DNA from: a bacterium A37T11
GTDB lineage: Bacteria > Bacteroidota > Bacteroidia > Sphingobacteriales > Sphingobacteriaceae
NCBI GenBank assembly: GCA_900109895.1
Contig: FOBR01000006.1
Coordinates: 62,001-126,000 of the forward strand
Direction: 5' to 3'
DNA length: 64,000 bases
Shown: piece by piece, positions 1-64,000 of the stretch
Layout of the letters: every line of letters begins with the position of its first letter
Position numbering within the stretch: position 1 is the stretch's first letter
The notes under the pieces: model-generated
What the model was told of the DNA's origin: nothing
What the model saw: the letters and a program-made list of their open reading frames with translations, nothing else
Databases searched by the model: none
Translations under genes and position numbers: made by a program

Positions 1-144
1 TAAATAGAGGGATATGCGGCTGGTATCGCGATTAAGCTGGGAAGGATCCAGTAACCTGAAATGGTAGTCCATACTTTTATAGGTAACCCTGAAGGGTTGG
101 CCCTGGGATGCATATGTCTGGGATGAAAAAGGTGTTTGTTCCAT
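1..144 (-). CDS. hypothetical protein, N-terminal fragment cut by window edge
   Basis: An open frame starts with ATG at 144 and runs 48 codons to the window edge without a stop. The visible protein begins MEQTPFSSQTY and continues with an alternating polar/hydrophobic pattern (FRVTYKSMDYHFRLLD) that could be beta strands. There is no signal peptide or membrane segment. I do not recognise a family. It lies in the same direction as the membrane protein gene at 235-651, about 90 bases beyond that gene's stop, so the two may be co-transcribed. The call is uncertain because only 48 codons can be seen. Confidence 0.5.
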   Translation of the reverse strand, partial: MEQTPFSSQTYASQGQPFRVTYKSMDYHFRLLDPSQLNRDTSRISLYL

Positions 145-234
145 AATCTGTCGCTAAAGATAGAAAATGTTTTACTAATTTTTTAAGCCTTTTAAACCTT
201 TAAAGATAGATGCCTGATATACTGATTGATTTTT

Positions 235-651
235 TTATTTCAATGGAGGGCGCATGGCAATTATTTTGTCTACGATATAAGGACTAAAGCCTCGCCAAGG
301 AAGGGGGTGCTTAAATTCCTGATAGTGCAGGTCAAAACTATTCCCGCTATGATACATCAAAACTTTAGCAATGCTGTCATTGGTTACCGAGAATTCAAAT
401 TCATTGGACTGAATGGTGCCTGCTCTGGAACGAAGGCCTTCTTGAATGAGTTTACCTTCGTAAGTCTTAAAAAGATTGCCTTTTAATACGACATAATTTA
501 GCTGGCCTGATTTTACCCCTTCGCCAAATACGTAATAATAATTCCACCACAAAGCGATTGCACTAATACCTACGATAATGAGGACTAATAGGACCACGAA
601 TTTGGTTATCCCCCTTTTTTTACTACCTATCTCATTTGGTAATTCAGCCAT
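235..651 (-). CDS. single-pass membrane protein of unknown function
   Basis: This 138-residue protein has a short charged N-terminus (about residues 1-16, ending SKKRG), one strong membrane segment at about residues 17-36 (KFVVLLVLIIVGISAIALWW) and a roughly 100-residue extracytoplasmic domain. The domain includes YVVLKGNLFKTYEGKLIQEG and LHYQEFKHPLPWRG, probably a small beta-rich fold. It resembles a conserved Bacteroidota protein that databases often label 6-phosphogluconate dehydrogenase by mistake; no dehydrogenase motif is present here. It sits directly downstream of the response regulator at 699-1337 on the same strand, 47 bases away, so co-transcription is plausible. Function unknown. 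Confidence 0.75.
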   Translation of the reverse strand: MAELPNEIGSKKRGITKFVVLLVLIIVGISAIALWWNYYYVFGEGVKSGQLNYVVLKGNLFKTYEGKLIQEGLRSRAGTIQSNEFEFSVTNDSIAKVLMYHSGNSFDLHYQEFKHPLPWRGFSPYIVDKIIAMRPPLK

Positions 652-698
652 AATTTTTGATTAATATGATATCAAATGTAAAAATATTTTGCTTGCGT

Positions 699-1337
699 TT
701 AGGTATACATCTTAAATTTTTCGATCAGATCCGGGATGTTGTTTACCTGCAATTTTTCAAAAATGCGGTTTTTATAGGTACTCACTGTAGAGGTACTGAG
801 TTTAAGGGAATTTGAAACGTCCTGTACACCGAGGCCTTTTATTAGAAACTGGGCCACTTCGACTTCCCGGTTTGACAGGCGCGTCAGGGGATTTTCGTTA
901 TGTAATTTTGATTTGCCATTGATGAGGTTATTAAATATAAGATCTTTTACAGCCTCACTCATGTATTTCCCACCATGTAACACAGTTTCTATGGCATCCT
1001 TAATTTGCGCTTTGTTTGAATTTTTATGCAAATACCCAACCGCTCCGGCTTGCATATAACGAACGGCATACAAAGTTTCATCATACGAAGAATAAACCAA
1101 CACCTTTAAATCAGGTTGCTTAAGCAATACTTGTTCAAGCATCTGGATATTGTTTCCTCCAGGCATGTTGATGTCCAGTATAAGCAATTTATAGTGCTTA
1201 TTAGATAACATCTCCATCATCCCTTCAAAATTCTCCGCCTGTTCAATGTTGGCAATTGGCAACACTTCTTTGATCACGATAGACGCACCTAAACGAACCA
1301 CGCCATGATCATCCGCTATTAATATTTCTGTTCCCAT
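699..1337 (-). CDS. NarL/LuxR-type response regulator (orphan)
   Basis: This 212-residue protein has a receiver domain (about residues 1-120) and a LuxR-type helix-turn-helix (about 145-210). The acidic pair is D9-D10 (ILIADDH) and the likely phospho-acceptor is D55 in LILDINMPGG. Receiver switch residues are seen in LVYSSYDE and YLHKNS. The DNA-binding half shows the family pattern LSNREVEVAQFLIKGLGVQDVSNSL with STSTVSTYKNRIFEKL. It should act in the cytoplasm as a phosphorylation-controlled transcription factor. No histidine kinase is adjacent, so its partner is elsewhere. A small inverted repeat 32 bases upstream could be an autoregulatory site. Family confident, regulon unknown. Confidence 0.93.
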   Translation of the reverse strand: MGTEILIADDHGVVRLGASIVIKEVLPIANIEQAENFEGMMEMLSNKHYKLLILDINMPGGNNIQMLEQVLLKQPDLKVLVYSSYDETLYAVRYMQAGAVGYLHKNSNKAQIKDAIETVLHGGKYMSEAVKDLIFNNLINGKSKLHNENPLTRLSNREVEVAQFLIKGLGVQDVSNSLKLSTSTVSTYKNRIFEKLQVNNIPDLIEKFKMYT

Positions 1338-1368
1338 ATTTAGGAGATGAATTATTCTATCTATAGCT

Positions 1369-1382
1369 TGTCATCAATGACA
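1369..1382. promoter_or_regulatory. short dyad upstream of the response regulator
   Basis: TGTCAT and ATGACA form a perfect 6-base dyad around a 2-base spacer, within the 252-base gap between the divergent response regulator and aconitase genes. It lies 32 bases before the regulator's ATG. LuxR-type regulators often bind such short dyads, so autoregulation is possible, but one dyad of this size can arise by chance. Confidence 0.3.
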
Positions 1383-1589
1383 GGTCTTATAGTTAGATTA
1401 CTACAAAGTTTCATAATTTTACGGATATATTCAAATATTTTACAAAATGTAATTTTTAATTAGGAAGGATGCTAGTAAACACTAAGTTTAGAATATTTCC
1501 AAATAACATCTATTCACGGTAAGATTTAGGTTTTTGCCTAGATATTCGTACATTCGCTGCACTTTGACCTTAAAAATACAATAAAGCAT

Positions 1590-3854
1590 ATGGCATTTGA
1601 TATAGAGATGATTAAAGCTGTTTATGGCCGTTATGAAAGCCGCCTTGCAGCTGCTCGTAAATTGGTTGGTAAACCGCTTACATTAACAGAAAAAATTTTA
1701 TACACCCATTTATGGCAAGGGGATGCCACTGAAGTGTATGGACGTGGTAAATCATATGTCGATTTTACGCCAGATCGCGTTGCTATGCAAGATGCAACGG
1801 CTCAAATGGCACTATTGCAGTTTATGCAGGCGGGCCGCCCTAAAGTGGCTGTACCATCAACCGTTCACTGTGATCACCTTATCCAAGCGAAGGTTGGTGC
1901 GGCAACTGACCTGGCTGTAGCAACTCATGAAAGTAGTGAGGTATTTGATTTTTTAGGATCAGTTTCTAACAAATATGGTATCGGCTTTTGGAAACCCGGA
2001 GCCGGCATTATCCATCAGGTGGTACTTGAAAACTATGCTTTTCCTGGAGGTATGATGATCGGGACGGATTCGCACACAGTAAACGCTGGTGGATTGGGCA
2101 TGCTGGCCATCGGTGTTGGCGGTGCAGATGCATGTGATGTGATGGCTGGTTTGCCTTGGGAACTTAAATTTCCTAAATTGATTGGCGTAAAACTTACGGG
2201 TAAGTTAAGTGGTTGGACTGCTCCAAAAGATGTGATTTTAAAGGTGGCGGGTATATTGACCGTAAAAGGGGGGACGGGCGCCATTGTTGAATATTTTGGT
2301 GAGGGTGCACAGGCACTTTCTGCTACAGGTAAAGGTACCATTTGTAATATGGGAGCTGAAATTGGCGCTACGACCTCCACCTTCGGATACGATGAATCGA
2401 TGGAGCGCTATCTGCGGGCTACAAATCGCTCCGATGTGGCCGATGCTGCCAATGCGATCAAAGAGCATCTCAATGCTGATCCGGAAGTATATGCTGAACC
2501 TGAAAAATATTTTGATCAGCTTATTGAGATTAACCTTTCAGAATTGGAACCTCACCTCAATGGGCCTTTTACACCCGATTTGGCCACCCCGGTATCCAAG
2601 ATGAAGGAAGAGGCAACCAAAAATGGTTGGCCTTTAAAAGTAGAATGGGGCCTAATAGGTTCCTGCACCAATTCTTCATACGAAGACTTGTCACGCGCCG
2701 CTTCAATTGCTAAACAGGCTGTTGATAAGGGCTTGGTGACCAAGGCTGACTTTGGCATAAATCCGGGATCAGAACAGGTTCGTTATACCGCAGACCGGGA
2801 TGGACTGCTTGATACATTTACAGATTTGAATGCAACTATCTTTACCAACGCTTGTGGTCCTTGTATTGGGATGTGGGCACGCGTGGGTGCTGAAAAGGCT
2901 GAAAAGAACACGATTGTTCATTCATTTAACCGCAATTTTGCCAAGCGTGCTGACGGTAATCCAAATACCTATGCCTTTGTAGCCTCACCTGAAATGGTGG
3001 CTGCCATTGCCATCGCAGGCGATCTATCTTTTAATCCGATCACGGATACGCTGATCAATAACAAAGGGGAAGCGGTAAAATTAGATGCACCGGTAGGCGA
3101 CGAATTGCCTAACAGAGGTTTTGCTGTAGAAGATGCCGGCTATCAGGCACCGGCTGCTGATGGTAGCAATGTGACGGTGGCAGTTTCCCCTTCTTCTGAT
3201 CGTTTGCAACTGCTCGATCCGTTCCCTGCCTGGGAAGGTACCGATTTGTATGGTCTTAAATTGCTCATCAAAGCAAAAGGAAAATGTACCACTGACCACA
3301 TTTCCATGGCTGGGCCTTGGTTAAAATACCGTGGTCATTTGGATAACATTTCCAACAATATGCTTATTGGGGCAGTGAATTATTTTAACGAAAAAACAGA
3401 TTGTGTCAAAAATCAGCTGACAGGCGCATACGGACCTGTACCGGCCACTCAACGTGCTTACAAGGCGGCAGGCATAGGCTCTATCGTGGTGGGCGATGAG
3501 AATTACGGTGAAGGTTCTTCGCGTGAACATGCAGCTATGGAACCACGGCACCTCGGCGTTAGAGCCGTATTGGTTAAATCTTTTGCCCGGATACACGAAA
3601 CCAACCTGAAAAAGCAGGGTATGCTGGGCTTGACTTTTGCCGATAAAAGTGATTATGATAAAATTCAGGAATCGGATACCATTGACATCACGGGCTTGAC
3701 ATCTTTTGCACCTAATGTACCGCTGAAACTTATTTTTACCCATGCAGACGGATCAGTTGATGAGATTTTGGCTAATCATAGTTATAATGAGCAGCAAATT
3801 GAATGGTTTAAGGCTGGTGGAGCATTAAACATTATCCGCAGCCAGTTAGCCTAA
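1590..3854 (+). CDS. acn: aconitate hydratase (mitochondrial-type)
   Basis: Cytoplasmic TCA-cycle enzyme interconverting citrate and isocitrate through cis-aconitate with a [4Fe-4S] cluster. At 754 residues it matches the mitochondrial-type family rather than the longer AcnA/IRP1 or AcnB types. The cluster ligands are visible: C359 in GSCTNSS, and C422 and C425 in [10 protein letters not shown], close to mature mitochondrial numbering. Other family motifs are [34 protein letters not shown] and, in the C-terminal swivel domain, [14 protein letters not shown]. The ATG at 1590 begins MAFDIEMIK. It is transcribed alone, divergently from the response regulator, with an AT-rich hairpin after the stop. 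No frame damage is seen. Confidence 0.98.
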
Positions 3855-3893
3855 TTGATAACTGTTAATAAAAATTTATGCCCCAATCCTTGC

Positions 3894-3912
3894 ATCATAA
3901 CAATTTTATGAT
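3894..3912 (+). terminator. AT-rich hairpin after acn
   Basis: ATCATAA and TTATGAT form a 7-bp stem around a 5-base loop, followed by TTATATTT. It lies 40 bases after the acn stop and before the next gene at 3960. It could be a weak intrinsic terminator, though the stem contains only one G-C pair. Confidence 0.4.
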
Positions 3913-3959
3913 TTATATTTATCCCAAATCCGGTAAACTAAATTTATAGTATAGCAATA

Positions 3960-4286
3960 ATGGGAGATTTTGACAACAAAGAGCGGGAAGAAGTTTTTTC
4001 CAAAAAAGTGAGGGCAGGAAAACGCACTTATTTTTTTGATGTAAAAGCTACTCGATCCAACGACTATTACGTGACCATCACAGAGAGTAAGAAGCGGTTG
4101 GAAGACGGGGTATTTATTAAACACAAGATATTTCTTTACAAAGAGGATTTTGAAAAATTTTCTGAAGGTTTGAATGAAATAGTGGGCTACATCAAGTCTC
4201 ACCAGGAGGTAATAGAAAAACGCTATGAATACAGTGAAAATGGTGCTGCTTTTGACACAAAAGAGGCCGATGATTTTTCATATTGA
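3960..4286 (+). CDS. DUF3276 PUR-family nucleic-acid-binding protein
   Basis: This 108-residue protein has the single PUR-repeat pattern found across Bacteroidota and spirochaetes. A basic stretch (VFSKKVRAGKRTYFFDVK) is followed by NDYYVTITESKKR, then KHKIFLYKEDFEKF and a helix (GLNEIVGYIKSH), about residues 13-84. The acidic tail (DTKEADDFSY) is typical of DUF3276 proteins. Relatives such as Borrelia BpuR bind single-stranded DNA and RNA, so a cytoplasmic nucleic-acid-binding role is likely; its targets here are unknown. A strong terminator follows within 65 bases, so it is probably monocistronic. Confidence 0.9.
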   Translation: MGDFDNKEREEVFSKKVRAGKRTYFFDVKATRSNDYYVTITESKKRLEDGVFIKHKIFLYKEDFEKFSEGLNEIVGYIKSHQEVIEKRYEYSENGAAFDTKEADDFSY

Positions 4287-4324
4287 TCGGGACGGTCTGT
4301 TACAACAATAAATACATACCTTAT

Positions 4325-4350
4325 AAAAGCCCCGGATTCGGGGCTTTTTT
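4325..4350 (+). terminator. strong rho-independent terminator
   Basis: AAAAGCCCCG and CGGGGCTTTT form a perfect 10-bp stem with loop GATT, and the T run continues two bases further. It lies 39 bases after the DUF3276 stop and just before the metallopeptidase gene, separating the two. The A-rich 5' arm means it could also stop transcription on the other strand. Confidence 0.92.
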
Positions 4351-4395
4351 ATTTAAATGCTATTTTTGTATTTATTCGGTATTTATATTCGCGGC

Positions 4396-5259
4396 ATGGA
4401 ATGGAAAGGTAAAAGACAAAGCGACAATTTTGAGGACCGAAGAGGCATGTCTGGTCGGAAAATGGCTTTTGGAGGCGGCGCCGGAGCAATTATCATTGCA
4501 CTAATCGCCTATTTTTTGGGAGGAGATCCCAATCAGGTGCTCAACCAATTGCAACAGGGAGGTACAGATACAGCTACGAGTAATGGCCCCCTAGAGCTGA
4601 GTAAGGAAGAGCAGGAACTGACAGAATTTGTTCGGGTAGTACAGGCCAGTACCGAAGACGTTTGGTCTGAATTGTTCAAAAGGCAGGATGAAAACTATGT
4701 GGCAGACTCCTTGGTTTTATACCGGGAAGGCACCAGTACCGATGGCTGTGGTTTTGGCCAATCGGCCATGGGGCCTTTTTATTGCGGGGGTGACCAAAAA
4801 GTATATCTGGATCTTGGATTTAATAATGAGCTAAAATCAAGGTTTGGCGCGACGGGCGAGTTTGCCTTGGCGTATGTCATTGCGCATGAGGTAGGCCACC
4901 ACATCCAGAAATTGACCGGAACCTTAGATAAAGCTAATCAGCAACAAGCCCGAATGAGTGAGAAGGAAGCAAACCGGATTCAGGTTAAAACTGAGCTTCA
5001 GGCCGATTTCTATGCAGGTATCTGGGCACATTATGCCAATAAAAACTCGGAAGTGCGCATTGATGCCAATGATATCGATGCGGGTTTACAGGCAGCGGCA
5101 GCTGTGGGAGATGACAAAATTCAGATGCAGGCACAAGGCCGTGTAATGCCAGATGCCTTTACACATGGCACCTCAGAACAACGTGTTTATTGGTTTAAAA
5201 AGGGTTTTACGACTGGAGATCTTTCGAAGGGCGATACTTTTAACGATCCTGACCTGTAG
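4396..5259 (+). CDS. neutral zinc metallopeptidase (YpfJ/KPN_02809 family)
   Basis: This is a 287-residue membrane-anchored protein. I start it at the ATG at 4396 because family members begin MxWxGxRxSDNxEDRR and this reads MEWKGKRQSDNFEDRR; the upstream in-frame codons lie against the terminator. A membrane segment follows at about residues 23-43 (MAFGGGAGAIIIALIAYFLG). The catalytic zinc motif is H164-E165-V-G-H168 in VIAHEVGHHIQK. Family features CGFGQSAMGPFYC and QADFYAGIWAHYA (likely third ligand region) are present. The physiological substrate of this family is poorly defined. The 3' end overlaps the next gene on the opposite strand by 20 bases. Confidence 0.93.
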   Translation: MEWKGKRQSDNFEDRRGMSGRKMAFGGGAGAIIIALIAYFLGGDPNQVLNQLQQGGTDTATSNGPLELSKEEQELTEFVRVVQASTEDVWSELFKRQDENYVADSLVLYREGTSTDGCGFGQSAMGPFYCGGDQKVYLDLGFNNELKSRFGATGEFALAYVIAHEVGHHIQKLTGTLDKANQQQARMSEKEANRIQVKTELQADFYAGIWAHYANKNSEVRIDANDIDAGLQAAAAVGDDKIQMQAQGRVMPDAFTHGTSEQRVYWFKKGFTTGDLSKGDTFNDPDL

Positions 5260-5401
5260 GTCTATTGAAAATCCCAACGATAAAAGCCAACAGAGCAAAG
5301 ATTAATACTATATTAAATAATCCTTTAAGGGCATAAAAGAAAATTCCAATACCCCATCCTATTAATAGGATGATTCCTGCTATAAATAAGATGCTGCGCA
5401 T
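5240..5401 (-). CDS. small lmo0937/DUF5670-type membrane protein
   Basis: This 53-residue hydrophobic protein begins MRSILFIAGIILLIGWGIG and has two membrane segments, about residues 4-22 and 28-46 (FNIVLIFALLAFIVGIF). The size, the MRSIL start and the two-helix hairpin match the lmo0937 family of small membrane proteins, whose function is unknown. A longer form would start at a TTG at 5422; the ATG at 5401 gives the family's usual N-terminus and is preferred. Its 3' end overlaps the convergent metallopeptidase gene by 20 bases, and no terminator lies between them. Confidence 0.75.
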   Translation of the reverse strand: MRSILFIAGIILLIGWGIGIFFYALKGLFNIVLIFALLAFIVGIFNRPTGQDR

Positions 5402-5442
5402 TTGTTTTACAAATATGTTCAAAGGTAATTTTTTATCTCAAA

Positions 5443-5477
5443 TTTGATGTATCTTACTGAATATTTATTTAGTTTTG
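5443..5477 (+). promoter_or_regulatory. candidate Bacteroidota promoter for pyrR-pyrB
   Basis: TAGTTTTG at 5470-5477 matches the Bacteroidota -7 consensus TAnnTTTG, and TTTG at 5443-5446 is a -33 candidate. The 23-base spacing is slightly longer than the usual 19-21. The pyrR start is 49 bases downstream. No attenuator hairpin or PyrR-binding RNA loop is obvious in this short leader. Confidence 0.45.
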
Positions 5478-5526
5478 TAAAATTTATATGAAAATCATCA
5501 AATTAAATCTGGACAAATAATCATTG

Positions 5527-6075
5527 ATGCAACAGTCAATCCTATTAAGCGGCCCAAAATTTAGTATTACTATCAAGCGCCTCTGTCATCAGCTGATTGA
5601 AAGTCACGATGACTTTTCTGGCTCAGTGCTCATTGGAATCCAACCAAGAGGTATTTATTTGGCCAAGCGGATTGCGGAAGAACTTAAAGTAATTCTTGGG
5701 TTGGACACACTGCTTATTGGTGAATTGGACATCACATTTTTCAGAGACGATTTTAGAAGGAAAGACAGCGGCCCACTGGTGCCCAGCAGCACCAATATTA
5801 ATTTTATTGTTGAAAACAAAAAGGTCATACTGATAGATGATGTATTGTGGACGGGCCGCACCATCCGATCTGCTCTTGATGCGATCCAATCTTTTGGACG
5901 CCCAGAAAAAGTGGAGCTTTTAACCTTGGTAGATCGTCGTTTTTCACGGCATTTGCCGATTGAACCCGATTATATCGGTATCCAAGTGGATACCATCAAT
6001 TCACAAAAGGTGATCGTAAGTTGGAAGGAAACAGACGGTATTGATGAGATTAAACTGTTAACAGAAAGCGAATAA
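5527..6075 (+). CDS. pyrR: PyrR-type uracil phosphoribosyltransferase / pyr regulator
   Basis: This 182-residue protein is the length of PyrR, a type I phosphoribosyltransferase fold. The PRPP-binding loop is VILIDDVLWTGRT at about residues 100-112, with the fold's LIGIQPRGIYLAKRI substrate loop near residue 38 and a C-terminal VDRRFSRHLPIEPDYIG. In Firmicutes PyrR binds pyr mRNA and also makes UMP from uracil and PRPP; in Bacteroidota the RNA-binding role is less certain. The ATG at 5527 is chosen over the adjacent TTG at 5524. pyrB follows 12 bases later, supporting a pyrimidine role. Confidence 0.93.
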   Translation: MQQSILLSGPKFSITIKRLCHQLIESHDDFSGSVLIGIQPRGIYLAKRIAEELKVILGLDTLLIGELDITFFRDDFRRKDSGPLVPSSTNINFIVENKKVILIDDVLWTGRTIRSALDAIQSFGRPEKVELLTLVDRRFSRHLPIEPDYIGIQVDTINSQKVIVSWKETDGIDEIKLLTESE

Positions 6076-6087
6076 TATAAAGGTTTC

Positions 6088-7023
6088 ATGCCAACAGAAA
6101 CACACCAGTTAAGCACCCCGCATTTATTGGGGATTAAAGACCTGAATGAACAGGACATTCAGCTTATTTTTGAAACTGCAGATACGTTTAAGGACGTACT
6201 GAACCGGCCCATTAAAAAGGTGCCCTCCCTCCGTGACTTGACAATTGCCAATATTTTCTTTGAAAATTCTACCCGTACCCGCTTGTCTTTTGAACTGGCA
6301 GAAAAACGGCTGTCAGCTGATGTTGTTAATTTTGCTGCTTCTTCTTCATCGGTTAGTAAAGGTGAAACATTGGTAGATACGGTTAATAATATCCTGGCCA
6401 TGAAAGTGGATATGGTGGTTATGCGCCACCCGTATGCAGGCGCCGGTATTTTTTTAAGTAAACATGTCAAGGCACAAATAGTTAATGCGGGCGATGGTGC
6501 GCACGAACATCCTACGCAGGCACTACTGGATGCTTTCTCAATACGCGAGCGGTATGGCGACGTGGCCGGAAAGAGAATAGCCATTATCGGCGATATTTTG
6601 CATTCCAGGGTAGCTCTTTCCAATATTTTGTGCTTGCAGAAACTGGGTGCTGAAGTTCGGGTATGCGGCCCGGCTACATTAATCCCTAAACACATTGCTT
6701 CATTAGGGGTTAAAACAGAATCCAACCTGATCAAAGCGTTGGAGTGGTGCGATGTGGCCAATATGTTGCGTATTCAATTGGAACGGCAGGATATAAATTA
6801 TTTCCCTTCATTGAGAGAGTACGCCATGCTATATGGGCTAAATAAGTCTATTTTGGATGCTTTGCCCAAGCAAATTACCATTATGCACCCCGGCCCCATC
6901 AATCGGGGCGTTGAAATTACCAGCGATGTAGCCGACAGCCAGCATTCCATTATCCTTAACCAAGTTGAGAACGGCGTTGCCATTCGCATGGCCGTTCTTT
7001 ACCTCTTAGCCGGAAAACGTTAA
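6088..7023 (+). CDS. pyrB: aspartate carbamoyltransferase catalytic subunit
   Basis: Cytoplasmic enzyme joining carbamoyl phosphate and L-aspartate to form carbamoyl-aspartate, the first committed step of pyrimidine synthesis. At 311 residues it has the normal catalytic-chain length. The carbamoyl-phosphate site S61-T-R-T-R65 (FENSTRTRLSFE), the MRHPYAGAG segment, H141-P-T-Q144 with ALLDAF, and the aspartate-site HPGPINRGVEI are all present. It starts 12 bases after pyrR and the pair forms a two-gene unit. No pyrI regulatory chain is nearby, as expected where PyrB works as a free trimer. Confidence 0.98.
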   Translation: MPTETHQLSTPHLLGIKDLNEQDIQLIFETADTFKDVLNRPIKKVPSLRDLTIANIFFENSTRTRLSFELAEKRLSADVVNFAASSSSVSKGETLVDTVNNILAMKVDMVVMRHPYAGAGIFLSKHVKAQIVNAGDGAHEHPTQALLDAFSIRERYGDVAGKRIAIIGDILHSRVALSNILCLQKLGAEVRVCGPATLIPKHIASLGVKTESNLIKALEWCDVANMLRIQLERQDINYFPSLREYAMLYGLNKSILDALPKQITIMHPGPINRGVEITSDVADSQHSIILNQVENGVAIRMAVLYLLAGKR

Positions 7024-7063
7024 TTAACATACTTTAACAAGATGGGCATATTATTTGATACCA

Positions 7064-7094
7064 TTGTCCGTTAAAGAACAAAGTTGTAACTTCG
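7064..7094 (+). promoter_or_regulatory. candidate promoter of the TPR-barrel-TonB operon
   Basis: TTG at 7064-7066 and TAACTTCG at 7087-7094 match the Bacteroidota -33 and -7 elements with 20-base spacing. The ATG of the TPR gene is 31 bases further on. It lies between pyrB and the envelope gene run. Confidence 0.6.
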
Positions 7095-7124
7095 CCGTTT
7101 AGAACTAGAACATTATTTATAGAT

Positions 7125-10100
7125 ATGCTCAAAAATCTCCCGCTGGCCATTCTTCTGCTCAGCTTTTTCAGTACGAATCTTTCTGCTCAGCAAAATGCCT
7201 GGCAAGACCTTGACCAGGCTTACAATACGGGCATGGAATTATATGAAAGGGGCAAATATACTGCTGCTTCTGAGCAGTTCAACAAAGTGGAAACCTCCCG
7301 GATCAAATCTGTACTGCAGGAAGATGAACAAGGCAAAGTAAGCTTATTAAAAGAAAATGCCCGATTCTACCAGGCGGTATGTGCACTTGAATTAGGTAAT
7401 TGGAATTCCGAGGAACAATTTTTAAAATATATTCGGGACTATCCGGTAAGTGCTAATTCAAAGGCTGCCTTTTACCAAGTAGGTCGATCTTATTTTGCTA
7501 AAAAGAATTATCCAAAAGCCATTGAATGGTTTCGCAAGATTGGATCTGGCAGCTTAAGTGGTAGTGAAAACACCGAATACCGATTTAAGCTTGCTTATTC
7601 GCTTTTCATGACTAAAGATTACAGGGAAGCAAAGCCACTATTTGCGAAGTTAAAGGATGAAAACAATCGGTATACCGAATCTGCTATTTATTATTATGCG
7701 TACCTGTGTTATACAGATGGTGAATATAAAGCTGCGCTAACGGAATTTGAAAAATTAAAAGGGTCTAAAACGTTTGAGACTTCTTACCCCTATTATATTA
7801 CGGCACTATATTTTTTGGATAAACGATATGACGATGTGCTGGCCTACGCGCTGCCTATCCTGGAGACAACCAAACAAGAGCATGAAACGGATTTGTTCAG
7901 GATTATCGGCGCTACATATTTTGCCAAAAATGACCTGATCAAAGCCAACGAATACTACGAAAAATTTCAGGCTGGCGACCAGGGCAAGACGCAAAATAAC
8001 CAGGATAGCTACCAAATAGGTTATACGGCATATAAGTTAAAAAACTACGAAAAAGGCATCCATGAACTTGAAAAGCTGGACACGGCCGACGCCTATTATC
8101 AAAGCGGTATGGTTGCTCTGGGCGATGCTTTCTTAAAAACCGGCAATAAACAAAGCGCCCGCAATGCTTTTTTCAGTGCATCTAAACTTGATTATGATCC
8201 TGCCCTGAAGGAAGAAGGACTATTTAACTATGCCAAACTTTCATACGAGCTTGAATTTCATCAAGTAGCATTAACTGCTATACAGGAATACATTAAAACC
8301 TACCCTCGCAGCACCCGGATGGAGGAAGCGAAAACATTGTTGGCTGAGGTGTTGCTGAGCACAAAAAACTACCGTGCTGCGGTTGACATCCTGGAGTCCC
8401 TTAAAAAACGCAGCCCCGAAGCCAATGCGGCTTACCAGAAAATGACTTTTTACCGCGGGTTGGAATTTTATAACGAGCGGGCTTTTGAAAATGCCATATC
8501 TATGCTGATGCGATCAGAATCATATCCTATTGACCCTGAGATACTAGCACTCGCTACCTATTGGAAAGCTGAAGCCATGTATGAAGTGAGAAAATATAAG
8601 GAAGCAGTGACAAATTTTGATAAGTTCCTGCACTACCCTGCTGCCCGGAAAACAGATGTATATTATTATGCTAACTATGCGCTGGCCTATGCCGCATTTC
8701 GCAATGAAAATTTCAGCACCTCTGCCAATTATTTCGAACGGTTCCTGTCATCAAAGCAAAAAATTGATGAAAATACGCGCAATGATGCTACGGCAAGGTT
8801 AGCTGACTCTTATTTTTCCATGAAGCGATATAATGAGGCCATGGCTCTGTATGATAAACTGATTAACAGTAATTCCAAATCTCAGGATTATGCACTTTTC
8901 CAACGCGGCATTATACAGGGACTCGAAGGCAATAATACCGCCAAGCTCAATACGCTAAACGCCTTGCTGCAAAAATATCCAGAATCTAATTATGCCGATG
9001 ATGCACATTTTGAGATTCCTTACACTTATTTTTTGCAAGGAAGCCAGGACACCATTGGCCACAAAGCTTTATTGGATACCGCCATAAACGGCCTTCAGAA
9101 AATGGTGACTGACTACCCGCGTAGCAGTTATGTTCCCCGGGCATTGATGACCATCGGCTTGGTTCAGTTCAATAAAGGAAATAACGAAGCGGCAGAACAA
9201 ACATTCCGCAAAGTAGTGGACCAATATTCTACTACGCCCGAAGCTAAACAAGCCTTGCAGGCCATCCAGAACATTTATTTGGATAAGAACGATGCGGCCG
9301 GTTTTATTCAGTATGCCAATACAACCAGCATAGGCAATTTGAGTACGGCTGAACAGGACAACCTTACGTTCCAAACGGCCTATAATTTATATGCCGCGGG
9401 TAAATATACTGAGGCTGTGGAAGCTATCAATGCTTATTTTGACAAATTCCCAAAACCCATCCAGGAAAAGTATGCTCGATTTATCCGGGCAGAAAGCTTG
9501 GTAAACACTAACCATCCGGATGATGCTTTGCGGGATTATGGCATTATATTAAATGACTGGACCAGCACATATACCGAGCGGGCATTGGTGAGTGTTGCTA
9601 ACCTTTACCTGAAACAGAAAAAATACAACGAAGCCATTGTACACCTAAAAAAGCTGGAACTGACCAGCGAATACCGTACTCATTATGGCTTTGCGGTAAC
9701 TAACCTGATGATCTGTTATTTTCACCTTGGCGACTGGGATTTGACGCTGCAGTATGCTAGGTTGCTTAAAGATTATGAAAAAGCCTCTGATGAAGACAAA
9801 GCCCTTTCCAGTTTATATGCCGCCAAGGCTTACCTAAGCAAGGGGGATACTGCAAACGGTGAGAAAGAGCTGCGGTTAGCCTCGCTTTTGAGCAAAACCG
9901 AAACTGCAGCAGAGGCTACTTACAAGCTTGGGCAGCTACAATTTGAAGCAAAAGCCTTTAAAACGGCCCAGAAGACGGCTTTTGAAGTGATTAACAATAT
10001 GTCATCCTACGACTACTGGGTGGCTAAAAGTTTTATCTTACTGGCAGATACGTACACAAAGCTGAAAGATGACTTCCAGGCAAAAAGTACGCTGCAGAGT

Positions 10101-10187
10101 GTTATTGACAACTACAAAGGGGATGATGACGTAATTCCGTCTGCCAAGGAGCGTTTAGAACTATTAAACAACAAGAATAAGAAATAA
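7125..10187 (+). CDS. large periplasmic tetratricopeptide-repeat protein
   Basis: This 1020-residue exported protein has a signal peptide at about residues 1-22 (LAILLLSFFSTNLSAQQ). The remainder is almost entirely helical TPR/Sel1-like repeats: many short segments such as YERGKYTAASEQFNKV, FAKKNYPKAIEWFRKI, FNKGNNEAAEQTFRKV and LKQKKYNEAIVHLKKL show the A/G-Y-A-F pattern. Such repeats form superhelical protein-binding scaffolds. The outer-membrane barrel gene follows after 3 bases, so the two are tightly coupled, and the ExbB-ExbD-TonB genes lie downstream. A periplasmic adaptor working with that barrel and TonB complex is a reasonable inference. No enzymatic domain is seen. Confidence 0.9.
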   Translation: MLKNLPLAILLLSFFSTNLSAQQNAWQDLDQAYNTGMELYERGKYTAASEQFNKVETSRIKSVLQEDEQGKVSLLKENARFYQAVCALELGNWNSEEQFLKYIRDYPVSANSKAAFYQVGRSYFAKKNYPKAIEWFRKIGSGSLSGSENTEYRFKLAYSLFMTKDYREAKPLFAKLKDENNRYTESAIYYYAYLCYTDGEYKAALTEFEKLKGSKTFETSYPYYITALYFLDKRYDDVLAYALPILETTKQEHETDLFRIIGATYFAKNDLIKANEYYEKFQAGDQGKTQNNQDSYQIGYTAYKLKNYEKGIHELEKLDTADAYYQSGMVALGDAFLKTGNKQSARNAFFSASKLDYDPALKEEGLFNYAKLSYELEFHQVALTAIQEYIKTYPRSTRMEEAKTLLAEVLLSTKNYRAAVDILESLKKRSPEANAAYQKMTFYRGLEFYNERAFENAISMLMRSESYPIDPEILALATYWKAEAMYEVRKYKEAVTNFDKFLHYPAARKTDVYYYANYALAYAAFRNENFSTSANYFERFLSSKQKIDENTRNDATARLADSYFSMKRYNEAMALYDKLINSNSKSQDYALFQRGIIQGLEGNNTAKLNTLNALLQKYPESNYADDAHFEIPYTYFLQGSQDTIGHKALLDTAINGLQKMVTDYPRSSYVPRALMTIGLVQFNKGNNEAAEQTFRKVVDQYSTTPEAKQALQAIQNIYLDKNDAAGFIQYANTTSIGNLSTAEQDNLTFQTAYNLYAAGKYTEAVEAINAYFDKFPKPIQEKYARFIRAESLVNTNHPDDALRDYGIILNDWTSTYTERALVSVANLYLKQKKYNEAIVHLKKLELTSEYRTHYGFAVTNLMICYFHLGDWDLTLQYARLLKDYEKASDEDKALSSLYAAKAYLSKGDTANGEKELRLASLLSKTETAAEATYKLGQLQFEAKAFKTAQKTAFEVINNMSSYDYWVAKSFILLADTYTKLKDDFQAKSTLQSVIDNYKGDDDVIPSAKERLELLNNKNKK

Positions 10188-10190
10188 GAG

Positions 10191-11969
10191 ATGATATTGC
10201 ACAACTTCCTGTTTAAATATACAGTGATCCTTTGTTTTATGGCCTTGTCTGTTTCTGCGCTTGCGCAGGAAAAAGGCGATAAAAAGAAAAAGGAGCCAGT
10301 ACCGACCAAAGCGGAAGTAAAAAAAGTGGAGGTAAAAAAGGATACGATACCCCAGGCAAATCAAGGTTCTATTGAGGAAATTGATGTGATCCGTGATTAT
10401 CGCCCTATCCTGGCAGATGCTGTGAAAGTGCGCAGAAGCCCTGATATGAATAATTCGCGGGCTTATCAGCCAAAGCTCGCTTATCACATTCTTGATAAGA
10501 AATTAGATATTACCACCGGAACCAAGCAATTGGAAATCCAAGAGATTCCTCCAGTAAGGCCAGACGAGCTTAAACATAACTATGCGAAGGTAGGCCTTGG
10601 CAATTTTAATACGTTTTTAGGGGAGCTTTACCTCAATTCCGGAGAAGATCCGGCCATACAGTATGGTGGCTTTTTGAAATATAAAACCCAGGAAGGGAAA
10701 TTGGATGATCAAAATTTTGGGCATCAGGAGATCGGAATTTTTGCCAAAAATATACTCGACCAAATCACTGTAAGCGGCGAGGCCGGGTATGTGGGCGATG
10801 CATCCCGCTTTTATGGGGTGAATGACACCTTACCCAATTTCAATCCCGATCATGAAAAACAACGACTTAAAACGTTCTACTTGCGGGGAGAGCTCGCCAG
10901 CAATTATAACCCTGAGGATGAAAACCAACTGAGTTACTCAGTTAAGGGAGATGCATACCTGTTCAGTAATTCATTTGATGAGAAAGAAAATTCCATCGCC
11001 CTGAGCGGTTATGCTAACAAGAAAATCAATGTGTTTAACGTGGGTGCCAATGTTTCGGCCGATATTACGAGCGTAAAGCAACGTAATGACTACTCTTTGT
11101 CAAATTCCATTATCCGCCTAAATCCCTATATACGTTTTCAGGGGGATAATTATAAAATAACGCTCGGAGCTAATTTTGTAGCTGAAACGGGTGATTCGTC
11201 CCGTACAAACCTCTTCCCTACTGCTGATATTGACCTTTCGTTGGTGCCGGAATATATCTCCCTATTTGGGGGGGTCCATGGAGATGTGAAGAAAACCTCG
11301 CTTCGCGATCTTTCTAAAGACAATATGTACTTGGATGAACAGCTAGAAATACACAATTCGGTTGAACGGCTCAATATCTTTGCTGGTATCAAAGGAAATG
11401 CGGGAGCTACACTTAACTATAAGGTAAGTGCCTTTTATAAGAAAATTGAAGATTTACTATACTTCACAAACTCGCCATATGCACCTCAGAAGTTTTTGTT
11501 TGGCTATGACAGGGGTTCTGACGATTCTAAAGTTAAAGGCCTGGAAGGCGAGATCAACTTGCGCGTGTCAGAGACTGTTAGCCTGGGTGGAAAACTAAAC
11601 ATAAACAGCTACGACATGGCTTCGGAAGCTGAGGCTTGGTACCTGCCTGATTTAAAATTTGCAGCCAATACGCGTATTAACATCAACGACCACTTTTTTG
11701 TGGATGGGGAACTGCTTGTCAATGGACAGACGTATGCCAAGGTCTATGATCAAGCGTATTCGCCCTCAGAAAGCACAATTTTGCCAACGCCCAGAAAAGT
11801 AAGTATTCCTGCGTTTACTAACCTAAATGCCGGTGCTGAATATCGTTTCGCCAACAAATTTGGGGTATTTGTGCGTATTAACAATCTACTGGATACAAAA
11901 ACCGCGCGCTACCTTTTTTATCCACAACTGGGACGTAATTTTTTTGGTGGGGTTAATTATTCTTTTTAA
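10191..11969 (+). CDS. plugless TonB-receptor-like outer-membrane beta-barrel
   Basis: This 592-residue protein has a signal peptide ending near VSALAQ (about residue 25), then a lysine-rich linker (KGDKKKKEPVPTKAEVKK) and a short EEIDVIRDYRPI segment resembling a TonB box. From about residue 125 alternating amphipathic strands run to a C-terminal aromatic end (RNFFGGVNYSF), the usual barrel signature. A RFANKFGVFVRINNLLDTK segment matches TonB-dependent receptor barrels. The N-terminal plug seen in true TonB-dependent receptors is not recognisable. It starts 3 bases after the TPR gene. Likely an outer-membrane component of the TonB-linked complex; transported substrate unknown. Confidence 0.82.
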   Translation: MILHNFLFKYTVILCFMALSVSALAQEKGDKKKKEPVPTKAEVKKVEVKKDTIPQANQGSIEEIDVIRDYRPILADAVKVRRSPDMNNSRAYQPKLAYHILDKKLDITTGTKQLEIQEIPPVRPDELKHNYAKVGLGNFNTFLGELYLNSGEDPAIQYGGFLKYKTQEGKLDDQNFGHQEIGIFAKNILDQITVSGEAGYVGDASRFYGVNDTLPNFNPDHEKQRLKTFYLRGELASNYNPEDENQLSYSVKGDAYLFSNSFDEKENSIALSGYANKKINVFNVGANVSADITSVKQRNDYSLSNSIIRLNPYIRFQGDNYKITLGANFVAETGDSSRTNLFPTADIDLSLVPEYISLFGGVHGDVKKTSLRDLSKDNMYLDEQLEIHNSVERLNIFAGIKGNAGATLNYKVSAFYKKIEDLLYFTNSPYAPQKFLFGYDRGSDDSKVKGLEGEINLRVSETVSLGGKLNINSYDMASEAEAWYLPDLKFAANTRININDHFFVDGELLVNGQTYAKVYDQAYSPSESTILPTPRKVSIPAFTNLNAGAEYRFANKFGVFVRINNLLDTKTARYLFYPQLGRNFFGGVNYSF

Positions 11970-11982
11970 TCAAAAGCGATGT

Positions 11983-11990
11983 TAACTTTG
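11983..11990 (+). promoter_or_regulatory. candidate -7 element before the HU/SPOR gene
   Basis: TAACTTTG is an exact match to TAnnTTTG, 17 bases before the ATG at 12008 and after the barrel gene stop. No good TTTG is placed 19-21 bases upstream, so this would be a weak internal promoter. The same motif occurs at 16390-16397, before the methyltransferase. Confidence 0.4.
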
Positions 11991-12007
11991 CAACCTATTA
12001 AAAGATT

Positions 12008-13066
12008 ATGTTAAATCTCGGTGAGTATATACATCAAGGGTTAAAGGGGCATCCTGAATTGGGCGTACCTGGAATAGGCCTTTTCAAAAGAACGCGTATC
12101 CCCGCCCGATTTGATAAAGAGAGCAACTCGTTTGTTCCTCCACGCTATGTACTGACGCTTGAGCCTCATGATACAGACGGTTCTGCCTTGATAAATAAGA
12201 TTGCCAAGTCAGAACAGATTAGCTTGGAAGAAGCCCGTGGATCGCTCGATCGTAGTATTAACAAATTGTTGGCAGATCTTGAAGAACGTTCGGCCGTGAC
12301 CTTGGATGGGGTCGGTTATTTGCAATATGACCAGGAGGGTATCCTGAGCTTAACAGACGTACAGGAATATTATGAAGGCTTGTCACCTGTAAAAGAGCTT
12401 TCAGTAACCACTGTGGAAGAAAATCCTGAGGATGATCACCTAATTGAAGAAGCCGTAGTTGAAGAAGAATATGTAAACGAAAGCAAAAATACCTCCAACC
12501 CAGAGGAAAATGCTTATGAAGTGATCCCTGATCCGGAACCAGAGCCAGAAGCACCGGCGAAAAAATCTAACGCTTTGATATGGATAGTTGCGGGCATTAT
12601 CATTGCAGGCTTTGTTTTGGCTGGATGGTGGTACCTGGATCAGCGTAGGATTGATCAAAATAACCTCAAGGTAACAGACGAGCTGACGGCTCAGAATCTG
12701 AGAGCAGACAGTTTAGCGCAAAAGCAACGGACAGATAGTGTTGAAGCCACCAGAAAATTGGCATTAAAAGCTGATTCTTTAAAATCAGACAGTCTCTTGA
12801 CAGATTCTTTGAATCGCCAGGGAAAGGGTAAAATTAGCTATGAGATTATTGTGGCTTCGCTACCGGACGTACCCACTGCCGAAGAATATGTGGAACGTAT
12901 GAATAAACAAGGTCATCATATGCGGGTTATTTTAAGTAAAATGCCGGGTAATCTTAAAAAAGTAAGCTGTGGTTCCTTCCTTAAGGAGGATGAGGCTTAC
13001 AGGGCTTTGGTAAAAGTTCAAAGAACTTTTGCCAAAGACGCTTGGATAGCCCGAATTGAAAAGTAG
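12008..13066 (+). CDS. HU-CCDC81-like plus SPOR membrane protein
   Basis: This 352-residue protein has three parts. The N-terminal 125 residues (NLGEYIHQGLKGHPELGVPG ... GVGYLQYDQEG) resemble the tandem bacterial CCDC81-type HU domains, including the GIGLF and GVGYL turns. An acidic linker leads to a membrane segment at about residues 188-209 (LIWIVAGIIIAGFVLAGWWY). A charged coiled-coil-like stretch rich in Lys-Ala-Asp-Ser repeats follows, then a C-terminal SPOR-type domain (EIIVASLPDVPTAEEYVERM ... KVSCGSFLKEDEAYRAL). SPOR domains bind peptidoglycan, so the protein likely spans from a cytoplasmic DNA-binding-like head to the cell wall. It sits between the barrel and exbB in the envelope operon. 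Native role is not established. Confidence 0.85.
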   Translation: MLNLGEYIHQGLKGHPELGVPGIGLFKRTRIPARFDKESNSFVPPRYVLTLEPHDTDGSALINKIAKSEQISLEEARGSLDRSINKLLADLEERSAVTLDGVGYLQYDQEGILSLTDVQEYYEGLSPVKELSVTTVEENPEDDHLIEEAVVEEEYVNESKNTSNPEENAYEVIPDPEPEPEAPAKKSNALIWIVAGIIIAGFVLAGWWYLDQRRIDQNNLKVTDELTAQNLRADSLAQKQRTDSVEATRKLALKADSLKSDSLLTDSLNRQGKGKISYEIIVASLPDVPTAEEYVERMNKQGHHMRVILSKMPGNLKKVSCGSFLKEDEAYRALVKVQRTFAKDAWIARIEK

Positions 13067-13109
13067 GTACATCATAAATAATTAAAAACGATAAGTAAAC
13101 CGTTAAAAA

Positions 13110-13808
13110 ATGTTATTACTACAAACAGACACACTGCATACCTTAGACACCGTGGCGACAGCAACTCAGGCGGTGGCTGATCCTGAACAACAAATTCGTT
13201 TTATTGACCTTTTGATAAAAGGGGGATGGATCATGCTGCCCATCGGGCTGTTGTTCTTTATCGGCCTGGTGATCTTTGTGGAACGGTACCTAACCATCCG
13301 CAAGGCTTCAAAATATGATTCAAACCTCATGACGCAGATTAAGCAAAGCGTTTTATCTGGTAGGCTTGATGCCGCCCTCGCCGTATGCAGGAGTAATGAA
13401 AGCCCTATGAGCCGTATGCTGCAAAAAGGCTTAGTACGTATAGGCAGGCCCATTAAAGATATTGAAGGAGCCATTGAAAATGTAGGTAAGCTGGAAGTGG
13501 CTAAGTTGGAAAAGAACATCAATGTATTGGGGATCATTGCGGGTATTGCACCCATGCTTGGATTTGTGGGAACCATCATTGGGGTGATCACCATATTCCA
13601 TAATGTGGAAATTGCAGGAGGTATTGATATCGGTTCTGTATCCGGTGGGCTGTACGTGAAAATGGTTTCATCGGCGTCAGGACTTATTATTGGTATATTG
13701 GCCTATGTAGGCTTTCACATTCTCAATATGATGGTTGATCGTTTAATATTGCGTATGGAAAGCGATGCCATTGAATTTGTAGACCTGTTGGATGAACCAG
13801 GACGATGA
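13110..13808 (+). CDS. exbB: MotA/TolQ/ExbB proton channel protein
   Basis: This 232-residue inner-membrane protein has the ExbB/TolQ layout: one membrane segment at about residues 39-58 (GWIMLPIGLLFFIGLVIFVE), a cytoplasmic helical loop, and two close C-terminal segments (LGIIAGIAPMLGFVGTIIGV and the SSASGLIIGILAYVGFHIL stretch). With ExbD it forms the channel that uses proton motive force to drive TonB. Its stop overlaps the exbD start by 4 bases (ATGA), implying translational coupling. TolQ is the alternative name; the TonB-like gene downstream favours ExbB. Confidence 0.93.
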   Translation: MLLLQTDTLHTLDTVATATQAVADPEQQIRFIDLLIKGGWIMLPIGLLFFIGLVIFVERYLTIRKASKYDSNLMTQIKQSVLSGRLDAALAVCRSNESPMSRMLQKGLVRIGRPIKDIEGAIENVGKLEVAKLEKNINVLGIIAGIAPMLGFVGTIIGVITIFHNVEIAGGIDIGSVSGGLYVKMVSSASGLIIGILAYVGFHILNMMVDRLILRMESDAIEFVDLLDEPGR

Positions 13809-14215
13809 ATTTACGAAAAAGAAATACCAGGCCTGCCGCTGAGGTAAACACCTCGGCACTTAATGACATCATGTTTATGCTCATGCTGTTCTTCTTGCTG
13901 GCTTCTGCTGTATCAAATCCACAAGTGGTAAAGCTTTTGCTGCCCAAGTCAAGTACTGGTGAGCAGTCGGTAGCGAAAAAAACCATCACGATCTCCATTA
14001 CCAAAGATCTCAAATACTACATCGACAAGCAGGAGATTAAGGTAGATGAACTGCCTACCCGTTTGCAGAGCTACGTGCACGAGGGAGAAGAACTCACGAT
14101 TATGTTATATGTGGATAATTCAGTCGCCATACAGGATGTGATATCTGTGATGGATGCCGCCAATAAACTTAAGATTAAAATGGTTTTAGCGACGGAACAA
14201 CCGGGAAAGAAGTAA
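13805..14215 (+). CDS. exbD: biopolymer transporter ExbD/TolR
   Basis: This 136-residue protein has one N-terminal membrane helix carrying the conserved channel aspartate (ALNDIMFMLMLFFLLASAV, about residues 18-36), followed by a periplasmic domain ending with VISVMDAANKLKIKMVLATE. It partners with the ExbB encoded immediately upstream. The start codon overlaps the exbB stop by 4 bases. The TonB-like gene starts 11 bases after the stop, completing an ExbB-ExbD-TonB set in the usual order. Confidence 0.94.
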   Translation: MNLRKRNTRPAAEVNTSALNDIMFMLMLFFLLASAVSNPQVVKLLLPKSSTGEQSVAKKTITISITKDLKYYIDKQEIKVDELPTRLQSYVHEGEELTIMLYVDNSVAIQDVISVMDAANKLKIKMVLATEQPGKK

Positions 14216-14226
14216 TAATTATAAAA

Positions 14227-15042
14227 ATGAGATACTATCATATTAAAGAAGAAAACAATTTCCCGCGGGCCTTGTGGATATCAGGCGGGATAATGGCTGC
14301 TTTTTTATTGATAAGTTTCTTTATCTACCTGGGTAGCCCCGTGCCTGAATTTGGAACTGGTGGTATTGTGGTTAACTACGGTACCAGTGCTGAAGGTATG
14401 GGCAATGATTACATGAGTACGGAGGAACCGTCTATGGACCCTAATGCCAACCAGACAAAGCCTGACAGGGTGGAACCAGAACTGGAGCCTGAAAAGGTTA
14501 CTTCGCATCAGGAGAGTGATAAATCGGTGGTAACTCAAGATGTGGAAGACGCCCCTGCCGTGGAGACAAAGGAGAAGAAAACTAATTCGGCTCCTGTAAC
14601 GACAACACCAAAAAAAGAAAGCAAACCTACCCTTAACCCCAATGCGCTGTATGGGGGTAAAAAAAATAATGGGACCGGTACCGGTGACGGAACTGGTAAT
14701 ACACCCGGCAACCAAGGCAGCAAAGACGGTAGCAATATGGCTTCAAACTATGGGGAAGGCGGATCAGGAAATGGGTTGATCGGCATGCCAAACCGTTCTT
14801 TTACAGTTCGGCCTCAAGTGGATGATAATGGTCGCCAATCTGGTAAAGTAGCTGTTGAAGTGATGGTGAATAAAGATGGCGTGGTTACCAGTGCTCGTCC
14901 TGGAGTTAAGGGCACCACCTTACCAGATGCCAACCTTTGGGAAAAATGCCGTCAAGCAGCCATGGCCTCCCGATTCAATAGCCTTGGTCAAGGTCCTGAT
15001 GTGATGAAAGGTATTATCGTATTTAATTTTAAAGTTAAGTAA
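14227..15042 (+). CDS. TonB-family energy transducer
   Basis: This 271-residue protein has one N-terminal membrane segment (about residues 17-37, ALWISGGIMAAFLLISFFIY). A long low-complexity periplasmic linker follows, rich in Pro, Glu, Lys and then Gly/Asn/Thr (about residues 70-180). The C-terminal domain is TonB-like (GKVAVEVMVNKDGVVTSARP ... ASRFNSLGQGP ... GIIVFNFKVK), near the common KGxIxFxFK ending. It should transmit ExbB/ExbD energy to outer-membrane proteins. The immediate partner may be the barrel encoded upstream. It ends 18 bases before folC. Confidence 0.88.
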   Translation: MRYYHIKEENNFPRALWISGGIMAAFLLISFFIYLGSPVPEFGTGGIVVNYGTSAEGMGNDYMSTEEPSMDPNANQTKPDRVEPELEPEKVTSHQESDKSVVTQDVEDAPAVETKEKKTNSAPVTTTPKKESKPTLNPNALYGGKKNNGTGTGDGTGNTPGNQGSKDGSNMASNYGEGGSGNGLIGMPNRSFTVRPQVDDNGRQSGKVAVEVMVNKDGVVTSARPGVKGTTLPDANLWEKCRQAAMASRFNSLGQGPDVMKGIIVFNFKVK

Positions 15043-15060
15043 CCCGGCCACAATTTACCG

Positions 15061-16383
15061 ATGCCTCAAATTTTTACTTCTTATAAAGATGCCATTGAGT
15101 ATCTTTATTCACGCCTACCGATGTTCACCCGTGATGGGGTATCGGCCTTTAAGAAAGACTTAGACAATACGCTGGCTCTGTGCGAGGCACTTGGAAATCC
15201 ACAACATCAATTTAAAAGTGTTCACATAGCGGGTACGAACGGTAAGGGGTCCACCTCGCACATGTTGGCAGCAATTTTCCAGGCAGCGGGTTACAAAACT
15301 GGATTATATACCTCCCCTCACCTTCTGGATTTCAGGGAACGCATCCGCATTAATGGGCAAATGATAGCCGAAACCGCTATTTTAGACTTTGTCAATGCGC
15401 AGCAGGAGCTTTTGGAACAAGTAGATCCCTCCTTCTTTGAAGCGACGGTTGCACTCACTTTTCGTTATTTTGCCGATGAAAAAGTGGACATCGCCATTAT
15501 TGAAACGGGGCTGGGTGGCCGCCTGGATTCTACCAACGTGATCACCCCTGAGCTATCCGTCATTACAAATATCGGTTATGACCACATGTACCTGCTCGGG
15601 AACACACTACCCGAAATTGCTTACGAAAAGGCAGGCATTATCAAGCCGGGCGTCCCGGTGGTGGTTAGTGAGCGGCAGACAGAAACAGCAACTGTATTTT
15701 TAAAAAAAGCGGCGTCTGCCGGCAGTATGATTCGTTTCGCGTCGGATGAATGGGTAACAGAAGTCATAGCTGAACACCCTGCATATAAAGTGATCAGCGC
15801 AAAATCAACAAAAACCAATGTTGAGGATAAATTTCAGCTTGATCTGCGAGGCAGTTATCAGTTAAAAAATGTTCGCGGGGTGTTAAGTGCCGTGGGTGTA
15901 CTTAACTTGTTGGGTTACAAACTTAAAAATGAGCATGTGCATACCGGCCTGGCAAACGTGCAAGCACTTACTGGTTTGATGGGACGCTGGCAGACCTTGG
16001 CTAACCATCCTGCAATTATCTGCGATACCGGCCATAATGAAGATGGGTGGAAAGAAGTGTTACAAAACATCCGGACAACACCACATGACCGTTTACACAT
16101 GGTTATTGGGGTGATGCGCGACAAAGATCTGGAAAAAATGTTACCCATCTTGCCCAATAATGCTGCATATTATTTTAGTAGCCCGGATATGCCCAGAGCT
16201 TTACCAGCGAATGAATTGGCAAGCGCCGCCAATGAAAAGGGCAAAGGAGGCTTAGCATATTCAAGCATCGAAAATGCCATACTTGCTGCCCGACAACAAG
16301 CAACAGCAAATGACCTAATTTTTATTGGGGGAAGTACCTTTGTGGTAGCCGAGGCCTTGCAATACCTGCTGCCTGCTCTTTAA
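15061..16383 (+). CDS. folC: bifunctional folylpolyglutamate / dihydrofolate synthase
   Basis: Cytoplasmic ATP-dependent ligase that adds glutamate to dihydropteroate or to folates. The 440-residue length is normal. The P-loop is G58-T-N-G-K-G-S-T65 (HIAGTNGKGSTSHMLA). The family motifs YTSPHLLDFRERIRING, ETGLGGRLDSTNV, the metal-site loop NIGYDHMYLLG and the C-terminal-domain CDTGHNEDGW are present. It follows the TonB gene by 18 bases; linkage of exbD-tonB to folC recurs in Bacteroidota as far as I recall. It is probably co-transcribed with the envelope operon despite the unrelated function. Confidence 0.96.
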   Translation: MPQIFTSYKDAIEYLYSRLPMFTRDGVSAFKKDLDNTLALCEALGNPQHQFKSVHIAGTNGKGSTSHMLAAIFQAAGYKTGLYTSPHLLDFRERIRINGQMIAETAILDFVNAQQELLEQVDPSFFEATVALTFRYFADEKVDIAIIETGLGGRLDSTNVITPELSVITNIGYDHMYLLGNTLPEIAYEKAGIIKPGVPVVVSERQTETATVFLKKAASAGSMIRFASDEWVTEVIAEHPAYKVISAKSTKTNVEDKFQLDLRGSYQLKNVRGVLSAVGVLNLLGYKLKNEHVHTGLANVQALTGLMGRWQTLANHPAIICDTGHNEDGWKEVLQNIRTTPHDRLHMVIGVMRDKDLEKMLPILPNNAAYYFSSPDMPRALPANELASAANEKGKGGLAYSSIENAILAARQQATANDLIFIGGSTFVVAEALQYLLPAL

Positions 16384-16414
16384 ATTTATTAACTTTGCAT
16401 CAAAACAGGCCCTC

Positions 16415-17317
16415 TTGGAAAAAAAGAATTTATACATACCCTTATTAAGCCCGCAATACTGGGAAGACTATGAACTGATCGATTGCGGTGAGTTTGAAAA
16501 ATTGGAACGTTTTGGAAATGTGGTACTCATCAGGCCAGAACCTCAGGCTGTGTGGGCCAAAGGAATGACAACAGAAGAATGGAGTAAACTGGCTGATATT
16601 CGCTTTAAAGGCCGTTCTGCTACTTCAGGAGACTGGATCAAAAAGAATGCAAATATACCTGATCGCTGGCATATTCAGTATAAAAATGCCGACGCAACGA
16701 TCAAGTTCAGGCTGGCCCTTACCTCGTTTAAACACGTGGGCATTTTTCCCGAACAAGCTGTAAACTGGGACTATATTTCATCTACACTCCGTTCTTTTAA
16801 AACACCGTCTCCCAAAGTTTTGAATTTATTTGCTTATACCGGTGGCGCTTCACTGATTGCCCGGGCCGCAGGCGCCGATACAACACATGTTGACTCCATT
16901 AAACAAGTGGTTACCTGGGCCAATGAAAACCAGGAATTATCCGGGTTGAATGACGTCCGTTGGGTGGTAGAAGATGCCCTGAAATTTGTAAAGCGTGAGT
17001 TAAAGCGAGGCAATCGGTACCAAGGTATTATTCTTGATCCGCCTGCATACGGACATGGTCCCAAAGGTGAAAAATGGAAGTTGGAAGACCATATTGCCGA
17101 AATGATGGGGGATGTAGTGCAATTGCTGGATCCAAAAGAACATTTCCTCATTTTGAATACGTATTCACTCGGGTTCTCATCAGTTATTGTAGAAAATTTG
17201 ATCAGAGGCGCTTTCCCTGGAGTACAAAATTTAGAAACAGGCGAATTATACCTTCAAGCGAAAGCAGGCAGCAAACTACCATTGGGTGTGTTTGGTAAAT
17301 TTAGACGGTTGGCGTAA
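16415..17317 (+). CDS. class I SAM-dependent methyltransferase (RlmI-like)
   Basis: This 300-residue protein carries a Rossmann methyltransferase core. The SAM-binding motif is VLNLFAYTGGASLIARAAGA near residue 134, followed by the acidic VDSIKQVVTWANEN, VEDALKFV and the catalytic-region LDPPAYGHGPKGEKW. Family relatives include 23S rRNA methyltransferases of the RlmI/RlmK type, so an RNA target is likely. No upstream ATG fits: the frame opens with TTG at 16415 (residues MEKKNLYIPLL), and the next in-frame Met is over 45 residues in. A TAACTTTG box at 16390-16397 lies 17 bases upstream. A hairpin follows the gene. Confidence 0.85.
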   Translation: MEKKNLYIPLLSPQYWEDYELIDCGEFEKLERFGNVVLIRPEPQAVWAKGMTTEEWSKLADIRFKGRSATSGDWIKKNANIPDRWHIQYKNADATIKFRLALTSFKHVGIFPEQAVNWDYISSTLRSFKTPSPKVLNLFAYTGGASLIARAAGADTTHVDSIKQVVTWANENQELSGLNDVRWVVEDALKFVKRELKRGNRYQGIILDPPAYGHGPKGEKWKLEDHIAEMMGDVVQLLDPKEHFLILNTYSLGFSSVIVENLIRGAFPGVQNLETGELYLQAKAGSKLPLGVFGKFRRLA

Positions 17318-17323
17318 AAAACA

Positions 17324-17352
17324 AACCCCGGTGATGTCACATCAGCGGGGTT
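17324..17352. terminator. hairpin after the methyltransferase gene
   Basis: AACCCCG at 17324-17330 pairs with CGGGGTT at 17346-17352, and an inner GATG/CATC adds four more pairs. An A run flanks each side. On the minus strand the stem is followed by TTTGTTTTTT, a good terminator tail; on the plus strand the tail is only TT then A's. It may serve the converging minus-strand transcripts as well as the methyltransferase operon. Confidence 0.6.
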
Positions 17353-17360
17353 AAAAAAAC

Positions 17361-17383
17361 TAACTAAACTAACTAAACTAAAC
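17361..17383. repeat. short TAACTAAAC tandem tract
   Basis: Two exact 9-base units (TAACTAAAC at 17361-17369 and 17370-17378) and a partial third (TAAAC) lie just past the hairpin. The tract contains no G. It could be simple slippage, or it could mark the end of a conserved intergenic element. Confidence 0.6.
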
Positions 17384-17421
17384 AATATATAAAACAAACC
17401 ATTATATAGAGTTTCTTATAT

Positions 17422-17494
17422 CCAGTATAATCATACTGGAAAGATCTTTTATTTAGAACTGTTTTAAATAACTCTGCAATTATAAGAGTTATTT
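17422..17494. other. two AT-rich hairpins in the intergenic stretch
   Basis: CCAGTAT/ATACTGG (17422-17428 with 17433-17439, loop AATC) forms a perfect 7-bp stem. AAATAACTCT/AGAGTTATTT (17466-17475 with 17485-17494) forms a perfect 10-bp stem with a 9-base loop. Both lie in the 278-base gap between the methyltransferase and the NTF2-like gene. No coding frame or promoter match explains them. Possible roles are transcript 3' ends, a small RNA or a protein-binding site. Confidence 0.5.
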
Positions 17495-17595
17495 ATAATC
17501 AATACAAATAAACTGGATGTTTTTTTATTTTAATTTAGTGAGAGATTCAAAATAGGCTTTGAAAAATATACTAATTAGGGGGCAATTTCTGTCCC

Positions 17596-17928
17596 TTAAT
17601 AAGTGGCCTGTCCGATCTCCAGCTTATAGATTTTATCTTCCCCATCCAAATAGAACTTGAAATAGGTTTTAAAGTCACCCCATTGATCGCTGTGGAAGCG
17701 ACCATAAATCATCAGGCCTCCATCTGCTATCTTATCAAGATGTGTAAAACGCTCGTGGCCCAAGTTCTGACCAAAAAATGCCTGGAAATCAATTCGCCTG
17801 CCATCGTCATAAAATTCGGCATGCTTGGCAAACAAAGCAAACCAAGCTTTCTTATCACCTGCTTGCAGAGCATCAATTGCCGCTTTTACCACCGGATGAC
17901 TGATTTTTTTAGTGTTTACGGTATCCAT
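17596..17928 (-). CDS. NTF2/SnoaL-like family protein
   Basis: This 110-residue soluble protein has an alpha-helical start (HPVVKAAIDALQAGDKKAWFALFAKHAEFYDDG) followed by beta strands (GLMIYGRFHSDQWGDFKTYFKFYLD, KIYKLEIGQATY). This is the classic cone-shaped NTF2-like fold. These proteins act as small-ligand enzymes or binding proteins; nothing visible shows which. It has no signal peptide. It lies 33 bases beyond the 3' end of tRNA-Val on the same strand and could lie in that transcript. Function unknown. Confidence 0.8.
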   Translation of the reverse strand: MDTVNTKKISHPVVKAAIDALQAGDKKAWFALFAKHAEFYDDGRRIDFQAFFGQNLGHERFTHLDKIADGGLMIYGRFHSDQWGDFKTYFKFYLDGEDKIYKLEIGQATY

Positions 17929-17961
17929 ATAATGTCAGATAAACAGATGCATTTGGCTATG

Positions 17962-18036
17962 TGGGAAATACTGGGCTCGAACCAGTGACCCCTACCTTGT
18001 CGAGGTAGTGCTCTAAACCAACTGAGCTAATTTCCC
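17962..18036 (-). tRNA. tRNA-Val (anticodon GAC)
   Basis: A full 75-base cloverleaf is visible on the minus strand. The acceptor stem is GGGAAAT/ATTTCCC with discriminator A, the D stem GCTC/GAGC, the anticodon stem CTACC/GGTAG, and the T arm ACTGG-TTCGAGC-CCAGT. The anticodon loop TCGACAA places GAC at positions 34-36, reading GUC (Val). Position 33 is C instead of the nearly universal U. CCA is not encoded. It lies 56 bases after the cytochrome c gene stop. Confidence 0.93.
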
Positions 18037-18092
18037 ATTTCTCGGTTATGAGATTACAAAAATAGTATAATTTTCGATTTCTAGTATTTTCT

Positions 18093-18500
18093 TTAATTAT
18101 ACTTTCGTACCATCCTAACTTCTTGTTCAGAAAGGCTGTCTGCACGGTTTCCAAAACTATTTCTAATATATGACAGAACGTTTGCTATTTCCTGGTCGCT
18201 TAAAAATCCGTGCGGTGGCATGGCATTACTGTAGCGCTTGCCATTGACCAGCAATCCCTCATTTGAACCTTTCAATACGATGTTCACAATGCGGGCTTTA
18301 TTGCCCAATACATATTCAGAACCTTTTAAAGGAGGATTAATACCTTCCAGGCCATTTCCATTTGTTTGATGACAGGGAAGGCAATATTGTTCATAAATCT
18401 TCTTTCCGCTACGGACGACCTTACGGGTATTTTGAACAGGGTTCGGACTTGCACAAGACAGCCAAAGACATGACAGCACCAGGCTTAAACGGTTAATCAT
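18093..18500 (-). CDS. c-type cytochrome, lipoprotein-like (dehydrogenase electron acceptor)
   Basis: This 135-residue class I cytochrome c has an N-terminal hydrophobic signal with a possible lipobox (LWLSC, Cys 17). The heme-binding motif is C40-L-P-C43-H44 (EQYCLPCHQTNGNG). A likely methionine ligand lies in SNAMPPHGFLSD, followed by the C-terminal helix DQEIANVLSYIRNSF. It overlaps the 3' end of the subunit-3-like gene by 8 bases and is the last gene of the GMC operon, so it probably accepts electrons from the GMC flavoprotein. It should be anchored in the periplasm. Confidence 0.92.
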   Translation of the reverse strand: MINRLSLVLSCLWLSCASPNPVQNTRKVVRSGKKIYEQYCLPCHQTNGNGLEGINPPLKGSEYVLGNKARIVNIVLKGSNEGLLVNGKRYSNAMPPHGFLSDQEIANVLSYIRNSFGNRADSLSEQEVRMVRKYN

Positions 18501-19128
18501 TCATGGTAAAGCCATATTGATCTAATACGTCTTTAGGAACACCATCCCAAATTCCAGGTAGATTTCCTACATATCCGATATCCTTTACGCCAATTTCACT
18601 GGTATAAAATCCGGAAAGCGTCAATTCGCGCATTCGACTAAAAAAACTTACACCTTGCTGCATACCGGGTTTTGCTTGTGCAGGATAGGCAATCTGATCC
18701 ACCAAAGCTATCTGATCTTTTTCGCTGCAATCGGCAAAAGCTTTTCCATAACTTTTAAATGCCTGCACATCCAACCATTTCAATCCGCCACGCATGGGTA
18801 TTTGATGGTCTGGCATATCCTTTACGATAAACTCAATAAATGCTGGCACACCCGCTTCAGAGGCACTTCCAGATACCGCATCCTTTGGAATAATTATATC
18901 GGCAAGAACGGTGATGGTCGCCATTTCGTGCTCATTAAAAAAATGTTCAGCATTTAGTTTATTGTTCCTTTCCTGCTCAAAATCCTGCACGCCCGGAAGT
19001 TTTTCAGGAACCTTTACGGTGGCCCCTTTATCGGCATTCGTTTTTGTTTCAGGACCACATGAACTGATCAGCAGGCCTGTGCCTGCGGCCGCCAGCCCCA
19101 ATGCTTTAAGCGTTTCTCTTCTGTTCAT
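18493..19128 (-). CDS. gluconate 2-dehydrogenase subunit 3 family protein
   Basis: This 211-residue protein starts with a twin-arginine signal (MNRRETLKALGLAAAG) followed by a lipobox-like LLISSCG (Cys 24), so it is probably exported folded by Tat and lipid-anchored. The rest matches the small subunit of GMC-type dehydrogenases: FFNEHEMATITVLADIIIPK, AGVPAFIEFIVKDMP and a DIGYVGNLPGIWDG C-terminal segment. In characterised members this subunit helps maturation and export of the large flavoprotein, which lacks its own signal. It lies 6 bases after the GMC gene and overlaps the cytochrome gene by 8 bases. Confidence 0.93.
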   Translation of the reverse strand: MNRRETLKALGLAAAGTGLLISSCGPETKTNADKGATVKVPEKLPGVQDFEQERNNKLNAEHFFNEHEMATITVLADIIIPKDAVSGSASEAGVPAFIEFIVKDMPDHQIPMRGGLKWLDVQAFKSYGKAFADCSEKDQIALVDQIAYPAQAKPGMQQGVSFFSRMRELTLSGFYTSEIGVKDIGYVGNLPGIWDGVPKDVLDQYGFTMND

Positions 19129-19134
19129 AATACC

Positions 19135-20874
19135 TTATCCGATGTTCAATTTGTTTTTTTGTTCCAAAATATAATCTGCAGTACGCATGGAAAGCGCCAA
19201 AATGGACCAGGTTAGGTTTTTGTCGCCCTGTTGTACAAATGGGGCCGCATCCACCACAAACAGGTTTTGGCAATCATGTGACTGGCAGTATTTATTAAGC
19301 ACTGAATTTTTAGGGTCATTACCCATGCGGGTTGTTCCCCCTTCATGAATGATCTTACCAGGCGTCTCCAGTCCATAGGAGCTGTCCGGGCCCGGAATGT
19401 TTGATGTGATAATGGCGCCCATTTCATGCATAATGGACTGAAAAGTTTCTTGCATGTGTTTAGCCTGTGCAACTTCTTCCGCAGCCCACTTATAATGGAA
19501 ACGCAAAACCGGAATTCCAAATTTATCTACTTTGGCAGGGTCTATTTCACAATAGTTGTCTTTACGAGCAAGTGCGGTGCCTCGGCCGGCCATCCCTACG
19601 TTTGCTCCGTAAAAACGTCGGGCGTCTTCTTTCAGGGATTGCCCATAACCACCCTGTGCTTTCTTTTGGCCATCCTTGCCTGGTACCAGGTGATTAACTG
19701 CTGGCACCCAGTTCAAATAGCCATAAGAAGGCATATGCAACCCACCTCCATATTCGATGTGGTAGCCCCTGGGGAAATTTAGCTTTTTGTTGTCCAGCCA
19801 CCAAGGCGAATAGATATGGACACTCCCCGCCCCATCTTCATTATAACGTTTACGGTCTAATAACTGAGGCAGAAAGCCCCCAAGACTTGAACCTGTTGAA
19901 TCGTGCAGGTAACGCCCTACCAGCCCACTACTATTACCAAGACCTGCCGGATGTGCAGCGGATTTTGAATTAAGCAGGAGCCGGGCGCTTTCGCAGGCAC
20001 TAGCCCCCAAAATCACCATTTTTCCTTTTACGGTGTACTCCTGCAGGTCGTTTTTATCTACATAGGAAACCCCAGTTGCCAGCCCTTCATCATTGGTTAG
20101 GACTTCTCGCACCATCGCATTATCAAGAACGGTCAGATTACCTGTCTTAATAGCCGGAATCACCAAACAGGAAGAGGATGAAAAATCACCGTATACTTTA
20201 CAAGATCTTCCGCATTGTCCGCAAAAAAAACAAGTACCTCTGCCTTCTGATCCGGCTAATGCTTCCGTCAGCACTGCACCGCGGCCAGCAATCACCATTA
20301 CACCAGCCTTTTTTGCGCCCTTTTTTATAAAAAGCTCGTTCAGGCGTGGTTTAGGAGGCTTCAGAAATATTCCGTCAGGTTCATTGTGCAAGCCTTCTTT
20401 AGTACCATATACCCCAATCATACGGTCTACCCGATCATAAAACGGTTTTAATTCATCATAGGTAATGGGCCATTCATCGGTTACTCCATCTTTTGGTTTA
20501 AAATCATCGGGCCCCATCCGTAGCGATATACGCCCCCAATGATTGGTGCGCCCACCCAGCATCCGGGCCCTGAACCAATCAAAATCTGTACCTGCAGCTG
20601 TAGTATATGGCTCACCTTCTAATTCCCATCCACCATAGGCCGCATCAAAATCGCCGAATGGTCGGATCGTTGAGGCACCCCGGCGGGGCGATTCCCAAGG
20701 CATGCGCAATTGCAGTGAATCTTTCGCCGGGTCAAAAAATGGACCCGCCTCAAGCATCAATACTTTTAAGCCTGCTTTAGCCAGGATATAACCAGCCATT
20801 CCTCCTCCTGCTCCAGATCCTACGATCACCGCATCGTATACAGTAGGGTTTTCTTTTATTTGGTAACTAGCCAT
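19135..20874 (-). CDS. GMC-family FAD-dependent oxidoreductase (large subunit)
   Basis: This 579-residue flavoprotein has the FAD-binding motif at residues 19-24 (VGSGAGGGMAGYILAK) with LMLEAGPFFD after it. GRTNHWGRISLRM and a C-terminal IIHEGGTTRMGNDPKNSV with VVDAAPFVQQGDKN follow the gluconate/glucoside dehydrogenase branch of the GMC family. A cysteine cluster C215-FF-C218-GQ-C221-GRS-C225 is a candidate iron-sulfur site, as known for related three-subunit FAD glucose dehydrogenases. No signal peptide is present, so export with the Tat-signal subunit is likely. Substrate is probably a sugar or glycoside; which one is not shown. Confidence 0.94.
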   Translation of the reverse strand: MASYQIKENPTVYDAVIVGSGAGGGMAGYILAKAGLKVLMLEAGPFFDPAKDSLQLRMPWESPRRGASTIRPFGDFDAAYGGWELEGEPYTTAAGTDFDWFRARMLGGRTNHWGRISLRMGPDDFKPKDGVTDEWPITYDELKPFYDRVDRMIGVYGTKEGLHNEPDGIFLKPPKPRLNELFIKKGAKKAGVMVIAGRGAVLTEALAGSEGRGTCFFCGQCGRSCKVYGDFSSSSCLVIPAIKTGNLTVLDNAMVREVLTNDEGLATGVSYVDKNDLQEYTVKGKMVILGASACESARLLLNSKSAAHPAGLGNSSGLVGRYLHDSTGSSLGGFLPQLLDRKRYNEDGAGSVHIYSPWWLDNKKLNFPRGYHIEYGGGLHMPSYGYLNWVPAVNHLVPGKDGQKKAQGGYGQSLKEDARRFYGANVGMAGRGTALARKDNYCEIDPAKVDKFGIPVLRFHYKWAAEEVAQAKHMQETFQSIMHEMGAIITSNIPGPDSSYGLETPGKIIHEGGTTRMGNDPKNSVLNKYCQSHDCQNLFVVDAAPFVQQGDKNLTWSILALSMRTADYILEQKNKLNIG

Positions 20875-20976
20875 GCATAGCCACCTCGTTGGACATATTG
20901 TTGGTCTTCATCAATTATCTGTTTCTGGTAAGGCCATATTTGGCTGGTCATACCCTTATTGTTTATTTTAGTTGAC

Positions 20977-20984
20977 CAAATATA
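20977..20984 (-). promoter_or_regulatory. candidate -7 element for the GMC operon
   Basis: On the minus strand TATATTTG matches TAnnTTTG, about 100 bases before the GMC start codon. No clear TTTG sits at the -33 distance. The leader would be long and unstructured as far as I can see. Confidence 0.35.
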
Positions 20985-21151
20985 GAGAAAGTTTTAGAAA
21001 AACGGAAAGTTAGTTTTATTTGTCACATTATTAATAGAATTATTTTACCGTCAATTAATTAAATATAGAAATTATAATTGATTAAATAATATTGAGCTTA
21101 TATACCAGCGCTTTGTCAGTGAAACGTAGGACTTTTCAAGCGACCAAAGCA

Positions 21152-21234
21152 AATGGTTAAATGGCTACAGCCTCACTGGCAATAGTTGGGTTCCACGCAT
21201 TTTGTACCTCCTATTTCCGCAGCATTTAACCATT
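21152..21234. repeat. inverted repeat with 12-base perfect arms in a 539-base gap
   Basis: AATGGTTAAATG (21152-21163) and CATTTAACCATT (21223-21234) are exact reverse complements separated by 59 bases. The spacer is richer in G/C than its surroundings. A second, smaller pair (GCTTTG ... CAAAGC, about 21110-21150) sits just upstream. No open frame, transposase or target-site duplication is evident. The rest of the gap 20875-21413 is AT-rich with no recognisable gene. Confidence 0.6.
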
Positions 21235-21413
21235 CATAGAGCCTATGCAAATGATCAATAATCTAAAGCCTATATCATTATTAATACTCGTTATTATGCT
21301 AATTTTATTTTTTTAGCTCATTCGTGTTCAAATCTATAAATTACGGATGTCTTGTCGGATACAATTAATTTAGAAATTACGTTTACTGCATAAAAAAGAA
21401 TACTTTTGACTGC

Positions 21414-22301
21414 ATGGAACTAATATCCAAAAAACCTTCCTCTGAGGCAATCAGGGCAACCCAGTTAGGCATTTTTGTTAGCGTCGGGCTAATTCTGATC
21501 AAAGGCCTCTCAGGGTATTTTGGCCATTCATATGCCCTTATTGCTGATGCGACAGAATCCGGAGCGGACGTTCTTAGTTCCGGCTTGCTATGGCTGGCAC
21601 TGATGTATTCTCAGCGGCCGGCTGACCAGGGGCACCCATATGGGCATGGCAAGGCTGAACCTGTCGCCGCTGCTTTGATTGGCTTGTTCTTAATTGCGGC
21701 AGCAATTTGGATTGGTTGGAATGCTGTTCACTATATTAGAACCCCACATACTCTGCCGAAAAGCTTTACTTTAATCGTGTTGTTAATCGTCATTATTATT
21801 AAAGAACTTTTGTTTAGATATGTGATGCGTATTGGAAAACGCCTAAATAGCCAAGCCGTTAAAGCTGACGCTTATCATCACCGCAGTGATGCCATTACAT
21901 CAATCGCTGCACTTTTAGGAATAAGCGTGGCCTTATATTTCGGAAAAGGTTATGAAGGGGCTGATGATTGGGCTGCTCTGCTGGCCTGTTTATTTATAGT
22001 ATATAATGCATTTCATATTATCCGGCCGGCATTCCGGGAGATCATGGATGCTGCACCATCACCGGAAATCATTTCACATATATCACAGATCGCTTCGTTA
22101 CATCCGGATGTTAAAAAAGTGGAAAAATGTATTGTGCGAAAAATGGGTCTTGACTATTTTGTGGACATGCACATTGAAGTCGATGGAACGATCAATGTGT
22201 TCCATTCACACGAAATTGCACACCAGGTTAAAGACTCCCTGCTCACAGCACCTTTGCATATTAGAGACGTCATCATTCACGTGGAGCCAAACACACCCTA
22301 A
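21414..22301 (+). CDS. cation diffusion facilitator family metal transporter
   Basis: This 295-residue inner-membrane protein has about six hydrophobic segments. The metal site in helix 2 reads ALIADATESGADVLSSG (D45, D52), the intervening loop is QGHPYGHGKAEPVAA, and the helix 5 site reads KADAYHHRSDAITS. These define the CDF family, which exports divalent metals (Zn, Mn, Fe, Co) by proton antiport. The C-terminal ferredoxin-like cytoplasmic domain (about residues 215-290) includes FVDMHIEVDGTINVFHSHEI. The exact metal cannot be read from sequence alone. It stops 3 bases before the stop of the convergent lipoprotein gene. Confidence 0.95.
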   Translation: MELISKKPSSEAIRATQLGIFVSVGLILIKGLSGYFGHSYALIADATESGADVLSSGLLWLALMYSQRPADQGHPYGHGKAEPVAAALIGLFLIAAAIWIGWNAVHYIRTPHTLPKSFTLIVLLIVIIIKELLFRYVMRIGKRLNSQAVKADAYHHRSDAITSIAALLGISVALYFGKGYEGADDWAALLACLFIVYNAFHIIRPAFREIMDAAPSPEIISHISQIASLHPDVKKVEKCIVRKMGLDYFVDMHIEVDGTINVFHSHEIAHQVKDSLLTAPLHIRDVIIHVEPNTP

Positions 22302-22304
22302 AGC

Positions 22305-22919
22305 TCACTCCATGAAAGCTTGTACGATTGATAGCCGTTGCTGCGCATCTTTTTCCTGAAACTCTATTTCTTTTTTATACGTATCAAAAGTAAAAAAGAT
22401 TTCACCGGGGGGTTGAACGCCTTTGTCAAAAAACAGCTTAAAACTATAAGTAGCGGGCTTGCTCACATCAACAGCATTATTATTAGAGGAGAACACCAAG
22501 GGTATAACCTGATCAGACCGCATCTTACCGGAATCTTTCGCGTGCCATAGTTTAGCCAAAGCTGACACAAAACGATCACTTTCAGTGCCCGACCTTTTAA
22601 ATTTAATCACTCCCCTTTTAAATCCATCTTTATCGTTTGGAGACCCGTCTTTATTAATCCCAGCAGGGATCGTTTTATTAATTTGAAGCGTAAAACCAAC
22701 TGTATCTTTCCCATATAATCCCTTTACCTGATAAGAGATAGATGAATCCCCTGCTGTTTTATCGAGCAACTTAAGATATATGGAAGTTGCATTAACTGTA
22801 TCCCTGGCAATGGGATACAATTTTACAGCCCCGGCTTTGGATCCTCCGGATTTAGGAGTATTGTTACATGCTGACAGTATTATCATGGAAGATGCAACGA
22901 TGACGATAAAACGGCTCAT
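22305..22919 (-). CDS. lipoprotein of unknown function
   Basis: This 204-residue protein begins with a lipoprotein signal (FIVIVASSMIILSACNN, Cys 18). The body is predicted beta-rich (SIYLKLLDKTAGDSSISYQV, VGFTLQINKTIPAGINKDGS, ATYSFKLFFDKGVQPPGEIF) and ends with a helix. I do not recognise the family. It converges with the CDF gene, leaving only 3 bases between stops and no terminator. It lies 46 bases after the response regulator stop on the same strand and may be co-transcribed with the two-component genes. Confidence 0.75.
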   Translation of the reverse strand: MSRFIVIVASSMIILSACNNTPKSGGSKAGAVKLYPIARDTVNATSIYLKLLDKTAGDSSISYQVKGLYGKDTVGFTLQINKTIPAGINKDGSPNDKDGFKRGVIKFKRSGTESDRFVSALAKLWHAKDSGKMRSDQVIPLVFSSNNNAVDVSKPATYSFKLFFDKGVQPPGEIFFTFDTYKKEIEFQEKDAQQRLSIVQAFME

Positions 22920-22965
22920 AAAATTCTCTATTTTAAGTTTACATTTTTAACAAAGATAGCTAAGA

Positions 22966-23682
22966 TTAATCTATCTTCAATAAAAAGCCTACTCCGTACA
23001 CATTTTCGATCCTAACATTCGATGATTGACGGAATAGCTTTCTGAGTCTCGAAATAAACACATCCAAACTACGGCCCAGAAAATAGTCGTTGTCACCCCA
23101 GAGATCTTTTAAAATTGTTTCCCGCTTTAGTACTTTACCCTGGTTAAGATAAAAATATTCCAGCAAATCAGTTTCCCGCTTGGTGAGGGTGATAATCTGT
23201 CCATCAGGTAAGGTCAACAATAACCTTGATTTTTCCAGATGCAGATCGCCAATTGCTAGGGATTCTTGTATAGAGGGTGCCGGGATTTCATTATTTGAAA
23301 CTTGATGTTTGAGCATATTTTGTAAAAGCAGCACTAATTCATCCACATCAAAAGGTTTAGTAATATAATTAACTGCGCCCATCTTCAAGCCCCTTAAACG
23401 GTCATTTTTTTCCTTTCGCGCAGTAAGAAATACTAAATAAACGGCTGGATTTATTTCCAGCATTTTTTCTGCCAGGTCAAAACCATCCATATCCGGCAGC
23501 TGTATATCAATAATAATGATGTTATAACCTGGAGATGCCGTTAAAAAAGACTGAAGTGCTGGCTGTGCAGCAGTTGTCCAGTCGACGTGCAAATCCATAA
23601 GTTCTAAGTATTGTTTAGTGACATTTCCCAAATCTATCTCATCTTCTACGTAAAGAAGTTTGGCCTTGGTGGTTTCCATCAT
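22966..23682 (-). CDS. OmpR-family response regulator (RprY-like)
   Basis: This 238-residue regulator has a receiver domain (about residues 8-125) with acidic pair E13-D14, phospho-acceptor D59 (IIIIDIQLPDMDG), the switch Thr in VFLTARKEK and the conserved Lys in NYITKPFD. The C-terminal winged-helix domain shows LTKRETDLLEYFYLNQGKVL and GRSLDVFISRLRKLF. It is paired with the histidine kinase gene 19 bases upstream, and the pair sits divergently beside the AT-rich SusC/SusD array, making that array a plausible target. The Bacteroidota RprXY-type pairing is the closest I can name. Confidence 0.95.
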   Translation of the reverse strand: MMETTKAKLLYVEDEIDLGNVTKQYLELMDLHVDWTTAAQPALQSFLTASPGYNIIIIDIQLPDMDGFDLAEKMLEINPAVYLVFLTARKEKNDRLRGLKMGAVNYITKPFDVDELVLLLQNMLKHQVSNNEIPAPSIQESLAIGDLHLEKSRLLLTLPDGQIITLTKRETDLLEYFYLNQGKVLKRETILKDLWGDNDYFLGRSLDVFISRLRKLFRQSSNVRIENVYGVGFLLKID

Positions 23683-23701
23683 CTATTTTTTTTAGCCGCT
23701 T

Positions 23702-25090
23702 TTAGGAAATGTAGATAACAAAATTACTACCTACATTGATTTCACTTTTTACACTCATTTTCCATCCATGCACCCTAATACATTGCTGGGCATAATATAA
23801 ACCCAAACCTAAGCCTGATACATGAGTCATTTGTTTTTTGTTAGCCCTATAAAATTTATCAAAAATATATTTTACAGTGTCTCCTTCCATACCAACTCCA
23901 TTATCTGAAATCTGTACTTGTAATTCGCCCTTCTCAATCATCGCTTTTATAACAATACTTTTTTCAACTTTATCATTATATTTTACTGCATTATCAAATA
24001 TATTAAATACCATTGTAGTAAACCAAAATCTATTGAGCGAAATCACATAATCGTGCATTCCATCTAATTCAAGATAAATGTCGGTTGTGCCATCCAAAAT
24101 TTTCAATTTGTAATCTTGGACTATCTCGAAAAGTAATTCTTCAAGTAAAACTTCTTCCTTTTCCAAATTAACATTATCCATACGTGTAATATCCAGTACC
24201 TGACTAAAAAGAGTTTCTAAACGTTTTGATTGCCTAAATATAACTTCAGTGAGGCTTTTTACCCGGTCTTTATTATCCAGCACCTTATCATTCTGAAGAT
24301 TTTTATTAGCGACCATAATAGTTGATATCGGGGTATGAAATTCATGGGTAATGCTATTAACAAAATCCGTTTTAAGATCTGCCAACTGCTTTTGCCGCTC
24401 CCAGTTACGATAAGTAACCAAAAAAACCACAAAAACTAAGGCTATAGATGATAAAGTGAGTATAACAATCGGAAGCATAGTCTTAATTATTTCCAATAGT
24501 CTATTATTACGGTCTGCATAAAGGGAAAATGAAACGCAATAATTATAATCCTTAGGCGAGGAAACTGTGATACTGGTAATCATATTTTGAGCTACAGGAG
24601 AATCTAAATCTCCATCAATAATGAAACCATGAGGAGCACTACTATTGAAGATATCAACAGTTCTACTCCCTCCAAATGTTTCTTTAATGGAATTTACTGT
24701 CAGCAAATAACGAAGATTGGAGTCTAAACTATAAGCTTTTTTCATTGCTAAAAAAATGCTGTCCATATTGGAATGTTTTCTTAAATCAACAAACAAATTA
24801 ATTAACATTTCCTTTCGATAAGTTTGAAATTTGGGCTTATCAGTCAAAAAAAATTTCTCTGCCTTTTGAATATCTGGCATGATATACTTGTCAAAAATAG
24901 CTTGGGCCCCCGGATACAACTTATCATTTATAATTTTATGGGTATAAAATTTATTGATTAGTTCCTTTTCAGTGACTTTATATTGTTTATCTTTTAAGGT
25001 AAAGGTATTATAGGTTAAATAGAACAAAACAATGAACAATATTATAAAACTTAGCAAGGCAAACCCACGATTATTTAACGAAAACCCCAT
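23702..25090 (-). CDS. sensor histidine kinase
   Basis: This 462-residue membrane kinase has a segment at about residues 9-30, a roughly 180-residue periplasmic sensor region without a named domain, and a second segment at about 207-229 (MLPIVILTLSSIALVFVVFL). The phospho-accepting H249 lies in SITHEFHTPISTIM. The ATPase domain has the N box NIFDNAVKYN, G1 DNGVGME, F box FDKFYRANK and G2 GLGLGLYYAQQC. It is much richer in A/T than its partner regulator. It points away from the SusC gene at 25516, with a 425-base region between holding several palindromes. Confidence 0.95.
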   Translation of the reverse strand: MGFSLNNRGFALLSFIILFIVLFYLTYNTFTLKDKQYKVTEKELINKFYTHKIINDKLYPGAQAIFDKYIMPDIQKAEKFFLTDKPKFQTYRKEMLINLFVDLRKHSNMDSIFLAMKKAYSLDSNLRYLLTVNSIKETFGGSRTVDIFNSSAPHGFIIDGDLDSPVAQNMITSITVSSPKDYNYCVSFSLYADRNNRLLEIIKTMLPIVILTLSSIALVFVVFLVTYRNWERQKQLADLKTDFVNSITHEFHTPISTIMVANKNLQNDKVLDNKDRVKSLTEVIFRQSKRLETLFSQVLDITRMDNVNLEKEEVLLEELLFEIVQDYKLKILDGTTDIYLELDGMHDYVISLNRFWFTTMVFNIFDNAVKYNDKVEKSIVIKAMIEKGELQVQISDNGVGMEGDTVKYIFDKFYRANKKQMTHVSGLGLGLYYAQQCIRVHGWKMSVKSEINVGSNFVIYIS

Positions 25091-25237
25091 TACGATTCAT
25101 TTTTTTTATGAAAATAAATTCATTTTTATAATAATTATAAATATTAACAAAATTTTAACAACTTGTTAGATTTTCATTAACATTCCTGTATTAAAAAAGA
25201 GCTAATTTTACAGCAACAAAAATAATACATAATATCT

Positions 25238-25274
25238 AATGCCATATTTCTATGCATTGAAAATATTTGGCATT
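25238..25274. promoter_or_regulatory. inverted repeat AATGCCA...TGGCATT
   Basis: AATGCCA (25238-25244) and TGGCATT (25268-25274) are exact complements, and an inner ATTT/AAAT extends the dyad. It lies in the 425-base region between the divergent kinase and SusC genes, 148 bases before the kinase start. It could be a regulator-binding site or a leader structure. Confidence 0.4.
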
Positions 25275-25415
25275 TGTTAAAATCGACTCCGACTAAAAAT
25301 TTAATTAAATGAGAAAAATGCAGATATTATACTAAACAAAAATTTTCCTTCACCTATCTGGATGCTTATTTAAAAATAAAGCTAATAGATATTTTGCTTA
25401 ATTGTCTAAAACAAC

Positions 25416-25427
25416 GCAAATATTTGC
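25416..25427. promoter_or_regulatory. perfect 12-base palindrome upstream of the SusC array
   Basis: GCAAATATTTGC is self-complementary and lies 89 bases before the first SusC start. A 6-bp dyad TACTTT/AAAGTA follows at 25441-25458. Such symmetry close to a promoter suggests an operator, and the adjacent response regulator is the obvious candidate binder. No strong -7 box is recognisable here. The remainder of 25091-25515 is AT-rich and non-coding. Confidence 0.45.
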
Positions 25428-25515
25428 AGAATAACAATATTACTTTGCATTAAAAGTAAAATATTTTTAACATTAATATAATTAAACAGCATTTTTATTA
25501 AATAAAATTAAAACT

Positions 25516-28356
25516 ATGCGATTTATTTCCCTAATTCTCTCCATGGGTTTGCCCGTTATTTTACATGCAAAAGAAACAGATACATTAAAAAATAGCTTGA
25601 TAAGAGAAAAAAACGAAATTAGAGATACTGTAGTCATACCTAAAAGAATTACTAACTTACCATCAACTTCTCTACAACAGTATCTTAAAGGGGAAAATGT
25701 CGGACTCTACATCAAAGAAAATAATGGAGAACCAGGCACCATTCAATCCATGTATATTAGAGGCATTACAAAACCAGTTTTAAATCCTACGGACAACTAT
25801 CAACTTCAGCCTTTAATTGTTCTTGACGGCATACCAATGGCTGGAGATCATCCTTTTTCCTATGATATTCAAGAAAATAACGTAAACAAACTAGGACCAG
25901 CAACCAACCTATTAGCAACCATAGATATCGATAATATTGAAAGTATTGAGATATTAAAAGATCCGGCTGATATTGCGCAATTTGGCCCATTAGGTGGTAA
26001 TGGTGTAATTAAAATTACTACTAAAGCTCCTTTGGGAGGAAAACAAATAGGCGTAAACTTTTATACCGGAGTATCATTCAAGCCCCAGGTAGAGACTATT
26101 AATGCTAACTTTGAGAATAGATTCAGAAAGCAATTTTATAACCAATATGCTAATGACTATGAATTAGATACTTACCCAGTTTTCTTAAGTGATTCAATGA
26201 ATAATGATTACTATGGACCCTCAAATTGGTCTGATAGTTATTATAAAAATGGTATACTGGAAGATTTTAATGCCAATATTTCTACTGACACTAAAAATGC
26301 AAAATTTAAATTTTCTTTAGGTAATTTAATCAATAAAGGAATAGCTGACGGGACTGGACTAAAACGATACAGCGCAAGATTTCTAGTCGAAATGAAACCA
26401 TTAAATTGGTTATGGGTATCCGCACTGGTTAATGGCAACAGATTAGAGAGAGACAGAAACAGGAATTTAAGAGATCGGTTTGCAGAAATGAATTATTTAC
26501 CTGACCTCACCTCTCCACTTTCACCAAATAAAGGTAATTACAATTCATATTTGGAAGAATTTGACCAATCATTTGACAAAAACATTACCAATTTGATTAA
26601 TGGAAATATATCACTAAAAGTAAACTTGGGAAAATTTAATTTTACATCCAGAATAATTGCTGATTACAATGAAGGAAATAGAGATGTCTTCTACCCAAAA
26701 GCATTATTAATAGATAACAGTTATGCATCAAACTATTATGGCCTTAATCAACGAATATTTTTTGACAATACCGCTATTTATAATTTTAATATAAATTCTG
26801 AAAATCAAGTTGACCTTAAAGCTGGAACAAGTCTGGATTGGGAAACATATAAGTATAATTACATGAAAGGTTTTCGGGGAGTTAATGATTTTATCCAAAT
26901 ACTCACATCTTCTGGAGCTTTTCCTAAACAATTATTATACAAATATATAGACAAAACTGTACACAATATGATATCCTTCTATGGAAGTGGAAGCTATCAA
27001 TACAAATCTATATTTAATGCTGCATTATTTTTACGTGCCGATGGTTCTTCAAATGAACAGCCAACCAGTAGGTGGTTGTTTCAGCCTTCTTTAAAAATAA
27101 ACTGGAATATAAAAGAAAATTTATTAAAAGAAAATAACCTCCTTTCAACTTTAAAAATTATTGCAAGTTTAGGAAGAATAGGTTTATTAAATTCTTCCGA
27201 TTATTATTCACAAGGACCTTTGTATCAATCAGAAATAGGGTATACTGGTAATTCAACTATTCCATCATACATTGGAATCTCTACATTAACAAGGCCTTAC
27301 AGCCAAGGCTGGATTGGTTATAATCTTAATTGGGCTTATTCCGACCAACTTGATCTCGGATTAAATATAGGTATACAAAATGACAGGTTAAATGCTGCTA
27401 TTAATTATTATATCAAAAATAACAAAAATCAGTTAATAGGAATCCCTTCTTATATGGAATATGGATATAGCCAATCCTATATGGCTGGAATGAATGTCCA
27501 AAATCAGGGTATAGAATTCGCCTTAAATTGGCAAATACTGTATGGTCAAAAAGACAAATTAAAATGGAATTTTGCACTAAATATCAGTTACAATAAAAAC
27601 ACATTACAACAACTTCCAAATCAACTTAATGAGCTTACCATAGACAACAGACTACTCAAGGTGGGACAATCTATTGATCAATTTTGGCTTTATAAAAATG
27701 AGGGAATATACCAAGCACAAAACGAGATTCCCGTTGGAAAAAATTATAGTGGCATATTGTTTAAACCCGGTGACCCCATATGGAATGATGCGAATATAGA
27801 TAACCGGATAGATGAGTCTGATAAAATACTTACTGGTCATATTTTTCCAAAATATACAGGAGGATTTTCAAATCATTTAAGTTATAAAAATTGGGATTTA
27901 AATACAACATTTTATTTTAACATTGGACGAGATATTATAAATGCTGAAATGGCGAATAAATTTGATTTCATCAATCAGGAAAGTGAGCCAACAATAAACA
28001 ATATCAAAGAAATTACCTATTGGGAAAAAAGAGGAGACTATACTAAATATCCTTTGTATAATCCATGGAGTAATGTAATCCCTTACAGAAAGGATCAAGA
28101 TTTGTTTTTAGAAAATGGTTCATTTTTAAAATTAAAAACAATACAGCTAGGTTATGACCTGAGTAAGATAATTTATAAAAATCATAAAAACGGTCATATT
28201 AAAAAGTTTTATATCTATGGCACTGCCAACAATATATTTACGATAAGTCCTTACTCAGGGAGAGATCCGGAATTAGTGGATTATACAGGTTTTGACTACG
28301 GCTATAATATGGCTATTCCAAGCTCTTACACCTTAGGTATTAAAATGGGACTTTAA
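25516..28356 (+). CDS. SusC-like TonB-dependent receptor lacking the CnaB domain
   Basis: This 946-residue outer-membrane receptor begins with a signal peptide (FISLILSMGLPVILHAKE). A short linker leads straight into the plug (SLQQYLKGENVGLYIKENN, IRGITKPVL, LIVLDGIPMAG, DIDNIESIEILKDPADIAQF, GGNGVIKITTK). The barrel follows to the end. The usual SusC/RagA carboxypeptidase-like (CnaB) domain and EVVVxGY motif before the plug are missing, and the protein is about 110 residues shorter than the second SusC in this array. With the SusD downstream it should import an oligomer released at the surface. First gene of a ten-gene array; frame is intact. Confidence 0.9.
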   Translation: MRFISLILSMGLPVILHAKETDTLKNSLIREKNEIRDTVVIPKRITNLPSTSLQQYLKGENVGLYIKENNGEPGTIQSMYIRGITKPVLNPTDNYQLQPLIVLDGIPMAGDHPFSYDIQENNVNKLGPATNLLATIDIDNIESIEILKDPADIAQFGPLGGNGVIKITTKAPLGGKQIGVNFYTGVSFKPQVETINANFENRFRKQFYNQYANDYELDTYPVFLSDSMNNDYYGPSNWSDSYYKNGILEDFNANISTDTKNAKFKFSLGNLINKGIADGTGLKRYSARFLVEMKPLNWLWVSALVNGNRLERDRNRNLRDRFAEMNYLPDLTSPLSPNKGNYNSYLEEFDQSFDKNITNLINGNISLKVNLGKFNFTSRIIADYNEGNRDVFYPKALLIDNSYASNYYGLNQRIFFDNTAIYNFNINSENQVDLKAGTSLDWETYKYNYMKGFRGVNDFIQILTSSGAFPKQLLYKYIDKTVHNMISFYGSGSYQYKSIFNAALFLRADGSSNEQPTSRWLFQPSLKINWNIKENLLKENNLLSTLKIIASLGRIGLLNSSDYYSQGPLYQSEIGYTGNSTIPSYIGISTLTRPYSQGWIGYNLNWAYSDQLDLGLNIGIQNDRLNAAINYYIKNNKNQLIGIPSYMEYGYSQSYMAGMNVQNQGIEFALNWQILYGQKDKLKWNFALNISYNKNTLQQLPNQLNELTIDNRLLKVGQSIDQFWLYKNEGIYQAQNEIPVGKNYSGILFKPGDPIWNDANIDNRIDESDKILTGHIFPKYTGGFSNHLSYKNWDLNTTFYFNIGRDIINAEMANKFDFINQESEPTINNIKEITYWEKRGDYTKYPLYNPWSNVIPYRKDQDLFLENGSFLKLKTIQLGYDLSKIIYKNHKNGHIKKFYIYGTANNIFTISPYSGRDPELVDYTGFDYGYNMAIPSSYTLGIKMGL

Positions 28357-28388
28357 CCAAAAAATCAAGCTATTTAAGATATCAAAAA

Positions 28389-29906
28389 ATGGTTCATATA
28401 AAATTAAAATCTGCCATGCTGGCAACGTTAATAATCGTATTTAGTAGCTGTAAAAAAATGCTAGATGTGGATTCAAGCAGCGCTGTAAGCGAAGTTAATA
28501 TGTGGCAACATATGGAAGATGCAAAAGCAGCACTTATGGGCGTTTATGGATTAACTAGAGCAGCTCTGGCTGATAATGACGCATTTTGGTTATATGGTGA
28601 AGTTCGCCCTGGAGAATTTATTAGCCCTGGTAGACAGGATCTAAAAGCGATAGCGAATAATGAATTAACCGCATCTTATGCAACACTCGAAAATCTCACT
28701 AACTGGAGACGTTGGTACGCCGCCATTAATGCTGCAAATTTATTTTTGGAACGTATCCATGAGGTAAAGAGCAAAGATGAACATTATACCGAAAACAACA
28801 TGAATGTTGATATAGCACAGGTTAGAAGTTTAAGAGCTTTTGCTTATTTCTATATGGCCCGAATTTGGGGTGATATTCCCTTAATTTTAGCCTCAAATGA
28901 AAATGAATTTGTAAATAAACCTCGGGAAGATCAGAACAAAGTCCTGGCATGGGCACAAACTGAACTTGAGGAATCTGCTGAACAGCTCCCTTTTGAGTAT
29001 AGTACACAAGATGAAAAACAACAAGGTGATTATTATAATGAAACCTCAGATAAATGGGCTGGTGCTTTAATAAGAAAACTTTCTGATTACGCCATTTTAG
29101 CACATATTTCTGCCTATCAAGGAAATTATCAGGAGGTTGCTAATTATACTGCATATATTATTAATAACTATTCTTCCAGTAAAATGAATTTCAGCAGTTC
29201 CTCCTATCTTGGAAGCAGTACAGGACTTTTTAACAATAGGAACTCAAACCAATTATTAGGTTTCAGCTTTGATTGGAATTACCAAGAAGGTTCTCCTGTT
29301 GGACATATAGAAGAATTAACTCTTGCAAGTCCATTAGTAGACAAAGAGGTTCCAGATCTTTACTTACCCAAAAATAAAATAATAGACATTTTTACGGAAG
29401 ATAAAGATGGTCGATTCTACCTGGACACACTTGGGAATCCTGGAAATGAAAACTATTTCACTAATTTTACTAGTAAGTACCCAATATTCAGTAAAATAAA
29501 TTGTAATTTAGGAGGTGAAACTGCTGATGAAAATTTCAGTACGTTTACAAGTGCTATCATATTTACCAGACTGGAAGATATCGTATTGCTTCGTGCAGAA
29601 GCCTTATTTGCTTTAGGAGATAGATCCGATGCTGAATCAACCTTAAACACCATAAGAATAAAAAGAGGATTGAATAATTATTCCAAAGATATAAATGGTG
29701 ATTTATTAACCAGCATATTTACAGAAAGACAAAGAGAACTTATGGGGGAAGGACATCGATGGTATGACCTAATCAGATTCAACAAACTTAGAAAGGTAAA
29801 TGATAATATAAGCAATTTAATAGAAAACGGAGGCATTTATTGGCCAATATCCAAAAATGTCCTAGGTCAAAACAGTTTATTGGAACAAAACAATTATTGG
29901 AAATAG
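28389..29906 (+). CDS. RagB/SusD family surface lipoprotein
   Basis: This 505-residue lipoprotein has its lipidation Cys at residue 21 (VFSSCKKMLDV). SusD-type features are the helical TPR-like scaffold with NWRRWYAAINAANLFLERI, VRSLRAFAYFYMARIWGDIPLI, and the C-terminal RLEDIVLLRAEALFALG, LNTIRIKRGL and FTERQRELMGEGHRWYDLIRF. It caps the SusC barrel encoded 32 bases upstream and binds the incoming substrate at the cell surface. The substrate cannot be inferred from the sequence. The next gene begins only 3 bases after its stop. Confidence 0.95.
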   Translation: MVHIKLKSAMLATLIIVFSSCKKMLDVDSSSAVSEVNMWQHMEDAKAALMGVYGLTRAALADNDAFWLYGEVRPGEFISPGRQDLKAIANNELTASYATLENLTNWRRWYAAINAANLFLERIHEVKSKDEHYTENNMNVDIAQVRSLRAFAYFYMARIWGDIPLILASNENEFVNKPREDQNKVLAWAQTELEESAEQLPFEYSTQDEKQQGDYYNETSDKWAGALIRKLSDYAILAHISAYQGNYQEVANYTAYIINNYSSSKMNFSSSSYLGSSTGLFNNRNSNQLLGFSFDWNYQEGSPVGHIEELTLASPLVDKEVPDLYLPKNKIIDIFTEDKDGRFYLDTLGNPGNENYFTNFTSKYPIFSKINCNLGGETADENFSTFTSAIIFTRLEDIVLLRAEALFALGDRSDAESTLNTIRIKRGLNNYSKDINGDLLTSIFTERQRELMGEGHRWYDLIRFNKLRKVNDNISNLIENGGIYWPISKNVLGQNSLLEQNNYWK

Positions 29907-29909
29907 GTT

Positions 29910-31031
29910 ATGGCAAGTAAACAATATTTTAACTATATATTTTTCGGCATTTTGGTTTGTTTGGTATTATCTATTATGTTTAGTTGTAATAAAAAAAGTC
30001 TATATTACGACCAATATGCAGACACCACATCCTACAGTGGAAATGCCATTGCCTATTTAAAGAGTAAACCTGGTCAATTTGACTCTCTCTTAAAGGTTAT
30101 TCAATTGATGAATTTAGAAACAACATTAAAAGATAGCAACATAACATTATTTGCTTTACAAAATACAAGTTTTCAACTCGCTATTGAAAATTTAAATTCT
30201 GTAAGAAAAATAACGGGTAAAGCACCTCAATATTTAGAAAGTATTAAACAACAGCAACTTGACACTATGTTGTGTGAGTATATAATAAAAGGACTTTATA
30301 CAAGCGATGATTTTAACTTACAGGATGGGCTAATTGTAAATGGTGTAAGATATGGTAAGGAAATGAATGCCCGACTTAATTTATATAATGCTTCTGGTTA
30401 CCTTAAAGGTGGGCCAAAGGCCATAGATTTTACTGATACTAGAAATAGTCAATTCTCTCGTGATTGGGTGACAGCCAGCACCACTACTACGGATATAAAA
30501 ACAAGCAATGCCCGAATTAATGTTCTTGACAAAGACCATGTTTTTGGATTTAATGATTTTGTCAGCAGACTTACTTATATCCCCCCACCAACAAATTTAT
30601 TTAGTTTAATTGGTGGTACAACTTCGGTATCAAAAGAAACAAGTGGAGGTGTAAATGGACCAGAAGCATCGAAATATGCCTTTGATGGAAATCCGGAAAC
30701 AAAATTTTTATTAATGGGATTTGTCGGGCCTCAATGGATACAATTCAAATTTGTTGAACCCACTGTTTCTAATTCTTATACAATTACTTCAGCAAATGAT
30801 GCACAAGACCGGGATCCGGCAGATTGGAATATTGAAGGATCCAATGATAGTCTTAATTATAAATTATTAGATGCGAGAGCATCAGAAGTGTTTGACAAAA
30901 GATTAACCACAAGAGTATTTAGGTTTAATAATACCATTGCGTATAAATACTATCGATTGACTATATTTAGGACCAATGGCAGCCCTGATATGCAATTTGC
31001 AGACTGGACAATGAATTTTGAAGAGAGATGA
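29910..31031 (+). CDS. FAS1-like plus discoidin-like lipoprotein
   Basis: This 373-residue lipoprotein has a lipobox at IMFSCNKK (Cys 26). Residues about 45-215 resemble a fasciclin (FAS1) domain: AIAYLKSKPGQFDSLLKVIQ, NITLFALQNTSFQLAIENL and a closing RINVLDKDHVFGFNDF. A C-terminal beta-sandwich (about 230-373) resembles an F5/8 type C or carbohydrate-binding module: KYAFDGNPETKFLL, WIQFKFVEPT, DRDPADWNIEGSNDSLNYK, YKYYRLTIFR. It may be a surface-exposed binding protein working with the adjacent SusC/SusD. A related C-terminal domain recurs in the gene at 41036. Confidence 0.82.
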   Translation: MASKQYFNYIFFGILVCLVLSIMFSCNKKSLYYDQYADTTSYSGNAIAYLKSKPGQFDSLLKVIQLMNLETTLKDSNITLFALQNTSFQLAIENLNSVRKITGKAPQYLESIKQQQLDTMLCEYIIKGLYTSDDFNLQDGLIVNGVRYGKEMNARLNLYNASGYLKGGPKAIDFTDTRNSQFSRDWVTASTTTTDIKTSNARINVLDKDHVFGFNDFVSRLTYIPPPTNLFSLIGGTTSVSKETSGGVNGPEASKYAFDGNPETKFLLMGFVGPQWIQFKFVEPTVSNSYTITSANDAQDRDPADWNIEGSNDSLNYKLLDARASEVFDKRLTTRVFRFNNTIAYKYYRLTIFRTNGSPDMQFADWTMNFEER

Positions 31032-31060
31032 TGACTTATTAAACCATAAAAATTTTAAAC

Positions 31061-32149
31061 ATGGATACAAGAAAAAATAGGTATATAGGAACCCTTATAC
31101 TGGGAGTTATCCTTCCTTTCTCAGGGTGCAAAAAGTTATACAATTTGCCGGAAGAAACACTTTATTTAAGTCCAGACATAAGTTATACCAGTCAAATATT
31201 AGAACCCGTATTAGGCAGGATGAATATATTAGGATCAGTATCTACCAATTATTCATCATTACCGATAACCTTCGAAATTAAAAATCCAAGATATGGTAAT
31301 GGAAAAGTATACAATGATCTATTTCAAGTAAAACCCACTTATGTCTGGGATGCGGAATATACTGGCAATGAGACAACCTTAGAAGAAATTGAATCGAAAC
31401 GTCATTTAGAAGACCATCCACTATTTGAAGTAGACAATAATGGTAACTTTATTTTGTGGCCCTCATCAAACAATGAACTTATTGAGCCCCGATCAATTGA
31501 TGGAGAAGATCTTACCCAGAATATCAGATATTTTGACTTAAAAATAAGTAACAGTCAGGGATCAAAAACCATTAAAGATTTTCAATTTCTTCCTTGGAGG
31601 GAGAGGCCATATGACCCATATACAGATATAGATCCATATACAGGTGAACTTGTTCCTGATCCGCTTGATCCAAGCAACCCGAACAAACACGATCACATTA
31701 CTCCTTCATTGAGTAATGTGGTGGGGGAAAAATCCAATGAACAACTTGTCATCAACTCTGAAAAAAGAGATGTAGTTGTATATATAAAACCATTTGAAGG
31801 GGGAAACGGGCACAACCTACGATTTAAATTTTTAAACACAGATTCCTTGCCTATTAATCCTGCTCAATTTAATGAAACCAAATGGGATAATATAATCCAT
31901 GGCTTCAATAAAACGATAACAGACAAATACGTTCAATATGATGTAGCATATCCAATACCACTTACTAATATTTCCACAAAATACAGTAGTAATGGTAATG
32001 CATCGGTCAACTTTTCCTACTCCAGATTAGGCTATGGTGGAATATTATCAATAAGCAATATAAGTTTGGAATTTAAAATATTTCATCCTGGCGATTGGGA
32101 AATTGTTTTTCACTTTATTAATGATAATCCAAAATTTGAAGACGATTAG
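31061..32149 (+). CDS. DUF5007-like lipoprotein
   Basis: This 362-residue lipoprotein has its Cys at residue 23 (LPFSGCKKLY). The rest is a beta-rich protein with PVLGRMNILGSVSTNYSSLP, GNFILWPSSNNELIEPRS and a proline/aspartate-rich patch (PYDPYTDIDPYTGELVPDP, about residues 185-205), ending in HPGDWEIVFHFINDNP. It resembles the DUF5007 proteins encoded beside SusC/SusD pairs in Bacteroidota; that assignment is from memory. A surface or glycan-binding accessory role fits the context but is unproven. It ends 13 bases before the second SusC. Confidence 0.65.
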   Translation: MDTRKNRYIGTLILGVILPFSGCKKLYNLPEETLYLSPDISYTSQILEPVLGRMNILGSVSTNYSSLPITFEIKNPRYGNGKVYNDLFQVKPTYVWDAEYTGNETTLEEIESKRHLEDHPLFEVDNNGNFILWPSSNNELIEPRSIDGEDLTQNIRYFDLKISNSQGSKTIKDFQFLPWRERPYDPYTDIDPYTGELVPDPLDPSNPNKHDHITPSLSNVVGEKSNEQLVINSEKRDVVVYIKPFEGGNGHNLRFKFLNTDSLPINPAQFNETKWDNIIHGFNKTITDKYVQYDVAYPIPLTNISTKYSSNGNASVNFSYSRLGYGGILSISNISLEFKIFHPGDWEIVFHFINDNPKFEDD

Positions 32150-32162
32150 TTTTTGCAATAAC

Positions 32163-35100
32163 ATGGAAAATACATATCAGAATTATAGGTTTAAAAAATT
32201 AAGGTCTATTTATTGTCTCTTACCAGCAATACTCATACTATTTTCGCAATTTTTAACTTCACCATTGCTCGGCCAAAATCAACGATTCATTAAAGGCTTG
32301 GTTGTTGATGAAAGTAATAATTCGATGCCTGGAGTAACAATAGTAAGTTTTAAAACCAAAAAATCGCTTGGACAAACAAATACAAAAGGAGAGTTTACGG
32401 TAAAGATCGGCGACAATGAAAATCTTTTGTTCAAATTTATAGGCTTTGTTAACAAGACAGTGATCATAAAACCAACCGATAAAAACATAACCGTTGTTTT
32501 AAAGGAAGATCAAAACGGTTTAGATGAAGTCGTGGTAAGAGGTTATGTAAGCCGTTCAAAAGAATTAAGTACAGGCTCATCTTTTACAATAAGCGGTGCT
32601 GAAGTGCAAGATGTACCCGTTGCCAATATTGAACAATTACTCCAAGGAAAAGTTCCAGGTATGAATATTCAGATTAATACAGGTGCACCTGGATTCAGGG
32701 GGACAACACAAATAAGAGGTCTTTCTACGCTCTCAGTATCCGGAAGTGGAAACGAATCCTTTTTACAGCCTACATCGCCCTTATATGTTATTGATGGAGT
32801 TCCCCTCGACGCAAATAGTGCAGAGGAAATGGGTTATCAACAACAAGGCCCTGGAGTAAGTCCTTTATCCATGATACCACAGGAAGATGTGGAAAGTATT
32901 GAAATTTTAAAAGATGCACAAGCTACTTCCCTATATGGTTCTATGGCTGCTTATGGGGTAATTATAATTAAAACGAAAAGGGGAAGCTCAGAAATCCCCA
33001 GAATTAGATATACAGGTAATTATTTTGTAAAAACACCGCCAAAATTGAGATCAACGTTAGGAGGTAATTTAGAAAGAGCTTTTAAAATAAATGAAATTTT
33101 ACAAAATGCGACCTCCATTAGTGATATTGATAAAATATCTCAAACACCATTTCTTTCAGATAGTTTGAATGCTTATTATAATAACAGTACTGACTGGCAA
33201 GGATTATATTATGGAAGTACTTTTAATCAAAGCCACAATTTGGCCATTGATGGCGGAGATCAAACATTTTCCTATAAAACGAACCTTGGATATTATAATG
33301 AACAGGGTATAATTCAGAATACCGGTTTTGAACGGTATACAGGAAATATACGAATGGATTACCAGCCTAATAACAGTAATCTGAAATTTATGGGCCAGTT
33401 TACCGGACAAATTGGGAAACAAAACAAAGGAAGTGGAACTGGATTGCTTCAAACTGGCGTTGCCAGCAGCGGACAATCGTCCACCCTATTACCAGACCCT
33501 TCATTCTATACTAGCAGTAATGAATATCTTTCTGCCTTATCCACAGACGATGATAACCTAGTTAAATCGTTAAGGGCAAATATCGAGGCAAGTTATATGA
33601 TTTTAAAAGGATTATCTGCCAACGCAGCTGTAAGTTACCATTTTCAATCAAAAACAGAGTCGACTTTCGTTCCTGCGGAAGCAAACAATATGATAACTAA
33701 AAATTATGCTTACAATGGAACAGAAACTGAATTATACAGCAGAAATAGCCTAACCTATTCACTATCATTACATGATAAACATAATTTCTTTTTCAATGCT
33801 TTTAACGAAATTAGAATAGTCAATAGCCAAAATGCTTCAATAACACAGGTTGGAACGGCTAATGATCAAATAAAGGGTCCTATTGGATTTGATGCGATTA
33901 AATCGGAGGGCGGAATAGTTGATTATAATGATCAAAGGGCAATATCATTTGCATTAGCCGCTTCCTATGATTATAAAAAGAAATACGTTTTGGATCTTTC
34001 CTATAGATTGGACGGCTCTTCAGGAAATGGTTTTGATGATTTGTACACTAAAAATCCGGCAGTTGGACTTCGTTGGAATTTCAGCAAAGAGAATTTTAGT
34101 AGTGAGTTAGACTGGTTAAATATGGGTGCTATAAGATTAAGTTGGGGAATAAATGTAATTCCAAACAGTACTTTGCAACGAATTTATGGGAAATATAACA
34201 TAACTGGAAATTATAATGGTGAGCAAGGAATAGGTATTGATTATGGCACAATTCCTAATCCCGTTCTGAAACCAACAACCACAAGCCAATTTAATTTAGG
34301 ATTAGATTTAAATCTATTTCATAATAAAATAGACCTGATATATGATACCTATTATAAGAAAGTAGACAATTTATTATTTGATATGTCTCTTCCAAATACA
34401 GTAGGATTTTCCACATTAAACAGCAACGATGCTGCAATTTCAAATTATGGTCATGAATTGTCTATAACATTTAGGCCATTGCCCGCTACCAGCAAGGTAG
34501 ATTTTATGTTTACTATAAACGGAGCATATAATAAAGACGTATTGACTAAATTGCCTGCCGAATATGGTGGTCAATATATAAGATTTGATACTGGAGACAC
34601 CAAGCAGCACAATTTATACCGTGTAGGGTCGGCAACATTATCTAATTACTTATTGATAAACGAAGGTGTCTATGCGACAGATAGTGACGTACCGGTAAAT
34701 CCGAAAACTGGCCTTAGATATCAAACAAACGGAACATTTTTTCAAGCCGGAGACCCCATATTTAAAGATATGAATGGCGATTATATTCTTGATGAAAAAG
34801 ATTACACAAGAACTGGAAATAATCAGCCTCTATTTACAGGGGGTATGTCAACTACCATAGGATACGCCAGCTTCACATTGAGTATAAATGCTTCTTATAC
34901 ATGGAAACGCACCATTTTAAACAATGCACTCGCGGACAGATTAAGTCTTATGAAAGATCCATTTTCATCAACTGCTGTCGTGCCTCTTACTGATATTAAT
35001 ATGTGGAGAAAACCCGGTGATATAGCTAAATATCCTTACGCATATAATTACACCAGATTTAGTACCATTTCACCATTTAGGTATGATCAAACACTTTGGG

Positions 35101-35339
35101 CTGAGGACGGATCTTATTTAAAAATAAATAACATTATTTTAGCTTATCAGTTTAATAAAAGATTAGTAAGAACTTGGGGATTAAACAATTTAAGAGTTTA
35201 TCTTTCAATGGATAATTTAATTACGTTTTCTCCATATTCGGGGCCTAATCCCGAAAACGTAACTTCTATGGGACGCGATGTATCTAACGGATATCCAGTT
35301 CCAAGAAGCTATAATATAGGTATAAACATAGAATTCTAA
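32163..35339 (+). CDS. SusC/RagA TonB-linked outer-membrane receptor
   Basis: This receptor is 1058 residues from the ATG at 32163. I prefer this start because it begins 13 bases after the previous stop and gives an N-terminus ending in a signal segment (LPAILILFSQFLTSPLLGQN). The CnaB domain (about residues 35-120) includes FIKGLVVDESNNSMPGVTI. A TonB-box-like LDEVVVRGY follows, then the plug (IEQLLQGKVPGMNIQINTGA, IRGLSTLSV, PLYVIDGVPLD, DVESIEILKDAQATSLYGS) and barrel. It is a full-length SusC, unlike the first copy, and pairs with the SusD at 35352. Substrate unknown. Confidence 0.96.
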   Translation: MENTYQNYRFKKLRSIYCLLPAILILFSQFLTSPLLGQNQRFIKGLVVDESNNSMPGVTIVSFKTKKSLGQTNTKGEFTVKIGDNENLLFKFIGFVNKTVIIKPTDKNITVVLKEDQNGLDEVVVRGYVSRSKELSTGSSFTISGAEVQDVPVANIEQLLQGKVPGMNIQINTGAPGFRGTTQIRGLSTLSVSGSGNESFLQPTSPLYVIDGVPLDANSAEEMGYQQQGPGVSPLSMIPQEDVESIEILKDAQATSLYGSMAAYGVIIIKTKRGSSEIPRIRYTGNYFVKTPPKLRSTLGGNLERAFKINEILQNATSISDIDKISQTPFLSDSLNAYYNNSTDWQGLYYGSTFNQSHNLAIDGGDQTFSYKTNLGYYNEQGIIQNTGFERYTGNIRMDYQPNNSNLKFMGQFTGQIGKQNKGSGTGLLQTGVASSGQSSTLLPDPSFYTSSNEYLSALSTDDDNLVKSLRANIEASYMILKGLSANAAVSYHFQSKTESTFVPAEANNMITKNYAYNGTETELYSRNSLTYSLSLHDKHNFFFNAFNEIRIVNSQNASITQVGTANDQIKGPIGFDAIKSEGGIVDYNDQRAISFALAASYDYKKKYVLDLSYRLDGSSGNGFDDLYTKNPAVGLRWNFSKENFSSELDWLNMGAIRLSWGINVIPNSTLQRIYGKYNITGNYNGEQGIGIDYGTIPNPVLKPTTTSQFNLGLDLNLFHNKIDLIYDTYYKKVDNLLFDMSLPNTVGFSTLNSNDAAISNYGHELSITFRPLPATSKVDFMFTINGAYNKDVLTKLPAEYGGQYIRFDTGDTKQHNLYRVGSATLSNYLLINEGVYATDSDVPVNPKTGLRYQTNGTFFQAGDPIFKDMNGDYILDEKDYTRTGNNQPLFTGGMSTTIGYASFTLSINASYTWKRTILNNALADRLSLMKDPFSSTAVVPLTDINMWRKPGDIAKYPYAYNYTRFSTISPFRYDQTLWAEDGSYLKINNIILAYQFNKRLVRTWGLNNLRVYLSMDNLITFSPYSGPNPENVTSMGRDVSNGYPVPRSYNIGINIEF

Positions 35340-35351
35340 GAATAATGCATT

Positions 35352-36881
35352 ATGAAAAAATATAAAACAACTATTGCCTTAATGCTATTAATCCTTTTAA
35401 GCACTGAAGCATGTAAAAAATTTCTGACGGTGATCCCAAAAGATAGTTTGACTGGAAATAACTTTTATAGGAACAAAGAAGATGTTGAAGCAAATATTGC
35501 TAACATGTACAGTACATTTTTTAATAAAATAAATGAAAGCTGGGTCATCGGTTCCATAGGAGAAGCTAGGTCAGGTGAAATTCACGCATCTACAGACTCT
35601 TATTATTATACTGCTAGCAGAGTTGTAGAAGTTCTTGGAAAAAACGATATGTTAAGTGTAGTAAATGAATCTGCTAATTGGAAAGACAACAATTATGTAA
35701 ACATTACAAAGTGGGATAATTATTATCAAGTTATTCAATCTGCCAATATTTTAATTAGTAAACTAAACGAAGGCATTGAAACATTAACTGAAAAAGAAAC
35801 TAAAAGATATTTAGCTGAAGCTACGTTTATAAGGTGTTTTACCTATTTTTGGATGGTCAGGATTTATGGTGATGTAGTTTATTACACGGATCCATATTAT
35901 GCAAGTGCATCCCCCAGGGAAGATATGATAACTGTGATCAATAAATGTTTAGCCGACCTTGAATCACAAAAAGATAATATTGATTGGAATTTAGGTGATC
36001 CGGCTCTAAAAGGAGCCAGAGCAAGCAGGGGAAGCTTAGTCGCTTTGCTAATGCACATGAATATGTGGAACGCAGGTTTTGATAAGGTTAATGCAAACTC
36101 TTATTATCAAAAGGTAGCCAACTTAGGGACTGAATTAGTTAATAGCGGCCAATATAAATTATTACCTATGACTATTGAAGGTTGGGGACAAGTCATAAAA
36201 GGCCGATCTGATGAAAGCCTTTTTGAATTTTATAGAAGCATAAATTATAACGATTCAAACAATAATATTGCGCCATTCGCGGAATTTTTTCTGAGATGGC
36301 CCTATAAGTTTCCAAGAATTGACGAACAAGTAAGTAAAGCGTACTATTCGGCTGATTATATGAAAAAAATATTTCCTGTAGATATTGACGACAAACGTAA
36401 AGATTTGTGGTTTGAAGATATGCTTTCAGATGATGGAGAATTTGTTGCAAAGAAATTTGCATATAATGTGTATGCTTCGGGAAATGAAAATAAAAATCCC
36501 GATAATACCTTTTTGATATTTAGGTATGCAGATGCTATTTTATTGTGGGCAGAAGCATTAGCTCAACAAAACAACATTTCTCAAGCTTTAAGTGCCATTA
36601 ATATGATTAGAGAAAGAGCAGGTGCACCATTATACACAGAGAAAGATGGAACAGAATTGCCAAATTATATCTTTTTGGAAAGAGAGCGTGAATTATTTGG
36701 AGAAGGCCTTCGTTGGTTTGATTTGGTAAGAACTAAACGTGTATTAAGCTCAGAATGGGTAAGTCACACCTTAAGTTCAGATCAATTTAATCGCAGAGCC
36801 TGGACATGGCCTATTCATCGAAATGCGTTAAACAATAATCCCTCCTTGTCTTTAAACGAATACTGGCAATCAGCAAATTAA
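35352..36881 (+). CDS. RagB/SusD family surface lipoprotein (second copy)
   Basis: This 509-residue lipoprotein has its Cys at residue 21 (STEACKKFLTVIPKDSLTG). SusD signatures are YYQVIQSANILISKLNEG, ATFIRCFTYFWMVRIYGDV, FRYADAILLWAEALAQ, AINMIRERAGAPLY and ERERELFGEGLRWFDLVRTKR. It starts 12 bases after the SusC stop and should form its surface lid. It differs in sequence from the SusD at 28389, so the two pairs may bind different parts or sizes of a substrate; that is inference. Confidence 0.96.
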   Translation: MKKYKTTIALMLLILLSTEACKKFLTVIPKDSLTGNNFYRNKEDVEANIANMYSTFFNKINESWVIGSIGEARSGEIHASTDSYYYTASRVVEVLGKNDMLSVVNESANWKDNNYVNITKWDNYYQVIQSANILISKLNEGIETLTEKETKRYLAEATFIRCFTYFWMVRIYGDVVYYTDPYYASASPREDMITVINKCLADLESQKDNIDWNLGDPALKGARASRGSLVALLMHMNMWNAGFDKVNANSYYQKVANLGTELVNSGQYKLLPMTIEGWGQVIKGRSDESLFEFYRSINYNDSNNNIAPFAEFFLRWPYKFPRIDEQVSKAYYSADYMKKIFPVDIDDKRKDLWFEDMLSDDGEFVAKKFAYNVYASGNENKNPDNTFLIFRYADAILLWAEALAQQNNISQALSAINMIRERAGAPLYTEKDGTELPNYIFLERERELFGEGLRWFDLVRTKRVLSSEWVSHTLSSDQFNRRAWTWPIHRNALNNNPSLSLNEYWQSAN

Positions 36882-36894
36882 ATTAAGAAAAACA

Positions 36895-37632
36895 ATGAAT
36901 ACGTCAAATAAAATATTCAACCAGTTAGTAACATTTTATTTTTTTTCTTTTCTGGCTTGTATATATTTATCTTCTTGTGGAAAAGATAAATATTACATAG
37001 ACGGAGGGGTAGCTAATGGAAAATTCGAAGGCAGTACATTGGAATATTTAACTTCTAAACCAAGAGAATTTGATAGTTTGGTAACCGTAATAAAATTAGC
37101 AGGACTCGAAGAAACATTTGAAAAAGATGAAATCACTTTTTTTGCCCCTAGGGACGAAAATATTAAGGCTTTAATTGGAAATATCAGAACTGACAACACC
37201 GTCAATAACCTATTATATTTTTTGGGTCGTGATACCGTAAAGGCATTAAATGACATAGATTCCACCATATGGCGTAAGTACCTGCTAAGACACGTGTTTA
37301 AAGGAAAGCACAAATTGGCAGATTATCCACAGATAGATTTTGAAATAACCAATGTCTATCCGGGAGAGAATTATTATTCTTACAGTGGCGATGTAAGCAA
37401 TATTGGGGTTGTTTTTAACGATGCAGGCGGAGTAAAATATGCAGGATACCGACAATTATACATATCTTACATTTCAGATATGACTAATCCGGATCAACGG
37501 TATTCAGTTCCTGTAGCTTCATCAGATATAGAGCCCGACAATGGGGTTGTCCATGTACTTGATTATACAAAAGCAGAGTTTGGATTTTCACAATACGATA
37601 TGGTTATAGATATTGAAAATAGCAAAAGATAG
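36895..37632 (+). CDS. FAS1-like lipoprotein (second copy, no discoidin domain)
   Basis: This 245-residue lipoprotein has a lipobox at IYLSSCGKDK (Cys 28). One FAS1-like domain fills the protein: STLEYLTSKPREFDSLVTVI, DEITFFAPRDENIKALIGN and the closing NGVVHVLDYTKAEFGFSQYD. The opening is clearly related to the FAS1 region of the protein encoded at 29910, but the C-terminal beta-sandwich of that protein is absent. FAS1 domains mediate adhesion or ligand binding. It starts 13 bases after SusD and ends 6 bases before the next gene. Confidence 0.83.
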   Translation: MNTSNKIFNQLVTFYFFSFLACIYLSSCGKDKYYIDGGVANGKFEGSTLEYLTSKPREFDSLVTVIKLAGLEETFEKDEITFFAPRDENIKALIGNIRTDNTVNNLLYFLGRDTVKALNDIDSTIWRKYLLRHVFKGKHKLADYPQIDFEITNVYPGENYYSYSGDVSNIGVVFNDAGGVKYAGYRQLYISYISDMTNPDQRYSVPVASSDIEPDNGVVHVLDYTKAEFGFSQYDMVIDIENSKR

Positions 37633-37638
37633 TATAAT

Positions 37639-39258
37639 ATGAGAACAAATCAATTAAATATTTCAATCAAATTTTTGCTCTTCTGCATCTTTTTGAATTC
37701 CTGTAAAAATGATATAAAAAAGTATACCACTGCTTATGAAAGTCCAAAATCTGTATTGCCCGTATCCTTGGATAGGACACAAACGCCAATTCCTGCCTTT
37801 GGAATACCCGGTACGCTTGTTAGTATCAAAGTAAAAGGATTACTTCCCTATAAAGACGTGACTATCTTTAAATTTAACGGACAAACAGCAACTATCAAGG
37901 AAATTACAGATTCTGTATTAGTCGCTGAAGTTCCTAATAATGCAACAACTGGAATTATTTCAATATCAATAAATGATGTCGTACTCTTTGGACCAAATTT
38001 TAAAGTTGATGGAAAAATAAATATAGATAACACTTTTAAAATTAAAAACGGGACTAACGGAAGTGTTAATTCTTTACTTAAGACTGCTGATGGAAAAATT
38101 ATTTACTTTGGATCTTTTACTAATTTTGATAATAAAGCAGTACTTGATCCTATAAATAAACTAGCAAGAACTTATTCGGATGGCACATATGACGCCACCT
38201 TCAGAACTGGAAAAGGAGCAAATGGTTATTTAAGTAGAGGAATACAAATTAACAATAAATTATATATTGCAGGAAATTTTTCCGCATATGATCAACGTAC
38301 ACAAGATATAAGTAATTTAACGCAATTAAACTTAAATGGAAGAATTGACACTATAGGAGTACACACCTTTAGGAGACCAGATCAAACAGATACTATAAAA
38401 TATTATCCAACATTCAATGGAGGTGTTGATGGAAATTTAGAAAGTATTTATTTTCATCAAAACAAAATTTTAATAGCTGGATCCTTTACAAATTACATAT
38501 ACCGAGAATATGACAAGCCTAACAAGCTTGAAACAAAGGATAGTGTAATTATACACAAAATACCGATGAATCAAATAGCATTATTAAATTTAGATGGTAG
38601 TCTCGATAAAACTTTCCGCTTTGATCAATCAGCAAGTAAGGGATATAGTTCTGCTAATGGTCCTATAAGTATATATTACCATACCGATGAATTATTAAAA
38701 GGGAAAATATTAGTATATGGTTCATTCACAAAATTTGACGGACAGCCCGAAGGATATATTCTCAGGCTTAATCCAGATGGCACTAAAGACAAAACTTTTA
38801 ATCCCGGAGGAAGTGGTGCTGATTACAATATCAGTTATGCATCATACAATCCACTGACTAAAAAATACATGATATGTGGAAATTTTAAAAATTATAATGG
38901 AAAAAATTCACCTATGCTGGCTATGTTAAATCAAGATGGAACTCTTGACCAATCATTTATACCTAAAATATTTGATGGTGGCCAACCAAGATTTGTATAC
39001 CAATTATCTGATGGAAAAATTTTAGTAAGCGGAATATTTGCCAAGTATAATTATATATCAAGAAGCAACCTTTTATTTTTAACCAATACTGGTGAACTTG
39101 CAGAAGGTTATAATGCTTATGGAGATGTATCAGGTATCATTTCAAATTTATATGAAACTACCTCTGATGATGGTAAAAAAGCCCTTTTAATATTAGGTAA
39201 TATAAGAAGTTTTAATGGTGAAAATGTAAATAATCTATTTAGGATCACATTAGAATAA
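37639..39258 (+). CDS. DUF5008-like lipoprotein with IPT and delta-60 repeats
   Basis: This 539-residue lipoprotein has its Cys at residue 22 (FLNSCKNDI). An IPT/TIG-like domain (about residues 50-125) reads TPIPAFGIPGTLVSIKVKGL with FNGQTATIKEITDSVLVAEV. A repeat region then shows the delta-60 beta-propeller pattern: LNLDGSLDKTFRFD, LNPDGTKDKTFNPG and LNQDGTLDQSFIPK, alternating with YGSFTKFDG-like strands. This fits the DUF5008 group as I recall it. It is likely a surface binding protein. It starts 6 bases after the FAS1 gene, in the slot that DUF5007 fills in the first set. Confidence 0.75.
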   Translation: MRTNQLNISIKFLLFCIFLNSCKNDIKKYTTAYESPKSVLPVSLDRTQTPIPAFGIPGTLVSIKVKGLLPYKDVTIFKFNGQTATIKEITDSVLVAEVPNNATTGIISISINDVVLFGPNFKVDGKINIDNTFKIKNGTNGSVNSLLKTADGKIIYFGSFTNFDNKAVLDPINKLARTYSDGTYDATFRTGKGANGYLSRGIQINNKLYIAGNFSAYDQRTQDISNLTQLNLNGRIDTIGVHTFRRPDQTDTIKYYPTFNGGVDGNLESIYFHQNKILIAGSFTNYIYREYDKPNKLETKDSVIIHKIPMNQIALLNLDGSLDKTFRFDQSASKGYSSANGPISIYYHTDELLKGKILVYGSFTKFDGQPEGYILRLNPDGTKDKTFNPGGSGADYNISYASYNPLTKKYMICGNFKNYNGKNSPMLAMLNQDGTLDQSFIPKIFDGGQPRFVYQLSDGKILVSGIFAKYNYISRSNLLFLTNTGELAEGYNAYGDVSGIISNLYETTSDDGKKALLILGNIRSFNGENVNNLFRITLE

Positions 39259-39285
39259 TAATTAAAAACGTTTTAAATCAAAAGT

Positions 39286-41001
39286 ATGTTAGGCTATATA
39301 ATCAAAAAAAATATATTTTGGAAAATGTTATTATATACATTAATTTCTTCCATAATATTAAGCTGCAATGAAGATTTTAAAAAGCTAATTGAAACAACAA
39401 ACCAGATTGATTCAATGAATGTTACTTATGGAGAATCAAAAGTACTCTATTTAATAGTAGACGGTTTAAGAGGAAAGTCATTGCAAAGTGCTAATGTACC
39501 AAATATCAAATCATTGCTTACAAATTCCATATATTCATATTATTCACTAAATGATGAAGATTCTAAATATATTTATACCAACTGGGCTGACATGTTGACT
39601 GGAGTTGACAAAAGCAAACATTTAGTAGAAGGTGACTTAAGAAAAAATAATTTTATAAAATACCCTATAATTTTTAAACACGTAAAAGAACTATCATCCA
39701 AATATAAGGTATATTCAATATCTGACGACCCTGTATTTAGCCAATATTTCGGAGCAGAGGCTATCAACAATCTGAAAGTATCTTCGGACGAGGAAGTAGA
39801 ATCAAAAACTGTTGAATCTTTATCAGATGATTCCGTAACGATGTTAACAGCTCATTTTACTCAGGTTAATAAGGTGGGTAAGTTATATGGCTATGATATA
39901 TCTAAAAGTCAGTATGCCGATGCCATTCAAAATTTTGATAATTCGGTAGGGAAAATTTTAAATGCATTAAAATCAAGAAGAAATTACAGTAAAGAAAGAT
40001 GGTTGGTTATTATCGCATCGAGTAAAGGAGGGGATTATACCATTGATGAAACACAAAATGATCACACAATTTTTTCAAAGCCAATAAATAATACTTTTAC
40101 CATTTATTGGAGCAGCACATACAAAACAAACTACATTAATAAACCTTTCGTTGGAAATAACTTACAGGGAGAATTCATCCGCTTTGGGAACACTCATTCA
40201 GCTTATGTATCCGAAGGAGAAAATAGTTTATATAATTTTGGAACTCGAGTGTATACCATTGAAATAAAAATTAAAAAAAATCCAGGTATTGATAGTAGTT
40301 ATAAATTTACAAATGCACCTATAATACGTAAAATAAAAAATTGGTCAACTGACAGTTCATCAAATGGTTGGTCCATATATTTAGATGGAAATAGCTGGAA
40401 GTTTTCTGCTATTGGCAGCCAAGGGAAAGGGACTGTTTCAGGAGGAACACTTTCTGACGCCACTTGGAACAATATAACGGTAGAATGTATTCAAAAAGAG
40501 GATATTAGATATATAAGAACTTATACTAATGGAAATTTCAATAATGAAACCAATATCCAAAATTGGGGATATTTTGACAACCCAAATCCATTAGCATTAG
40601 GACACCAAAATGGAGATGTTGAAGGAACTTTGGATGCTTATTTGGCGGATGTAAGAATTTGGAATGCGGCACTTCCAGATGAAGTTATCAGCAAGTATTC
40701 ATGCCTTGGTGAAATTAATGATGATCACCCTTATTTTAATCTGCTAACGGGAAATTGGCCGATGGTAGATATTCAAGGAAACAAAATACTAGATCAGGGA
40801 CCTTTCTCCAGCAATATGACATTAACAGGGGGGATCTTTACAAAAAAATATTTGACTGAATACCTTTGTGCCCCCTCAGCAAGCGAACTAAGTATGCTTG
40901 TTCCACGTGGGGTCGACATTCCTGCGCAAATCATTAGCTGGTTGAAAATTCCCCGGAATGAGGATTGGGATCTAGACGGAAGAGTTTGGTTAGACGAGTA
41001 A
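39286..41001 (+). CDS. alkaline-phosphatase-like plus LamG lipoprotein (DUF4983-like), probably inactive
   Basis: This 571-residue lipoprotein has its Cys at residue 27 (IILSCNEDF). Residues about 45-295 resemble a type I phosphodiesterase/alkaline phosphatase fold: YLIVDGLRGKSL, then YTNWADMLTGVDKSKH. Where active relatives show vDxxGH and SDHG or SNHG metal motifs, this reads QVNKVGKLYG and IASSKGGD, so ligands look lost. A LamG-like beta-sandwich (about 300-470) has VYTIEIKIKKNPG, ATWNNITVECI and LGHQNGDVEGTLDAYLADVR. The C-terminal LVPRGVDIPAQIISWLKIP matches a DUF4983-type tail. A binding rather than catalytic role is inferred. Confidence 0.75.
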   Translation: MLGYIIKKNIFWKMLLYTLISSIILSCNEDFKKLIETTNQIDSMNVTYGESKVLYLIVDGLRGKSLQSANVPNIKSLLTNSIYSYYSLNDEDSKYIYTNWADMLTGVDKSKHLVEGDLRKNNFIKYPIIFKHVKELSSKYKVYSISDDPVFSQYFGAEAINNLKVSSDEEVESKTVESLSDDSVTMLTAHFTQVNKVGKLYGYDISKSQYADAIQNFDNSVGKILNALKSRRNYSKERWLVIIASSKGGDYTIDETQNDHTIFSKPINNTFTIYWSSTYKTNYINKPFVGNNLQGEFIRFGNTHSAYVSEGENSLYNFGTRVYTIEIKIKKNPGIDSSYKFTNAPIIRKIKNWSTDSSSNGWSIYLDGNSWKFSAIGSQGKGTVSGGTLSDATWNNITVECIQKEDIRYIRTYTNGNFNNETNIQNWGYFDNPNPLALGHQNGDVEGTLDAYLADVRIWNAALPDEVISKYSCLGEINDDHPYFNLLTGNWPMVDIQGNKILDQGPFSSNMTLTGGIFTKKYLTEYLCAPSASELSMLVPRGVDIPAQIISWLKIPRNEDWDLDGRVWLDE

Positions 41002-41035
41002 ACCGCGTATATTTAAGGAAATCATCAATTTAAAA

Positions 41036-42115
41036 ATGAAAATGAAAATAACTATTATGTCTACAAAGGCTTTTAAAATAAAACTAAAACGAAACAGGCT
41101 AAAATACATTATAATTTTAGGAATGATTTTGTTTTTCAATTCTTGTAAAGATAAAAAAGAAGTAAGTAATGTAGAAGAATTACCTAACCCAACTGCAAAC
41201 TTTACTTCAGCAGAAGTATCAGAAAAAGATCCATTTACATATAAATTTATTAGTCAGTCAGAAAATTATAAAAATATATTCTGGGATTTTGGTGATGATA
41301 GTGTGGCGTATGATGAAACACCACTACATACCTTCTCAACAACAGGAGAATATAGAATAAAGCTAGTTGTAAAAAATGAATTGAAGGATTGGGCTCAGAA
41401 TGAAGAAATTATTAAAATAGAGGCAGACAGCATATTAGACATACAGGCTCAGAAGCATTCTGGTACTTTAATGAGGCTTTCCCCAAAAACTTCCATGGAT
41501 ATTGATAGTGCCTTTTGGTATAGAGATTCAAGTAGTAACCCAGTTTTAATTGATATAGCCTCCTCTATTGATGTGTCTGCACCAACCGGTTCGCTGGAAA
41601 ATTACACCTTAAAAGTCAAAACAAAGAAAAAATCTGTTGTTCAAATTAATAGACTATTAAGTGAAAGGGGAATCGTATATGATGTTACGAACTCAGGTGT
41701 ATTTTCTGTTTCAGCAGAAAACTCATCCGGCAAAGACGCTTCTGAAGGATCATTAAAACTGATTGATAATTTAAAAACCACAAAATTCTTACTATTTAAC
41801 TTTGCAGGAAATTTATGGATAGAATTTAAATATTATAATCCCACCATAATTAGTGCTTATAGCCTCACTACGGGAAATGATGCCCCATCAAGAGATCCAA
41901 AAGATTGGTATATGGCTGGTTCAAATGATGGAATAGATTGGAAGGTTCTTGATCAGCATTCAGAAGAGCATTTCAGTGAAAGAAGAATGTCCGTTACCTA
42001 TTTATTCAACAATAAAACCCCTTACCGATATTACAGATTATTTATTACAGAAATAAATAGTGGTACCTTATTCCAAATGTCAGAGCTAAGAATGCTGCAA
42101 TTTCCATCTGAATAA
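41036..42115 (+). CDS. PKD plus discoidin-like lipoprotein
   Basis: This 359-residue lipoprotein has its Cys at residue 37 (LFFNSCKDKK) after a basic N-terminus; later in-frame Met codons at residues 3 and 8 are alternative starts. A PKD domain (about residues 50-130) shows the diagnostic IFWDFGDDSVAYDETPLHTF and EYRIKLVVKN. The C-terminal half resembles F5/8 type C domains (IEFKYYNPTIISAYSLTTG, RDPKDWYMAGSNDGIDWKVL, YRYYRLFITEI) and is clearly related to the C-terminus of the protein at 29910. It is the last gene of the compact array; a 107-base gap follows. Confidence 0.82.
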   Translation: MKMKITIMSTKAFKIKLKRNRLKYIIILGMILFFNSCKDKKEVSNVEELPNPTANFTSAEVSEKDPFTYKFISQSENYKNIFWDFGDDSVAYDETPLHTFSTTGEYRIKLVVKNELKDWAQNEEIIKIEADSILDIQAQKHSGTLMRLSPKTSMDIDSAFWYRDSSSNPVLIDIASSIDVSAPTGSLENYTLKVKTKKKSVVQINRLLSERGIVYDVTNSGVFSVSAENSSGKDASEGSLKLIDNLKTTKFLLFNFAGNLWIEFKYYNPTIISAYSLTTGNDAPSRDPKDWYMAGSNDGIDWKVLDQHSEEHFSERRMSVTYLFNNKTPYRYYRLFITEINSGTLFQMSELRMLQFPSE

Positions 42116-42222
42116 TAGTTAACAAAATATTAACAAGACATTTAATATCTATTAACAGATAACCCTTAATTAATATCATACATTTACCTAGATAATAAAA
42201 CAAATGAAATTAAACTAAAGTC

Positions 42223-43140
42223 ATGAATTATTTTTCATTATTCTTCACATCTCTAAGTTTTTTGGCAACTCCCCAAAAACAGTTCTCAACCTTATTTGTA
42301 CCTGATCCTCCTCCCCCTCTCACATGGACAGAGCATTGGTTTGACCATACTCAAGTGTTAAAACGCCAATACTTTGATAACTCAATCGCATTGTACTATG
42401 ATGACGATATGGATAAATCCATAACTTGGCCAATACGTTACTTGGGTGCAGCCTGGGCATATACACAAAAAAATTACGGTCCTTTTGGTGATAGTTCCAG
42501 GTTATTTATTAATCTGCATGCTGCTAAATATGGTGGTGGCCATCCCTCAACCTATTTTGACGCCAGTCATGATTATCGTAATGTGATTGATATTGGTCAG
42601 AAAAACTCCTGGGCTGACAGTACGGGATGGAATTTGGATGCAACAGTACATGAGATCGGTCATATTATAGAAGGTTCTTCACACCATACCCATAATTCTC
42701 CTGCATTTGGAATATGGCATGACAGTAAATGGATAGAGATTTTTCAATATGATGTGTATAAAAAATTGGGATGGGAAAGTGATGCGGACCGCTGGTATAC
42801 TGACAAAATGAAAACTATTGATAACTTTCCGCACCCCAATACCCAATGGTTTAAAAATTGGTTTTATCCGATTTACAGTGAAAATGGTGAAACAGCTGTT
42901 TTAAAAAAATTCTTTACGCTACTAGCTGAGAATTTTCCTAAAAATTCAATTGGAAAGGATAGATTTGAATACACCCGTAATCTTAACTTTGGAGAATTCG
43001 TTTTTTTCTGGAGTGGCGCTGCAGGCAAAGACTTAAAAGAGCTAGCCTTACATGCTTTTGGTAGTAAAGATGAAAAAGGGACAGATTGGATTCCTCAATT
43101 TGATCAAGCAAAAAAAGAGTTTTCTAAAATAAAATTTTAA
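42223..43140 (+). CDS. secreted HEXXH metallopeptidase-like protein
   Basis: This 305-residue protein has a hydrophobic N-terminus (YFSLFFTSLSFLATP) that probably directs export; no lipobox is present. The zinc-binding HEXXH motif is H143-E144-I-G-H147 (TVHEIGHIIEGSSHHTHN), followed by a tryptophan-rich FGIWHDSKWIEIF that may give the third ligand. Early residues include proline-rich VPDPPPPLTW and the YDDDMDKSI patch. I cannot place it in a named peptidase family; it may share the BSP-like fold with its neighbour. It lies between the SusC/SusD array and the BSP gene, suggesting surface or periplasmic proteolysis. Confidence 0.72.
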   Translation: MNYFSLFFTSLSFLATPQKQFSTLFVPDPPPPLTWTEHWFDHTQVLKRQYFDNSIALYYDDDMDKSITWPIRYLGAAWAYTQKNYGPFGDSSRLFINLHAAKYGGGHPSTYFDASHDYRNVIDIGQKNSWADSTGWNLDATVHEIGHIIEGSSHHTHNSPAFGIWHDSKWIEIFQYDVYKKLGWESDADRWYTDKMKTIDNFPHPNTQWFKNWFYPIYSENGETAVLKKFFTLLAENFPKNSIGKDRFEYTRNLNFGEFVFFWSGAAGKDLKELALHAFGSKDEKGTDWIPQFDQAKKEFSKIKF

Positions 43141-43231
43141 TCAGCGGCAAAAATAATTTTAATTGATTTGGTAATAGACCCTTGTTTTATTGCCACACAT
43201 GAATTATATATCCTCTTTTAATTGAATAATA

Positions 43232-43954
43232 ATGAATCTTAAAAAAATAATCATTCCGGCTGTTTGCAGCATTTATTTATTTCAAACTTCAAATGCCCAA
43301 CAACATCATCCCCGTGATTGGGATGAAATCGATACGGCCGGAATAATTAGTGCAGACACCACGCAAAAAAAAGGATTTAAACTTATTGTTATCAACAAAT
43401 CTCCTGGCTTTAGCCAAACCACAATAAACAGGCTCAAAGAAACGTTTTATAACGTATATCCTAAAGAAGTAAAAACCTATAACAAAAACTCTTTAAAAGA
43501 AGTGGTTTTTTTGATAGATCCAGCATATGATGGAGTGGCCGCAACCGCCGGAAAAACAGTCAGGTATAACCCACAATGGCTTATAAAAAATCCAGAAGAT
43601 ATTGATGTTGTTACACATGAAGTGATGCACATTGTACAAGGTTACGGGGGCGGATCGGGCCCGGGCTGGGTGACCGAAGGCATTGCTGACTATGTTCGCT
43701 ATCGTTTTGGCGTGAATAACGATGCTGCCAAATGGTCGCTTACGCCTTTTAAAGACACACAAAGTTATACCAATGCCTACCGCATCACCGCTCGGTTCCT
43801 GGTATGGATTGAAAAAAAGTATAATAAAAATTTCGTAATTAAGCTGGATAAGGCGATGCGAGATCACACCTACAACGATGATATCTGGAAACTAAATGGC
43901 GGAAAAACTTTAAATGAACTTTGGAGCGCCTATGCGGCAAATCCTGTCATTTAA
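43232..43954 (+). CDS. basic secretory protein (BSP) family metallopeptidase
   Basis: This 240-residue protein has a signal peptide (IIIPAVCSIYLFQTSNAQ). The core shows the BSP family pattern: H129-E-V-M-H133 (VTHEVMHIVQGYGGGSGPGW) followed by VTEGIADYVRYRFG, whose Glu probably completes the zinc site. It ends with RFLVWIEKKYNKNFV and LWSAYAANPVI, also typical. BSP proteins were first described as plant defence proteins and are predicted zinc peptidases. It lies between a second HEXXH protein and the GH92 mannosidase, so joint action on glycoproteins is a reasonable guess. Confidence 0.9.
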   Translation: MNLKKIIIPAVCSIYLFQTSNAQQHHPRDWDEIDTAGIISADTTQKKGFKLIVINKSPGFSQTTINRLKETFYNVYPKEVKTYNKNSLKEVVFLIDPAYDGVAATAGKTVRYNPQWLIKNPEDIDVVTHEVMHIVQGYGGGSGPGWVTEGIADYVRYRFGVNNDAAKWSLTPFKDTQSYTNAYRITARFLVWIEKKYNKNFVIKLDKAMRDHTYNDDIWKLNGGKTLNELWSAYAANPVI

Positions 43955-43960
43955 AATTTA

Positions 43961-44008
43961 TATATTTGCAAAAACAACATGGGGCCTTTTTTTAAAAAAG
44001 AGGGCCCC
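43961..44008 (+). promoter_or_regulatory. -7-like box and leader hairpin before GH92
   Basis: TATATTTG at 43961-43968 matches TAnnTTTG, but no -33 TTTG is well placed. From 43981 to 44008, GGGGCC pairs with GGCCCC, and T-rich and A-rich segments between them extend the stem with a small bulge. The hairpin falls between the possible start point and the GH92 ATG at 44034. It could end transcription from the BSP gene, or be a 5' leader structure of the GH92 mRNA. Confidence 0.45.
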
Positions 44009-44033
44009 AATGTTTTTCAAAAAAAATCAAGAA

Positions 44034-46334
44034 ATGAAAATATCAATTTTTAAACATACAATCAGCATCTTGGGCGTGGGCGCATATATGCTTTCCTTAC
44101 AAGCTCAAACCCCGTCAGACAGCCTCATTAGCTATGTGAAACCCATCATTGGCACCGCCAAAATGGGCCATACCTTCCCTGGAGCCACTGTGCCTTTCGG
44201 GGCCGTGCAATTGAGCCCTGAAACCGATACTATCCCCTACTCAGATGGCGGGAAGTATAACCCCGATGTTTATAAATATTGCGCCGGATACCAATACAGC
44301 GATAAAACCATCGTCGGTTTTAGCCATACCCATTTCAGCGGAACGGGTCATTCAGACCTAGGTGATATTTTATTGATGCCTACATCAGGCAACCTCCAGC
44401 TATACCCAGGGACTGCCGGTGCTCCGCAAAACGGCTTTCGTTCTGCTTATAGTCATGAAAACGAAGTGGCCGAGGCCAACTATTACAAGGTTAAGCTGGA
44501 CGACCAGCAGATCACAGCAGAACTCACCACCAGCGCACGGGTAGGTTTCCATCGATATACGTTTAGTCAGGCTGGAGAAAACCATGTTATTTTGGACCTG
44601 ATGTCTGGCATTTATAACTACGATGACAAGAACGTGTGGACGGTAGTCCGGGTGCTCAACGACAGCACACTGACTGGCTACCGGCAGACCAACGGATGGG
44701 CACGTACGCGCACCGTTTACTTTGCCATCACGTTTTCCAAGCCGTTCAGTTCATACGGAATGAAGGATTTTGAGAAAGGTTCGGTATACCGGGGATTCTG
44801 GCGTAAGTTTGACCAGCAGCACAATTTTCCGGACATTGCTGGCCGTAAGATCCGCATGCATTTTGACTTCAAGGGAAATGCCGGCTCGCAGGTCGAAGCC
44901 AAAGTGGCCCTATCCCCCGTCAGCATGAACAATGCGCTGGCCAATATGCAAGCCGAAGTGCCACATTGGGATTTTGACCGCACCAAACAAGAAGGCCGAT
45001 CCAAATGGGAACAAGAACTAAAACGCATAGATGCCAAACTACCTACGCAACAAGACTATATTAATTTTTATACGGCCATGTATCATGCAGCGTTGATGCC
45101 TACCGTTTACATGGACACCAATGGTCAATACAAAGGGCTTGACTATGAAGTACACCAGGCTGAAGGATTCACTAATTACACCTCCTTTTCCCTGTGGGAT
45201 ACCTTCCGCGCATTTCACCCTTTACTCAACATCATCAATCCCACCCGCAATGCCGATATCGTGGCATCTATGATGGCCCACTATGATCAAAGCGCATTGC
45301 ACATGCTGCCCATCTGGTCACATTATGCAAACGACAATTGGTGTATGAGTGGTTATCATAGCGTATCGGTAGTTGCTGACGCTATCATAAAGGGTATCTA
45401 CAAAGGAGATGCTAACGCCGCCCTTGAGGCTTGCGTGGCTACCGCCAATCACCGCGACTATGAAGGCATTGGAGACTACATTGACCGTGGGTATACTGCC
45501 GATGAGAAAAGCGGTACATCTGTTTCCAACACGCTTGAATATGCCTATGACGACTGGAGTATTGCACAGCTCGCGAAACACTTGGGCAAAAAAGATATCT
45601 ACGAAACTTTCTCCAAACGATCTGGTAATTGGCATAATGTATATGATCCGCGCATAGGCTTTATGCGTCCGCGCAAAGCAGATGGGAGCTTCCGGGAAAA
45701 ATTTGACGTGTTACAAACGCACGATGAAGGCTTTATTGAAGGCAATGCCTGGAACTACACCCTTTATGTACCGCAGGATCCACAAGGTCTGATGGAGACC
45801 ATGGGTGGCAAAAAAAGATTGATCCGCTATCTGGATTCGCTGTTCTCCATGGAACTCCCTGATAAATTCTTTGCCGAGACCGAAGATATTACCCGGGAAG
45901 GCATTATTGGTAATTATGTACACGGCAACGAACCCGCACATCACATCGCTTACCTGTATAATGTAGCCGGTCAACCTTCCAAAACACAAGAAAAAATCCG
46001 CATGATCCTGGGTAACCAATATCATAACGGGGCCGACGGCCTGGGCGGCAATGATGACTGCGGGCAGATGAGCGCCTGGTACTTGTTTAGCAGCTTAGGC
46101 TTTTATCCGGTTGCCCCCGGCTCAGACGAATACTGGTTGGGTAGCCCGCTCGTTAATGAGGCCACTATCAACTTGGAAAACGGCAAGCAATTCCACATTG
46201 AGGCCATTAACCAGAGTCCCAAAAATGTACATGTTAAAAAGGTAGTACTAAATGGTAAACCTGTAGAGGGGTATCGCATCCATCATCAAGATATTGCAAA
46301 TGGAGGCACCTTACAATTTTATATGAGTAAATAA
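44034..46334 (+). CDS. glycoside hydrolase family 92 (exo-alpha-mannosidase)
   Basis: This protein is 766 residues from the ATG at 44034, the usual GH92 length. I reject an upstream in-frame extension because it overlaps the BSP gene and removes the signal peptide (ISILGVGAYMLSLQAQ). GH92 landmarks are YVKPIIGTAKMGHTFPGATVP, SLWDTFRAFHPLL, FIEGNAWNYT, NEPAHHIAYLYN and GGNDDCGQMSAWYLFSSLGF, the last carrying the aspartates assigned to catalysis. GH92 enzymes are calcium-dependent and remove terminal alpha-mannose by inversion, often from N-glycans. It is distinctly richer in G/C than the preceding array, suggesting a separate history. A strong terminator follows. Confidence 0.96.
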   Translation: MKISIFKHTISILGVGAYMLSLQAQTPSDSLISYVKPIIGTAKMGHTFPGATVPFGAVQLSPETDTIPYSDGGKYNPDVYKYCAGYQYSDKTIVGFSHTHFSGTGHSDLGDILLMPTSGNLQLYPGTAGAPQNGFRSAYSHENEVAEANYYKVKLDDQQITAELTTSARVGFHRYTFSQAGENHVILDLMSGIYNYDDKNVWTVVRVLNDSTLTGYRQTNGWARTRTVYFAITFSKPFSSYGMKDFEKGSVYRGFWRKFDQQHNFPDIAGRKIRMHFDFKGNAGSQVEAKVALSPVSMNNALANMQAEVPHWDFDRTKQEGRSKWEQELKRIDAKLPTQQDYINFYTAMYHAALMPTVYMDTNGQYKGLDYEVHQAEGFTNYTSFSLWDTFRAFHPLLNIINPTRNADIVASMMAHYDQSALHMLPIWSHYANDNWCMSGYHSVSVVADAIIKGIYKGDANAALEACVATANHRDYEGIGDYIDRGYTADEKSGTSVSNTLEYAYDDWSIAQLAKHLGKKDIYETFSKRSGNWHNVYDPRIGFMRPRKADGSFREKFDVLQTHDEGFIEGNAWNYTLYVPQDPQGLMETMGGKKRLIRYLDSLFSMELPDKFFAETEDITREGIIGNYVHGNEPAHHIAYLYNVAGQPSKTQEKIRMILGNQYHNGADGLGGNDDCGQMSAWYLFSSLGFYPVAPGSDEYWLGSPLVNEATINLENGKQFHIEAINQSPKNVHVKKVVLNGKPVEGYRIHHQDIANGGTLQFYMSK

Positions 46335-46357
46335 TCAGGCTTAATAAATAGGTACAC

Positions 46358-46391
46358 AGCGGTCATGTCTTGAAAGTCATGACCGCTTTTT
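46358..46391 (+). terminator. strong rho-independent terminator after GH92
   Basis: AGCGGTCATG and CATGACCGCT form a perfect 10-bp stem with a 10-base loop, followed by a T run. It lies 24 bases after the GH92 stop and closes the transcription unit before the sigma-factor gene. Confidence 0.93.
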
Positions 46392-46484
46392 GTATTGACA
46401 AATACATCCCTAAATAGGTAAAAAAATAATTATAGGAATGTTTTTATAAAGTATACAAAAATTCTCAAGTAAAAATTAATAATA

Positions 46485-46517
46485 TTTTGTAGAGTGAATT
46501 ATATTTTTATATATTCG
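46485..46517 (+). promoter_or_regulatory. promoter of the ECF sigma factor gene
   Basis: TTTTG at 46485-46489 and TATATTCG at 46510-46517 match the Bacteroidota -33/-7 pair with exactly 20 bases between. The ATG follows 66 bases downstream. This is the cleanest promoter match in the window and suggests the sigma gene is read by the housekeeping polymerase. Confidence 0.65.
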
Positions 46518-46582
46518 CAACATACGGTTTAAATAAATACATTTTTCAACAAAAGTTTGAAGTATTATAATTAAAATCTACC

Positions 46583-47176
46583 ATGAATTGGGAAAATACC
46601 TCCCTCAGTCAGCTTCTACTCCTTGTAAGTGAGGATAACGCGTCGGCTTTTCAGGAATTATACAACCGCCATAAAGAATTTATATTTATGATGGTCTATA
46701 AACGGGTATCAGATAGCGAAGATGCCAAAGACATTAGTCAGGAAATATTTGAGTATCTTTGGAAATTTAGAAAACAATTATCTCAATTAGAAGATTTTAA
46801 TATATGGTTAACAGCTGTTGTTCGGAATAAAATAATATCCCGATATCGAAAACAAGGAATAAAATTAAGAGGTGAAGATATCCTATTATCTAAAATCGAA
46901 CAATTATCGTGGAATGCAGAAGATTTACTGATTGCCAAAGAACTTAATCAGAAAATACATCTTATTCTTAACAACTTACCAGAAACCACCAAAAGATGTT
47001 ATACATTAAGTAAGGATGAAGGAAAAAAAAATCAGGAAATAGCCATAATTCTCAAAATTTCAGAAAAAACAGTACGCAACAATATCTCTATTGCATTAAA
47101 TGAAATTCGATTGCATTTAAGAGAAAAATATCCAGAGTTTTTTTTATTGTTTCTTATTTTATTTCATTTTTTTTAA
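46583..47176 (+). CDS. FecI-like ECF RNA polymerase sigma factor
   Basis: This 197-residue sigma-70 family factor has region 2 at about residues 10-85 (AFQELYNRHKEFIFMMVYKR, SEDAKDISQEIFEYLWKFR) and region 4 near 130-185 (LNNLPETTKRCYTLSKDEGK, NQEIAIILKISEKTVRNNIS). The C-terminus ends in a phenylalanine/leucine-rich stretch (FFLLFLILFHFF) that is unusually hydrophobic. It precedes a FecR gene and an STN-bearing SusC, the standard cell-surface-signalling set. The likely target is the SusC operon at 48406. Confidence 0.95.
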   Translation: MNWENTSLSQLLLLVSEDNASAFQELYNRHKEFIFMMVYKRVSDSEDAKDISQEIFEYLWKFRKQLSQLEDFNIWLTAVVRNKIISRYRKQGIKLRGEDILLSKIEQLSWNAEDLLIAKELNQKIHLILNNLPETTKRCYTLSKDEGKKNQEIAIILKISEKTVRNNISIALNEIRLHLREKYPEFFLLFLILFHFF

Positions 47177-47294
47177 CATAACAAATACTTTATTAGCAAA
47201 AGAACTTAACACTCTAATTTTTTTTCATAAAAAGTAGATTTTTTCGGGACATTTTAGATAGTTACGCGAGTATTATCATGTAAAGCCATTAAAA

Positions 47295-48305
47295 ATGGAT
47301 GAAAGGATAAAAAAACTATTTAAAAAATATCAAGAGGGAACTGCTACCGATAGGGAACGTGAGATCATTGAGGAATGGTTTCTACTGCAAGAGCATTTCC
47401 AACAAGATTTAAGTAAAAAAGATAAAATTCGGGTATTCATGGACCTGGATACGCGAATTCGCTATTTCTTTAAGGAAGAAATCCATCTTTTAGGAAAAAA
47501 TCACCCTAGAAAATTTTCTATCAAATATTTAATTCCCTACGCCGCAATCTTACTTATCGGGCTGTCAGCCTGTTTCTTTTTTCTAAATAGAAATTATCAA
47601 AAAAATCCAAGCAAAATTCATTTTAAAAAAATTACTACTGCTTACGGAGTCCGCAAACAAATCATTTTACAGGACAGTAGCATTGTATACTTAAATGTCG
47701 GCTCAGAACTCATTATTCCAGACAATTTTGGTAAACAGGAAAGAAAAGTTCAGCTGTCTGGAGAAGCTTACTTCGAAATTAAAAAGAATCCATTAAAAAA
47801 ATTTATAATAAGTACAGCTCATTTAAACACTACAGTACTTGGAACCTCCTTTAATGTCAAATCTTACCAGGAAGATGTCAACGAACAAATAACAGTTTCT
47901 GAAGGTAAGGTTCAAATTTCATCAATCCCCAGAACTATTTCTGAAAAAACAGTAACGGCTCAGCTGACACAAAATGAACAACTTTTATTTACGAATAAAA
48001 GTAAACCCACTTTTAAAGTCATGCAAGTAAATGCATCCAGATCAGGAAGCTGGCGATACGACCAAATCGAATTTGAAAACGCATCTATCCAAGAGATTTC
48101 CCTCATACTGGAACGTTGGTATGGCATACCAGTAAGGCTAAAGGATCCTACAAAAAATTGCCGGAAGTATACCTTATCATTTAATAATGAGCCGCTCAAT
48201 AGAGTCCTTAACGTTTTAAAAGAGTTGTCTGGAATAAATTACACAATAAACAAAAATAAAATCACCATAATAGATTCAAAATCATGTAAAATAAACTCAA
48301 AATAA
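47295..48305 (+). CDS. FecR-family anti-sigma factor
   Basis: This 336-residue protein has a cytoplasmic N-terminal region (LFKKYQEGTATDREREIIEEW), one membrane segment at about residues 75-95 (IPYAAILLIGLSACFFF) and a periplasmic FecR domain (VYLNVGSELIIPDNFG, VQLSGEAYFEIKKNP, TTVLGTSFNVKSYQED, VSEGKVQIS). A C-terminal segment (ASIQEISLILERWYGIPVRL) resembles the DUF4974/STN-interacting region. It should hold the sigma factor inactive until the SusC receptor senses its ligand. The sigma gene lies 118 bases upstream and SusC 100 bases downstream. Confidence 0.95.
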   Translation: MDERIKKLFKKYQEGTATDREREIIEEWFLLQEHFQQDLSKKDKIRVFMDLDTRIRYFFKEEIHLLGKNHPRKFSIKYLIPYAAILLIGLSACFFFLNRNYQKNPSKIHFKKITTAYGVRKQIILQDSSIVYLNVGSELIIPDNFGKQERKVQLSGEAYFEIKKNPLKKFIISTAHLNTTVLGTSFNVKSYQEDVNEQITVSEGKVQISSIPRTISEKTVTAQLTQNEQLLFTNKSKPTFKVMQVNASRSGSWRYDQIEFENASIQEISLILERWYGIPVRLKDPTKNCRKYTLSFNNEPLNRVLNVLKELSGINYTINKNKITIIDSKSCKINSK

Positions 48306-48318
48306 CCGCAAATAAAAA

Positions 48319-48345
48319 AAGGAGAATGTTAGCCGCATTCCCCTT
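48319..48345 (+). other. hairpin between fecR-like and susC-like genes
   Basis: AAGGAGAATG (48319-48328) and CATTCCCCTT (48336-48345) form a 10-bp stem with one A-C mismatch and a 7-base loop. It lies 14 bases past the FecR stop, preceded by an A run and with no T run after it. It could be an mRNA processing or attenuation structure separating regulator and receptor expression. Confidence 0.4.
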
Positions 48346-48405
48346 CCAGCCAGACTGTAGCAGCGTGGCTTTGCAAATAATAATTACCATTAAAATATAG
48401 CAAAT

Positions 48406-51400
48406 ATGCAAAAAAAATACGAAAGGTCATTCATGGCCATATTTAAAAATATTTTTCCCGCCAAAATAATCAGGATAAGCGGAATTGTTTTAGTGTCTTT
48501 AAGTTGTCTTATTAGCTATTTGTGGGCTCAGGACATACCTATCCAGAACATAAAAGAAACTAAAATAACGATACAAGCAACTAATCTGCCTATAAGGCAA
48601 ATCTTTGATAATATCGAAAAACAGACAAGCTTTATCATTGGATATGATAACGTATTGGATGTAAATAAAAAAGTTAGTTTGAACCTCAAAAACACCAGTG
48701 TTTATGATATTTTAAACAAGTTATTGCAGGGATATAAGGGCACTGTTAGCCAAGTTGACAACACCCATGTGCTACTCAAGATAGAAAAAATATCTAAACC
48801 TATTCCTAAGCAAAAAGTGGATGGACAGCAGCAGCGAATATTGACTGGAAAAGTTTTTGATGAAAGTGGCAACGGACTCCCCGGAGTAACGGTGAAAGTA
48901 CAGGGAAGTAGCAGGGGTGCTGTTACAGATCCGGAAGGAAAATACACGCTACAAATAAATAGTAGTGAAGAAATTATTAAATTTTCATTTATTGGATATA
49001 TCAGTCAGGAAAAGGACGCTGGCGATCTATCTACCCTGGATATCAAACTTACCCCAAATCCAGACACAGAATTAGAAGAGGTAGCCGTTGTAGCTTATGG
49101 ACAGCAGAAAAAAGGAAGCGTGGTGGGTTCTGTCACTACGGTAAGACCCGGTGATCTAAAAATTCCATCCAGCAATCTGACAACTGCCTTGGCTGGACGC
49201 ATTGCAGGTATTATAGCTTATCAGCGTAGCGGAGAGCCGGGAGCAGACAATGCTGACTTCTTTGTCCGTGGAATCACCACGTTTGGAACTAATAACAAAC
49301 CGCTAATTTTAATAGATGGCATTGAGCTAACTTCCACTGATCTTGCCCGATTACAACCCGATGATATTGCTAGTTTTTCTATCCTTAAGGATGCATCAGC
49401 CACCGCACTTTACGGGGCCAGAGGTGCCAACGGAGTCATTTTGGTAACAACGAAGGAAGGCGCAGTGGGTAGGGCTAATATTTCTGTCCGTTTGGAAAAC
49501 TCCATATCAGCCCCCACCAGTAATGTGAAATTGGCGGACCCCATTACGTATATGAAATTACATAATGAAGCTATTTTAACACGTGATCCTCTTGGTTTGC
49601 TTCCATACTCTGAGGATAAAATAGCTAATACAGAAGCGGGGTTAAATAACTTGGTATATCCCGCGAATGATTGGAAATCTATGCTATTAAAGGATTATAC
49701 AACTACGCGGCGGGCTAACCTAAACGCCAGCGGCGGAGGTAGTGTAGCCCGCTACTATGTAGCCGGTTCCTATAACCAGGACAATGGCATACTAAAAGTA
49801 GACAAACGAAATAACTTTAACAATAACATCGACCTTAAAAATTACTCCCTTCGAGCCAATGTAAATATTGATATTACCCCAATTACTGAACTAATAGTTC
49901 GGCTCAGCGGGAATTTTGACGACTATTCAGGCCCATTAGATGGAGGTACAGGCATGTATTCAAAAATAATGCGCTCCAATCCGGTACTTTTCCCGGCCTA
50001 CTATCCTTCAGATGCGGAACATAGTTACGTAAAGCACATCATGTTTGGAAATTACGGGGAGAATGCGAATTACTTAAATCCATATGCAGATATGGTGAAA
50101 GGATACCGGGAAGAATCCCGGTCACAAATGTTAGCCCAATTTGAAGTCAAGCAAAAATTGGATTTTCTAACCAAAGGGCTCAATTTTCAGACGATGCTGA
50201 ATGTGACCAGGACCTCAAATTTTGATGTAAGCCGATATTACGATCCATTTTGGTATCAAATCAGTTCTTACGATAGGGTTGACAATACCTACCAAATCTC
50301 GCAGATCAACGATGACGGCACAGAATACCTGGATTATAACCCGGGGACGAATGTATTGAATTCAACATTTTACATGCAATCTATATTGAATTATAACCGT
50401 ACCATCAATGATAAGCATGCACTTGGTGGAACGCTGGTATTTATTACCCAATCTAGCTTAAATGCCAATGCAGGTGATTTACAACAGTCATTGCCTTCTA
50501 GAAACATGGGATTATCCGGGAGAGCGACTTATGGGTTTGATAATCGTTATTTCGCAGAATTCAATTTTGGGTACAATGGTTCAGAACGTTTCTACAAGAC
50601 CCATCGGTATGGCTTCTTCCCTTCTGGGGGTGTAGCATGGAGTGTTTCCAACGAAAAATTTTGGCAACCCTTAGCGAATGTGATATCCAATTTAAGATTT
50701 AGGTATTCTTATGGACTCATCGGAAACGACCAGATTGGAAGTTCATCTGACCGCTTCTTTTATTTATCAAATGTTAATATGAATGACTCAGGCAAAGGAG
50801 CAACTTTTGGCCGTGACCTGAATAGTAGTCTTAACGGAGTAAGTATTTCCCGTTATGCCAACAACGACATTACATGGGAAACCTCAACTAAACAAAATTA
50901 TGCCATGGAGCTGGGTTTATTTAACAAAGCAAAATTGACTACGGAATATTATACTGAATACCGTAAACATATCTTGATGGACCGTGCATCCATACCTAAC
51001 ACGATGGGACTGTCATCGGGTATTAAAGCGAATGTAGGCGAAGCTTCTGGCAAAGGGGTTGATATGGAGCTGGATTATCAGCAGGCATGGAGTAGTAATC
51101 TTTGGATGTCAATCAGGGGGAACTTCACCTATGCTACAAGTAAATATGAAGTGTATGAAGAACCAGAATACCCTGAGAAATACCGTTCCCGTATTGGAAA
51201 TTCAATAAATCAGCAATATGGTTACATTGCTGAAAGACTATTTGTTGATGACCAGGAGGCTGCTAATTCTCCCAATCAACAGTTTGGGGCGGAATATGGC
51301 GGTGGAGACATTAAATATCTTGATGTCAATAAGGACGGACGTGTTTCAGAAGCTGATATGGTTCCGATAGGCAATCCCACAGTCCCAGAAATAGTTTATG

Positions 51401-51918
51401 GATTTGGCTTTTCGTTAAGCTATAAAAAATTTGATTTTTCAGCCTTTTTCCAAGGATCAGGCAATCAATCGTTTTGGATTGACCCAAACGCAACTGCGCC
51501 ATTTGTAAATTACCGGAGTCAGTCAGAGATCAATAATGGGTATCTGAATGGGATTAATTTGCAAAATCAACTTTTGGAAGCATACGCCAATGACCATTGG
51601 TCGGAGGACAATCGTAATGTATATTCCCTTTGGCCAAGATTACGTGCTTCTGGAAGTAATGGTAACAATACCCAAAGTAGCACCTGGTTTATGCGAAATG
51701 CAAATTTTCTACGCCTTAAACAAGTAGAATTGGGATATACATTACCCAAAAGCCTACAAGATAAATTAAAAACATCCAATTTCCGCATCTATTTAAGTGG
51801 AACCAACTTACTTTTATTTAGCAAGTTTAAGTTATGGGATGTGGAAATGGCAGGAAATGGTTTGGGGTATCCCCTTCAACGGGTATTTAATATAGGAGCA
51901 AACATTAGCTTTAACTAA
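48406..51918 (+). CDS. SusC/RagA receptor with N-terminal STN signalling domain
   Basis: This 1170-residue outer-membrane receptor has a signal segment (ISGIVLVSLSCLISYLWAQ). The STN domain (about residues 55-125) reads ITIQATNLPIRQIFDNIEKQ with VSLNLKNTSVYDILNKLLQG and contacts FecR-type anti-sigma factors. A CnaB domain (ILTGKVFDESGNGLPGVTV, about 145-220), the TonB-box-like ELEEVAVVAYGQQ, the plug (LTTALAGRIAGIIAYQRSGE, PLILIDGIELTSTD, DIASFSILKDASATALYGAR) and a barrel ending VFNIGANISFN follow. It should both import and sense a glycan, switching on the sigma factor. The SusD gene starts 17 bases later. Confidence 0.97.
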   Translation: MQKKYERSFMAIFKNIFPAKIIRISGIVLVSLSCLISYLWAQDIPIQNIKETKITIQATNLPIRQIFDNIEKQTSFIIGYDNVLDVNKKVSLNLKNTSVYDILNKLLQGYKGTVSQVDNTHVLLKIEKISKPIPKQKVDGQQQRILTGKVFDESGNGLPGVTVKVQGSSRGAVTDPEGKYTLQINSSEEIIKFSFIGYISQEKDAGDLSTLDIKLTPNPDTELEEVAVVAYGQQKKGSVVGSVTTVRPGDLKIPSSNLTTALAGRIAGIIAYQRSGEPGADNADFFVRGITTFGTNNKPLILIDGIELTSTDLARLQPDDIASFSILKDASATALYGARGANGVILVTTKEGAVGRANISVRLENSISAPTSNVKLADPITYMKLHNEAILTRDPLGLLPYSEDKIANTEAGLNNLVYPANDWKSMLLKDYTTTRRANLNASGGGSVARYYVAGSYNQDNGILKVDKRNNFNNNIDLKNYSLRANVNIDITPITELIVRLSGNFDDYSGPLDGGTGMYSKIMRSNPVLFPAYYPSDAEHSYVKHIMFGNYGENANYLNPYADMVKGYREESRSQMLAQFEVKQKLDFLTKGLNFQTMLNVTRTSNFDVSRYYDPFWYQISSYDRVDNTYQISQINDDGTEYLDYNPGTNVLNSTFYMQSILNYNRTINDKHALGGTLVFITQSSLNANAGDLQQSLPSRNMGLSGRATYGFDNRYFAEFNFGYNGSERFYKTHRYGFFPSGGVAWSVSNEKFWQPLANVISNLRFRYSYGLIGNDQIGSSSDRFFYLSNVNMNDSGKGATFGRDLNSSLNGVSISRYANNDITWETSTKQNYAMELGLFNKAKLTTEYYTEYRKHILMDRASIPNTMGLSSGIKANVGEASGKGVDMELDYQQAWSSNLWMSIRGNFTYATSKYEVYEEPEYPEKYRSRIGNSINQQYGYIAERLFVDDQEAANSPNQQFGAEYGGGDIKYLDVNKDGRVSEADMVPIGNPTVPEIVYGFGFSLSYKKFDFSAFFQGSGNQSFWIDPNATAPFVNYRSQSEINNGYLNGINLQNQLLEAYANDHWSEDNRNVYSLWPRLRASGSNGNNTQSSTWFMRNANFLRLKQVELGYTLPKSLQDKLKTSNFRIYLSGTNLLLFSKFKLWDVEMAGNGLGYPLQRVFNIGANISFN

Positions 51919-51935
51919 AATTAAACGTTTTTATT

Positions 51936-53864
51936 ATGAAACAAAGATTCAAAATTTTGGGAAATAAAACCACAAAGTGTTTGCTGGGGCTGACGTTATT
52001 TTCCATAGTTTTTTCCTGCAGCAAATACCTGGACGTTGTTCCAGATAATGTAGCTACCATTGAAAATGCATTTGCATTACGTGCAGAAGCACAGAAATAT
52101 TTATATACCTGCTATTCATATATGCCCAATGACGGGGATCCCTCCAGTGATCCAGCCATATTGGGAGGCGACGAAATTTGGGCCCTCACAGACCCCACGT
52201 TCCCTGAATTCAATCATTCCATGTTTCAAATAGCCAAAGGATTGCAATCTTCCTCCAGTCCTTATGCCGATGGTAACTGGACCAATTTATATAAAGGTCT
52301 GCGCGATTGTAACATTTTTTTGGAAAACGTGGGAAGTGTACCTGACTTGGATGATGAAGAAAAAAAACAGTGGATAGCTGAAGTTACGTTTCTAAAAGCT
52401 TATTATCATTTTTACCTGGTAAGAATGTATGGCCCAATACCACTTATTAAAACTAATTTACCAATAGATGCTGATGTAAACGAGGTGAAAGTATACCGTG
52501 AGTCGGTGGATTCGTGCTTTAAGTACATTGTGCAATTAATTGATGAGGCAAAGGATGAACTTCCACTCATTATAGATAATCCGGCTAAGATGTTAGGCCG
52601 TATCACACAGCCTATCGCCTATTCATTTAAGGCAAAAGTTTTGGTCACTGCTGCAAGTCCATTATTCAATGGAAATAATGATCAAATTACGTTAAAAAAC
52701 AACAATGGGACACAGCTATTCACCCAAGAGCAATCTAAGTCCAAATGGGATTCAGCAGTTGTGGCTGCAAAACAAGCCATTGACATTTGCCAACAAGCTG
52801 GTATGAAATTGTATACGTATAATCCGGAATTTCAGCAATACGATCTTACAGATACCATGCGGGTACAAATGGGTATCCGCAACGTTTTTACAGAACGTTG
52901 GAACAGTGAGATCATTTGGGCCAATACCCAAAGTATTGCCAGTCTGATACAGCGACTTGCGACACCAAATGTCGATCATCGTTATATTGATAATCCCAGA
53001 ATTATTTATGAATTGGCTCCCCCTATAAAAATTGCTAAAGAATTTTATTCGGACCACGGAGTACCTATAGAAGAAGACAAAACGAGAAGCCATAATGAGT
53101 TGGCTCTTCGCGATGCAACATCTAAAGATAATTTATACATAAAACAGGGTTATACAACAGCCTCCCTAAACTTTAATCGCGAACCGCGCTATTATGCCAA
53201 CTTAGGTTTTGATGGGGGTATTTGGTATGGACAAGGCCGATATGATGATGCTGCACCGGATGATCTTTTTTATGTTGCCGCAAAAAAAACACAGCCTAAT
53301 GGCAAAGTACAGCCTGACAAAGGATCTGTGACAGGTTATTTCGTTAAAAAATATGTGCATTATCAGAACACACAGGGTACTGGGGTAAATGATTATACCA
53401 TTACAACTTATCCTTGGCCTATTATGAGGCTAGCAGATCTATACCTCTTATATGCAGAGGCGTTAAACGAGACCGGCGCTTCACAAGATAACGTGTTGGA
53501 ATATGTAGACAAAGTAAGGGAAAGAGCAGGTCTAAAAGGGGTCAAATATTCATGGGATAATTACTCTAGTAATGCTAGTGAATATAGCACCCAAAATGGA
53601 CGCAGAAATATCATTCAACAGGAGCGTCTCATTGAACTGGCTTTTGAAGGTCAACGATTCTGGGATCTGCGCCGTTGGAAACGTTCCATTATAGAACAGA
53701 ACAAAAGTATAACAGGTTGGGATATTGAACAAAGCACCGCAAACTTTTATTATCGTAACAAAAACGTATTTAACCAGCATTTTGGATTGAAAGATTATTT
53801 CTGGCCTATAAACGACAACAATATCTTGGTAAATCCAAATTTAGTACAGAATATAGGATGGTAG
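51936..53864 (+). CDS. RagB/SusD family lipoprotein (paired with STN-SusC)
   Basis: This 642-residue lipoprotein has its Cys at residue 28 (IVFSCSKYLDVVPDN). SusD features are YKGLRDCNIFLENVGSVPDL, WIAEVTFLKAYYHFYLVRMY, MRLADLYLLYAEALNETG, YVDKVRERAGL, QQERLIELAFEGQRFWDLRR and YFWPINDNNILVNPNLVQN. It is longer than the SusD proteins at 28389 and 35352 and belongs to the same branch as the minus-strand SusD at 62285, sharing the final FWPI/LWPI...NLVQNxGW pattern. The next gene's ATG is 23 bases after its stop. Confidence 0.96.
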   Translation: MKQRFKILGNKTTKCLLGLTLFSIVFSCSKYLDVVPDNVATIENAFALRAEAQKYLYTCYSYMPNDGDPSSDPAILGGDEIWALTDPTFPEFNHSMFQIAKGLQSSSSPYADGNWTNLYKGLRDCNIFLENVGSVPDLDDEEKKQWIAEVTFLKAYYHFYLVRMYGPIPLIKTNLPIDADVNEVKVYRESVDSCFKYIVQLIDEAKDELPLIIDNPAKMLGRITQPIAYSFKAKVLVTAASPLFNGNNDQITLKNNNGTQLFTQEQSKSKWDSAVVAAKQAIDICQQAGMKLYTYNPEFQQYDLTDTMRVQMGIRNVFTERWNSEIIWANTQSIASLIQRLATPNVDHRYIDNPRIIYELAPPIKIAKEFYSDHGVPIEEDKTRSHNELALRDATSKDNLYIKQGYTTASLNFNREPRYYANLGFDGGIWYGQGRYDDAAPDDLFYVAAKKTQPNGKVQPDKGSVTGYFVKKYVHYQNTQGTGVNDYTITTYPWPIMRLADLYLLYAEALNETGASQDNVLEYVDKVRERAGLKGVKYSWDNYSSNASEYSTQNGRRNIIQQERLIELAFEGQRFWDLRRWKRSIIEQNKSITGWDIEQSTANFYYRNKNVFNQHFGLKDYFWPINDNNILVNPNLVQNIGW

Positions 53865-53887
53865 ATTTGATCATAAACAATAAACAC

Positions 53888-55066
53888 ATGAAGAAGTTAA
53901 TTGGTATCATCATTGCAGTCGCATGTACTTACATATATGCCTGTAAAGAAGAAGGAAGACTGGATATTCAAAAAAGTGACGGGTTAGCTCCAGGAGTAGT
54001 AAGTGATGTAAAAGTTTATCCAAAACCCGGTGGGGCTGTACTAAGATATCATATACCTACAGACGTAAATATGTCTTATGTAAAGGCAATATATGAAATT
54101 CAGCCAGGTGTATTTCAGGAAGGGAAGGCATCTATTTATTCTGATTCATTGACTTTGGAAGGTTTCGGTGACACTTTGCAACACACGGTACAATTAATCA
54201 GTGTAGGAAAAAATGAAACTGAATCAGCTCCATTGACTGTACAAGTAAAACCGCAATCGCCTGCCGTATATACCTCATTTGAAAGTCTGGTAATGGAGCA
54301 GTCGTTTGGAGGTGTAAAAATTCATTTTAAAAATGGAAATCAGGCAAATCTAGCCATTGTTTTATTATCAGATACCAGCGATCAGGGTTATTGGACTTCT
54401 TTACAGACTTTTTATACCAAGGCAAAAGAAGGAGTCTTTTCTTTTAGGGGTCTTCTCCCAGTAAAAAAGAATTACGCCGTATATCTGCGTGATCGGTGGA
54501 ATAATAAATCCGATACGTTAACGAAGGCATTGACACCTTTGTTTGAAGAAGAAATCCCACGACCATTCGTTGGGCTAAAACTTCCGACAGATGAATATAT
54601 AGAAGTAGAATCTAAATATAAACTGGAAAATCTGTGGGATAATGACCTGACCTCAACCTTTGCCACAAGACATAATACGGTACTGCCACAATGGTTTACG
54701 GTAGATCTGGGTGTATCAGCGGTTATTAGTAGAATGAAAGTTCATCAAAGACAACCAGATTACACTTATGGGGGAGGCAATGTAAAAAGTTTTGAACTTT
54801 GGGGTTCCAATAATCCGGATACAGATGGTGGTTGGGAAAACTGGAAACTACTTGGCACATTTAATTCTTACAAACCTTCCGGACTTCCATTAGGAAGTAT
54901 AAGTTCAGAAGATATTCAATACGCTTATACCGATGGAGAAGATTTTGAGTTAGAAAATATACCTCCTGCATACCGGTATGTGCGTTTCAAAACCACTAAC
55001 ACCTACGATGGGGGACCACAGGTCACTATTGCAGAAATAGCATTTTGGGGACAAATTCAAAAATAG
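53888..55066 (+). CDS. DUF4959/DUF5126/DUF5000-type lipoprotein
   Basis: The start at 53888 (MKKLIGIIIAVACTYIYAC) gives 392 residues and a proper lipoprotein signal with Cys at residue 19; an upstream in-frame extension overlaps SusD and is rejected. An N-terminal beta-sandwich (GLAPGVVSDVKVYPKPGGAV), a middle domain (AVYTSFESLVMEQSFGGVKI) and a C-terminal discoidin-like domain (WFTVDLGVSAVISRMKVHQR, SFELWGSNNPDTDGGWENWK, YRYVRFKTTN) fit the DUF4959-DUF5126-DUF5000 arrangement. It is likely a surface glycan-binding protein of the SusCD system, by position. A paralogue lies at 61058. Confidence 0.85.
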   Translation: MKKLIGIIIAVACTYIYACKEEGRLDIQKSDGLAPGVVSDVKVYPKPGGAVLRYHIPTDVNMSYVKAIYEIQPGVFQEGKASIYSDSLTLEGFGDTLQHTVQLISVGKNETESAPLTVQVKPQSPAVYTSFESLVMEQSFGGVKIHFKNGNQANLAIVLLSDTSDQGYWTSLQTFYTKAKEGVFSFRGLLPVKKNYAVYLRDRWNNKSDTLTKALTPLFEEEIPRPFVGLKLPTDEYIEVESKYKLENLWDNDLTSTFATRHNTVLPQWFTVDLGVSAVISRMKVHQRQPDYTYGGGNVKSFELWGSNNPDTDGGWENWKLLGTFNSYKPSGLPLGSISSEDIQYAYTDGEDFELENIPPAYRYVRFKTTNTYDGGPQVTIAEIAFWGQIQK

Positions 55067-55068
55067 CC

Positions 55069-56193
55069 ATGAAAACTATATATTACACGCTCATCACTGT
55101 CAGCATCTTAATTTCTGTGTCCGTAAGCTGTAAAAAAATGGACAACAAATACAAGGAATTTGTAGTACCTGGCGGCATAACCTATCCTGGAAAGGCCATA
55201 GATCCAAAAGTTTATCCCGGTAATAACCGAATAAAAATTTCATGGCTTAGCGGAAGCGACCCCAAAGTGACAAAAGCTAGAATATTTTGGAACAATTACA
55301 CAGATTCAGTCGAAATTCCAGTTCCAGCCGGTCAGGACACCATTAGCTATATTTTTGAAAATCTGGCAGAGAATAGCTACACCTTTAATATAAGAACTTA
55401 TGACGATTTAGGTAATGTATCCATTCCGGTTGAAATTACAGGTGCGGTATACGGGGAGCAATATCAATCCGATTTATTGAATATAGCTATTCTGAATGCA
55501 GAAGTTATTGCATCAGGAAAGTTAAAAATAAATTGGGGAGAACCTGATACTACCAATGGCGCCATTGGTACAGAAGTAAAGTATATCAAAAAGAATGGGA
55601 CGAATGATATAAAACGTTTTAATTTTAACACCTTAACTTCCGAAATTGATGATTATCAAATAGGATCTTCGTTTTCATATCGTACACTTTACCTTCCTGA
55701 TTCATTAGCCATTGATACGTTTCGCACTAATTTTGAAAGTTACAGCGAAGCGAAGAAAATAAATAAGTCTAATTGGACGATCACTGCCAGTTCTTTTGAA
55801 CCTACCGGCCAACTACCTAACGGACCACCAGAAAAAGTAATTGACGACGATGATGATACCTACTGGCACTCAAACCATACTACCAATATTACGGGTTATC
55901 CTTATTGGCTCGCCATTGACATGAAGGTACCGGTGGCAGTAAGTCGGGTAGATCTTACTTCCAGATCGAATTACTATAAAGAAGATTTTAAGCAATTTAG
56001 AATAGAAGGAAGTATGGATGGACAAACCTGGAATGATTACGGAACCTATGAACTTCCTGATCAGACAGGGCCACAATCTTTTGAACTTATAAGCAAACCC
56101 TCCATGCGATATCTTCGCATTTGGATGATTAATGGGGTGTCTGTGCACGCCCACTTAGCAGAAATCTCCGTGTACGGAGACTTCAGCAAATAA
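55069..56193 (+). CDS. DUF4998-type lipoprotein with discoidin-like domain
   Basis: This 374-residue lipoprotein starts at the ATG at 55069, 2 bases after the previous stop, and has its Cys at residue 21 (VSVSCKKMDNKYKEF). The N-terminal part (GGITYPGKAIDPKVYPGNNR, WLSGSDPKVTKARIFWNNY, NSYTFNIRTYDDLGNVS) matches DUF4998. The C-terminal half is discoidin-like: VIDDDDDTYWHSNHTT, PYWLAIDMKVPVAVSRVDLT, FRIEGSMDGQTWNDYG, LRIWMINGV. It is clearly paralogous to the protein at 59858. It is the last gene of the plus-strand operon. Likely surface binding role. Confidence 0.85.
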   Translation: MKTIYYTLITVSILISVSVSCKKMDNKYKEFVVPGGITYPGKAIDPKVYPGNNRIKISWLSGSDPKVTKARIFWNNYTDSVEIPVPAGQDTISYIFENLAENSYTFNIRTYDDLGNVSIPVEITGAVYGEQYQSDLLNIAILNAEVIASGKLKINWGEPDTTNGAIGTEVKYIKKNGTNDIKRFNFNTLTSEIDDYQIGSSFSYRTLYLPDSLAIDTFRTNFESYSEAKKINKSNWTITASSFEPTGQLPNGPPEKVIDDDDDTYWHSNHTTNITGYPYWLAIDMKVPVAVSRVDLTSRSNYYKEDFKQFRIEGSMDGQTWNDYGTYELPDQTGPQSFELISKPSMRYLRIWMINGVSVHAHLAEISVYGDFSK

Positions 56194-56203
56194 TGAATGT
56201 TAT

Positions 56204-56251
56204 TTCCGGGTTCCTGATTTTTTGAGGAGACTCATTGAGCAGGGCCCGGAA
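56204..56251 (+). terminator. hairpin between convergent operons
   Basis: TTCCGGG plus CCTG pairs with CAGG plus CCCGGAA across small internal bulges (56204-56216 with 56240-56251), and an inner TGAG/CTCA adds to it. TCATTTT follows. It lies 10 bases after the plus-strand operon and before the end of the minus-strand operon at 56341. Nothing else is seen in this 147-base gap. Confidence 0.5.
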
Positions 56252-56340
56252 TCATTTTCAGTTGTTCCAAACAACAGTACTTTTTATCCATAATTGCTTA
56301 TAACATAATAATTTTATAGTGAGAAGTAAAACAGCGGACA

Positions 56341-59300
56341 TCAAAGATCCAGGACCGCAACATGCTGATAAGATCTAAATACAACTGGGCCTAATAATCC
56401 AGAGAGTTGTAGTTCTGAGGGTGCGGCATAATATTTATGCGTTGTAAAGGTTGTCCGTTCAGAGTTTCTTTTAAAAGCAGTATTGAGCAACCAGTCCGGC
56501 CAATGGCTGCCCTCTTTAGCTTGTTGTATACCGTCATCCTGATAATGTTCATCACCAATAAGTCGGTTTGGCCATAAATTGGTCACCCTTATTTCCAGAT
56601 CGTTAAGGCCTCTATGTACTGAGCCGTCCAACTTAATCCTGTACGGGGCTTTCCATAGTGTTGCCAACCGCTTCCCATTGAGCAATACCTCTGCGATCAC
56701 TTTCACATTTCCTAAATCCAACTCCAAAGGATTATCATTTCTTACCACCTTATCAGGAATGAACACCTGTTTCTTATATACTGCTGTACCCGAAAAATAC
56801 CGGATTTCACTTTCTGAAGACAGCGACCACGAAGTTAACGAATTAAAAGTTAATTTATTTGAACCACCATTCGCTTTTGGAAATTCAACGTCCCAAGGGC
56901 CAGAAATTTCTATCGGTTCTGAAACGTGTTTTACGTTAACTATTTTTTTAACACCTGTACTGGTTGTGTACCCTAATTTTCCAGGGCGCGGCGTAACCCA
57001 ATTAACCACCCCGTCTTTCCGAACAAAATAGGGATTTGACCTCTCCTGTTCGAATGAAGCGAAATGTCCATTTTGAATAACCCTATCCTGAAGTTCCCCA
57101 TCTGTTTCAAAGATTATGTGCAAGGCATTCTTTTTGTTATCTGATGCAGAAGGTACATTAAATAAACTATCCGAAACCGTAAAAGAAAATAGTTGCTCAC
57201 CCATTAGCGACTTGACTTTTTCCGTTACATCATATACAGGGTACTTTGGCGGTATTTTCCGGAAATCTTCTCCAAATTTTCCATATAGCGCCCTTTTTAG
57301 TTTAAAATTGGCCGTATCTTCCCCCATGCTTCGATGTTCATTTTCTAACAACCAAACCTCCCGCTCTGTACCCCCCGCCTCATATTTGATCCGTAACTCT
57401 TTCATAGAACCCGGAGCTGGATCAGCAGTTGATAACCCATTATCAGCAGAAAAATTCAGACCATGTTTGGTAATGCTGGCAGCCAAAGATGCCGTCACAT
57501 CGACCACCCCATCAGGGAGGAAAATACCATATTCAGCTTTTATTACCCGAAGTCCCCGCAACTGTTTAGGTGGCACAGCATCCAATTCTTCTCTCATACT
57601 GGTGATGTGAATCGCCGACGATGCGGTTACAGGACTGAATACCACAAATTCGGCACCGTGCGAAGTGAACGATAAAGGAATTTGTATGACACCGCCAGCT
57701 AGTTCTTTCCAAACAAAGACCTCTGTTACCTGGCCGGTTTCCGCATCCCACAGCTGTGGTTTTTTCCCCGAAATTCTAAACTGGCAGAATTCTGTCCTGC
57801 CCCTTTCCTGAGGGTTCGCTATAAAATAAATATCATCATCACCAAACTTCCGGTGAATAAAATTCAGGTCATTGCCCGTTTTACCAGCCGAAAAATCAGG
57901 AGCTACTTGGCTCTTTTCAAGTAGATTGACAAGACCCTCAGCCGTGTTGATTTCCTGGATTTTCGAAGGCCACAGATCGTTGGCAAGGACCGTTGATTCC
58001 TGATCGCATTGTGGGTAACCGGTAAGGCTTGGAGACTTTTTGGGCTTGGCGCCAATGATGACCGCCCCTGCATCAACCAGGTATTTTAGTTTTTTAAGCA
58101 ATAATGGGCTTGCCCAACGGCTATTTGGAAGAACAAGCAGTTGATAAGGTCCACTCTTTGAGGTGTATATTTTACCATCCTTAACCTGCAGATTGAGTAA
58201 CTGGTCAAGACCGATCTGATCATAATCATATCCCAGTTCTTTAATATCGGTACGGAGAATTCCATTATTGGGCACCGATTCACCATTAAAGACTAGCACA
58301 TCAGCAAAACTCTGTCCTTGCTGAAGCAAAAATTGCGCTCGTCCCAAATAATCCATATAAGGCTTACTTAGCTCCCACCACGTATTCATCCGGTTCATCT
58401 CTACACCATAATTCCCAAATGATAAGCCCGGAGGTACATTCCAGGGCTGATGGACATAGGTATGGAAAATAAAGCGATTTATTCCTTCTGCCCATACACG
58501 GTCACCGACAGGTTTCATCGTACCTGGATAATTTATCCACCCGCCAAACCCTGTAAACGATTCAGCCCCAACAATGTGATTCCCCCGCAAATGTGAAATA
58601 GATGCCGCAAGCCTTGGTGATTCTAAAAAAAGCCTATTCGATAGCCAAAATTCGCCCATCACCATATCAGGAGTTGCACCCGCGCGTTGCGACTCAAAAG
58701 GTCCGCCATAGGGTTCTGCTGAAAATTTCAATCCATTCTGATGGCATAGCTCACTAAAATGACCATAGTAATTATCCGCCATTAAATCACTCACTGTTTT
58801 CCGGAAATCCCAGAGGAAACGCTCACTGATCTCACCGCTTTCTACATAGTAGCCAGCAAGGGTAGGTAAAAAATCTAAGCAATCGTAACCGCGGAGTTTT
58901 AAGAATTCCTCCCTTATCAGGGAAGTCCAGTTACCACACCCTACTTCATAGCTATCTACCACACAATTTGTCACCACTGACCCCGCAAGTGGTCCAAGTT
59001 TATCTAAAATTGGCATTACACCCCCCTGCCAATAGGCATCGAGCGCCTTTTTACTCAGTTTATCACACTCAAGTCCTTTTCCCCCGGCCACTGCAGGATG
59101 GTTTTCTGCCCCAGTCGGAGTATGGCCTATCCGTAAAATAGTCCAGTTACCGGATGGAGGATCCCAATCTAATCTTCCATTAGCAGACAATTTTGCCGTC
59201 AAATTAAGGATACTTGACTTTTTCACCAAAGCCTGGTTGGGAATAACCTGGTCATCTGGTTCTATATTTGTCCTGAACAAAGCTCCTGACAATGACTTAA

Positions 59301-59853
59301 GGCTTAACTGGTCTATGCGAAGGTCAGTTTTTGGCGTTGGAAATGCCAAAACAGCGATATCTTTATAATAGTCAAACCTAGTCGGCGGTTGGGGCAACTG
59401 ATGGTTGAATGGCTTAACATCGCTAATTTGCACCTCACTATATACAACTGTTTGCATCGCCTGTTCGGGCTTTACCCACGGCCCTCCGCTTGAGGACCAC
59501 CCTGCGCTATTTGCAAATCCAAGCTCCAGGCCAAGTCGTTTAGCCTCCGATGCAGCAAACTGTACCATCTCCAACCATTGCTCGCTTAGATAAACAGCTG
59601 TTCCCTCCGGATAGCCCATATCCACATTAAAAATTTGTGCCTCTTGAATTCCGACACGTTTCATAGCCTCCAGATCAGCTGTGATACCTGCTTTTGACAC
59701 ATTTCCATTTAGCCAATGCCACCAGGTCCGCGCCTTAGACGAGTTTGGCGGATTTTTAAAACCACTTTTTAGTAAATCACTTTGCCCTGATACTTTTTCA
59801 AAGCAGAAGAGTAACTGCGTAAGAAGCAGGAGAAACAATATACGATAGGTCAT
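56341..59853 (-). CDS. glycoside hydrolase family 106 (alpha-L-rhamnosidase-like)
   Basis: This 1170-residue secreted enzyme has a signal peptide (RILFLLLLTQLLFCFEKVSG). The opening block LLKSGFKNPPNSSKARTWWHW followed by LNGNVSKAGITADLEAMKRV and QEAQIFNVDMG is characteristic of GH106 proteins, with ELGFANSAGWSSSGGPWVKP next. C-terminal beta domains contain WDVEFPKANGG, GNVKVIAEVLLNGKRLATLW and LEIRVTNLWPNRLIGDEHY, a galactose-binding-like module. GH106 enzymes release terminal alpha-L-rhamnose by inversion, mostly from pectic or related glycans. It is the last gene of the minus-strand operon, 4 bases after the DUF4998-type gene. The catalytic residues are not assigned here. Confidence 0.9.
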   Translation of the reverse strand: MTYRILFLLLLTQLLFCFEKVSGQSDLLKSGFKNPPNSSKARTWWHWLNGNVSKAGITADLEAMKRVGIQEAQIFNVDMGYPEGTAVYLSEQWLEMVQFAASEAKRLGLELGFANSAGWSSSGGPWVKPEQAMQTVVYSEVQISDVKPFNHQLPQPPTRFDYYKDIAVLAFPTPKTDLRIDQLSLKSLSGALFRTNIEPDDQVIPNQALVKKSSILNLTAKLSANGRLDWDPPSGNWTILRIGHTPTGAENHPAVAGGKGLECDKLSKKALDAYWQGGVMPILDKLGPLAGSVVTNCVVDSYEVGCGNWTSLIREEFLKLRGYDCLDFLPTLAGYYVESGEISERFLWDFRKTVSDLMADNYYGHFSELCHQNGLKFSAEPYGGPFESQRAGATPDMVMGEFWLSNRLFLESPRLAASISHLRGNHIVGAESFTGFGGWINYPGTMKPVGDRVWAEGINRFIFHTYVHQPWNVPPGLSFGNYGVEMNRMNTWWELSKPYMDYLGRAQFLLQQGQSFADVLVFNGESVPNNGILRTDIKELGYDYDQIGLDQLLNLQVKDGKIYTSKSGPYQLLVLPNSRWASPLLLKKLKYLVDAGAVIIGAKPKKSPSLTGYPQCDQESTVLANDLWPSKIQEINTAEGLVNLLEKSQVAPDFSAGKTGNDLNFIHRKFGDDDIYFIANPQERGRTEFCQFRISGKKPQLWDAETGQVTEVFVWKELAGGVIQIPLSFTSHGAEFVVFSPVTASSAIHITSMREELDAVPPKQLRGLRVIKAEYGIFLPDGVVDVTASLAASITKHGLNFSADNGLSTADPAPGSMKELRIKYEAGGTEREVWLLENEHRSMGEDTANFKLKRALYGKFGEDFRKIPPKYPVYDVTEKVKSLMGEQLFSFTVSDSLFNVPSASDNKKNALHIIFETDGELQDRVIQNGHFASFEQERSNPYFVRKDGVVNWVTPRPGKLGYTTSTGVKKIVNVKHVSEPIEISGPWDVEFPKANGGSNKLTFNSLTSWSLSSESEIRYFSGTAVYKKQVFIPDKVVRNDNPLELDLGNVKVIAEVLLNGKRLATLWKAPYRIKLDGSVHRGLNDLEIRVTNLWPNRLIGDEHYQDDGIQQAKEGSHWPDWLLNTAFKRNSERTTFTTHKYYAAPSELQLSGLLGPVVFRSYQHVAVLDL

Positions 59854-59857
59854 TAAT

Positions 59858-61003
59858 TTAATTTACATAATTCCCATACACCGAAAACTCTGCCAGATGG
59901 GAATGAGGTGGAGAGCCTCCGTTCAGCATATAAATTCTTACATACCTCATTTTTGGAGAATCAGGGATTAAAAACTGTTGCGGACCTAGAATATCTGGCA
60001 AAGTATATGAACCATAAGACGTCCATTCTTCATCCAGTGAATTGCGGCCTTCTATCAGGAAATCCTTAAAATCGGCATTTATATAGTTATACCTTGACGT
60101 TAATTCTACTACGTCAACAGCTACTTCTTTACCCATATCATATGCTAGCCAATGCGGATAGGGAGTTGTCCCAGTTGTATGGGCTGTATGCCAGTATGTA
60201 TTTGGATCATCGTCAATAGTGAAGGATGGGGGACCACCATTTGGCATCTGTCCTGTCAATTCATACGTATCAGCTGTAGCAATCCATGTACTTTTATCAA
60301 TCTTGAATGCGGTACTATGTGTTTGTGCAACGGTATGAAACGTATCTATACAAAGCGTATCCGGCCTGTATAAAGTCTGATAACTAAACGTAGTTCCTTT
60401 TTTATAGTTTTTTAATACAGAAGTCGATACATCAATATCTACCCTAACTTTTTGCTGCTTATTGGCATTATCCATGTAGGAGACATCGGTAGCAAAAGCG
60501 CCCAATGTTTTATCAATATCCCGCCAACCCACAGTCACATCATTATTAGCGTCTGCTATAGCCGATATGATTAATCGGTTGTTTATGGAAGCTTTGTAAG
60601 AAGTCCCGTATGATCTGCCAGTAGCATACACCGCAACAGACTTATTGCCTAGTGCATCGTAGGTGTAAATTTTAAAGTTATATAGATTTTCTGGTAAGGG
60701 AATAAACTTTTTTAACGTATCAATACCTTCCGTTCGTATAACGGGGATATTTAAAGAATCATGGTCATTATTCCAGTATATCCGGCAATTAGCAATCTTT
60801 GGATCAGACATAAAAAGCCCTTCTATTAATACACGTTCATCTCCGGAAAAAACAGTGACAGAATCAATCTTGCCAGTATATGAAATCTCCCCTCCTTTGG
60901 TAAAATCTTTATAATCGTCCATGCTTGAACAGGAAACTATAAAGATAGAAAGAATAAAGCCCGTACAAACCCAACTAATAATATTATTCATATTCTTTTT
61001 CAT
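59858..61003 (-). CDS. DUF4998-type lipoprotein (minus-strand copy)
   Basis: This 381-residue lipoprotein starts at the ATG at 61003 (MKKNMNNIISWVC); a TTG two codons upstream is less likely. Its lipobox is IFIVSCSSMDDYKDF. The DUF4998-like part (GEISYTGKIDSVTVFSGDER, SDPKIANCRIYWNNDHDSLN, LYNFKIYTYDALGNKS) and discoidin-like part (TIDDDPNTYWHTAHTT, PHWLAYDMGKEVAVDVVELT, VRIYMLNGG, HLAEFSVYG) align along their length with the protein at 55069. It directly precedes the GH106 gene in the operon. Likely a surface glycan-binding protein. Confidence 0.85.
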   Translation of the reverse strand: MKKNMNNIISWVCTGFILSIFIVSCSSMDDYKDFTKGGEISYTGKIDSVTVFSGDERVLIEGLFMSDPKIANCRIYWNNDHDSLNIPVIRTEGIDTLKKFIPLPENLYNFKIYTYDALGNKSVAVYATGRSYGTSYKASINNRLIISAIADANNDVTVGWRDIDKTLGAFATDVSYMDNANKQQKVRVDIDVSTSVLKNYKKGTTFSYQTLYRPDTLCIDTFHTVAQTHSTAFKIDKSTWIATADTYELTGQMPNGGPPSFTIDDDPNTYWHTAHTTGTTPYPHWLAYDMGKEVAVDVVELTSRYNYINADFKDFLIEGRNSLDEEWTSYGSYTLPDILGPQQFLIPDSPKMRYVRIYMLNGGSPPHSHLAEFSVYGNYVN

Positions 61004-61057
61004 TTGCAATTCTTTATAAATAATTAAAAACCACTTAAAGTTAACAGCAAATAGCTA

Positions 61058-62266
61058 TTATCTAGTATCTCCATACACATTAATCTCCAGAATCTCAAAC
61101 CAAGTAGTACCCATCCAATTTTGAAGATTTTTAAAACGAAGGTATCTAACTTTGGGTGCATCACTGTTAAAATTATAATCAAATCCCGCCTTGCCCGCAG
61201 CAAAATCTTCAGCAGAATTTTGTCCGTATGGAAGACCTGAAGGTTTAATATTTTCGAAGGTCCCAATTTTTGTCCAACTATCCCAACTACCATCCGGGTT
61301 TGGATTTTCCGAACCCCAAATTTCAAAAAACCGCATTTGGCCTCTGTAATAGAATTGGTGGTTACCGTCACTCATAAATTCAGAATAGTTCCAAATTTTG
61401 ATACGACTGAGCTTTGCCGATTGTCCTAAATCAATGGATATCCATTGTGGCTTTGGATCAGCAGGTTCAGTGAGCATCCGTTGGCTTGTAAGATTGCCAT
61501 TATTTCCATCCCACATAAGGGGTATGCCTGCCGTCACTTTTTGAATCGCAGCATCCGTTGGAAGCCTAAGTTCCTTGAATAAATTTTTGGGCAGTAATTC
61601 TTCGTAAAATGGTGTAATTTCACCAAATAATGTATCGGTGTAATTTTGAAAACGATCCCTTACTGTTACTCCAAATTTTTGAGGAGTAATCTCCAATCCA
61701 CGGGTGGTTTGGCTTATTTGCTTTTGTGAGGAATAGATAAATGGAAGAAAAGGCTCCCATTTGCCAAGTGAGTCCTGTTTAACTATTTCTAACGCCACAT
61801 TGGCATTATGCGGGTTCTCGGCCGTTATTCTTACACCTGCAAAATCAGGTAAAATTTTCAGGCTTCGATACACTTCCCATACCGGATTCTCTAATGGTTT
61901 TACTATGATCTTAACCGGTTCTGAGGCCACCTCGCTCCTATTCACGGCATATATACTAACCTCGTGTTCGTCCGTATCTGCAAATCCGTCTAAAATAAGT
62001 GTATTTGCATAATAAGAAGATTTAACCTCACGAGATACGCCTGTCCGAATATTATAAACTGCCTTTATATACAGCAAGTCCTGATCTTTGGGCAAAGAAT
62101 ACGACACTTTAGCTTGCCCAGCTAGATTCTCAACAGTAACATTTGAAACCTGGCCCGGTGGATTTGTGCTACCCTCCAATGGACTTATTTTATCTTCATG
62201 GCACCCTATAATACTGCAAATATTTAATAATAATATGATATTACCTATATTTTTAATTTTTTTCAT
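61058..62266 (-). CDS. DUF4959/DUF5126/DUF5000-type lipoprotein (minus-strand copy)
   Basis: This 402-residue lipoprotein has its Cys in NICSIIGCHEDKISPL (residue 22). The three-part structure repeats that of the protein at 53888: PPGQVSNVTVENLAGQAKVS, then VWEVYRSLKILPDFAGVRIT, then WISIDLGQSAKLSRIKIWNY, FFEIWGSENPNPDGSWDSWT and VRYLRFKNLQ. The IGTFENIKPSGLPYGQNSAE segment matches LGTFNSYKPSGLPLGSISSE of the paralogue. It lies 18 bases after the SusD stop and 54 bases before the DUF4998-type gene's ATG on the same strand. Likely surface binding role in the rhamnosidase-linked locus. Confidence 0.85.
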   Translation of the reverse strand: MKKIKNIGNIILLLNICSIIGCHEDKISPLEGSTNPPGQVSNVTVENLAGQAKVSYSLPKDQDLLYIKAVYNIRTGVSREVKSSYYANTLILDGFADTDEHEVSIYAVNRSEVASEPVKIIVKPLENPVWEVYRSLKILPDFAGVRITAENPHNANVALEIVKQDSLGKWEPFLPFIYSSQKQISQTTRGLEITPQKFGVTVRDRFQNYTDTLFGEITPFYEELLPKNLFKELRLPTDAAIQKVTAGIPLMWDGNNGNLTSQRMLTEPADPKPQWISIDLGQSAKLSRIKIWNYSEFMSDGNHQFYYRGQMRFFEIWGSENPNPDGSWDSWTKIGTFENIKPSGLPYGQNSAEDFAAGKAGFDYNFNSDAPKVRYLRFKNLQNWMGTTWFEILEINVYGDTR

Positions 62267-62284
62267 GATTCTATAATCTTATAA

Positions 62285-64000
62285 TTACCATCCAGGGTTT
62301 TGAACTAAATTAGTATTAACTGTCAATTCATCAATTCGTATGGGCCACAAATAATCTCGGGGAGCTATAAACTGTTGCTGGAAAATGGTCTTGAGCTGGT
62401 AATATGCCGCTCCGTCTTTTTGATTAACATCCCATCCCGTAATGGGGGCATTCAGCATTTCTGCCGCTTTCTTCCACCGCCTTAAATCCCAAAACCGGCT
62501 TCCTTCAAAAGCCATTTCTATGAGTCGTTCTCGATGGATAATCTCCCGCATGCCATCTTTAGTCGTAGGTTTTGCGGGATTGGTAGAATATTTTCTCCAA
62601 GAATCTGTTACTGATTCAAGTCCAGCACGCTTCCGGATTAAGTTCAGATATTTATGTACATCATCTACTGGACCTGATGCTTCGTTTAAAGCTTCCACAT
62701 ACATGAGATACACATCTGCTAAACGGACCTCAGGCCATGGGTACTCTCGTATCGTAGAATTTGCTGCAAAAGTAGATTCCCAGTTAACAACTTTTTTTGT
62801 AAAATAACCCGTTTCAGAATACAGTCCCATCACTGAACCCGCACTAATCTGGCCCAATTTTGCCTTTACTGTATACGCATCGTAATCTCTGCGCGCCGGC
62901 AGGTCAGACGTGAGCCATTTACCCCCATCAAAACCGATTGATGCATAAAAGCGGTTTTCCCTATCGAAATTAATGCGGGCAGTTTCATACCGAACCTCAA
63001 AATTTACACGTTCATCATTCGTTGCTATTCGAAGCTTTTTTATATCCCTAAAATCCAATAATTTATCTTCATTTATAGGCACACCATTAGACGAGTAAAA
63101 TTCCTGGACAATTTTTAACGGAGGAGCCAAAGATGCATAAGCAGAACTAGACCCCATAGTGGTTGTAAGTAAAGGCATACCAGCACGTTGCAAAGTATTT
63201 GCCCTACTATTAGACAGGCCCCAAATAATTTCGTCATTCCATCGTTCAGTCACCGCACCCCTGATACTCATCTGCGTCATGGTCGTATCTGACATTTCAA
63301 ACACCGGATTTAAATAATAGTATAATTTGTTTCCTGCAGCTTCGGCATCAGTAATAGCTTCTTTCGCAGCATCAGCTGCCTTTTGCCATTTGGAAGCATC
63401 ATAACTATCATTGAATAACTTTTCACCATCTTTGTTTTTAAAATCTGAATAGTCAGTATTCCCATTAAATAATGGGCTGGCAGCCAATAGTAACAGTCTA
63501 GTTTTAATGGCCCGGTTAATTGGCTTTGTGATACGGCCCAGTTCATCATTTCTATTATAGATCACGGCCGGTAAACCTTGGTAAGATTCATCCAATAATC
63601 CTGCTATATAATCCACGCATTCATCCACCGGACGCCTCAATATCCGCACATCTTCAGGCGGGGCTGCAATTGGAATGTTTTCTTTGATAAGCGGTATAGG
63701 TCCATACATTCGCAGCAATATGAAATGATAATAAGCTTTTAAAAATTTGACCTCAGCAATCCATCTGGTTCGTTTATCCAGCGGCAAATCCCTAACCTTA
63801 TCTGGATTTTCAACATTTTCCAAAAATATATTACAGTGCCGCAAAGCTTCAAAAAGATCTTTACCTTCACCCCGGCCATCCCAGTAATTGTCTGCAGGGT
63901 TACTTGTATTTTGTAAACCCCTCGCAATGGTCGTCCAATTAGCAGCCTGAAAATATTGCCTAAAATTAGGTATCCATATTTCATCGCCTGCTAATAACCC
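62285..64000 (-). CDS. RagB/SusD family lipoprotein, N-terminus beyond window
   Basis: The frame stays open from the stop at 62285 to the window end, 571 codons, so the true start lies outside. Read upstream past 63844 the protein continues in frame (GLLAGDEIWIP, IARGLQNTSNPADNYWDG) and matches the GGDEIW and AKGLQ region of the SusD at 51936, so nothing is broken. Other features are LRHCNIFLENV, WIAEVKFLKAYYHFILLRMY, VRLADVYLMYVEALNEASG, LNLIRKRAGLESV, HRERLIEMAFEGSRFWDLRR and the final YLWPIRIDELTVNTNLVQN. Its SusC partner should lie just beyond the right edge. Confidence 0.95.
   Translation of the reverse strand, partial: GLLAGDEIWIPNFRQYFQAANWTTIARGLQNTSNPADNYWDGRGEGKDLFEALRHCNIFLENVENPDKVRDLPLDKRTRWIAEVKFLKAYYHFILLRMYGPIPLIKENIPIAAPPEDVRILRRPVDECVDYIAGLLDESYQGLPAVIYNRNDELGRITKPINRAIKTRLLLLAASPLFNGNTDYSDFKNKDGEKLFNDSYDASKWQKAADAAKEAITDAEAAGNKLYYYLNPVFEMSDTTMTQMSIRGAVTERWNDEIIWGLSNSRANTLQRAGMPLLTTTMGSSSAYASLAPPLKIVQEFYSSNGVPINEDKLLDFRDIKKLRIATNDERVNFEVRYETARINFDRENRFYASIGFDGGKWLTSDLPARRDYDAYTVKAKLGQISAGSVMGLYSETGYFTKKVVNWESTFAANSTIREYPWPEVRLADVYLMYVEALNEASGPVDDVHKYLNLIRKRAGLESVTDSWRKYSTNPAKPTTKDGMREIIHRERLIEMAFEGSRFWDLRRWKKAAEMLNAPITGWDVNQKDGAAYYQLKTIFQQQFIAPRDYLWPIRIDELTVNTNLVQNPGW

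Follow-up and report, generated by a model that had tools for sequence, protein, structure and literature searches.

Two SusC/SusD pairs within a single polysaccharide utilization locus (PUL) have been described before. For example, the chitin PUL of F. johnsoniae encodes two SusC/D-like pairs with functionally different SusDs (PMC5127042). In B. thetaiotaomicron, locus BT0262-BT0290 (PUL5) is induced by arabinogalactan through the HTCS BT0267, and the published annotation of BT0268-BT0279 gives, in order, SusC (BT0268), SusD (BT0269), DUF5007, a second SusD, and an AP-family protein. A model for the assembly of SusCD with surface lipoproteins is the levan utilisome BT1760-1763, which, going by structure titles, is the complex in PDB entries 8aa0-8aa4; it has a single SusCD pair and an active GH, and is not known to have FAS1 or AP-like subunits.

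Here, we analyze a 64,000-nucleotide stretch of DNA (the window) from the bacterium A37T11, a member of the Sphingobacteriaceae. ORF and domain profile searches find ten plus-strand genes at 25516-42115 that include two SusC/SusD/FAS1 sets, with intergenic gaps of 32, 3, 29, ~13, 12, 13, 6, 27, and 34 bp, i.e. the one-strand, closely spaced array that a sequence-only reading had described. The array and its neighbors are as follows:

22966..25090, minus strand: divergent histidine kinase/response regulator (HK/RR) pair, candidate regulator, adjoining the array upstream
25516..28356, plus strand: SusC1, SusC/RagA-type TonB-dependent receptor (TIGR04056, 410.6 bits)
28389..29906, plus strand: SusD1 lipoprotein (PF07980)
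29910..31031, plus strand: FAS1 + discoidin (F5/8C) lipoprotein (PF02469, PF00754)
31061..32149, plus strand: DUF5007 lipoprotein (PF16398, 188.6 bits)
32163..35339, plus strand: SusC2, SusC/RagA receptor with NTE domain, likely ATG at 32163 (TIGR04056, 643.5 bits; PF13715)
35352..36881, plus strand: SusD2 lipoprotein (PF07980)
36895..37632, plus strand: FAS1 lipoprotein (PF02469)
37639..39258, plus strand: DUF5008 (TIG-like) + delta-60/DUF5122 propeller lipoprotein (PF16400, PF17164; TIGR02608)
39286..41001, plus strand: AP-fold + LamG + DUF4983 lipoprotein (PF01663, PF13385, PF16356)
41036..42115, plus strand: PKD + discoidin lipoprotein (PF18911 above cut-off; PF00754 slightly under cut-off)
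42223..43140, plus strand: putative zinc metallopeptidase MPep1 (HEIGH; sequence motif, no Pfam family over cut-off)
43232..43954, plus strand: BSP-family peptidase (HEVMH; PF04450, 90.2 bits)
43980..44009, plus strand: intrinsic-terminator-like hairpin, then a T-rich tail (-26.7 kcal/mol, z -5.8)
44034..46334, plus strand: GH92 exo-alpha-mannosidase family protein (PF07971, 576.7 bits; PF17678, 245.3 bits)

All array products other than the SusCs have lipoprotein-type N-termini with an early Cys, so that the two adjacent same-strand susC/susD pairs are joined by six further lipoprotein-type products, as in a PUL. The earlier claim that no glycosidase is present stands for the ten array genes, none of whose products, lipoproteins included, matches a CAZyme family (0/10, profile search), but fails for the window: a GH92 gene starts at ~44034, 1.9 kb downstream of the array, and both its N- and C-domain profiles are over cut-off. 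The discoidin part of the FAS1 + F5/8C protein matches the GH92 alpha-1,2-mannosidase 7nsn (E 8.7e-27). SusC2 has its best PDB sequence match in 8aa4_A, a SusC homolog of the series assigned above to the levan utilisome.

The array resembles the F. johnsoniae chitin locus in holding two SusC/D-like pairs, but that locus has chitinases, and the available part of its account does not mention FAS1, DUF5007, or AP lipoproteins (PMC5127042). The likeness to B. thetaiotaomicron is closer. The closest solved structure to SusD1 is 3hdx (E 4.2e-135, 45% identity) and that to SusD2 is 3iv0 (E 7.9e-84), both from this species. Their accessions, NP_809182.1 and NP_809186.1, lie four apart, which is the SusD1-SusD2 spacing in our array and that of a two-set array of the BT0268-BT0279 type. 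By these accessions, both proteins fall in BT0268-BT0279, inside the arabinogalactan locus BT0262-90. A SusD1 model also superposes on 3hdx (Z 26.7, rmsd 3.6 over 339 residues), but it is a poor one (pLDDT 60) that served only for reaching PDB titles, the argument resting on the sequence matches. PUL5 shares with the array the published order SusC, SusD, DUF5007, SusD, AP family, with SusDs that match one to one, and differs in its HTCS regulation, in being part of an arabinogalactan locus, and in that BT0275 is called DUF5124; this comparison draws on published tables and the titles of PDB entries. Searches for DUF5007 in 198 genomes of the phylum, 395 of the class, and 125 and 393 of the family and order of genome G573, samples apparently without B. 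thetaiotaomicron itself, return 2 weak partial matches outside Sphingobacteriaceae, and no strong match in the sampled Bacteroidales genomes. Because the counterpart sits in a described locus, and two-SusC/D PULs are already known, the suggestion that this is an undescribed system is not supported: the array is a lineage-specific form of a known type of import machine. Literature searches on FAS1 in PULs turned up no account of the array itself.

Within Sphingobacteriaceae, the gene set is strongly conserved among these soil Bacteroidota. The search for the same gene order that the sequence-only reading had called for shows that 78 of the 80 named relatives keep the nine genes SusC1-SusD1-FAS1(discoidin)-DUF5007-SusC2-SusD2-FAS1-DUF5008-AP/LamG intact and in this arrangement, which makes the array a real conserved module. 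The two exceptions are a contig edge (L112) and a locus whose SusD2 was apparently masked by an antisense ORF in the ORF filter (L106). Only one gap in 624 among the first nine genes of the relatives' arrays exceeds 100 bp (maximum 124 bp), and the PKD + discoidin gene is kept 3' of the AP gene. Pairwise distance correlations among the nine genes are 0.88-0.97, to which species descent also contributes. The two SusCD sets occur together in all 78 arrays and never apart, as proposed for a single module with two divergent receptors. This ten-to-eleven-gene module is conserved across Pedobacter, Sphingobacterium, Mucilaginibacter, Parapedobacter, and Olivibacter, and the two receptors and a pseudo-enzyme are encoded together throughout its carriers. 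Relatives' arrays also contain PA14 domains, an M60 peptidase gene (L073 and L081), and, in genome G007, a SusD2-FAS1 gene fusion (L070:11112-13415); a FAS1-SusD fusion is encoded in the source organism's own genome.

The pseudo-enzyme is the AP-fold protein. Where reference AP/NPP enzymes have the metal ligands D, D..GH, and DHG, the window protein has D, N/K, and S/K, and thus lacks the Asp/His set of AP/NPP phosphodiesterases. None of 79 array AP domains keeps at least 4 of the 5 metal ligands, while two stand-alone homologues retain them all. Judged by these residues, the AP domain is catalytically dead, and an active phosphodiesterase, e.g. for phosphomannan, was rejected because the ligands are lost.

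We consider it rather probable that the array is a dual-SusCD outer-membrane capture and import cassette that here serves a GH92/metallopeptidase locus, with glycans or glycopeptides derived from glycoproteins as the most likely cargo. The cassette would be the SusCD/surface-lipoprotein part of a PUL, probably expressed as one transcript, in which SusC1D1 and SusC2D2 act as two TonB-dependent "pedal-bin" importers, and the FAS1, DUF5007, DUF5008-propeller, AP-LamG, and PKD-discoidin lipoproteins may assemble with them as surface accessory or ligand-binding subunits, the AP domain as a scaffold without catalysis. The two receptors may, as the sequence-only reading suggested, serve different products of one substrate. 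The cassette is enzyme-free and would be joined to different degradative genes in different lineages, and substrate breakdown would fall to enzymes encoded by neighbors or elsewhere. A specialization in binding and import, as the sequence-only reading proposed, is reasonable because in many relatives the array lies amid housekeeping genes, with no adjacent CAZyme recognized.

The neighbors are exchanged between loci. In relatives, L224 and L227 have the order HK/RR - SusCD - discoidin - MPep1 - BSP/GH92, and L226 has it without HK/RR; MPep1 orthologues stand next to BSP and GH92 in all three. L224 and L227 thus have neighbors of the window's kind but one ordinary SusC3-like SusCD pair where the window has the ten-gene array. 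Since the same neighbors flank an ordinary SusCD in relatives, the window array appears to have taken over the import role of the GH92/peptidase locus, and its cargo would most likely be freed from (mannosylated) glycoproteins. The window GH92 is 78% identical to that of L224 and 68-69% to the GH92 directly upstream of the Sphingobacterium array, where GH92-BSP-GH92 immediately precedes the array in six loci. Counting against this account, GH92 lies near the array in only 7 of 41 relatives (~1.3 expected under random placement), four of the 7 belonging to one clade, and it is near 9 of the 84 SusD genes of the source genome in any case; because GH92 is common near SusD genes generally, its proximity is weakened as proof of mannan use. 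The HK/RR pair, which adjoins the window array and relatives' GH92 loci and is not conserved with the array in other relatives, would probably regulate the window cassette. In genome G037, what looked like an HTCS ahead of the array proved to be RpoC/RpoB, and the Bacteroidota sigma-type promoter motif (TTTG...TAnnTTTG) has no plus-strand match in 20-56.5 kb of the window.

Two further findings count against this account and favor, to some degree, an arabinogalactan(-protein) importer across Bacteroidota with the window's GH92 and peptidase genes as unrelated neighbors. The terminator-like hairpin between BSP and GH92 sets GH92 apart from the array transcript, and the B. thetaiotaomicron counterpart matched by SusD1 and SusD2 responds to arabinogalactan, not mannan. 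We nevertheless find this importer doubtful, given that MPep1-BSP-GH92 and HK/RR recur jointly around another SusCD in relatives, that GH92-BSP adjoin the array in Sphingobacterium too, and that no arabinogalactan-type enzymes are recognized among the annotated subset of flanking ORFs.

A RagAB-like importer of peptides freed by the metallopeptidases is unlikely. It would fit the two HExxH genes directly 3' of the array, the M60 peptidase inside related arrays, and the presence of RagA among the SusC2 matches; it sits poorly with several carbohydrate-binding-type domains (discoidin and LamG, and PA14 in relatives) and with the glycan induction in B. thetaiotaomicron. That the two sets were acquired independently, are merely adjacent, and function separately is quite improbable, for although the receptors share only 25-29% identity and SusC1 has the Plug only and, as does SusC1 of three relatives, lacks the N-terminal CarboxypepD_reg (NTE) domain of SusC2, the sets stay together with short gaps in 78/78 arrays and their divergence is highly correlated, even if descent adds to this.

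Beyond the favored import cassette, a more speculative and unlikely idea is a portable enzyme-free machine in which the inactive phosphatase-fold protein, as a scaffold, and the FAS1 proteins, as adaptors, would physically link the two importers, and which would be swapped between loci so that neighbors set the substrate range (arabinogalactan, mannosylated glycoprotein). The module supplies many orthologous test cases for why some PULs have two SusCD pairs, a question posed in an earlier account (PMC5127042). It also offers a testable role for DUF5007, DUF5008, DUF4983, and bacterial FAS1 proteins, and ties these families to SusDs with known crystal structures. The DUF5007 protein is all-beta in its AF2 prediction (pLDDT 88.4); Foldseek returns no match to the model at E <= 0.001, and its first domain resembles a domain of the SusE-like BT4661 (4ak1, Z 9.1, rmsd 2.2 over 93 residues).

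The region from 25516 to 42115 holds ten plus-strand open reading frames separated by gaps of 3–34 bp, and their domains are those that the sequence-only reading had described, which bears out a one-strand ten-gene array with two SusC/SusD/FAS1 sets. Domain searches match no CAZyme family in any of the ten products; the proposed lack of a glycosidase thus holds for the array, but not for its surroundings, where a GH92 exo-alpha-mannosidase gene lies downstream on the same strand. The 5.09-Mb source genome, from the family common to Sphingobacterium and Pedobacter, contains 143 SusD matches.

The same reading had named the array the best candidate for an undescribed system, which the closest solved relatives of both SusDs do not support. 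Among solved chains, the best match by far is 3hdx for SusD1 (E 4e-135) and 3iv0 for SusD2 (E 8e-84). By their PDB titles these are NP_809182.1 and NP_809186.1 of Bacteroides thetaiotaomicron VPI-5482, four accessions apart, which is exactly the SusD1-to-SusD2 distance in the window. In that species, BT0269-75 are listed as SusD, hypothetical, DUF5007, SusD, and DUF5124, and BT0277-79 as carbohydrate-binding, alkaline-phosphatase family, and hypothetical (PMC10434189). BT0262-90 is an arabinogalactan PUL (PMC3243724), an HTCS mediates the response of its BT0268 susC promoter to arabinogalactan (PMC6874557), and BT0267 is HTCS_Aga-1 (PMC3878776). The two NP accessions probably correspond to BT numbers of the BT0269-79 region, in agreement with the table and the spacing. 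A PUL with two SusC/D pairs in one locus is also known for chitin (PMC5127042). Overall, the array is genuine and its conservation strong; it merits more interest than an arbitrary PUL, yet it belongs to a known type and has a counterpart already described in a gut bacterium.

A DUF5007 profile search of the genome collection found 220 relatives, and gene order was compared in the best 80 of these (Pedobacter, Sphingobacterium, Parapedobacter, Olivibacter, Mucilaginibacter, Desertivirga, Anseongella, and two Chitinophagaceae records). The nine-gene order from SusC1 to AP-LamG is intact in 78 of these 80; the exceptions reflect a contig edge (L112) and, apparently, the ORF filter used (L106). 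Of 624 gaps between adjacent genes, a single one is longer than 100 bp (124 bp). Mean identities to the window's genes are 41–57%, and pairwise correlations between the nine genes' distance matrices are 0.88–0.97, which is consistent with inheritance as a unit, with species descent also contributing to these correlations. Full-type AP-LamG relatives occur in about one-fifth of 61 family genomes searched, and nearly all genomes with such a relative keep the array around this gene. Relatives usually carry an extra lipoprotein of ~460 aa, often PA14 and weakly BT_3987-like_N, between the AP and PKD-discoidin genes; it is absent from the window. In a second subtype of the array, seen at L073:827-6315 and L081:1852-7225, two AP-LamG pseudo-enzyme genes flank a gene for an M60 (enhancin-like) peptidase that carries discoidin.

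In the ninth protein, the AP-fold domain retains one metal Asp, but the D..GH and DHG ligands are gone. None of 79 array AP proteins retains four of the five metal ligands, and two stand-alone homologues retain all five; given this loss, the array domain is very probably a pseudo-enzyme. Elsewhere, AP-LamG-DUF4983 proteins of one relative (G057; L075, in tandem, and L077) keep the ligands without neighboring SusCD and are likely active. For the DUF5007 protein, sequence searches of the PDB found no relative and Foldseek with its predicted model (pLDDT 88, mostly beta) gave no match at E ≤ 0.001; the model's first domain is structurally similar to one of the domains of SusE-like BT4661 (Z 9.1, rmsd 2.2 over 93 residues).

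SusC1 and SusC2 share 25–29% identity, and the N-terminal CarboxypepD_reg domain is present in the window's SusC2 and absent from SusC1, there and in all three relatives tested. Fusions link FAS1 proteins to SusD: a second array of one relative (G007) encodes SusD2-FAS1, and the window's own genome encodes an unrelated FAS1-SusD protein (L087:8988-11153, C26). Two genes downstream of the latter, on the same strand, is an alpha-L-fucosidase with discoidin domains (L087:6278-8164). The discoidin domain of the first FAS1 lipoprotein has as its closest solved structure a domain of the GH92 alpha-1,2-mannosidase 7nsn.

The array is flanked by the following features.
22966-25090, minus strand: histidine kinase/response regulator (HK/RR) pair, upstream and divergent
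42223-43140, plus strand: HEIGH protein, predicted metallopeptidase, with a HEIGH motif and a weak M12-type hint only
43232-43954, plus strand: BSP peptidase, HEVMH motif
43980-44009, plus strand: terminator-like hairpin with T-rich tail (z -5.8), immediately before GH92
about 44034 to 46334, plus strand: GH92, downstream of the BSP peptidase and hairpin

Because the strong hairpin directly precedes it, GH92 may form a separate or attenuated transcription unit. Using the HEIGH protein as query, we read five of its loci in relatives. Two (G044 and G052) have the order HK/RR, SusC, SusD, discoidin, HEIGH peptidase, BSP/GH92, and a third (G060) has it without HK/RR. Identities to the window are 40–46% (HK), 49–53% (RR), and 50–61% (HEIGH peptidase), and one GH92 of G044 is 78% identical. 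The SusCDs there are of a different type, so the window's array appears to occupy the place of an ordinary SusCD pair. Independently of these loci, six Sphingobacterium loci carry GH92-BSP-GH92 directly upstream of the array and on its strand; of the two GH92 genes, the one closer to the array is 68–69% identical to the window's. GH92 occurs in the vicinity of the array in 7 of 41 further genomes (~1.3 expected from random placement); this proximity alone argues weakly for a link, because four cases belong to a single clade and SusD genes in general often have a GH92 nearby. Other annotated flanks are mostly housekeeping or transport genes.

The best-supported reading is a dual SusCD cassette that would capture and import its ligand, with adhesive or lectin-like lipoproteins and the AP protein as a pseudo-enzyme. 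The array, probably co-transcribed and its products perhaps assembled together, would itself be enzyme-free and combined with lineage-specific degradative genes. Its putative partners in the window, the GH92 mannosidase and two metallopeptidase-like proteins, point to glycoprotein-derived glycans or glycopeptides as substrate. The substrate class of the B. thetaiotaomicron counterpart, arabinogalactan-proteins, likewise consists of glycoproteins.

Two further SusCD loci lie tail to tail at 48406-63844, SusC3-SusD3-DUF4959/5126/5000-DUF4998 on the plus strand and GH106 rhamnosidase-DUF4998-DUF4959-SusD on the minus strand. The same genome also has a one-set version (L088, C28:196000-215000), a FAS1-bearing PUL with CAZymes inside: SusC-SusD-FAS1-GH43-like-alpha-L-fucosidase, then an HTCS regulator.
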